Shown: one piece after another, positions 1 through 33,480 of the stretch
Layout of the letters: each line of letters starts with the position of its first letter
How positions within the stretch are numbered: the stretch's first letter is position 1
DNA from: Acidobacteriota bacterium
GTDB lineage: Bacteria > Acidobacteriota > Terriglobia > Versatilivoradales > Versatilivoraceae
NCBI GenBank assembly: GCA_022821775.1
Contig: JAJECY010000005.1
Coordinates: 1 to 33,480, forward strand
DNA: 33,480 nt
Direction of reading: 5' to 3'
The notes under the pieces: model-generated
Database searches by the model: none
Told to the model about the DNA's origin: nothing
The model's input: the letters and a program-made list of their open reading frames with translations, nothing else
Program-made: the position numbers and the translations under genes

Positions 1-1
1 G

Positions 2-214
2 GGCGATTACTGGATCCTCATGGGACTTTCCCAGGGCATGTTTCGTATCGCGCCCGACGCCCGGGGAGTCAAGACGGCCTTGCATGCTTCCTCCGGGCTT
101 CACTTGATTGCGGCTTCGCCCCAATCGTCGTCTCAAACACCGATGCCCGCTCGGGTCGAGCTGGAGCAGCTCCTGAGCAGGATCCGGCAGCTCGTCGCCA
201 ACTCCGGCAAGTGA
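2..214 (+). CDS. C-terminal fragment of an unknown protein (gene starts before the window)
   Basis: An open frame runs in from the left edge and ends at TGA 212-214, so only about 70 C-terminal residues are visible. The internal ATG at 20 is not preceded by a ribosome binding site, and the frame is open upstream of it, so I treat the gene as truncated by the window. The visible part has a hydrophobic GDYWILMGLSQG stretch, a Ser/Gln/Pro-rich linker and a Leu/Arg-rich helix at the end (LEQLLSRIRQL). I recognise no family. The next gene starts 31 bases downstream on the same strand, so the two may be co-transcribed. Confidence 0.45.
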   Translation, partial: GDYWILMGLSQGMFRIAPDARGVKTALHASSGLHLIAASPQSSSQTPMPARVELEQLLSRIRQLVANSGK

Positions 215-245
215 CCGGTGGGATGGGCCCCGAGGAACCGCCTGC

Positions 246-3200
246 GTGTCATCCGATTCAAGCGCGAAGAAGACCGCCCGAGTGCCATTGAGAGGCAGTG
301 TCCATTCCGAGAACCCTTGCCGGCCCCGGCAGGCCCGCCGCCTGGTGCTCCTTTGTCTGCCGGTTGCGGTTTGCGCCTGGTGGATTTCCCGGCCGCCTGT
401 CCTGGCCTTCGTTCCGTTCCTGAACGGCGCCAAATGGATGGCCTTTCCTGTCGTCTACCAGATCCACCAGGGCGGCCTGCCCTCTACCGGCAACCAGAGC
501 GAGTTCCTGGCCGTTCACGCCGGCTTTGAAGCCTGGGAAGAAATAGAGGATTCGGCGATCGCCTTCTCATACGGTGGTACCAGCGATGCCAAGGTCGCCG
601 CCCTGGACTACGCCAACGTAATCTCGTTCCAGGACGACAGCTACGAGTTCGGCTTGGGTACGGTGGCGGTGACACTTTCCTTCTCGGGCGTGACGAGCGG
701 CGCCAGGGTACTCGTGGATGCCGACATCATCTTCAATCCCGACGAGAATTTCTCGACCGACGGCACCCCGGGTACCTTTGATCTCCAGTCGGTGGCTACA
801 CATGAGGCCGGACATTTCCTGGGGCTCAATCACACGGGCATCGTAGCCGCAGTCATGTATCCGTTTGCCGACGACGGGGAAGGTGCCATTTTCGGGCGTG
901 TGCTCAAGACGGACGACCGGATCGGAAGCTCGGTTCTTTATCCGGAGCCGGAGTTTACCAATTCATCGGGAGGATTGACCGGGCGCATCCTCTTGGACGA
1001 TGCCGGTGTCTTCGGTGCCCACGTCGTCGCTCTCGACTCATCTGGACGAGCGGTCGCATCCGCCCTTTCCGGAGAAGACGGCGGTTACCGGATTTCGGGG
1101 CTGCGCCCAGGGTCATATACCTTCTATGCCGAGCCCCTGGATGGACCGGTGGAGGAGGACAATGTCCTCAGCCCCCTTGACCCCCGGAGCTTCAACACCA
1201 GTTTCACCACCACTTTCATGCGCCAGAGGCCGGACGGCAATGTCGGGGAGCCGATTTCGGTGGCTGCCGGCGACCGGCTTACAGGTTTCGACATCTCGGT
1301 GTCACCTTCTTCTGCTCAATTCCTTGACCTGGACAAGAGCCGATTCGGCAGTAACCCAACTATTTACCTCTCGCAAGGGGAAAGCGACAGAAAGCGGATC
1401 GATGGAAATGGATTCTTGTTTGCAAAGAACTTTTTTTTCTTGGGAGAGGGTATTGCACTGCAGAAGTGGACACCGGCCGGCAATTTGGAGGCTGAAATAG
1501 AGATCGCCGTCGATGTTAATGCACCCTTGGGACCACACAGCCTCTTTGTTCAGAATCCCGATGACTTGGCGGCCTTGAGCGGAGGGGTGCTGGTGACCTT
1601 GCCGCTTCCAGGAGTTTCGACCATTGTCCCGAATTCCGGAAACCGGTCAGGTGGAACCGCGGTAACGATCCATGGATCCAACTTTCACCGGGACGTCTCC
1701 GCAAGTTTGGGCGGCATTCCCTTGCAGAACCTGACTTGGCTCGATTCGGGGACCGTTCAGGGGACCACCGGGCCCAATGGCTGCGGTTCATTTTCCCTGC
1801 TGGTGGTCAATCCCGACGGCAGCAGCGCGCGCCTGCCGTCGGCGTTCGAGGCCGTCTCTCCGGCTCCGGTCATCGAGTCGGTATCGCCCGCCGCTGCAGA
1901 ATTGACCTCGCCGGTGACCATTTTCGGGCGCAACTTCGACCCGGTGCCTCAATACAACCGGGTTCGCTTCAACAACCAGCCGGCCAAGGTGATTTCGTCC
2001 ACCGCGAGCCGTATCGTCACCGAGGTCCCCTTTGGCGCCACCAGCGGTCCGATTACGGTCGAAGTCTGCGGGCAGGTTGCCGCCAGCAGCGAGTTCTCGG
2101 TGCTCTCGTTGCAGCCCAGCCGGAATCGTCCCCAGCCGAGTTTCTCCTACCTGGACCTGAGCCGGGACCCGGAAGCATCCCGGTTGGAGTTCCGGGTGGA
2201 CGAAGAAGAGGACCAGACCCCCGACGACTCCATCGCCCGGATCACCTTGCCCTTCAAGTTCATCCTGTTCACCAGGGCATTCCCGGAGGGGAGTCCGTTA
2301 AACATTTCCAGCAACGGCTGGATGTCGCTGACCCCTTCGGTAGGATCCACGGCAGAATGGGAGAACGGCCGGCTGCCCGGACTCCTGGTCCCGCGTCCGG
2401 GCGGTTCGGTTGGAGTGATGCCGGCCAGCCTGATCGCCCCCTTCTTTCACGACCTGGTGGTGGGAAAGACCGACAGCGGGGTTTATACCCGGGTGATGGG
2501 GGAGGCTCCCAACCGGCGCCTGATCATTGAATGGAAGAACTTCAGCGCCTACGATGACGGTGGGGAAGATGCCAGGCCGGACTACGCGACGCGGCTGACC
2601 TTTCAGGCGGTGCTTTATGAAGGGAGCTATGACATCGCCTTTTTATACAGTGACTTGCAGGGACCTTTGACCCAAGGGGAGAGCGCCACCATCGGCCTTC
2701 AGAACGACGGCCGGGACCGGGCGATCCAGTTCGGTTTCAACCGGCCGCGCCTGTCGGAAGGCACAAGCCTGTTCTTTCGCTTCAACCCCGAGGTCGGCAG
2801 CTATGCCTTCGAGCAGTTCCTGCCCCTGGTGACCGACACCGAAGAGTTCCGCACCAACCTGGGCCTCAGCGCCGACATCCTCTCGGGAGCCACCGTCGAG
2901 CTGACGCTGTTCGACGAATCCGGCCAGCCGCGGGGCTCCCGGACGGTGAGCGTTCCCCGAGGGGGACTGATCCAGCTCAACCACCTGGTTCGCTCCCTGC
3001 TGGGCACGGGGTCCAGCCGGCGCTCCGACCTGTCCGGTTCCGTCCTGGTTGCCTCCGACCAGATGGTGTTTCCCTACGTCACCCAGATCGACAACCGGAC
3101 CAGCGATCCCAGCCTGGATCTGGGGGCCATGTCGGGCGGCACCCGGCTGGGTATCCTCTCAACCACATCGGTGAACCAGTTTCGCTCCTCACTGGTCGTT

Positions 3201-4118
3201 CTGAACGTCGGTGACACTACGGCCGAGGTTACCCTGCTGCTGCGGGATGCGAGCGGCAGGCCGCTCCACAGCCAGGACGTCGCCATTCCCGCACGCGGCC
3301 AATTTCAGAGCCCGGACCTGCATGCCGACTTCGGAATCGGCAACGTCTCCGGCCCCTTGGAGATCCTTTCCACCAACGGGATGCCACTGATCGCCACCTC
3401 CAGGGTCTATGCCCTCGATTCGGGCACCAGCGGCTTCTTCCGCGGACTGGACCTGGAGCGGGCCTCCAGCCGGGCGGTCATTCCCATCAGCCGGGAGAGC
3501 GAGGAATTTCGCAGCAACCTGGGGATCACCAACCTTTCCGAGCAGCCGGCCAGGGTGCAGGTCCAACTGTTCGATTCCGAGGGGACCCTTCTCGGGACGT
3601 CCAACGAGCAGGTGCAGCCGTTCGGTCTGGTCCAGTTGAACCGGGTCAACCGGAGGCTTTCGGGTTCGGGCGGGGGCGGGGACACGCTTGGATGGTTTCA
3701 ACTGAATGGCGACCGCCCCGTGGCCGGATTCGTGTCGCAGATCAACAACCGGAGCAGCGATCCGGGATTCGCGCGGTCGGACGTGCAGGCTTCCAGCAGA
3801 CTGCTGATTCCCTCGGCGACCAATGTGAACCAGTTTCGATCGACCATCACCATCGTCAACGCGGGGAACGGGGAAGAGGCGCGAGTGCGGATCCGTGTCC
3901 GAAACCGGCAGGGTAGAACCATTGGCGAAAGCCGGAACCGGACCCTGCCCCACAACGGGATCTTCCACCTGGACGATCTGCTGGGGAGCCTGGAGGTGCC
4001 CAGCGATTTCGGCCCCGTGGAAATCGAGTCCTTGAACGGCGTGCCCCTGCTGGCCGTGTCGCGGGTTTACAGCATCGAGGACGACACCGGGGGCTTCTTC
4101 CTGGCGCAGCCTTTCTAG
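246..4118 (+). CDS. Secreted matrixin-like metalloprotease with TIG domains and C-terminal repeats
   Basis: A 1290-residue exported protein starting at GTG 246, with GAGGA about 10 bases upstream. Basic residues followed by a hydrophobic stretch (about residues 30-55) look like a signal sequence or anchor. Residues 186-196 are HEAGHFLGLNH, a perfect metzincin zinc site (HExxHxxGxxH), followed by VMYPF, the expected Met-turn. The catalytic domain therefore covers about residues 60-235. After it come a carboxypeptidase-regulatory-like beta domain (about 240-300), two TIG/IPT-type immunoglobulin folds (about 455-625) and a long beta-rich region (about 640-850). Four modules of about 110 residues then start near 858, 969, 1079 and 1188. 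Modules 1 and 3 (EEFRxNLG) resemble each other, as do 2 and 4 (VNQFRS), so a 220-residue unit was duplicated. The likely role is extracellular proteolysis, with the C-terminal modules binding a surface or polymer. The substrate is unknown. Confidence 0.85.
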   Translation: MSSDSSAKKTARVPLRGSVHSENPCRPRQARRLVLLCLPVAVCAWWISRPPVLAFVPFLNGAKWMAFPVVYQIHQGGLPSTGNQSEFLAVHAGFEAWEEIEDSAIAFSYGGTSDAKVAALDYANVISFQDDSYEFGLGTVAVTLSFSGVTSGARVLVDADIIFNPDENFSTDGTPGTFDLQSVATHEAGHFLGLNHTGIVAAVMYPFADDGEGAIFGRVLKTDDRIGSSVLYPEPEFTNSSGGLTGRILLDDAGVFGAHVVALDSSGRAVASALSGEDGGYRISGLRPGSYTFYAEPLDGPVEEDNVLSPLDPRSFNTSFTTTFMRQRPDGNVGEPISVAAGDRLTGFDISVSPSSAQFLDLDKSRFGSNPTIYLSQGESDRKRIDGNGFLFAKNFFFLGEGIALQKWTPAGNLEAEIEIAVDVNAPLGPHSLFVQNPDDLAALSGGVLVTLPLPGVSTIVPNSGNRSGGTAVTIHGSNFHRDVSASLGGIPLQNLTWLDSGTVQGTTGPNGCGSFSLLVVNPDGSSARLPSAFEAVSPAPVIESVSPAAAELTSPVTIFGRNFDPVPQYNRVRFNNQPAKVISSTASRIVTEVPFGATSGPITVEVCGQVAASSEFSVLSLQPSRNRPQPSFSYLDLSRDPEASRLEFRVDEEEDQTPDDSIARITLPFKFILFTRAFPEGSPLNISSNGWMSLTPSVGSTAEWENGRLPGLLVPRPGGSVGVMPASLIAPFFHDLVVGKTDSGVYTRVMGEAPNRRLIIEWKNFSAYDDGGEDARPDYATRLTFQAVLYEGSYDIAFLYSDLQGPLTQGESATIGLQNDGRDRAIQFGFNRPRLSEGTSLFFRFNPEVGSYAFEQFLPLVTDTEEFRTNLGLSADILSGATVELTLFDESGQPRGSRTVSVPRGGLIQLNHLVRSLLGTGSSRRSDLSGSVLVASDQMVFPYVTQIDNRTSDPSLDLGAMSGGTRLGILSTTSVNQFRSSLVVLNVGDTTAEVTLLLRDASGRPLHSQDVAIPARGQFQSPDLHADFGIGNVSGPLEILSTNGMPLIATSRVYALDSGTSGFFRGLDLERASSRAVIPISRESEEFRSNLGITNLSEQPARVQVQLFDSEGTLLGTSNEQVQPFGLVQLNRVNRRLSGSGGGGDTLGWFQLNGDRPVAGFVSQINNRSSDPGFARSDVQASSRLLIPSATNVNQFRSTITIVNAGNGEEARVRIRVRNRQGRTIGESRNRTLPHNGIFHLDDLLGSLEVPSDFGPVEIESLNGVPLLAVSRVYSIEDDTGGFFLAQPF

Positions 4119-4145
4119 TGATTAGTGGTCAGTGGATAGTGGTTG
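4116..4145. repeat. TAGTGG-type low-complexity repeat
   Basis: A degenerate run of TAGTGRT / CAGTGG units begins at the stop codon of the metalloprotease gene and continues about 25 bases into the spacer. Simple repeats of this kind are common as intergenic filler in large environmental genomes. I see no coding or regulatory function. Confidence 0.4.
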
Positions 4146-4254
4146 GCTACTTGCTCGATGGGTTAAGCTGCTTGTCGATCTCGGCGCTGTCCCTCAAGAA
4201 GCGTGACCAGAAAGGACAACGACGAACCACGAATGGACACCAATATAATGAATA

Positions 4255-4370
4255 GGGGACGTTGTTGAATTACTGGAATAACTTGTAAAGATCCTGCAGG
4301 AGACGCTATTGAATCAAAGCAATTCAGTAGCGGCGGATGGAAGTTATTCCAGTAATTCAACAACGTCCCC
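4255..4370. repeat. 116-bp palindromic repeat element, copy 1 (MITE/REP-like)
   Basis: The arms 4255-4284 and 4341-4370 are perfect 30-base inverted repeats beginning GGGGACGTTGTTGAATTA. The 56-base centre holds a smaller imperfect hairpin (near CGCTATTGAAT / ATTCAGTAGCG). A near-identical element lies at 10439-10554. The element fills most of the 302-base gap between the metalloprotease and SDR genes; the rest of that gap shows no gene. The length, absence of an ORF and perfect ends fit a non-autonomous mobile element or a REP-type palindrome moved in trans. No transposase is present in the window. As RNA it would fold into a very stable stem and could end or protect transcripts. Confidence 0.85.
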
Positions 4371-4420
4371 AGCGTTGCACTCACTCCGAACCTGGGGTCT
4401 CCCGGACAAGAGGGAACGAA

Positions 4421-5185
4421 ATGACCGATCAAGCCTTTTATTCCTTGACCGACAAGGTGGCTATCGTCACCGGCGCCGCCACCGGCATCGGCGCAGCTAT
4501 TGCCGAGAGGTTTCTCGAGGCGGGAGCCAGAGTCGTCCTTGCCGATATTGATGCCGCTGGCGCCCGGGAACGAGCCGGCCAGTTGGACGGCTCCGGGGAG
4601 CGTAGCCTGGTGGCTCCGGTTGATCTGACTCAGGCTCGAGAGGTGGCCGGCCTGGTCGAGAAAGTCCTTGAGCGGTTCGGCACGGTAGATATCCTGGTGA
4701 ACAACGCCGGGATTGCCGGGCCCACCAAGCCCCTGGTGGAGGTAACGGAGGAGGAGTGGGATCAGGTGATGGCCGTCAATCTCAGGGGGGTCTTTCTCTG
4801 CTGCAGGGCAGTGCTGCCGACCATGCTGAAGAATCAGTCCGGCCGGATCGTCAACGTGGCCTCCATTGCCGGCAAGGAGGGAAATCCCAACCTGGCTCCC
4901 TACTCAAGCACCAAGGCGGGGGTGATCTGCCTGACCAAGGCCCTGGCCAAGGAGGTCTGCCAGCAGGGCGTCTACGTGAATTGCGTGACGCCGGCCGTGA
5001 TCGATACGCCCATTCTGCGCCAGGTGGGGCAGGAAACCATCGACTACATGATCAGTAAGATTCCCATGGGGCGGGTAGGAAGGCCCGGCGAAGTGGCGGC
5101 CCTCATTCACTTCCTGGCCAGCGACGAATGCAGCTTTACCAACGGCGCCTGCGTGGACATCAGCGGGGCGCGAGCGACTTATTGA
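4421..5185 (+). CDS. Short-chain dehydrogenase/reductase (SDR family)
   Basis: A 254-residue classical SDR, a cytoplasmic NAD(P)-dependent oxidoreductase. Start ATG 4421 has AGGGAA just upstream; the frame is open further upstream but that extension runs into the palindromic element and is not SDR-like. Motifs: TGAATGIG cofactor-binding loop near residue 15, an acidic residue at the end of beta-2 (VLADID) favouring NAD(H), NNAG near residue 92, the active-site serine in NVASIAGKEG and catalytic YSSTK about 14 residues later. The C-terminus (NGACVDISGARATY) is typical of the FabG-like subgroup. The substrate cannot be told from sequence. A PhyH-type dioxygenase follows 37 bases downstream, so the two probably form a small operon. 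Confidence 0.92.
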   Translation: MTDQAFYSLTDKVAIVTGAATGIGAAIAERFLEAGARVVLADIDAAGARERAGQLDGSGERSLVAPVDLTQAREVAGLVEKVLERFGTVDILVNNAGIAGPTKPLVEVTEEEWDQVMAVNLRGVFLCCRAVLPTMLKNQSGRIVNVASIAGKEGNPNLAPYSSTKAGVICLTKALAKEVCQQGVYVNCVTPAVIDTPILRQVGQETIDYMISKIPMGRVGRPGEVAALIHFLASDECSFTNGACVDISGARATY

Positions 5186-5222
5186 GGGTGGTCTCGGCGT
5201 TGCCGCCGGGCGGGGGAAGCTC

Positions 5223-6002
5223 ATGAACCAGACGCTGTTCGTTCCCAGGAAGCTGAGCCATTCAGAGTTGAGGCGGTTCGCCGCCGAGGGTTACCTGGTG
5301 TGCGGCGCTACCCTGTCGCCAAGCGGACTGGAGCGGATCCGGGAGGAGTGCATGGCCTCCTGGAACAGGGAGAAGAGCGCGTTCGACCCCGACAGGACTT
5401 GGTTGGAGAATGCCCTCTTGCCCAACATCCACCATCGGTCGGCCTTGGTGCGGCAATTTTACTTCGCCGGACCCCTGGTGGACGTGGCGGAGCAGATCAT
5501 CGGACCCAACCTCAAGGCGGCGACCAGTCAACTCACCTTCAAGACCAGGGGCAACCGCATGGTGTTCCCCTGGCACCAGGACAACGGATACGGGGAGCTG
5601 GAACCCTACAATGCTCTTTCCTGCCTGACCGCCCTGGACGACACCAGCCTGGAAAACGGCTGCCTCTGGGTCATTCCCGGAAGCAACCGGACTGGACAGC
5701 AGGCCCATGCCCAAGGCAAGGCCGCGGCCGATGTCAAGCACGGAGCCGAGCTGATGGCCCGGGCCGACGAATTCAAGGCCGTGCCGGTCCCCATGAAGGC
5801 TGGAGAGTCGCTGGTGATGAGTTGCTGGACACTGCACAAATCGGGGCCGAACCGCTCGGGTCGAGACCGGCGCATCCTGTTCTTCCGCTACGCCGATGCC
5901 GATGCGGTGGAGGTATACAACCAGCGCCGGCCGCGGTTGGGGAGGCTGCTGAGAGGCCACACCCGATTCGCAGAGGTACGCCGGTTCGAAGCAGACCTTT
6001 AG
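5223..6002 (+). CDS. Phytanoyl-CoA dioxygenase (PhyH) family protein
   Basis: A 259-residue Fe(II)/2-oxoglutarate-dependent oxygenase of the PhyH family, expected to hydroxylate a small organic substrate in the cytoplasm. Start ATG 5223 has a good site (GGGGGAAG). The iron-binding HxD is seen in WHQDNGYGE (about residue 118). The distal histidine lies in TLHKSGPNRS, followed by the arginine-rich R-R-I-L-F-F-R segment that binds 2-oxoglutarate in this family. The conserved LENGCLWVIPGSN core strand is also present. Length is normal for the family. It probably forms an operon with the preceding SDR, suggesting hydroxylation and alcohol/ketone oxidation of the same compound; that link is inference. 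Confidence 0.9.
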   Translation: MNQTLFVPRKLSHSELRRFAAEGYLVCGATLSPSGLERIREECMASWNREKSAFDPDRTWLENALLPNIHHRSALVRQFYFAGPLVDVAEQIIGPNLKAATSQLTFKTRGNRMVFPWHQDNGYGELEPYNALSCLTALDDTSLENGCLWVIPGSNRTGQQAHAQGKAAADVKHGAELMARADEFKAVPVPMKAGESLVMSCWTLHKSGPNRSGRDRRILFFRYADADAVEVYNQRRPRLGRLLRGHTRFAEVRRFEADL

Positions 6003-6185
6003 CTTCACAACGGCAAGCACTGCAAGCAAAAGGGTTATTCACGAGGGGATACACGAATAGCGCAAAGAGGAAAAGAGTTTTCCGCGAAGGAACACGAAGA
6101 ACGACGAAGGGCCACCACGGGGTTGGAGAAGGCCCGAGACGGATTCGCCTAAGGTCGGAAAGGCCGAAAAGGAGGCAATGGTTCG

Positions 6186-6800
6186 ATGGAATCTCGATTC
6201 AACAAGCCCAGGGTGGCCATCAATCGGGTCTACACCCGGATGGGCGACTCCGGGCAGACCAGGCTGGCTGGAGGACAAAAGGTGTCCAAGGGGTCCTTGC
6301 GCCTGGAAGCCTACGGCACGGTGGATGAGCTCAACGGATTGGTTGGAACGGCCTGCCAGACGGCTCGGGAGCAGGCAGAGAGAAGCCCGGAGTTGCAGGC
6401 CATGGTGACCTGCCTGGTCCGGGTGCAGCACGAACTGTTCAACCTGGGGGCAACGCTTGCCACGCTGCCCGAGGACATTCATCCTCGCCAGCCACAGGTG
6501 ACAGAAAGGGACATTCAGAGGCTGGAACAGGAGATCGACCAGGCCAACCAGGTCCTGGAGCCCTTGCGGTCCTTTGTCCTGCCCGGAGGCAACCGGCTCA
6601 ACCTGGAACTTCACCTCTGCCGCACTGTCTGCCGGCGCGCGGAACGGGACTGTGTCCGACTCGGTGAGGAGGAAGCCGTCCCCGCGACGGCCGTTCAATA
6701 CCTCAACCGGCTGGGAGATGCGCTCTTCGTGTGGAGCCGTTGGGCCAGTCACCTGATGGGAACCCCGGAAACCCTGTGGGATCCCAATCTGGCCGGCTAA
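6186..6800 (+). CDS. Cob(I)alamin adenosyltransferase, PduO type
   Basis: A 204-residue enzyme that moves the adenosyl group of ATP to cob(I)alamin to make adenosylcobalamin. Start ATG 6186 lies about 10 bases after AGGAGG; an ATG at 6178 is in another frame. The ATP-binding N-terminal loop is recognisable as YTRMGDSGQTRLAGG (family YTRxGDxGxTxLxGG), followed by VSKGSLRLEAYGTVDELNG. The C-terminal helix signature is CRRAERDCVRL. The 183-base gap upstream holds degenerate CGAAGGAACACGAAG-like repeats but no recognisable cobalamin riboswitch. The gene converges on the LeuB-like gene, and the two stop codons overlap by four bases. It implies that the organism uses B12-dependent enzymes. Confidence 0.93.
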   Translation: MESRFNKPRVAINRVYTRMGDSGQTRLAGGQKVSKGSLRLEAYGTVDELNGLVGTACQTAREQAERSPELQAMVTCLVRVQHELFNLGATLATLPEDIHPRQPQVTERDIQRLEQEIDQANQVLEPLRSFVLPGGNRLNLELHLCRTVCRRAERDCVRLGEEEAVPATAVQYLNRLGDALFVWSRWASHLMGTPETLWDPNLAG

Positions 6801-7900
6801 TCCGCCGGCCTGTTCCCGTCTCCGGAGGACAGCATTCGGGCGGCGGCTTCCGCCACCAGTCCGCCCATCTCCGCCGTGGTCAGGCGCCCTCCCAGATCGG
6901 CGGTTCTGTTGCGTGGCGCAGCCAGCACCTCGGTCACCGCCGTTCTCACGACCGCGGCGGCCCGCCGGGTTTCGGGGTGCCCCAGCCAATCCAGCATCAT
7001 GGCCGTGGATAGGAGGGTGGCCAGCGGGTTGGCCAACCCCTTGCCGGCGATGTCGGGGGCTGAGCCGTGGGCGGGTTGGAACACGGCATAGTCGTCTCCG
7101 ATGTCGGCAGAGGGAGCCATGCCCATCCCCCCCACCAGCCCCGCCGCCAGGTCGGAAAGGATGTCTCCGAACATGTTCTCGGTGACCAGCACGTCGAAGT
7201 CTGCCGGCCGCTCGATCAGATGGAGGCTGGCGGCGTCCACATAAAGGGCTTCGGTTTCGACCTCCGGAAACTCTCGGCTGATCTCTCGAAAAATGCCCCG
7301 GAAGTAGGCCATGGAGGGAAGGATGTTGGCCTTGTCGACCAACGTAAGTCGTCTCCTGCGCCCCATGGCCTGCCGGAAGGCGGATCGAAACAGGCGTTCC
7401 GACCCGGAACGGGAAATGACCATGTGATCGCGAGCCTCGGCGGCGTCCAATTCCATCGGCCTGAGGCGTCCCGAGAACAGGCCTTCCGTGCTCTCCCGAA
7501 CGATGAGAAAGTCGATCCGTCCTCGCTCCATGCCCTTGAGTGGGGAGAGCTGGGCTTGATAGAGATGGAAGGGGCGCAGGCCGCAGTAGAGGTCGAGTTG
7601 CTCGCGCAGATCCACCTGCGGAGCCATTTCCAGGCCGTTGGGCCAGCGGACGCTGGGCAGCCCCATGGCTCCCAGCAGGATGGCGTCCTGCTGTCTGCAG
7701 GCTTCCAGGGTTTCCGGAGGCAGCGGATTCCCGCACTTCAGATAGGTTCCGGCTCCGACAGAGTACTCCTGAAGTTTAAAAGCGATCCCGTCCAGCTCCC
7801 GTTCAACGGTTTTCAAGGTCCTGACCGCCTCGGCGATGACCTCCGGCCCAATACCGTCCCCGGGCAGCACGGCAATTCGAAAGACTTTCTCTTGGCTCAC
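6797..7900 (-). CDS. Isopropylmalate/isocitrate/tartrate dehydrogenase family protein
   Basis: A 367-residue decarboxylating beta-hydroxyacid dehydrogenase. The GTG start at 7900 is preceded by GGGAGGG. Family marks are the N-terminal LPGDGIGPEV, VRESTEGLFSG (substrate loop), LVDKANIL (catalytic lysine region, LeuB-like DKAN rather than the TKSN of tartrate dehydrogenase), NMFGDILSDLAAG (metal-binding aspartates) and the cofactor segment HGSAPDIAGKGLANPLAT. It may be the leucine-pathway 3-isopropylmalate dehydrogenase, but no leuA, leuC or leuD is nearby and the VREsTEG loop is shared with tartrate/isocitrate-type enzymes, so I leave the substrate open. It faces the plus-strand exported lyase-like gene across a 97-base divergent promoter region. 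Confidence 0.88.
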   Translation of the reverse strand: MSQEKVFRIAVLPGDGIGPEVIAEAVRTLKTVERELDGIAFKLQEYSVGAGTYLKCGNPLPPETLEACRQQDAILLGAMGLPSVRWPNGLEMAPQVDLREQLDLYCGLRPFHLYQAQLSPLKGMERGRIDFLIVRESTEGLFSGRLRPMELDAAEARDHMVISRSGSERLFRSAFRQAMGRRRRLTLVDKANILPSMAYFRGIFREISREFPEVETEALYVDAASLHLIERPADFDVLVTENMFGDILSDLAAGLVGGMGMAPSADIGDDYAVFQPAHGSAPDIAGKGLANPLATLLSTAMMLDWLGHPETRRAAAVVRTAVTEVLAAPRNRTADLGGRLTTAEMGGLVAEAAARMLSSGDGNRPAD

Positions 7901-7997
7901 GGTCCCTCCCGGCGGGTTTGTGAACTAGGGCACATATCGTATCATTCATCCTGCGGCGTGTCCGTGGCGCTGACCCTTTATCGACTTCGATCCGTCC

Positions 7998-10388
7998 ATG
8001 CAGTGGTTTCTACTCCTGATCGTGTTGTCGGTCTGGCCCTCCGAGGAGGGGTGGTCTCAAGAGATCGACATCCCCCTGACCGTGCGGGAGACCGCCGGAC
8101 TGTCCCGCCATCAGTATCCCATCACTTCGGGCGTCCCGCTACCTCGGGGGCTTCTCAAGTCAGCCCGCCTGCTCCAGTTGATGGACCGCCAGGGCAGGTT
8201 TGTTCCCGCCGTTGTCGAGGAAGTGGCTCGCTGGCCGGAAGACGGCAGCCTGCAGTGGGTCCAGGTCCACTTCGCCGCCAGCCTGCCGGCCAACGGGCAA
8301 GTGGTGTACTTCCTGCGTCGGGTCGGCGGCCTGCCCAGGTTTCCCTCGCCCATTGGCCTGTCGCGTGGCAGCGAGGCGGTGGAAGTGGTTACCGGGCCCC
8401 TCCGGTTGGTCATGGGAGGTCCGTCGCAGCAACTGTTGGACCAGGTCTGGGTGGACGAGAATTGGGGCTACGATTTCTCCGCACGCACGCGGATCCTGGA
8501 TAGCGGCCGTTTCCGGATGGCCCTCAAGAGTGGCGGCAACACTTACGGCATGGGCTCCTGGAGCGAAAACCAGGTGGTGGTGGAAGAGGCCAATGCGTTT
8601 CGAGCCGTGATCAAGGTTTCGGGGACCTTTGTCTCCGAGGATGCGGGAGTCGCGCCCCTGGACTTTGTGGCCAGGGTTACGGTGTATGGAGGAAAGACCT
8701 ATTTCAGGCTGGACTTGAGGCTGGTTCGGCCTTGCGGCTCGGGGACCGGGGGATTTCCGGTGGAGGACTTCAGCCTCGAGACCCAATTGAACCTGGATCC
8801 GCTTTCGCGGCGGTTTGCCCTGGGCGGAGGGGAACGGGATCATGAGGGCCACTTCGATCGAACCTCTGCCGTATCCCTCTACCTGAACAGTCCCGATTCC
8901 TATCGCCTCTCGGTAGTGGAGGCGGATGAGGCCGCCCCTGACGGAGGTGCCGGCCGCCAACCCGCTTCCCGAACGGCGCGGCGCCGGGTGGCGAAGGAGT
9001 TCCGCGCCAATCTGGGCTGGGGGGACTTGGCCGACGAGCGGCATGGCCTGGCGCTGGGCGTGAAGCGGTTCCCGCATCTCTATCCCATGGCCTTTGAAAT
9101 CAAAGAGTCCGGCAGCCTGATCGCGCGGCTGTTACCGCAGGAGGCCAAACCCTGGAACATTCCGGCCGGCGGGTCCAGGACCCACCAAATGCTTTTTTAC
9201 TTTCACGGGAACCGCGGTCTTGCCCAGGGTCGGGTCAAGAACGAACTCATGGGTCTGCAGAACCCGGTGTACGCGTTCGCTCCGCCCTCCTGGTACTGTC
9301 GGGCCGGCCAAGCCCTGGGAGCGCTTTCGGAATCGTCCCCCGAGGCCTATCGGGAGGGGTATTGGCCACTGGTTCGTCGGGTCGACGAGTGGATTGAAGG
9401 ACAGCGGGAATCTTTGGCAGCATCGCTCGATGATCGAGGGTCGGACGAAAACGACAGCTTCGGCCGGCCCGGCTCAGGCGGAGGCCGGCTCCGCCCGGAG
9501 AGCGCGCAAACCGCCGCGAAGAGCATCCGTTGGACCGACGACCGCAGCGACTCTCTTGCCCGGGGCCTTTACCTTCACTTTTATCGGACCGGAGACCCCA
9601 GGTCGCTGGAAGTCGCAGAGCAGTTGGTTGACCGCTGGGCGGATTTCGGTGTTTCCCGCCGGCCCCACTCCGCCACCGGAGTTTGTGGGCCGGCCGGCTG
9701 GGACGGGCATGGCCGTGAGCAACTGCTTGACTCGTTTCTGCTGACCGGGAACCGCCGAGCCCTGGACGCCGCTCGTTCCTGGCTGGAGCAGGTGGCGGTT
9801 GCGGACGAATTGAATCCTGCTCAGGCCCCCCGGCATGCAGCAGAGGTCCTGGCCGGACTGGTCAGGGGTTACCAGGCGCTTGGGGATGAGCGTTTCCTGG
9901 AGAAGGCCCGGTGGATCGTGGAGGTGATCGGTGCCTGGCAAGACGGGGATTGGGAGCGCTTGAAGGAACTGTCTCCGGTGAACGCCCTGCGGTGGCGGGC
10001 GGAACGCGGACCCACCGGCGTGACCGAAACCTGGAACCGGGGACAGCTCTGGTCGGCGCTCCACAGGAATCGGGACTGGTTGGGTCGAGACCGGGTGGAG
10101 GCCTGCCTGCAGAGGGAGATTGGGTCCGTCCGGGTCGGCTTGGAAGACCGGTCAAGCGGAGCGAGGGATCCCGGGAAGTCCCCGGAAGCCGGAATCAGTC
10201 TGGCGTCGGGTTTGGCCGCCCTCTACGAGACCGGGGGCGATCCGGAACACTGGGAACTGGCGCTGAGGGTGTTTACCGAGGCAATCCAGGATCGGGAGGC
10301 GTCCCGGTCAGTCCCTTCGGGCGCCGTTTCGAGCCAAGCGCAGCACTTTCTCTGGTATCTGTCCCTAGCGTTCGATCCGCCCCGGTGA
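7998..10388 (+). CDS. Exported exo-rhamnogalacturonan-lyase-like (RIFT-barrel / PL26-like) protein
   Basis: A 796-residue protein with a short signal peptide (hydrophobic residues 3-12, then SEEGWSQ as likely cleavage region). ATG 7998 is the only start, because an in-frame stop lies at 7971; no good ribosome binding site is seen. The N-terminal domain has the pattern of the PcRGLX/YetA type: a VR-x-x-x-G-x-x-R start, SGVPLPRGLL, then RWPEDGSLQWVQVHF. Residues up to about 400 are beta-rich. The rest is helical with WDGHGREQLLDSFLLTG, consistent with an alpha/alpha toroid of polysaccharide lyases. The probable role is breakdown of an acidic plant or algal polysaccharide in the periplasm or outside. 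Family membership is from pattern recognition, and catalytic residues could not be assigned. Confidence 0.6.
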   Translation: MQWFLLLIVLSVWPSEEGWSQEIDIPLTVRETAGLSRHQYPITSGVPLPRGLLKSARLLQLMDRQGRFVPAVVEEVARWPEDGSLQWVQVHFAASLPANGQVVYFLRRVGGLPRFPSPIGLSRGSEAVEVVTGPLRLVMGGPSQQLLDQVWVDENWGYDFSARTRILDSGRFRMALKSGGNTYGMGSWSENQVVVEEANAFRAVIKVSGTFVSEDAGVAPLDFVARVTVYGGKTYFRLDLRLVRPCGSGTGGFPVEDFSLETQLNLDPLSRRFALGGGERDHEGHFDRTSAVSLYLNSPDSYRLSVVEADEAAPDGGAGRQPASRTARRRVAKEFRANLGWGDLADERHGLALGVKRFPHLYPMAFEIKESGSLIARLLPQEAKPWNIPAGGSRTHQMLFYFHGNRGLAQGRVKNELMGLQNPVYAFAPPSWYCRAGQALGALSESSPEAYREGYWPLVRRVDEWIEGQRESLAASLDDRGSDENDSFGRPGSGGGRLRPESAQTAAKSIRWTDDRSDSLARGLYLHFYRTGDPRSLEVAEQLVDRWADFGVSRRPHSATGVCGPAGWDGHGREQLLDSFLLTGNRRALDAARSWLEQVAVADELNPAQAPRHAAEVLAGLVRGYQALGDERFLEKARWIVEVIGAWQDGDWERLKELSPVNALRWRAERGPTGVTETWNRGQLWSALHRNRDWLGRDRVEACLQREIGSVRVGLEDRSSGARDPGKSPEAGISLASGLAALYETGGDPEHWELALRVFTEAIQDREASRSVPSGAVSSQAQHFLWYLSLAFDPPR

Positions 10389-10438
10389 GGGGTGGGCCTT
10401 TTGCAAAATTCCCCAGGGTGGATAAGGGACGAGGGATA

Positions 10439-10554
10439 AGGGACGTTGTTGAATTACTGGAATAACTTGTAAAGACCCCGTAGGAGCCTTCATTGAATCA
10501 AAGCAATTCAGCAGCGGCGGATCGAAGTTATTCCAGTAATTCAACAACGTCCCC
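10439..10554. repeat. 116-bp palindromic repeat element, copy 2 (MITE/REP-like)
   Basis: This is the second copy of the element at 4255-4370. The arms are 10440-10468 and 10525-10554, identical to those of copy 1 except for the first base (A instead of G at 10439). The centre differs from copy 1 at several bases but keeps the ATTGAATCAAAGCAATTCA hairpin. It sits between two convergent genes and is preceded by a short direct repeat (GATAAGGGACGAGGGATAAGGGAC). Conservation of the arms with drift in the centre suggests that the stem is what is recognised. It could act as a bidirectional terminator for both flanking genes. Confidence 0.85.
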
Positions 10555-10588
10555 AGCGCTCGACGACGAATTGTGCAAAAGGCTTGGT

Positions 10589-11167
10589 TCAGAGAAGGGG
10601 AGCGACGGCCTTGTGAAAGACCTCATAGTTCTGTCCGCCAACCAGGCTCCGAGTCAGTCGGCCCTTTCGGTCGATGACGAAGGTGGTGGGAAACCCTCCT
10701 ATCCAGTCCGGCGCAAGGAAGCTGATCAAGTCCTCGTAGTTCTCCTCGGTGTTGATATAGGTGGGGAAGGTCACGCCGTTTTCCTTGAGGAAGGCCTCCA
10801 CCTGCCCCCGCTGCTCGCTCGTGTCGACTGAAATCAGGATCAACTCCAGACCCCGGCCCCGGAGTTTCCCGTGGAGCTTGATCAGGTCCGGAAACTCCTC
10901 GCGGCAGGGAACGCACCAGGTAGCCCAGAGGTTGATCAATACGACTCTTCCCCGCTTCTTCTTGAGAATGGTCTTTAGTGTGGCGGCCTCTACCGGTTTC
11001 AGAAGTGAGCCGTCACCGGCGGCCGACTTACGTGGGAGGGATAGCGAGGCCGGGCCGGCTGTCTGCAAGCATATCCAAACGGCTGCCAGCAGCGTCGGAA
11101 GCCGCCGCCGTCGCCTTCGCTTCCCGAAGTCTGCGTGCTCCCACGGCTGGCTGGCTGGAGTCGTCAT
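10589..11167 (-). CDS. TlpA/ResA-like thioredoxin-fold protein, exported
   Basis: A 192-residue thiol-disulfide exchange protein. Start ATG 11167 is preceded by GAGGTG. The N-terminus carries a run of arginines (about residues 17-22) and a hydrophobic segment (LPTLLAAVWICLQTAG), so it is exported and probably membrane-anchored. The thioredoxin core includes VVLINLWATWCVPCREE with the redox pair CVPC near residue 88, the family cis-proline region GGFPTTFVIDRKG, and a TlpA-type insertion. The expected role is keeping thiols reduced in the periplasm, for example in cytochrome c maturation, but no cytochrome genes are next to it. It is transcribed divergently from tRNA-Leu/tig. Confidence 0.9.
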   Translation of the reverse strand: MTTPASQPWEHADFGKRRRRRRLPTLLAAVWICLQTAGPASLSLPRKSAAGDGSLLKPVEAATLKTILKKKRGRVVLINLWATWCVPCREEFPDLIKLHGKLRGRGLELILISVDTSEQRGQVEAFLKENGVTFPTYINTEENYEDLISFLAPDWIGGFPTTFVIDRKGRLTRSLVGGQNYEVFHKAVAPLL

Positions 11168-11213
11168 GCCCGCACCTCTTCTTCTGTCGGGTTGCCTGCC
11201 CCTCGGCTCGAAA

Positions 11214-11243
11214 TTGACACGAAAACGCCAATGATGCTATAAA
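11214..11243 (+). promoter_or_regulatory. Sigma70-like promoter for tRNA-Leu and tig
   Basis: TTGACA at 11214-11219 and TATAAA at 11238-11243 are separated by 18 bases. This is close to the ideal housekeeping promoter and points toward tRNA-Leu about 90 bases downstream. It lies in the 168-base divergent gap between the TlpA-like gene and the tRNA. No other start signal of this quality was seen in the window. The promoter probably drives the tRNA and may read through into tig and clpP. Confidence 0.7.
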
Positions 11244-11335
11244 ATTCCTCGCCTGCTGTCATTGGCATTCGTCGCAGTGCCCAGCCTTATTGATCCGAGC
11301 AGCTTCGGGCAACCGGGCTCCAAGTTGCGCACCAA

Positions 11336-11420
11336 GCGAAAGTGGCGGAATTGGCAGACGCGCTGGACTTAGGATCCAGTCCCGAAAGGGGTAGGGGTTC
11401 AAGTCCCCTCTTTCGCACCA
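11336..11420 (+). tRNA. tRNA-Leu (anticodon UAG)
   Basis: The 7-base acceptor stem GCGAAAG pairs with CTTTCGC, and the CCA end is encoded (11418-11420). The D-loop contains the usual GGCGGAATTGGCAGACGC. The anticodon arm is CTGGA-CTTAGGA-TCCAG, giving anticodon TAG at 11370-11372, which reads CUN leucine codons. A long variable arm (TCCCGAAAGGGG region) confirms a class II tRNA, and the T-arm GGGGTTCAAGTCCCC is standard. The gene lies just upstream of trigger factor. Confidence 0.97.
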
Positions 11421-11522
11421 GATTCCGGCCCTTCTTGATCGGTTCCTACCCTTTCGATCCAACGAGAATGAGATAGGCAGCGGATTTGCGCACGAGTCCG
11501 CACGTCTCGCAAGGTGGATGTC

Positions 11523-12824
11523 TTGAAGGTTGAAGTGAACCCCTTGAGTTCCTGCAAGACCGAGTTGGGCATAGAAGTGGATGCCGAACGCTGGCAGCCC
11601 GACTACCAGGCGGTCTGCCAGAAGTACCTGCGGCAGGCGCGCGTTCCGGGTTTTCGCCCCGGCAGAGCGCCGCTGGCGATCGTCCAACAGCGATTCGGGG
11701 ATTCCATCCGGGCCGACTTCCTGGACGTGGCCGTACGCAAGTACTTCACGGATGCGGTGGAATCGAAATCCCTGTCTCCCCTGTCGGTACCCAAGATAGC
11801 GGACGTCGACTATGCTCCGGGGAAACCCTTTACCTTCACGGCCACCTTCGAAACGCCGCCTGCCTTCGAGCTTCCCGACTACAAGGGACTGGAGGTCGAG
11901 CAGGTCCCGACCGAGGTCAAGGACGAGGAAGTGGAGACGGTGCTTGAACAGTTGCGGGAGCGGTCGGCGGAGTATTTACCGGTGGAGGACCGGCCTGCAC
12001 GGGCCGGTGACCATGCCGTCATCTCGCTGGAAGGGAAGTATTCTACGGCGGGCCGCGAGGATATCCGCGATAACGATGTTTACTGTGAACTGGGTGGAGA
12101 AGGGACGCCGCAGGAATTTACCGACAACCTGAGCGGGGCCCAATGCGGAGAGATCAGGACGTTTGCAGTCACCTATGGCGACGATCACCCCAACAGGCAG
12201 CTCGCCGGCCACCAGGTGAATTATCGCGTGGAGCTCAAGGCCGTCAAGCAGAAGCGCCTGCCTGAACTCGACGACGAGTTCGCCAAGGATGCCGGGGTCT
12301 ACACTTCTCTCGAGGACATGCGGTCCAAGGTACGGGCTGACTGCGTGGAGCGCAAGGAGAAGGCCGCCCGCTCCGAAATGCAGTCCAGGCTGGTCGATCG
12401 CCTGGTCGAAGAAACGTCCTTCGAAGTGCCCCAAGTGCTGGTCGAGGAACAGCTCGAAACGCGGCTGAAAGAAACCATGCAGACCCTGATGATGCAGGGG
12501 GTTCACCCCAGCACGCTCAAGCTGGACTGGAACCAGTTCCGGGAACAGCAGCGAGAGAAGGCCGTTCTGGATGTGAAGCGCGCCATCCTGCTGGAGGACA
12601 TCGCCGAAAAGGAGCAGCTCACCGTTTCCGATGAGGAGCTGGAAGATGAAATCTCGCGCATCGCTCAGGGGGCGGACCAGCCCATCGAGGCCGTCAGATC
12701 GCGCTTGACAAGGGACGGGGGCGCCTCTAGAATGAAAAACACGATCCGAAACAGGAAGTGCCTGGATTTAATCCTTCGTCTGGCGTCCGTCAAGACTCCC
12801 CCGGGACTTATCGTTCAACCCTAA
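11523..12824 (+). CDS. tig: Trigger factor, ribosome-associated chaperone
   Basis: Trigger factor binds the ribosome exit tunnel, folds nascent chains and has peptidyl-prolyl isomerase activity. I prefer TTG 11523, giving N-terminus (M)[11 protein letters not shown] as is usual, with AAGGTGG five bases upstream; GTG 11514 would add three residues without a ribosome binding site. The ribosome-binding signature is seen as [14 protein letters not shown] (about residues 40-53). An FKBP-like domain follows (about 150-245; [10 protein letters not shown], then [30 protein letters not shown]), then the helical C-terminal arms. Length of about 433 residues is normal. It heads the tig-clpP-clpX-lon block, 37 bases before clpP, so it is probably co-transcribed with it. 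Confidence 0.95.
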
Positions 12825-12861
12825 ATCAGTCACAGCCAAGACTTCAGGGGATCCCAACCAC

Positions 12862-13446
12862 ATGTTAGTTCCCATGGTAGTGGAACAGACGAGTAGGGGC
12901 GAGCGCGCCTACGACATCTACTCCCGCCTCTTGAAGGACAACATCATCTTCATCGGGACCCCGATCGATGACAACATCGCCAACCTGGTGACGGCTCAGT
13001 TGCTGTTCCTGGAGGCTGAGGACCCGGAGAAGGATATTTCCCTCTACATCAACAGCCCGGGCGGTTCCATCACGGCCGGCTTGGCGATTTACGACACCAT
13101 TCAGTTCATACGGCCGGATGTGACCACCATCTGCGTGGGGCAGGCGGCCAGCATGGCAGCGCTGCTGCTCTGCTCCGGCACTCGCGGCAAGCGCTTTGCG
13201 CTGCCCAACTCGAGGATATTGATTCACCAGCCTTCCATGGGCGGATTGTCCGGCCAGGCCTCCGATATTGACATTCACGCCAAAGAGATTCTCCGATTGA
13301 GAGATACCACCAGCCAAATCCTCTCCTCGCATACGGGACAACCGCTGGATAAGATCGAGCGGGACGTGGAGAGGGATTTCATCATGACCTCCGAAGAAGC
13401 CCACGACTATGGGCTTGTCGATCAAGTCATCGTGCGTCATGAATAA
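12862..13446 (+). CDS. clpP: ATP-dependent Clp protease proteolytic subunit
   Basis: The 194-residue serine peptidase that forms the tetradecameric chamber fed by ClpX. The catalytic triad is visible: Ser97 in GQAASMAA, His122 in IHQPSMGG and Asp172 in ERDFIMTS, which is the spacing of E. coli ClpP. The handle region and the substrate-binding [13 protein letters not shown] are intact. ATG 12862 ([24 protein letters not shown]) is the standard start. Unusually, its partner clpX does not follow directly; a lineage-specific exported protein gene lies between them. Confidence 0.98.
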
Positions 13447-13541
13447 GGGCAAAGCGAGGATTCCTTTATCCGCTCCGGAACGGGGCTGGCGGGCTTCCAG
13501 GTGGTGAGGCGCGCTGTCTTCAGACGACGGCGCGACCAAAA

Positions 13542-14429
13542 ATGCGTCAGGCCAGTGGAAAGGCAACGGGTCCGACCGTTGGTTCGGCGGGGTCCTCCGG
13601 CGGATGGCCGAGCGGGTGCAGGCTGGCCATTGCGGCGCTCTGGCTGGTGCCGGTGGCGATGGTTCTTCCGGGTCCGGTTCTCGGGGCGCCCGGGATGAGC
13701 CGGGAGGAGGCGGCCGCGGTCATTGCCCGGACGCGCCAATGGGTGCAGGGATACCTGGAGTCCCTGCCCAATTTTACCTGCCGAAAGACCATACGGGTCT
13801 TTGTGGTTCCGGCGATACGGAAGCCGGAGTTGCGCGATTGGGCGGTCGAGATACCCAAGTGGGTGATTTCGAGGAGGGGAGGCAAGCCGCGGATCGACGA
13901 GTCGGAGTGGCTGGTGCGGATGGTGAAGGGAGGACGGGAGAGTTATGAATGGATCGGCGGCAATCAGCGCGGCCACGGCTGGGGGTTTTTCGGTCATTGG
14001 TTGAAGGCTCTTTTCGGACAGAAGTATCCGACCGAGTTCGAGTGGATCGAAGATGGCCGGCTGCGGGGGCATGGAGTGCATGTGTTCCGCACGGAGACGC
14101 CGAGAAATTTCTGCCAGTACGGCGGACGCGCCGGCGACAACACCGTGCTGGTCGGGTACCGCGGAAAGATTTATATTGACCGGGACAGTCGGCGTGTTTT
14201 GAGATATGTGGCTGAGGAACCGATCGGATTGCCCAAGCGACACCGGGTCAAGTCGGGCAGGATGCTTTTCGACTATGATTACCAGGAGATTGGTGACGAG
14301 GTTGCGTTGCTTCCATTAAAATCGCTGGCCTATACCCGGTACCGGGGCCGTTCGACCTTGGCGGAAAGCAACTTTCACCAGTACCGGGAGTATCAAGCCG
14401 AGACCAAGCTGGATTTTGGGGAGCAGTAA
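13542..14429 (+). CDS. Exported protein of unknown function inserted between clpP and clpX
   Basis: A 295-residue protein with an N-terminal hydrophobic stretch (CRLAIAALWLVPVAMVLPG, about residues 26-44) ending in VLGAPG, a likely signal-peptidase site. The mature part begins with a helix and YLESLPNFTCRKTIRVF, a motif I associate with acidobacterial exported proteins of unknown role. The rest is beta-rich, with alternating charged strands such as YRGKIYIDRDSRRVLRYV and LFDYDYQEIGDEVALLPLK, reminiscent of LolA/LppX-type half-barrels. This resemblance is weak inference. The start at ATG 13542 has no clear ribosome binding site. I cannot assign a function; the position inside the clp block suggests co-expression with proteolysis genes. 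Confidence 0.75.
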   Translation: MRQASGKATGPTVGSAGSSGGWPSGCRLAIAALWLVPVAMVLPGPVLGAPGMSREEAAAVIARTRQWVQGYLESLPNFTCRKTIRVFVVPAIRKPELRDWAVEIPKWVISRRGGKPRIDESEWLVRMVKGGRESYEWIGGNQRGHGWGFFGHWLKALFGQKYPTEFEWIEDGRLRGHGVHVFRTETPRNFCQYGGRAGDNTVLVGYRGKIYIDRDSRRVLRYVAEEPIGLPKRHRVKSGRMLFDYDYQEIGDEVALLPLKSLAYTRYRGRSTLAESNFHQYREYQAETKLDFGEQ

Positions 14430-14570
14430 TCTGCAGTATTCCAAACGGGGGATTGTCGGAGAATCCAGGGCGGAGCCGTCCCACGGCGCCTCGACGGCAT
14501 CGGGGGATGGATTTTGCTGAGTCGGCGCGGATCCCGGACAGGGTTCGGCAAGCCGACCGGAGGAGCTGAC

Positions 14571-15806
14571 TTGAAAAGAAACAGCACCGAGGAATCGTTG
14601 AGATGTTCCTTCTGCAACAAGAGTCAGAATGACGTCCGCAAGCTGATCGCCGGTCCCACCGTGTTTATCTGTGACGAATGTGTCCGTGTCTGCAACGACA
14701 TCATCGATGACGACCAGGGTGTTGATTCCGACGCCAAGCCCCATCCGCTGCCCAAGCCGCATGAGGTCAAGGCCTATCTGGACGAATACGTCATTGGCCA
14801 GGAAAAGACCAAGAAGAAGCTGGCGGTGGCGGTCTACAACCACTACAAGCGAATCGAGCTTGCCCGCCGGCGCAGCGAGGTCGAACTGACCAAGAGCAAT
14901 ATCCTGTTGATCGGCCCCACCGGGACGGGAAAAACACTGCTGGCCCAGACCCTGGCCAAGAGGCTCAGCGTGCCCTTCGCCATCGTGGACGCCACCACGC
15001 TGACCGAAGCCGGATACGTGGGCGAGGACGTTGAGAACATCATTTTGAAATTGCTTCAGAGCGCCGGCGGGGACGTGGAGAAATGCCAGCATGGCATGAT
15101 TTACATTGATGAGGTGGACAAGATCTGCCGGAAAGACGAGAATCCCTCCATCACTCGGGACGTGTCCGGAGAGGGGGTACAGCAGGCACTGCTGAAAATC
15201 CTGGAGGGAACGATCGCCAACGTGCCGCCTCAGGGTGGAAGGAAACATCCCCACCAGGAATTCACCCAGGTCGATACGACCAATATACTTTTCATCTGTG
15301 GCGGGGCCTTCGTCGGGCTGGAGAAAGTGGTCGAACGGCGCATCGGCAAGAGAACCCTCGGTTTTCGCAGTGACGTCAAGACGGTCCAGCAGAGGCGAAA
15401 TCTGGCCATGCTGGAGAGAGTGGAGCCGCAGGATCTGATCAGGTACGGCTTGATCCCCGAGTTTGTGGGACGCATGCCCGTGGTGGGAACCCTGGGAGAT
15501 CTGGATATCGCTGCCCTGGTGAAGATTCTGACCAAGCCGAAGAATGCCCTGGTGAAGCAGTATCAGAAGTTGTTCGAATATGAAGGAGTCAAGCTACACT
15601 TTAATCAGGACGCCCTGGAGGGAATTGCAGAGCTGGCCCAGCAACGGAAGGTCGGGGCCCGCGGGCTGCGCATCATCATCGAGGAACTAATGCTCGATCT
15701 CATGTACCTGCTGCCTGCCCAGCGGAAGATCAAGGAGTTTGTGGTGACCAAGGAGATGGTGACGGCCAACTCCATCGATCTCTCGCTCCTGGAAAAGGCA
15801 GGCTAA
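14571..15806 (+). CDS. clpX: ATP-dependent Clp protease ATP-binding subunit ClpX
   Basis: AAA+ unfoldase that recognises tagged proteins and passes them to ClpP. I place the start at TTG 14571, because GGAGGAG lies just before it and the product then begins (M)[17 protein letters not shown], the normal ClpX N-terminus; a start at 14514 would add 19 atypical residues. The zinc-binding domain has CSFC and CDECVRVC. Walker A is GPTGTGKT (about residues 114-121), Walker B is [10 protein letters not shown], and the sensor-2 motif GARGLR is near the end. Length is 411 residues, normal for the family. It is followed by lon 43 bases later. Confidence 0.97.
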
Positions 15807-15849
15807 GCCACGGCACGGAACCTGTTACTCTCGAGAAAGCGGAATAGCG

Positions 15850-18270
15850 ATGTTCGGTAAGCCCAAGGAAAAATCGGAATACACCCTCTTGCCCATGGTT
15901 CCCATTCGGGACGTGGTGCTCTTCCCCTACATGATGATTCCCTTCGTGATTGGGCGGCCGGCCTCGGTGAAGGCCCTGGACGTCGCCTTCAGCGGGGACA
16001 AGCGGATCTTCCTGGCCACCCAGCACGATGCCGCGGTCGACGATCCGCAGCCCACCGAGATCTATTCCACCGGGACCATCGCCAATATCGTCCAGAGCCT
16101 GCGCCTGCCGGACGGCAACATCAAGGTCCTGGTGGAAGGGGTGGAGCGCGCCAAGGCGCTTCAGATTCTGGAAGAGGATGAGTACATGAAGGCCGTCCTG
16201 CGGCCGAACTCCCCCGCCCGTTCGGCGCAAGGCGATACCGAGACACTGGTGAACAAGGTCACCTCGCTGTTCGAGCAGTATGTGAAGCTGAGCCAGAACC
16301 TGAATTACGACACCATGGTGGCCGCCGTGCGCGTCGAGGACATCGATCGCCTGGCCGATACCGTGGCTGCCAACCTGGCCGTCACCATCGAGGAAAAGCA
16401 GGAGTTGCTGGAAATCTTCAATCCGGTGGACCGGCTCCACCGCCTGAAGGACATTCTGGATGTGGAGATCGAGAAGCTGAACGTGGATCGTTCCATCAAC
16501 ACGCGGGTCAAGCGTCAGATGGAAAAGGCCCAGAAGGAGTATTACCTGAATGAGAAGATGAAGGCCATTCAGAAGGAGCTGGGCCGTAATGAGAAATCGG
16601 AGGTGGATGAGCTCAAGAAGAAGATCGAAGCGGCCGGCATGCCCAAGGAGGCCCTTGAGAAAGCCATGCAGGAGGTGAAGCGGCTGGAGATGATGCCTCC
16701 CATGTCGGCCGAGTCCACCGTCTCCCGCAACTACATCGATTGGCTGCTGGCCGTTCCCTGGAAGAAGCGATCCAAGGAAATTCAGAAGATCGAACGGGCC
16801 GAAAAGGTTCTTGAAGAGGACCACTACGGACTGGAGAAGGTCAAGGAGCGAATCCTGGAGTTCCTGGCCGTGCGCCAGTTGGTGAAAAACCCCAAGGGTT
16901 CGATTCTCTGCCTGGTGGGTCCTCCGGGAGTGGGAAAATCATCGCTGGCGGGTTCCATAGCCAGGGCTACCGGACGCAAGTTCGTCCGGCTGTCCTTGGG
17001 AGGAGTCCGGGACGAGGCCGAAGTCCGGGGACATCGCCGGACCTATATCGGAGCCTTGCCGGGGCAGATCATCCAGATGATGAAGAAAGCCGGAACCAAG
17101 AACCCGGTCTTTCTACTGGACGAAGTGGACAAGATGAGCATGGATTTCCGCGGAGACCCCTCGGCAGCCCTGCTGGAAGTATTGGATCCGGAGCAGAATC
17201 ACTGCTTTGTGGACCACTACCTGGATGTGGAATACGACCTGTCTCAGGTCATGTTCATTGCCACCGCCAACGTCATCCACACCGTCCCTCAGCCCCTGCA
17301 GGACCGAATGGAAGTCATTCGTATTTCGGGGTACACCGAGGCCGAGAAGCTGGAGATCGCCAAACGCTACCTGGTCAAGAAACAGCTTCCCAGGAACGGT
17401 TTGAAGGAGAAGAACCTGGTTCTGTCTGACGAGTCCATTCTGGGGATCATCCAGAACTACACCCGGGAGTCGGGGGTGCGCAACCTGGAACGGGAGATCG
17501 CCTCCATCTGCCGCAAGGTCGCCCGTAGGGTAGTTACGGAGGGCGCCGGAGTCTCGCGCCAGGTCGACAGGAAGGATTTGAACGACTACCTGGGAGTCAT
17601 CAAACACCGCAACACGCGCTCGGCGGAGAAAAGCGAGGTCGGTCTGGCCACCGGCCTGGCCTGGACCGAGGTCGGGGGAGAAGTGTTGAACACCGAAGCC
17701 ACCTTGATGGAAGGCAAGGGTCGCCTGACCTTGACCGGAAAGCTGGGTGACGTCATGCAGGAGTCGGCGCAAGCCGCCATGAGCTACGTGCGTTCCCGTT
17801 CCAACCGGCTGGGAGTTCCGCGGGAGTTTCACCGCAACTTCGACATGCATATCCACGTGCCCGAAGGAGCCATTCCCAAGGACGGACCCTCGGCCGGCAT
17901 CACCATGGCCACGGCCATGGTCTCCTCCCTGACCAAAATCCCGGTGCGGCCGGACGTGGCCATGACGGGTGAAATCACTTTACGGGGCAAGGTGCTGCCC
18001 ATTGGCGGCATGAAGGAGAAGCTGCTGGCCGCGCACCGGGCCGGGATCAAGGTGGCTGTCCTGCCCAAAGGGAACGAGAAGGATCTATCCGAGGTGCCCC
18101 AGAACATCCGGGAGCATTTTGCAATGCACTTCGTCGAGACCATGGACGAGGTGCTGAAGATCGCCCTGGAAGATGAGATCCCGGTCGCCAAGGAGAAAGC
18201 GGAGGACAAGATCGAGGAGTACAAGCCTTCAATGGAGAAGGACTTTTCTCAAGATTCCATAACCCATTGA
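15850..18270 (+). CDS. lon: ATP-dependent Lon protease
   Basis: An 806-residue cytoplasmic AAA+ serine protease for damaged and regulatory proteins. The N-terminal LAN domain (about residues 12-205; [19 protein letters not shown]) is followed by a coiled-coil, the AAA+ module with Walker [10 protein letters not shown] (about 357-365) and Walker [11 protein letters not shown], and the protease domain. The catalytic dyad is Ser681 in [12 protein letters not shown] and Lys724 in [12 protein letters not shown], the usual 43 residues apart. The stop codon overlaps the TTG start of engB (TTGA), so the two are translationally coupled. Confidence 0.98.
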
Positions 18271-18857
18271 AGATCCATTCCGCCGAGTTGGTGTGCAGCG
18301 CTCCCGATCCGTCCCGGTTTCCCCGGGATGACCTTCCTGAAATCGCATTCATCGGCCGCTCCAATGTCGGCAAATCCAGCTTGATCAACAGTCTGCTAGG
18401 GCGACGGGGACTCGCCCGCACCAGTTCTACCCCGGGACGAACCCGACTGCTCCATTTTTTCAGAATCAACGGACGTTTCTATTTTGTCGACTGCCCGGGT
18501 TATGGCTACGCCAAGGTTTCAAAGGAGATGAGACTGGGGTGGGCCCGTTTGTTCGACAGCTATATCCGACAACGAGAGAAGCTGGCTGTATGCGTATCGA
18601 TCATTGACTCAAGAATTGGTCCGACCGCACAGGATTTGCAAACCCTCGAGAGATTGCGCCAGTATTCCCTTCCTTTTTTCATGGTTTCTACCAAGGCCGA
18701 CAGGCTATCCGTAAGCGAGCTGCAGAAATCGCTCAAACACACCCAGGCGGTCGCGCCGGTAGCCACGGTGGTGGCCTATTCCGCTACCAGGAGGACCGGC
18801 CGTGACAAGGTCTGGGCACTTCTGAGCCGTCATATCCAGGGGACAGCACAGCCGTAG
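18267..18857 (+). CDS. engB: Ribosome biogenesis GTP-binding protein EngB (YihA/YsxC)
   Basis: A 196-residue GTPase needed for late 50S subunit assembly. The TTG start at 18267 overlaps the lon stop codon by three bases, and the N-terminus (M)[18 protein letters not shown] matches the family. G1 is [16 protein letters not shown], the switch region has the conserved SSTPGRTR, G3 is [12 protein letters not shown]4 is STKADRLS and the G5-like region is [10 protein letters not shown]. Length is typical. It lies in a conserved position after lon. Confidence 0.96.
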
Positions 18858-18878
18858 ACCCATCGCCATATTACAGGT

Positions 18879-18912
18879 GGGGCGCTACCCGTCCGATCGG
18901 ACCGGTTGCCCC
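18879..18912 (+). promoter_or_regulatory. Stem-loop in the rho leader
   Basis: GGGGC (18879-18883) pairs with GCCCC (18908-18912) around an inner perfect palindrome GTCCGATCGGAC (18891-18902). It lies between engB and the rho start and has no T-run, so it is not a typical intrinsic terminator. In some bacteria rho is controlled by attenuation in its leader; a similar role here is possible but is only inference from position. Confidence 0.3.
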
Positions 18913-18950
18913 CAGCCGATTGTGAGATCCCGAATCTCCAAGGAGTCTAT

Positions 18951-20204
18951 ATGGACATTGCCGAGCTGAAAGACATGAACATCGCCGCCCTGACTCAGAT
19001 CGCCAAGGATCTGAACGTGGCCGGCGCAACCGGAATGCGAAAACAGGAATTGATTTTCAAGATCCTGCAGGCCCAAACGGAGAAAAACGGACTGATTTTC
19101 TCCGAGGGCGTGTTGGAGACGCTGCCCGACGGCTTCGGGTTTCTGCGGGCTCCTGACTACAACTACCTGCCGGGACCGGACGATATCTACGTGTCTCCCT
19201 CCCAGATCCGCAAGTTCGACCTGCATACCGGCGACACCGTCTCGGGTCAGATTCGACCACCCAAGGACGGGGAACGTTACTTTGCCTTGATCAAGGTCGA
19301 GGCCATCAACTTCGAGCACCCCGACGTCGCCCGCAACAAGATCTTTTTCGACAATCTCACTCCGCTCTACCCCGAGGATCGGATTCGGTTGGAAACTCAG
19401 CCGGACAACCTCTCGGCCCGGGTCATGGACCTGATGGTTCCCATCGGCAAGGGGCAGCGCGGGCTTATCGTTTCGCCCCCGCGAACCGGCAAGACCATGC
19501 TGCTGCAAACCATCGCCAACTCCGTTACACAGAACCATCCGGAAATCATCCTGATCGTGCTGCTGATTGACGAGAGGCCCGAAGAGGTCACCGACATGCA
19601 GCGGTCGGTCAACGGCGAGGTCATCAGCTCGACCTTCGACGAGCCGGCCACCCGGCATGTGCAGGTTGCCGAGATGGTGATCGAAAAGGCCAAACGCCTG
19701 GTGGAGCACAAGCGGGACGTGGTGATTCTGCTGGACTCCATAACCCGGCTGGCTCGCGCCTACAACACCATCGTCCCTCCCTCGGGCAAGGTGCTATCGG
19801 GTGGGGTGGATTCCAATGCGCTGCAGAGACCCAAGCGGTTCTTTGGTGCGGCTCGCAATATTGAGGAAGGCGGCAGCCTGACCATCATCGCGACGGCGCT
19901 GATCGACACGGGAAGCCGCATGGACGACGTCATCTTCGAGGAGTTCAAGGGAACCGGCAACATGGAGGTTCACCTGGAGCGGAAACTGGTGGAAAAACGG
20001 GTCTTTCCGGCCATCGACATCAATCGCTCCGGCACCCGCAAGGAAGAGTTGCTGATGCCCAAGGATGAACTGAATCGGGTATGGGTGCTGCGGAAGGTGC
20101 TCAATCCGCTTTCGGCGGTCGAGACCATGGAGCTGATGCTGGAACGGCTTTCCAAGAGGAGGTCGAACAAGGAGTTCCTGGCCTCCATGAGCAACGGGGG
20201 CTGA
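18951..20204 (+). CDS. rho: Transcription termination factor Rho
   Basis: A 417-residue hexameric RNA-DNA helicase that ends transcription. Start ATG 18951 ([20 protein letters not shown]) has AAGGAG eight bases upstream; the in-frame start at 18906 adds 15 non-conserved residues and is rejected. The N-terminal helix bundle is followed by the cold-shock-like primary RNA-binding domain ([15 protein letters not shown]). Walker A is [12 protein letters not shown], Walker B is [16 protein letters not shown], and the Q-loop/R-loop regions ([34 protein letters not shown]) are intact. It ends 18 bases before the convergent cmk gene. Confidence 0.98.
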
Positions 20205-20222
20205 GTCCATCCACCGAAACCA

Positions 20223-20939
20223 TTAGTCCCCGACTGCCCTCTCTCCCGCCGCTCCGCCGCTGCCGGATTTCCCCTCTTTGGCCCGGACCAATTCGAGAAT
20301 TCGCTCCACCACCTCGTCTACCGTCTGGTTGGAGGTGTCCAGGTAGACCGCGTCCGGGGCTTGTACCAGAGGCGAGTCGGCACGCTCCCGGTCGCGCCGG
20401 TCCCGCCGCCGTATCTCCTCGAGAATGCCTTCCAAGTGCAAGGCCCCCCTTTTGTGTCGATTCTGGGCAAATCGCCGCCGGGCACGGGTGGGTTCGGACG
20501 CGTCCAGGAATATCTTCAGTTCGGCCTCGGGAAACACCTTGGTTCCAATATCTCTGCCTTCCATCACCACCCCGCCGCGCCGGCCCAGGTCCTGCTGGGC
20601 TCGAACCAGGATCTTGCGCACGCCGGGAATGCTGGACACCCGGGAGGCCGCCTGGCCGACGGCTTCCGTACGAATGGCCTCGGAGACGTCCACCCCGTTC
20701 AGAAAGACTCGAAGCCCCCGCGGGCCGGCTCTCAGCTCGATTCGGGCCCGGCGGGCGGTTTCAACGATGGCATCTGCCTGATCCCACGGCAGTTGTTCCC
20801 GGGTGACCTTGAGTCCGACGGCGCGGTACATGGCCCCTGTGTCGATATACAGGTATCCGAGCCGATGGGCGACCCTTCGGGCAACCGTGCTTTTTCCGGC
20901 CCCCGAGGGACCGTCGATGGCGATGCGAAAGCGGGTCAT
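20223..20939 (-). CDS. cmk: Cytidylate kinase
   Basis: A 238-residue nucleoside monophosphate kinase that phosphorylates CMP/dCMP using ATP. The P-loop is IDGPSGAGKSTVAR at residues 8-21, followed by the family marks YIDTGAMYRAVG, the NMP-binding region with FLNGVDVSEAIRTEAVGQAAS, GRDIGTKVFPEAELKIFLDAS and the lid RRDRRDRERADSPL. The C-terminus carries a short extra Gly/Ala-rich tail (GKSGSGGAAGERAVGD). Start ATG 20939 has no strong ribosome binding site. It converges with rho and is preceded by the 1-kb repeat-bearing spacer. Confidence 0.96.
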   Translation of the reverse strand: MTRFRIAIDGPSGAGKSTVARRVAHRLGYLYIDTGAMYRAVGLKVTREQLPWDQADAIVETARRARIELRAGPRGLRVFLNGVDVSEAIRTEAVGQAASRVSSIPGVRKILVRAQQDLGRRGGVVMEGRDIGTKVFPEAELKIFLDASEPTRARRRFAQNRHKRGALHLEGILEEIRRRDRRDRERADSPLVQAPDAVYLDTSNQTVDEVVERILELVRAKEGKSGSGGAAGERAVGD

Positions 20940-21210
20940 AGGTGTTTATTCGTCTCCATTGCGTTTCACTGCCCATCTCCGGACGGCCTGGAGGATCCGG
21001 GCCAGTTCCAAAGGATGGTAAACACTGCCGGTGATTGAGGCAAGGGCGGTTTGGGGCGACCGCGTGTTACCGGAACCCGGCATTTTGGTCGCCGCCTACG
21101 TGGCGAAGGCAGCGCGGGGCTCATGGCTGTTTTTTGCGGAGGCGTTGCGGTTCGGGACGGGTGCTTCTAAATCGCCGCCTTCGCGGCTGCCTTGGGAGAC
21201 GGATCCGACG

Positions 21211-21238
21211 TCCATGGGCTGACGCCCACGGCTAAGTG
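21211..21238 (-). repeat. Inverted copy of the tandem-repeat junction
   Basis: These 28 bases are the exact reverse complement of 21547-21574 and 21726-21753, the junction between successive 179-base units. The region from 21211 to 21753 is therefore bounded by a 28-base inverted repeat enclosing about 490 bases. It may mark the edge of a repeat family or a palindromic insertion. Confidence 0.75.
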
Positions 21239-21378
21239 CTGGCGCGGCTTCGCCGCTCTATAAGGAGGGCCGGGAAGGAACGTTTCCTGCGACAACCCGC
21301 GGCAACCGCGGTTTCACCGCTCTCCCCAAACTCTCGACACTGCAAGGTGAAAGAATTTTTCCCCAATGGATCCTCCCT

Positions 21379-21763
21379 GGGCGTCAGCCCATGGAAACTC
21401 GGCGCCCCATACGAGAGTTGAGCCGCGAACGCGGCGTCAGCAAACCCCGGCAAGCATGAGTCAATCGCGGACGAACGCAACCACGTTCCTCACCAGCAAA
21501 AACGTAACATGAGCCATCTTCCGCCACAGCCGCGAAGCGGCGACAACACTTAGCCGTGGGCGTCAGCCCATGGAAACTCGGCGTCCCGTATGGGAGTTGA
21601 GCCGCGAACGCGGCGTCAGCAAAACCCGGCAAGCATGAGTCGAACGCAGACGAACGCAACCACGTTCCTCACCAGCAAAAACGCAACATGAGCCATCTTC
21701 CGCCACAGCCGCGAAGCGGCGACAACACTTAGCCGTGGGCGTCAGCCCATGGAAACTCGGCGA
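21379..21763. repeat. 179-bp tandem repeat (two full units and a partial third)
   Basis: Unit 1 is 21379-21557, unit 2 is 21558-21736, and a partial third unit begins at 21737 and loses identity after about 26 bases. Each starts GGGCGTCAGCCCATGGAAAC. The two full units differ at only about a dozen positions, mostly near their first third and middle. Internal palindromes such as GCCGCGAACGCGGC and GCCGCGAAGCGGC are conserved. It is not a CRISPR: the repeats touch each other and there are no spacers. It is more likely an intergenic repeat family or structured RNA of this lineage. Confidence 0.85.
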
Positions 21764-21939
21764 GCGCGGGCCCATGGAATGCTCCGAATGTATCAGCGAC
21801 CCGGTGAGAAATGCGGTCTTGTGTTGTATGATAGGCGCAATCCGAGCATGACCGGATGGCGGGACCGTTTTCGGGTGGTGTCAGGTCCGGGTTTTCGCAG
21901 GTCCCGTCGGTTTTCCCCTACGCCAAACCAGAGGCAATC

Positions 21940-23304
21940 ATGGCCAAGCTCAATCGCCGCGAAATGATTCGAACAGGTGCTTTGCTCGGCGGCGGCCTTG
22001 CCGCCGGCCGTTGGCTGGAGGCCCCCGCGGCCGCCCACACCCGTGAGAGCGATTGTCGCTGGCAACAGGAATACACCTTCGGCCACACCGTGCTGTTCAT
22101 GGAGGAGTACTACCAGGGCACGCTGGACATCCTGGGCGCTCAGAGCGGCGAGTTGGACCAGATCGGCGAGCTGACCTCCCGAGCCGCCAGCCTGGTCAAA
22201 AAGGGCGGCAAAGTCTGGACCTCCATGAACCTGGGGCACATGCCCTACTACGAGCAGAAAGACGACCGCCGCGGCAGTCCCGGCATCATGAAGACCCATT
22301 CGACCTCTCTTGGGGCTGAAAAGGATTTCGACCAGATGCAGCCGGGCGACATCGTCTTTACCAACCGGGCCAACAAGGCCGTGCTGGCCGCCAGGGAGCG
22401 GGGCGTCTACGTGGTCTGCGTCACCATCAACTACTGGAACAACGAGTTCAGGCCTCCCGGCTACAATCACCCATCTCACGGCTGCCCCGACGGATTGATG
22501 CTCAAGGACGTCTCCAACGAGATACTCCACAGCCATGTTCCCTACGAGCAGGGGCTGGTGCATGCTCCGGAAATTCCCGAATTCGCCATCTGTCCTTCCA
22601 GCGGCACCGGCAGCGGCGCCATCCACTGGATGCTGAACGCCGAGATCGCCAACAAGCTGGCCCATCCCAACGCCAAGGCGGTGGACAAGAGCGCCCAGTA
22701 CCTGAGGATTCTGACCGAGCGGGTCCAGCGCACCCGCAGCCATTTCGATCGCATCCGGGAAACGACGGCCATCATGGCGGAGCGCGTCCGGGCCGGCGGG
22801 CGATGGTTCGGAGAAAGCATTGAGCATCCGGGGTTCAAGAGCGAATTTCACGTGGCCTCCGGCATCCGGGTGGTGAATTGGGGGGATTGGGAAGCTAACA
22901 AGGAAAAGAACGTCATGTTCATCAACTCCATCTCGCCGGCCTATCCGGAAGAGGTGAAGTTGGCGCTGGAGAAGCAGGTGGAAGGAGCTTACGTGGTTGG
23001 CGTCGGACCCAGCTCGACCGACGGCGTCGTTCCCCACGGGCGGCTCATCGACGTGGCCGATGCCGGTTTCGACAATTTCTCTCCCGAGTCCGGCGGTGTG
23101 ATTCAAATTGAAGGGGAATCCCGCACTATCTGTCCCACTTCCGGGATCGTGGGAAACGTCATTCAGCAGATGATCATTGCTCAATGGTGCGATGAAATGG
23201 TGCGGCGGGGCTCGGTGCCCTATTTTCTTTTTGGCGTCTACCGGGAGGGCGGCCGGGAATACAATGCCGCCATGCAGCCCTTTTTCGAAATCCAGGGGTA
23301 TTAG
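21940..23304 (+). CDS. Exported tandem SIS-domain protein, paralogue 1
   Basis: A 454-residue protein starting at ATG 21940 (GAGG upstream). The N-terminus NRREMIRTGALLGGG plus APAAA-H (cut near residue 32) resembles a twin-arginine export signal, although the first motif position is not canonical. The mature protein looks like two sugar-isomerase (SIS) folds in tandem. Copy A (about 47-250) has helix HTVLFMEEY, strand/loop GDIVFTNRANKAVLAARERG and ICPSSGTGSGAIHWML. Copy B (about 255-454) has VADAGFDNFSPE, ICPTSGIVGNVIQQMI and GGREYNAAM, which align by eye with the end of UPF0309/SIS_2 proteins. SIS domains bind phosphosugars, normally in the cytoplasm; an exported double version is odd. It is 60 bases upstream of its paralogue. 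The actual reaction is unknown. Confidence 0.8.
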   Translation: MAKLNRREMIRTGALLGGGLAAGRWLEAPAAAHTRESDCRWQQEYTFGHTVLFMEEYYQGTLDILGAQSGELDQIGELTSRAASLVKKGGKVWTSMNLGHMPYYEQKDDRRGSPGIMKTHSTSLGAEKDFDQMQPGDIVFTNRANKAVLAARERGVYVVCVTINYWNNEFRPPGYNHPSHGCPDGLMLKDVSNEILHSHVPYEQGLVHAPEIPEFAICPSSGTGSGAIHWMLNAEIANKLAHPNAKAVDKSAQYLRILTERVQRTRSHFDRIRETTAIMAERVRAGGRWFGESIEHPGFKSEFHVASGIRVVNWGDWEANKEKNVMFINSISPAYPEEVKLALEKQVEGAYVVGVGPSSTDGVVPHGRLIDVADAGFDNFSPESGGVIQIEGESRTICPTSGIVGNVIQQMIIAQWCDEMVRRGSVPYFLFGVYREGGREYNAAMQPFFEIQGY

Positions 23305-23364
23305 GAATGGAGCGTCTCCCCGGCAATGGGTCGGGGGCGATCAGAGTCAATTCGGGGTACAGGG

Positions 23365-24720
23365 ATGGGTAACAAGATCCACCGCCGTCTGTTTCTGGGA
23401 GGAGGCGCCGGAGTGGGCGCCTGGTTGTCCGGCTCCGCCAACCGGTCCGAAGTTCGGGCCGCCGGAACCGGCGAGAGCGGATGCCTCCGGCCGGGGGCTC
23501 CGACCTTCGGCCATACGGTGCTCTTCATGGAGGAATACCACCAGGCCACCATGGAGATGCTGGGTCGCCTCAGCGGCGAGCTCGACCAGGTTGGCGAACT
23601 CACTTCGCGGGCGGCCGCGGTGATCAAGGCTGGAGGAACGGCCTGGACCTCCATGGACGACGGCCACATGCCCGGGCCGGAGCAGAAGGCCACCAGACGG
23701 GGCAATCCCGGAATTCTCCGCAACCACAATGGATACAAGCCGGCCACCTTTGATGCGATGCAAAAGGGCGATATGGTCTTCACCAACCAGTGCAATCGCG
23801 CCGTGCAAAGGGCCCGGGACCGGGGCGTCTACGTGGTGGCGGTGACCGTGAACTACGTGGACAATGAATTCCGCCCGAAAGGCTTCACCAATACCAACGA
23901 AGACAACCTGATGCTCAAGGATGTCTCCAACGAGATTCTGCACAGCCATGTTCCCTATTACCAGGGACTGGTCCATGCGCCCCAGATTCCCGAGTTCACC
24001 CTGTGCCCCTCCACCACCACCGGCAGTGGGGCGCTTCACTGGATGCTGACCGCCGAGACCGCCAACAAGGTCTGGACCGGCAGCACCAAATCGGTGGACA
24101 AGAGCGCCGAATACCTTCGGGTGCTCACCGAGCGAGTGGATCGGATCAGGCGCCACCAACCTCGAATCCGAGAAACTGCCGTCACCATGGCCCGGCGCAT
24201 TCGCCGGGGAGGCCGCTGGTTTGCGCGCAGCCTGGAGCACCCGGGATTCGCCAGCGAGCTGAGCGGGGTGGCCTCGGGACCGATGATCATAAACTGGGGA
24301 GACTGGGAAGCAACCAGAGAACTCAACGTCATGATCATCACCGCCATCTCTCCGGCCCACACCCCGGAAATGCGACTGGCTCGGGAGAAGCAGATCGAGG
24401 GAGCCTACGTGATCGGAGTCGGTCCCGGCTCCATGGACGGGAAAGTGCCTCCCGGTCGATTGATCGATGTCGCCGACGCCGGTTTCGACAATTTCTCTCC
24501 GGAGCGGGAGGGCGTCATTGAAATCGCAGGCCGCAAGGAACGCATCTGCCCGACCTCGGGCATTGTGGGCAATGTCATTCAGCAGATGATCTGTGCGCAG
24601 TGGACCGATGAAATGGTCCGGCGGGGATCGGTGCCCTACTATTGGATGGGCTTTTTCCAGAACGGGGGCCGGCCCTACGACGATGCCATTCGTCCCCATT
24701 TCGAGGCGCAGGGCTTCTAG
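23365..24720 (+). CDS. Exported tandem SIS-domain protein, paralogue 2
   Basis: A 451-residue paralogue of the preceding gene, collinear over its whole length: HTVLFMEEY, ELDQVGELTSRAA, LKDVSNEILHSHVPY, NWGDWEA, VADAGFDNFSPE and ICPTSGIVGNVIQQMI are shared. I choose ATG 23365, which gives MGNKIHRRLFLGGGAG, a short twin-arginine-like signal, with AGGG just upstream; ATG 23326 would put 13 extra residues before it. The signal peptides of the two differ much more than the mature parts. Catalytic residues of phosphosugar isomerases could not be placed with confidence. Two different copies kept side by side suggest a heteromer or two related substrates; this is inference. Confidence 0.8.
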   Translation: MGNKIHRRLFLGGGAGVGAWLSGSANRSEVRAAGTGESGCLRPGAPTFGHTVLFMEEYHQATMEMLGRLSGELDQVGELTSRAAAVIKAGGTAWTSMDDGHMPGPEQKATRRGNPGILRNHNGYKPATFDAMQKGDMVFTNQCNRAVQRARDRGVYVVAVTVNYVDNEFRPKGFTNTNEDNLMLKDVSNEILHSHVPYYQGLVHAPQIPEFTLCPSTTTGSGALHWMLTAETANKVWTGSTKSVDKSAEYLRVLTERVDRIRRHQPRIRETAVTMARRIRRGGRWFARSLEHPGFASELSGVASGPMIINWGDWEATRELNVMIITAISPAHTPEMRLAREKQIEGAYVIGVGPGSMDGKVPPGRLIDVADAGFDNFSPEREGVIEIAGRKERICPTSGIVGNVIQQMICAQWTDEMVRRGSVPYYWMGFFQNGGRPYDDAIRPHFEAQGF

Positions 24721-24749
24721 CCCGCATTTCTTCCTGAAAGGAATCCACC

Positions 24750-25484
24750 ATCACACCCGAGGAAATCAGACTGGCGCGGATCGACCTGACCGCCGCCCTT
24801 CGCTGGGCTGCACGTCTGGGGCTGAGCGAGGGGATCTGCAACCACTTCAGCCTGGCGGTTTCAGACGACAGTCACCAGTTTCTGGTCAATCCGATTGGCT
24901 TCCACTGGAGCGAGCTGTGTGCCAGCGACCTGGTCCTGGCCGACAAGGACCGCCGCATCCTGGAGGGCAGCAACACCGTGGAAGATTCGGCCTTCTTCAT
25001 TCACTCCCGCATCCACATGGCCAAGCCCCGGGCTCGCTGCGTGCTGCACACCCACATGCCCTACGCCACCGCCATCTGTCTGCTGGAGCAGGGCAGGCTC
25101 CGGATGGCCTCACAGAATGCTCTCCGGTATTACGGCCGGGTGGCCTATATCGACGAATATCGCGGGTTGGCCTTTGAAAGCGCGGAGGGAGACCGCCTGG
25201 CCGCGGCCATGGGCGACAACGACGTGGCCTTTCTGGGCGCCCACGGGGTGATTGTGACCGGGCCCACGGTTTGGGACGCCTTCGACGACCTCTACTACCT
25301 GGAACGGGCCTGCCAATCCCAGTTCATCGTTCAATCTTCCGGACAGCGGCTACGAGAAATTCCGGAGTCGACGGTCAAGGAAGTGGCTCCGGTGATGCAA
25401 TCGGGTCTGGCGACCATGCGCGATCTGCACTTCCAGGCCATCCGGCGCATCCTGGACCGGGAAGAACCGGAGTATGCCCGGTAG
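24750..25484 (+). CDS. Class II aldolase/adducin family protein with an apparent AUC start
   Basis: A 244-residue protein of the fuculose-phosphate aldolase fold, a zinc-dependent lyase family. Zinc ligands are seen in HTHMPYAT and GAHGVIVTG. The conserved N-terminal GLSEGICNHFSLAV lies upstream of the first ordinary start codon (GTG 24978), so starting there would remove about 76 residues of the domain. In frame, a stop is at 24735 and the only sensible start is ATC 24750, giving (M)TPEEIRLARIDLTAAL, with AAGGA seven bases before it. Either AUC is the true start or an ATG was lost by mutation or sequencing error. It follows the SIS pair by 29 bases, so a sugar-phosphate or sugar-acid substrate is plausible, but this is inference. 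Confidence 0.82.
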   Translation: MTPEEIRLARIDLTAALRWAARLGLSEGICNHFSLAVSDDSHQFLVNPIGFHWSELCASDLVLADKDRRILEGSNTVEDSAFFIHSRIHMAKPRARCVLHTHMPYATAICLLEQGRLRMASQNALRYYGRVAYIDEYRGLAFESAEGDRLAAAMGDNDVAFLGAHGVIVTGPTVWDAFDDLYYLERACQSQFIVQSSGQRLREIPESTVKEVAPVMQSGLATMRDLHFQAIRRILDREEPEYAR

Positions 25485-25584
25485 CGGCCACCGTTGGGGT
25501 GTCGGTGGGTTCCGAAGCGGTCCCGCTAATTGCGTTTGACCCAAACGACTGCGACTCCGGTGGAAAGCATCAGGAGGCTGGTTC

Positions 25585-26328
25585 ATGAAGGTGACTGAGA
25601 CGGTATTTCTGGTGGGCGGAGGCGAGACCGAGACGGTCTTTACCGACCGCATGGACTGCAATGTCTACCTCATGCGGGCCGGGGACCTCTACCTGCTGAT
25701 CGACGCGGGCGGCGGGATGGGCGCCGACCAGGTCGTGGACAATATCCGCGGGCACGGCGTGGACCCCGCCCGGGTGGAATGGTTGCTGCTCACTCACGCT
25801 CACGGAGACCATGCCGCAGGAGCCGCGCCCCTGAAGCAACGGCTGCCCAACCTGAAAGTGGCCATCTCGGCGGAAGCCGCCGGCTGGCTGCGCACTGGCG
25901 ACGAAAAGGCCATCAACCTGGACAAGGGACGCTCCACCGGAATGTACCCCCCCGAGTTCCAGTTTCTGCCTTGCCCGGTGGACCTGGAGCTTCAGGATGG
26001 TCAGGAAGTGGAACTGGGCGGCAAGGTCTTCCGGGTGGTGGCGACTCCCGGCCACTGTGCGGGCCATGTGTCCTTCCTGGTGGAGGACGGGGGCAAACTG
26101 ACTCTCTTCGCGGGCGACGCCATCTTTCCCGAAGGCAAGATCCTTCTGCAGAACATCGGGGACTGCGACCTGCACCAATCCATGAGGAGCGTGGAACGGC
26201 TGGCCCGGCTCCGTCCCGACCATCTGTTTGCGGGACATAAGCCGCCGGTCCTAAATGAGGCGGCCGCCCATTTCAAGCCCGCGACCGACCGGATCGAGGC
26301 GCTGGTCCCGCCCTGGAACCTCTTCTAG
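25585..26328 (+). CDS. Metallo-beta-lactamase-fold hydrolase
   Basis: A 247-residue cytoplasmic metallo-hydrolase. Start ATG 25585 has AGGAGG nine bases upstream. The metal site is complete: LTHAHGDHAAG (HxHxDH, about residues 71-81), PGHCAGHVSFLV (third histidine), LFAGDAIFPEG (bridging aspartate) and FAGHKPPV (last histidine). The pattern is that of glyoxalase-II-like and related thioester/lactone hydrolases; the substrate cannot be read from it. The stop codon is followed one base later by the next start, so the two are translationally coupled. It probably hydrolyses an intermediate of the neighbouring pathway. Confidence 0.9.
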   Translation: MKVTETVFLVGGGETETVFTDRMDCNVYLMRAGDLYLLIDAGGGMGADQVVDNIRGHGVDPARVEWLLLTHAHGDHAAGAAPLKQRLPNLKVAISAEAAGWLRTGDEKAINLDKGRSTGMYPPEFQFLPCPVDLELQDGQEVELGGKVFRVVATPGHCAGHVSFLVEDGGKLTLFAGDAIFPEGKILLQNIGDCDLHQSMRSVERLARLRPDHLFAGHKPPVLNEAAAHFKPATDRIEALVPPWNLF

Positions 26329-26329
26329 A

Positions 26330-27646
26330 ATGCCGGCTGCATCCCGGGCCGAGCCAAGGGCCCGGGCCAACCTGGAGATCTCCCCCTTGCTTGACCTGGT
26401 TTCGATCCGAAAACAATTCCCGTCCCTGGAACGCACCGTGGGGGGGCAACCGGCCGTGTTTTTCGATGGTCCGGGCGGGACCCAGATACCCCGGCAGGTC
26501 ATGGATGCCGTCGCTCACTACTATATGACCATGAACTGCAACATCGAGGGCACCTTCGTCACCAGCGAGGACACCGACCGCATGCTGGTGGAAGCCGACC
26601 AGGCCATTGTCGATTTCCTGAATGCTCGCTCCATCGATGAGATTGCCTTCGGCCTGAACATGACCACCCACACCTACAACGTGAGTCGCGCCATCGGCAA
26701 GACGCTGCAGCCGGGCGACGAGCTGGTGGTGACCGTGCTGGACCACGAGGCCAACGTCTCTCCCTGGCAGGCCCTGGAGGAGCATGGCGCCAAGGTCCAC
26801 TGCATCGATATCGACCCGGAAGACTGCACCCTCGACATGGAGGAGCTGGAGTCCAAGCTCAACTCGCGGACCAAGGTGGTGGCGATCGGCTATGCCTCCA
26901 ACGCCGTCGGCACGGTCAATCCGGTGGGGGAGGTGATCGAGAAGGCCCACCAGGTTGGAGCGCTTGTCTTTGTGGACGCCGTCCATTACGCGCCGCACGG
27001 ACCCATCGACGTGCAGGCTCTGGACTGCGACCTCATGGCCCTCTCGGTCTACAAGTTCTTCGGTCCCCACGTGGGGGTGCTCTACGGCAAACAGGAAGTG
27101 CTGGAGCGGCTACCCGCCTACAAGATCCGGCCGGCCAAGCCTCGTTTCGAAATCGGGACTCAGAACCATGAGGGGATCGCCGGGAGCCTGGCCGCCGTCG
27201 AATACCTGGCCGAACTGGGCCGGCAGCAGGGCGGCGCCTTTCGGGACCGTTATCCGCATCTCGAGGGCAGGCGCTTGCATGTGAAGACCTGTTTGTCCGC
27301 CATCGAGAGCTATGAGCGGCCCCTGTTCCAGCGACTGCTGGACGGTCTGGAGCAGATCAGGGGTTTGAAGATCTGGGGGATCACCGACCGCGACCGGCTC
27401 CACTGCCGCACGCCCACGGCGGCCTTCACGGTTCCGGGCCGTTCTCCACGAGAGATCACGGCCGAAATGGGCAAGAAGGGGTTTTTCCTCTGGGAAGGGG
27501 ACTTCTACGCCCAGGCACTGATCGAACGGCTGGGGTTGTTCGATTCGGGCGGCGTCGTGCGTCTGGGACTGGTCCATTACAATACGGCCGAGGAAGTCGA
27601 CCGTTGCCTGTCCGCGCTGGAGGCGGTGGTCCTGGGTCGAGCCTGA
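26330..27646 (+). CDS. Class V aminotransferase-fold PLP enzyme, cysteine-desulfurase-like without catalytic Cys
   Basis: A 438-residue PLP enzyme of the SufS/CsdA fold. Start ATG 26330 lies one base after the MBL gene; an inner TTG 26389 (LLDLVSIRKQFPSL) is an alternative that fits the family start better. The cofactor lysine is Lys242 in SVYKFFGPHVGVLYG, PLP stacks on His in LDHEANVSPW and is held by Asp in VDAVHYAPHG. Where SufS has the cysteine loop (GHHCAQPLMERLG), this protein has GDFYAQALIERLG, so the catalytic cysteine is a tyrosine. It cannot act as a normal cysteine desulfurase. It belongs to the cysteine-desulfurase-like group (VC1184-like) and may be an aminotransferase, lyase or epimerase in the local pathway. 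Confidence 0.88.
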   Translation: MPAASRAEPRARANLEISPLLDLVSIRKQFPSLERTVGGQPAVFFDGPGGTQIPRQVMDAVAHYYMTMNCNIEGTFVTSEDTDRMLVEADQAIVDFLNARSIDEIAFGLNMTTHTYNVSRAIGKTLQPGDELVVTVLDHEANVSPWQALEEHGAKVHCIDIDPEDCTLDMEELESKLNSRTKVVAIGYASNAVGTVNPVGEVIEKAHQVGALVFVDAVHYAPHGPIDVQALDCDLMALSVYKFFGPHVGVLYGKQEVLERLPAYKIRPAKPRFEIGTQNHEGIAGSLAAVEYLAELGRQQGGAFRDRYPHLEGRRLHVKTCLSAIESYERPLFQRLLDGLEQIRGLKIWGITDRDRLHCRTPTAAFTVPGRSPREITAEMGKKGFFLWEGDFYAQALIERLGLFDSGGVVRLGLVHYNTAEEVDRCLSALEAVVLGRA

Positions 27647-27691
27647 CCCCAACCGCGTCCGGGAGAGCCACGCCGAAAGGAGCGTTTCATC

Positions 27692-29041
27692 TTGTCGACA
27701 CAAAGCGGCAACGCCGAGTCGGGGGCGGTGGTTGGAGACGCCGCCCGGTCCAAGGTGCCACTGTCGAGGAGGCTCAGCTACTGGAACAATTCCATTATTC
27801 TGTGGGGATGGGTGCTGGTGCTGTCCAGCTTCGTCGTGGGAGGAATCGTCGGTCAGTCCTTTCCCTTGAAGTTGTCCATGCCCATCATCTTCTTCGGGAC
27901 CTTGAGCAACGGGATCGTGGGAGCCCTGATCGGGGCGGCCGCCGCCCGGACCGGGTATTCCAGCGCGCTCCTCTACCGCTACACCTTTGGGCGCAAGGGA
28001 GTGGTACTGCCCAACGTGCTGATGGGTTTGACCAGCATGGGCTGGTTTTCGGTCATCCTGAACATGACCCGGGACGGTCTCACCGGACATTGGGGTTGGG
28101 AGGCCGGCTCGGCTCCCTGGCTGATCTCCACCATCGCCATCGGGGTCCTGTTCATCGTTCCGGCAGTGGTGCGCATTCGCTGGATTGCCTACGTGGACTG
28201 GATTGCCGTGCCCGGTTTCCTGGTCCTGGTCTTCATGATCATCGACGCCACGCTCACGCGCGCGGGCGGTTTCGGCGTGTTGTGGAACAAGTGGTTCGAT
28301 CCCACCGCGCCTGCCTTCATCGGGTTCGACATGGCGGCCGGCGGTTGGCTGGTGGGAGTGACCATCATTTCCGACATGGCCCGCTTCTGGAAGAACGGCA
28401 AGCAGGCCCTGATCGGGATCATGACGGCCTACGCCGGGCTGGTCACCATGCAGTACTGGGGGGGCGCCATCGGGGCCGCCTTCACCGGCGAGTTCAATGT
28501 GTTCATCATGGCTCAGGCCCTGGGCCTGCCGTTCGTGGTCTGGGTGTTCGGCTGGTTCGGCGCCCAGTCCACGGTGCAGGGAGGCACCTACGCGGCTGGA
28601 CTGGCCTTTTCGGCGCCACCCATCCCCATGGTCTGGGGGCAGGAATTCACTCGCCGCCTGGCCACGGCGGGAGCAGGGCTGGTGGGCCTGGTGGGGAGCT
28701 TCGTGGGGCTGGACCGGTTCGTGAACTGGTATGTTCAGTTTCTGGGCTGGGTGGTGGCCCCGATCGCCATGACGGTGATTCTGGACTACTGGGCCTTTCC
28801 GGAAAGACGGAAACGCTACCAGAGCGCCAGGGGAGCGGACATGAACCTCAATCCCGCCGCCTACGCAGCCTGGCTGACAGGTTTCCTGGTCGGGTTCTAT
28901 GTGGGGCAGAACCAGCTCTTCAGCGGTCTGGTCAGCTCCATGGTGGCCTCGGGCCTGGTCTACTACGGCTGGATGAAGTGGTCGCTGGCCCAGGGGCAGA
29001 CGCCGGAGCAGCAGATGGGCCTGGCCCCGACGAAAGGTTGA
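27692..29041 (+). CDS. NCS1-family (cytosine/purine/allantoin-type) permease
   Basis: A 449-residue inner-membrane transporter with about 12 hydrophobic segments. The TTG start at 27692 is preceded by AAAGGAG. The N-terminal region RLSYWNNSIILWGWVLVLSS, the GRKGVVLPN loop, the SDMARFWKNGKQA segment between helices and the DYWAF near the end (ILDYWAFPERRKRY) are marks of the CodB-like NCS1 group. This suggests import of a nucleobase-like or other small nitrogen-containing compound with a cation. It sits in the middle of the catabolic-looking cluster and is coupled to a tiny membrane protein three bases downstream. Confidence 0.88.
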   Translation: MSTQSGNAESGAVVGDAARSKVPLSRRLSYWNNSIILWGWVLVLSSFVVGGIVGQSFPLKLSMPIIFFGTLSNGIVGALIGAAAARTGYSSALLYRYTFGRKGVVLPNVLMGLTSMGWFSVILNMTRDGLTGHWGWEAGSAPWLISTIAIGVLFIVPAVVRIRWIAYVDWIAVPGFLVLVFMIIDATLTRAGGFGVLWNKWFDPTAPAFIGFDMAAGGWLVGVTIISDMARFWKNGKQALIGIMTAYAGLVTMQYWGGAIGAAFTGEFNVFIMAQALGLPFVVWVFGWFGAQSTVQGGTYAAGLAFSAPPIPMVWGQEFTRRLATAGAGLVGLVGSFVGLDRFVNWYVQFLGWVVAPIAMTVILDYWAFPERRKRYQSARGADMNLNPAAYAAWLTGFLVGFYVGQNQLFSGLVSSMVASGLVYYGWMKWSLAQGQTPEQQMGLAPTKG

Positions 29042-29044
29042 GAA

Positions 29045-29191
29045 ATGGTGACGGTTCTGGATTGGTTCATGGTGGCGCTGGAGATCGCGATCCTGCTGTG
29101 GGCGATTCACCTGGTGTGGAAGGCCGAACGCGACGAACCGACCGAAAGCATCGTTCCGGCTACCGACCGGGAAGTCGAGTTGGTGGAGTAG
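29045..29191 (+). CDS. 48-residue single-span membrane protein coupled to the permease
   Basis: A short gene starting three bases after the permease stop (ATG 29045, stop TAG 29189-29191). The product has one hydrophobic helix (WFMVALEIAILLWAIHLVW, residues 7-25), then a charged tail rich in Glu and Asp. The arrangement suggests an accessory subunit of the permease, although NCS1 transporters usually act without one. Alternatively it could be an unrelated small protein. Coding status is supported by the tight spacing, the clean hydrophobic-then-charged pattern and lack of an alternative gene here. Confidence 0.6.
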   Translation: MVTVLDWFMVALEIAILLWAIHLVWKAERDEPTESIVPATDREVELVE

Positions 29192-29225
29192 GCGGTGGGT
29201 TCGGAGAGACGGCGTGGAGGCCTGA

Positions 29226-29897
29226 ATGCGGATTGGCATTCTGGGCGGGACCGGGCCCGAGGGCCGGGGCTTGGCGCTGCGTCTGAGTCAGGCGGGGTAC
29301 CCGGTGATCATCGGTTCCCGCAATCCGCAGCAGGCGGCACTCAGAGCCGAGCAACTGCGGAGTCGATTGAAGGAGGAGGGCGGGCCGGGAGCCGACATCG
29401 GGGGCCTTGAGAACTCAGCGGTCGCCGAGGCGTGCGACATCCTCTTCGTTGCAGCGCCCTTCGAGCATGCCGCCGGCCTGTTGGATAACTGCCGCGCCCA
29501 TCTTCGCCAGGGACAGATCGTCGTAGACGTCACCGTTCCGCTGCAGTTTCGGGCGAAGCGCCTGCAACTGAGAGAATTGCCCGAGCCTTCCGCCAGCGAG
29601 CACCTGGCCAAGGTCCTTCCGGAGGGCGTTCTGCTGGTGGCGGCCTTCAAGACCATTCCCGCCCACCTGCTGGAAGATCTGAGCCAACAGCTCGATTGTC
29701 ACGTCTTCGTCTGCGGGGATTCCGTGGAAGCCCGCCGCCGGATCGTCCAGGTTGCCTCCAGGATCGAGGGGCTGTCTCCGCTGGACGTGGGGCCGCTGAG
29801 ACAGGCCGCAACCCTGGAGCGCATGACGGTCCTGGCCATTCAGATCAACAAGCGGCACAAAGTGCACCACTCCCGGTATCGAGTGGTCGGTCTGTAA
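29226..29897 (+). CDS. npdG: NADPH-dependent F420 reductase
   Basis: A 223-residue cytoplasmic oxidoreductase that passes hydride between NADPH and coenzyme F420. Start ATG 29226 has GTGGAGG upstream. The N-terminal Rossmann motif is GILGGTGPEGRGLALRL, with the NADP-recognising SRN (IIGSRNPQQA) following beta-2. The middle segment VVDVTVPLQF and the KTIPAHLLED region match the F420:NADP oxidoreductase family, and the C-terminal LERMTVLAIQINKRHKVHHS is characteristic. It closes the cluster and lies upstream of the cof genes that make its coenzyme, separated by a repeat-rich gap. The direction in vivo (F420 reduction or NADP reduction) cannot be read from the sequence. Confidence 0.88.
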   Translation: MRIGILGGTGPEGRGLALRLSQAGYPVIIGSRNPQQAALRAEQLRSRLKEEGGPGADIGGLENSAVAEACDILFVAAPFEHAAGLLDNCRAHLRQGQIVVDVTVPLQFRAKRLQLRELPEPSASEHLAKVLPEGVLLVAAFKTIPAHLLEDLSQQLDCHVFVCGDSVEARRRIVQVASRIEGLSPLDVGPLRQAATLERMTVLAIQINKRHKVHHSRYRVVGL

Positions 29898-29957
29898 CCA
29901 GGAGTCCCGCCACCGTCGCCACCTTGCCTGCCTGAAACAACGACATAAAAGAGATAT

Positions 29958-29995
29958 CCACGAAGACACACGAAGGACCACGAAGACACACGAAG
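29958..29995. repeat. CCACGAAGACACACGAAG direct repeat
   Basis: Two identical 18-base units (29958-29975 and 29978-29995) with two bases between them. Similar but decayed units are seen at about 6084-6110 and at 4221-4240. This is a dispersed low-complexity family in non-coding gaps of this genome. Confidence 0.6.
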
Positions 29996-30142
29996 AAAGA
30001 CGGAGTTCTTGACCCACTCAATGGGAACGCCCCCGGTTCGAGTGAAGGAAAACGGGTTGAGGAATGGCCTACCTGGGACAGGAAATGACACCCTGTGATT
30101 CCCGGCGTCGGGGTTCGGCCTCGAGTGTAAAAAGATTGATTC

Positions 30143-30294
30143 ACATGGATGCACAGGATACACAGGATTTTTTCAGGAAACGGATGGCTCGCAGTCCTGA
30201 GCATCCGCAGGCCCGCACCGGATCATCGCCCCAGCCGGCTTCCGGTGCAGGAACCTCTCGTCCTGTTTATCCTGTTAATCCTGTGCATCCATGT
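30143..30294. repeat. Imperfect inverted repeat, GGATGCACAGGAT type
   Basis: The left arm 30143-30178 begins ACATGGATGCACAGGATACA. The right arm 30261-30294 is its approximate reverse complement (TCCTGTTAATCCTGTGCATC). About 80 bases lie between. The arms contain repeated ACAGGAT / AACAGGAT steps. Such palindromes are scattered in many bacterial genomes. A role as mobile remnant or transcript-ending hairpin is possible. Confidence 0.65.
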
Positions 30295-30525
30295 TCATAA
30301 AAAATAGAGTGCAACCACGTCACAGGGCGTTTGCCTGCTCCCGGAACCGGCAACTTGTTTAAAAACAACCCTGTTTCTTCACGTTCGAATGATTGGCCCC
30401 GTCGTCTGGGGTGGGGGCAGGGCTTGTCCGGGGTCTCTGGGCCTCGCCGCGCCGCACATTCCCGCTGAAATGGTTCGCATGCCGGATCGCGGGACAGGGG
30501 TGTCGACTGGAGAAAAGGGGGCAGG

Positions 30526-31458
30526 GTGAATTCCGACGGCGTGGTGGTGCTGGCCGGTGGCGTGGGAGCCGCGAAGTTTCTGCTGGGGCTCAGCCGGGTC
30601 ATCCCTCCCGAACGGATCACCATTGTCGGCAACACCGGGGACGACTTCAGGGTGTGTGGGCTCCGCATTTGCCCGGACCTGGACACCGTCACCTATACCC
30701 TTGCGGGAAAAGTGGAACCCTCCCGGGGTTGGGGGGTGGCCGGGGATGACTTCGACTGCCTGGAGTGGCTGCAGGCCTATGGCGCTCCGAGCTGGTTTCG
30801 CTTGGGGGACCGGGACCTGGCCACCCACCTGTGGCGGACCCATCTCCTTGAGCAAGGCTTGGGCCTGGCGGAGGTCACCGCCAGAATCGGCCGCACCTGG
30901 GGGATGCGCAGCCGGCTCCTGCCCATGACCGAGTCCTATGCGCCGACTCGGATTCTGACCGACCAAGGGGACCTCCACCTGCAGGAATACCTGGTGCGGG
31001 AACAGTGCCGGCCCCGTGTGCTCGAGGTGAGCTACCGGAACGTCGAGCAGAGTCGGTTCCCGCCGGGGCTGCCGGTAGAGATTTCCGGGGCCTGCCGGGT
31101 GGTGGTGGCTCCCAGCAACCCCTTGATCAGCATCGGACCGATCCTGGCGGTCCCCGGCATGAAGGACCTCTTGCGAGATTCCGGTTTGCCGGTCACTGCG
31201 GTCAGTCCGCTGGTGGGGGGGAGGGCATTGAAGGGTCCGGCGGCCAAGATGCTGAAGGAGTTGGGTCACCCGGCCTCGGCCCTGGGCGTTGCCCGCCTCC
31301 TGCAGGGGGTTGTCGATCAGTTCGTGATCGACACGCGGGACAAGGCCCTGAAGAAAGATATCGAGGGCCTGGGAATGCAGGTCAAGGTCACCAATACCGT
31401 CATGGCCGGCCTGGCCGACAAGGTGGCCCTGGCGCAAGCAGTCATGGGGCCGTGGTGA
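30526..31458 (+). CDS. cofD: 2-phospho-L-lactate transferase CofD (F420 biosynthesis)
   Basis: A 310-residue enzyme that joins the activated 2-phospholactate-type moiety to the deazaflavin Fo, giving F420-0 (or its dehydro form). The GTG start at 30526 has GGGGGCAGG upstream. Family motifs: LAGGVGAAKFLLGL at residues 9-22, IVGNTGDDF with GLRICPDLDTVTYTLAG, WGMRSRLLPMTE, VVAPSNPLISIGPILAVPG and the C-terminal DTRDKAL. Length is typical. It overlaps cofC by four bases (GTGA), so translation is coupled. No cofG/cofH or fbiC for Fo synthesis is in the window. Confidence 0.95.
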   Translation: MNSDGVVVLAGGVGAAKFLLGLSRVIPPERITIVGNTGDDFRVCGLRICPDLDTVTYTLAGKVEPSRGWGVAGDDFDCLEWLQAYGAPSWFRLGDRDLATHLWRTHLLEQGLGLAEVTARIGRTWGMRSRLLPMTESYAPTRILTDQGDLHLQEYLVREQCRPRVLEVSYRNVEQSRFPPGLPVEISGACRVVVAPSNPLISIGPILAVPGMKDLLRDSGLPVTAVSPLVGGRALKGPAAKMLKELGHPASALGVARLLQGVVDQFVIDTRDKALKKDIEGLGMQVKVTNTVMAGLADKVALAQAVMGPW

Positions 31459-32135
31459 CGGTCATCCTTCTTCCCGTCAAGGATCCGGAGCGATCCAAGC
31501 AACGCCTGGCCGGGCTGCTCTCTGCCGGGGAGCGGACCCGGCTGGTCTGGGCCATGCTGGAGGATGTCTGCGCCGCCGTCCGCGGATGCCGCTTCGCCGA
31601 TCGTGTCGTGGTGGTGGCCCGAGATCCGGATGTGGCCGCCTATGCGGCCGGGAACGGCTGGGAAGTGTTGCGGGAGAGCGAGCAGGTTTCCGAGAGCCGT
31701 TCGGTGGACTGGGCTTCGAGTTTGCTGGAAGAGCAGGGAGTAGCAGCGGTGCTGCGGCTGCCGGCGGACATTCCCCTGGTGCAGGCCCGGGACCTGGACG
31801 CCCTCCTCGATCCGGCCGCCCGGGCACCCGCGGCCGTGCTGGTTCCCTCGCAGGATGGTCTGGGGACCAACGCATTGCTCCGCTCGCCGCCCTTGGTTTT
31901 TCCCTCCAGGTTCGGCGCCGACAGCCTGCAATCACACCTTCAAGAGGCGCGCTTAAGGGGACTGCAGGTGGCGGTCAGGACGATGCCGAGGCTGGCCCTG
32001 GACCTCGACCTGGCTTCGGACCTGGCGCGATTCGTCAGTTTGGGGAAGGGAACCGCCACCCAGGCCCTTCTCCAAGGTCTGCGGGTGGCGGACCGCCTGG
32101 CGGGTATGAATCGAGGCGCCCATGCAGGTTCCTGA
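31455..32135 (+). CDS. cofC: 2-phospho-L-lactate guanylyltransferase CofC (F420 biosynthesis)
   Basis: A 226-residue nucleotidyltransferase that activates the three-carbon phospho acid with GTP for CofD. The GTG start 31455 overlaps the cofD stop. Motifs: ILLPVKDPERSKQRLAGLL (N-terminal nucleotide-binding loop), VVVVARDPDVAAYAAGNG, RLPADIPLVQARDLDALL (metal-binding aspartate in PADIP) and PSQDGLGTNALL, a signature of the family. The C-terminal LDLDLASDL is also conserved. The cofE start lies 14 bases inside its 3' end. The exact substrate (phospholactate, phosphoenolpyruvate or 3-phosphoglycerate) cannot be told. Confidence 0.93.
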   Translation: MTVILLPVKDPERSKQRLAGLLSAGERTRLVWAMLEDVCAAVRGCRFADRVVVVARDPDVAAYAAGNGWEVLRESEQVSESRSVDWASSLLEEQGVAAVLRLPADIPLVQARDLDALLDPAARAPAAVLVPSQDGLGTNALLRSPPLVFPSRFGADSLQSHLQEARLRGLQVAVRTMPRLALDLDLASDLARFVSLGKGTATQALLQGLRVADRLAGMNRGAHAGS

Positions 32136-32877
32136 GTACAGGGTCGTCGGAATTCCCGGATTGCCGGAAATCCTGCCGGGGAGCGGACTGGGTGAGCTCA
32201 TCTGCGGCGCCGTCCGGGCCGCCTCCCTGGAAGTGCTGGATGGGGACATCTTTGTGGTCACCCAGAAGGTCGTCTCCAAGGATGAGGGCAGGTCGGTCCG
32301 CCTGGAGTCGGTAAAGCCGTCTCGCCTGGCCCGCAACTGGGCGGGCGAGCTGGACAAGGACCCGGCTCTGGTCGAGATCATCCTCAGCCAGTCCCGCCGA
32401 ATCGTCAGGATGGACCGAGGGCGGCTGATCGTTGAGACCCATCACGGCTTCGTGTGCGCCAACGCCGGAGTGGACCAGTCCAACACCGCGGCCGGCGAAG
32501 TCACCCTCCTGCCGGAGGATCCCGATGCCTCCGCCCGCCGCCTTCGGAGTTGCCTGGAGCAAGGCTTTCGGACCCGCCTGGCCGTGATCGTTTCCGACAC
32601 CTTCGGCCGACCCTGGCGTGAAGGTCTGGTAAACGTCGCCATCGGGGTTGCCGGCCTCGCCCCCCTGGTCGACTACCGTGGAGACCTCGACAGCGCCGGC
32701 CGCCGGCTGGAGGCCACCGCCATGGCCTGGGCCGACGAGCTGGCCGGAGCAGCCGAGCCGGTCATGGGGAAGGCCCGGGGAATTCCGGTCGCCATCGTCC
32801 GCGGATTGACCTATCCGGCAGCCGAAGGGTCGGCTCGTTCACTGATTCGTCCGGCGGAGCAGGATCTGTTCAGGTAG
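32122..32877 (+). CDS. cofE: Coenzyme F420-0:L-glutamate ligase CofE
   Basis: A 251-residue GTP-dependent ligase that adds glutamates to F420-0. It starts at ATG 32122 inside cofC. Motifs: VTQKVVSKDEGR (GTP/metal-binding region), THHGFVCANAGVDQSNT and SDTFGRPWREGLVNVAIGVAGL, all diagnostic. It lacks the C-terminal nitroreductase-like domain found in the actinobacterial FbiB fusion, as in the archaeal-type enzyme. It is the last gene of cofDCE and converges on the BrnA-like gene. Confidence 0.95.
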   Translation: MQVPEYRVVGIPGLPEILPGSGLGELICGAVRAASLEVLDGDIFVVTQKVVSKDEGRSVRLESVKPSRLARNWAGELDKDPALVEIILSQSRRIVRMDRGRLIVETHHGFVCANAGVDQSNTAAGEVTLLPEDPDASARRLRSCLEQGFRTRLAVIVSDTFGRPWREGLVNVAIGVAGLAPLVDYRGDLDSAGRRLEATAMAWADELAGAAEPVMGKARGIPVAIVRGLTYPAAEGSARSLIRPAEQDLFR

Positions 32878-32906
32878 TAGTGGCGTAGCCCGAAAAAATA
32901 CCACGA

Positions 32907-32932
32907 CGCCGGAAGCAGGACGCAAGCCGGCG
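32907..32932. terminator. Possible bidirectional terminator hairpin
   Basis: CGCCGG (32907-32912) pairs with CCGGCG (32927-32932) around a 14-base loop, between the convergent cofE and brnA-like genes. An A-run (32893-32898) lies on the left side, which would read as a U-run for minus-strand transcripts, but a few bases separate it from the stem. The stem is short, so this is tentative. Confidence 0.3.
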
Positions 32933-32937
32933 AAACT

Positions 32938-33195
32938 TCAGTAGCTCTGCCTGCTCCCGATCCACTCGCGAAGCGCCTCGTCGATCCGTGTCTGCCAGCC
33001 CTTCCCTTCGGCACGGAAGTGATCCATCACATCCTGTGATAGACGGATGGTGGTTGACACTTTCGGCCTCGCAACCGGCGGACGACCTCGCCGCACGGCC
33101 ACCTTGGCAAACCTCTCCGGCCAGCCGTCCCTCGACAGGTCGGGTGCGGTTTCCGGGTCAAAATCTTTCGCCGTAGAGTCTTTGTTCTCGATCAT
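32938..33195 (-). CDS. brnA: BrnA-like antitoxin
   Basis: An 85-residue DNA-binding antitoxin of the BrnA family. The C-terminal half shows the family pattern VSTTIRLSQDVMDHFRA, EGKGWQTRIDEALREWI, a ribbon-helix-helix-type dimer that neutralises BrnT and represses the operon. The N-terminal half is charged and variable, as usual. It overlaps the BrnT-like gene by 38 bases, the normal toxin-then-antitoxin order on the minus strand. It is a solitary accessory module at the edge of the window. Confidence 0.85.
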   Translation of the reverse strand: MIENKDSTAKDFDPETAPDLSRDGWPERFAKVAVRRGRPPVARPKVSTTIRLSQDVMDHFRAEGKGWQTRIDEALREWIGSRQSY

Positions 33196-33397
33196 TCGCC
33201 TTCCTCATGCTGATGATCCGGGCTCCGACTTTGCGGGGAGTCCAAACAACGACGACCATAGAGACATCGAGAAACCCGACTGTGATAAATCGGTCCTCGC
33301 CATAGTCGCGTCGGTCATCCTCAACGGTCAGCGTCGCGCCCGAGAACACCTCTCCAGCCCGAGCCATGTCCAGCCCGCATTTCTCACCAGGACGCAC
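33158..33397 (-). CDS. brnT: BrnT-like toxin with aberrant N-terminus
   Basis: A 79-residue protein of the BrnT RNase-toxin family. The core matches: EVFSGATLTVEDDRRDYGEDR, ITVGFLDVSMVVVVWTPR, then RIISMRKANDREQRLY. The usual start (M-x-FEYDPAKxxxNxxKHG) is missing. The only start in frame is GTG 33397, giving MRPGEKCGLDMARA, so the KHG histidine of the family is a cysteine (KCG). Upstream, the frame continues as RFEYTRPLTIQV behind a TAA at 33431-33433, where ATG-CGG-TTT-GAA would be expected. The gene may be a decayed or altered toxin, or may start differently. The antitoxin next to it is intact. Confidence 0.6.
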   Translation of the reverse strand: MRPGEKCGLDMARAGEVFSGATLTVEDDRRDYGEDRFITVGFLDVSMVVVVWTPRKVGARIISMRKANDREQRLYGERF

Positions 33398-33480
33398 CTG
33401 TATTGTTAGAGGCCGTGTATATTCAAACCGTTATGGGTCCTTTTGGGGGTGGCAAGCAAAACAGACGGTGCTGGGCATGC

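Follow-up and report, generated by a model that had tools for sequence, protein, structure and literature searches.

What would proteins made of paired SIS domains be doing outside the cytoplasm? SIS domains are intracellular phosphosugar modules, and two adjacent genes in the stretch of DNA analysed here (the window, 33,480 nucleotides of a 4.4 Mb metagenome-assembled genome of a marine acidobacterium) each encode two of them behind a putative export signal. An earlier note, made from the letters of the window, had drawn attention to the open reading frames at 21940-24720 and to sequence motifs in them, and both are present as it described. We favour, by a modest balance of probability, the view that the two proteins, SIS1 and SIS2, are extracytoplasmic SIS pseudo-dimers that are exported by the Tat pathway and act on a non-phosphorylated sugar or sugar acid.

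SIS1 (454 aa, MAKLNRREMIRTGALLGGG...; 21940..23304, plus strand) was delimited from its open reading frame, orthologues and profile homology, and its paralogue SIS2 (451 aa, MGNKIHRRLFLGGGAG...; 23365..24720, plus strand) from its open reading frame, orthologues and alignment. The genes are separated by 60 bp and their products are 64-65% identical, in agreement with the earlier description of two diverged, adjacent copies. Within SIS1, a candidate twin-arginine signal with a predicted cleavage site (NRREMIRTGALLGGGLAAGRWLEAPAAA, residues 1-32; 21940..22035) is followed by an N-type SIS half (residues 45-245; 22072..22674), placed by HHalign to UPF0309 and to the C-half, and by a C-type SIS half (residues 246-454; 22675..23301), placed by HHalign to UPF0309 and by comparison of the family profile with NagS (9eol). 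SIS2 has the same layout on the same strand, with a signal (IHRRLFLGGGAGVGAWLSG...VRAA) at 23365..23463, an N-type half at 23500..24087 and a C-type half at 24088..24717, the boundaries of the halves being approximate and set by alignment. Downstream by 29 bp is a class II aldolase of the PRK06486 type (24750..25484, plus strand; Pfam and NCBIfam matches). No genome with the pair lacks this aldolase, and SIS1, SIS2 and the aldolase likely form one operon. Three further plus-strand genes, whose synteny is kept in the sister genus (locus L024), encode a metallo-beta-lactamase-fold hydrolase (25585..26328; domain match), a cysteine-desulfurase-like PLP enzyme (26378..27646, exact start uncertain; family match to TIGR01976) and an NCS1-type permease of the cytosine/purine/allantoin family (27692..29041; PF02133, E 3e-7).

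The aldolase gene has no ATG, GTG or TTG start, and an in-frame TGA lies at 24735; its sole plausible and probable start is the ATC at 24750, a few bases 3' of GAAAGGA. This start context is identical in two other genomes (G002, L151; G006, L152), and an ATG is found in the sister genus (L024). On the 5' side of SIS1 are an unrelated cmk-like gene on the opposite strand and an 800-bp intergenic region with repeats, in which positions 21211-21762 hold two copies of a 179-nt direct repeat (94%), the first 30 nt of a third copy, and a 47-nt arm that is inverted relative to the 179-nt repeats.

By profile comparison, both halves of SIS1 and SIS2 can be assigned to the SIS domains. In single-sequence searches, the NCBIfam model NF002805 (UPF0309/PRK02947) matched the C-halves of SIS1 (E 1.6e-19, 70.1 bits) and SIS2 (E 2.2e-16, 59.8 bits) at about half of the 135 bits set as its curated cut-off, which neither score reaches, and Pfam gave no SIS domain match to either protein. 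The proposed kinship of the C-halves with SIS_2/UPF0309 proteins is therefore borne out, below cut-off, for UPF0309 and not for SIS_2, and the expectation that a SIS_2 profile would hit both halves failed for this pair; across the family, NF002805 matches 65/65 members and SIS_2 matches 44/65. Since NF002805 aligns best to C-halves, the N-half called for profile-profile comparison. Against three UPF0309 sequences, HHalign gave 99.4% for the N-half (E 7.7e-22) and 99.4% for the C-half (E 1.2e-21), with 99.6% between the halves themselves (E 1.4e-24) and 97.2% and 96.3% against GmhA-type SIS domains (E 1e-9 to 1e-11), whereas reversed, column-shuffled and DUF362 controls stayed at or below 0.7%. 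These values uphold two earlier claims, that each protein contains two SIS domains and that the N-half resembles the C-half. The profile of the 65-member family matched NagS/SCO4393 (9eol; E 2.3e-21, over the whole length of the SIS domain) and 3cvj (E 1.9e-18), with further matches to MurR and phosphoheptose isomerases.

Structural prediction points the same way at lower confidence. A first AlphaFold run from 7 sequences (pLDDT 41) was left out of the structural search; with a second model (pLDDT 49, pTM 0.52), the 50 PDB matches listed by Foldseek were to tandem-SIS proteins only, namely glucokinase regulatory protein, GlmS, FraB and NagB-II, the best being human glucokinase regulatory protein (E 3.1e-5). 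These matches lean towards the earlier expectation of two SIS folds, an alpha-beta-alpha fold in each half, and away from an unrelated one, and the dimer-like packing that was also expected is weakly supported at this pLDDT. With confidence so low, details of the pockets cannot be read from the model.

The case for export is firm for the family and indirect for SIS1 and SIS2 themselves. In an alignment of close relatives, both arginines (R6/R7 in SIS1) are kept in 15/15 orthologues and paralogues, and RR is present in 81% of 73 family members. Pfam TAT_signal matched neither SIS1 nor SIS2, and our rule-based scoring called SIS2 'Tat' and SIS1, with its weakly hydrophobic h-region, 'none'; the rule is our own and crude, and overlooks both SIS1 and L054 (MKRRD). 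Of the earlier claim that both proteins would be called as Tat substrates, the half concerning SIS2 is thus supported by the rule. That an export signal precedes the SIS domains is upheld more broadly, as signals are recognised in homologues by TAT_signal (12/65 members) and TIGR01409 (6/65), and a gene for TatC was found in the source genome. By this rule, 45 of 58 full-length members from Latescibacterota score as Tat (5 with a possible lipobox), 8 as Sec or lipoprotein and 5 as none, against 38 Tat and 93 Sec calls for the 272 genes around them (Fisher's test, p 4e-21 for Tat and p 2e-10 for any signal). Three signal-less Latescibacterota members (L081, L085 and L088) look genuine, and L081 falls in the same clade as SIS1/SIS2. 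Export is the rule in the family and is not universal, since the signal is lacking from these few members and from the majority of the order-swapped proteins examined (see below). The type of signal changes among Tat, lipoprotein and Sec across the family and the location stays, an argument that selection acts on where the protein works and not on how it gets there; for SIS1 and SIS2, the predicted export would depend on Tat.

If these proteins are exported SIS domains, do they retain the chemistry of their nearest characterised relative? NagS (SCO4393, UPF0309), a GlcNAc-6-phosphate dehydratase, is a dimer with its pockets between the subunits, a likeness to what we propose here; it differs in having one SIS domain per chain and in being an intracellular GlcNAc-6P enzyme, whereas SIS1 and SIS2 combine two half types and are predicted to be exported. 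In NagS, H53, R64, E94 and D179 are essential, S91 and N228 are used, and S54, S119 and S121 bind phosphate, with little loss when these three serines are changed to alanine (PMC12680351). The counterpart of H53 is H100 (64/73 members) in the N-half and H296 (in the SIS1/SIS2 clade) in the C-half. R64 aligns, give or take one residue, with R110 of the N-half, and its place in the C-half is taken by V305. NagS residues 76-103, which include S91 and E94, are an insertion that is missing from the C-half, and the same stretch is missing from the N-half; D179 aligns to a variable column (G385 here) and N228 to H or Y (Y434 here). The essential set is thus not present as a whole in SIS1/SIS2. Most of the phosphate serines are replaced, and no intact S-x-S-G phosphate loop was found, the loop being shortened in the N-half and reading NSISP or an equivalent in the C-half, where S332-P333 is its remnant (S332 is kept in the SIS1/SIS2 clade and variable in the family). 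With most of the catalytic residues of NagS gone or exchanged, the SIS1/SIS2 family is not NagS, and we rejected identity as a NagS-type dehydratase on the missing S91/E94 segment and the replacement of D179 and N228. Canonical phosphosugar binding by the family appears unlikely from these alignments, with the proviso that missing phosphate serines alone are insufficient to argue against a phosphorylated ligand because NagS tolerates their change to alanine. Near the pocket regions, H100, E105, R110, H296, E302 and S332 are invariant in the clade, which suggests a ligand site that may be retained but different.

We therefore envisage a non-phosphorylated substrate, since the canonical phosphate-binding residues and the catalytic residues of NagS have for the most part disappeared and other residues of the pocket regions are invariant. 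Each chain would comprise one N-type and one C-type SIS domain, and the predicted fold, together with what is known of the SIS family, suggests that the two halves pack against each other as SIS dimer subunits do and form ligand pockets where they meet. The conserved signals imply that the protein would fold in the cytoplasm and then be moved out by Tat; judging by residue conservation, it would most likely serve as a periplasmic isomerase or lyase of a non-phosphorylated sugar or sugar acid. Its product may feed a route in which the downstream NCS1-type permease imports it and the class II aldolase cleaves it, which is plausible for this locus and is the weakest step of the proposal. We know of no SIS fold that takes part in sugar chemistry outside the membrane, and a SIS branch that is exported and expanded, and in which the residues used by its nearest relative for phosphate binding and catalysis are lost, would imply such chemistry. 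The proposal would also assign a role to the dozens of proteins per genome for which Pfam offers a weak label or none.

A possible though rather doubtful alternative is that SIS1 and SIS2 are exported, non-catalytic sugar-binding or sensor proteins that signal to a partner, either an adjacent DUF362 protein or a transporter, in the manner of glucokinase regulatory protein (GKRP). GKRP is itself a tandem-SIS protein that lacks enzyme activity and binds a sugar ligand; it is the best structural match, and the known SIS catalytic residues are mostly lost here. The candidate partner comes from the gene neighbourhood: in eight loci, DUF362 genes lie within 400 bp and on the same strand beside exported Latescibacterota members, several with Tat-like RR starts (DUF362 proteins adjoining exported double-SIS genes are found at L042 7099-8757, L087 15361-17016, L091 150-1808, L047 11424-13184 and L097 5644-7398). 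However, the structural match comes from a low-confidence model, and the presence of at least 25 diverged copies per genome, mostly with enzymes as neighbours, and of many clade-invariant polar residues fits enzyme diversification better than sensing. These other neighbours of exported Latescibacterota members include GH43, an exported PIG-L de-N-acetylase, creatininase, cupins and UROD-like proteins, and those of the order-swapped cytoplasmic members include an FGGY kinase, MR/MLE enolases, ceramidase-like proteins and a BadF-type kinase. Together they indicate carbohydrate or amino-sugar metabolism in general, not a substrate. Within the SIS1/SIS2 clade, no neighbour is common to the acidobacterial and Latescibacterota loci, and the wider synteny with L024 includes housekeeping genes; for these reasons we rejected the neighbourhood as proof of a substrate.

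It is improbable that the proteins are conventional UPF0309/NagS-type enzymes, isomerases or dehydratases of phosphosugars in the cytoplasm, with an RR segment that does not work as a signal. The kinship with NagS, the few members without any signal and the S-P remnant of the SxSG loop in the C-half (S332) would all suit this explanation; against it stand the three kinds of export signal in the family, the enrichment of Tat signals over neighbouring genes, the Pfam and TIGRFAM signal matches, and the loss or replacement of the NagS residues described above. An unrelated fold with a chance resemblance of motifs, to which the lack of a Pfam SIS match for SIS1 or SIS2 alone and the low AlphaFold confidence might lend credit, is exceedingly improbable, being already refuted by the profile evidence (HHalign against its controls, and NF002805 in every member) and opposed by the tandem-SIS structures that alone make up the 50 matches listed.

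Enzymatic pseudo-dimers, the reading that we prefer, invite comparison with the tandem-SIS proteins, that is, the GlmS isomerase domain, GKRP, the FrlB/FraB deglycases and NagB-II, which likewise have two SIS domains per chain and form a pseudo-dimer. All of these work inside the cell, with sugar phosphates as substrates or ligands. The duplication in SIS1/SIS2 looks separate from theirs, because its sequence is closer to single-SIS UPF0309 proteins; from these, whose model matches every family member, SIS1 and SIS2 differ in being doubled and predicted exported.

The two half types also occur in other arrangements. In a tree of halves, all 40 of the N type and all 40 of the C type fall into two groups without mixing, however the genes are arranged (support 0.99 for the C clade and 0.44 for the N clade), which indicates that the duplication is older than the fusions; the sequences show the N- and C-type halves as products of a single, old duplication of a UPF0309/NagS-like SIS domain. 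The arrangements are N-C fusions, C-N fusions that mostly have no signal, and adjacent separate genes, of which the one for the N-type protein encodes the Tat signal. Split pairs were found at five places in Latescibacterota (L051 9399-10690, L099 3549-5024, L176 3221-4569, L178 2954-4622 and L179 1114-2518), with the C-type gene first and the downstream gene encoding an N-type protein with a Tat-like signal; in L051 and L176 the genes overlap by 4 nt. The N-type protein has a lipobox in 4/5 pairs (L051, L099, L176 and L179) and none in L178, and the C-type partner is signal-less in 4/5, the partner in L179 having a hydrophobic N-terminus that may be a signal. The order-swapped single open reading frames, from other Latescibacterota (L164-L172 and L174), encode about 390-430 aa, C then N, and mostly begin right at the domain, without a signal; by HHalign, residues 14-208 of a swapped protein match the C-half (99.7%) and 224-404 the N-half (99.3%).

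That both half types are kept together is the pattern expected of an obligate heterodimer, and the gene arrangements fit export of such a heterodimer in the folded state. The signal-less C-type partner would leave with the Tat-bearing N-type protein, much as a hitchhiker does; Tat export of signal-less partners is documented, for example, for PaoABC (PMC4273604). In PaoABC, one subunit has the Tat signal and signal-less partners follow, and the split SIS pairs are arranged alike; PaoABC is a cofactor-bearing redox enzyme, whereas the split pairs have a SIS fold with no known cofactor. The N-C order may be common among exported forms since the signal-bearing half comes first. Taken further, and with somewhat less confidence than in our reading of SIS1 and SIS2, the data may describe an undescribed family of obligate SIS alpha/beta heterodimers outside the cytoplasm, in which a Tat-bearing alpha carries a signal-less beta or both are joined in one chain, whichever comes first. 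Such a family would have exchanged the chemistry of sugar phosphates for that of free sugars, grown to 25 or more copies per genome within one Latescibacterota group, and been transferred to, or shared with, marine Acidobacteriota. The split, N-C and C-N forms would then offer a clean case of a heterodimer becoming a fused protein under a constraint on where the export signal is placed.

How widely is the family distributed? The orthologous pair occurs in 5/6 other genomes of the same genus, most likely 'Ca. Versatilivorator', and in one sister genus (G008, an ALOHA MAG). In the sixth, G002, the pair is missing and the aldolase lies 47 bases from a contig end, so that a break in the assembly probably explains the gap. 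All members of the genus and G008 have the aldolase; otherwise, among 61 relatives, only G007 does. A GTDB-wide scan with close-relative patterns returned one extra contig, from Latescibacterota, and family profile scans covered Acidobacteriota and Latescibacterota. Neither profile found a further full-length member in 396 Acidobacteriota genomes; the weak matches in other Acidobacteriota (G217, G327 and others) were mainly to the C-half, in open reading frames mostly of single-SIS size. A scan of viral contigs found no relatives, and one of plasmids gave only weak matches to C-half-like stretches, in Enterococcus and Lacticaseibacillus. Some Latescibacterota genomes carry at least 25 diverged copies (at least 27 matches in G446 (L025), 26 in G453, 27 in G454 and 15 in G452, some being fragments), and most others have no matches or only order-swapped or short ones. 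A search of one literature collection for exported SIS domains, Latescibacter with SIS domains or Versatilivorator found no report; SIS1 and SIS2 belong to a large family that appears to be undescribed so far. In its tree, the SIS1/SIS2 pair and the L024 pair fall in one clade with Latescibacterota orthologues, and SIS2 and its L024 partner are sister to the rest of that clade, which argues that the two copies are old.

Elsewhere in the window, F420-linked genes lie further downstream at 29226-32877, encoding an F420-dependent NADP oxidoreductase-like (FNO-like) protein, CofD and CofE. Positions 7998-10388 encode a 796-aa protein with weak matches to PcRGLX-like domains and GH127, and positions 246-4118 a 1290-aa M10 (matrixin) peptidase with TIG domains and a carboxypeptidase-regulatory-like domain.
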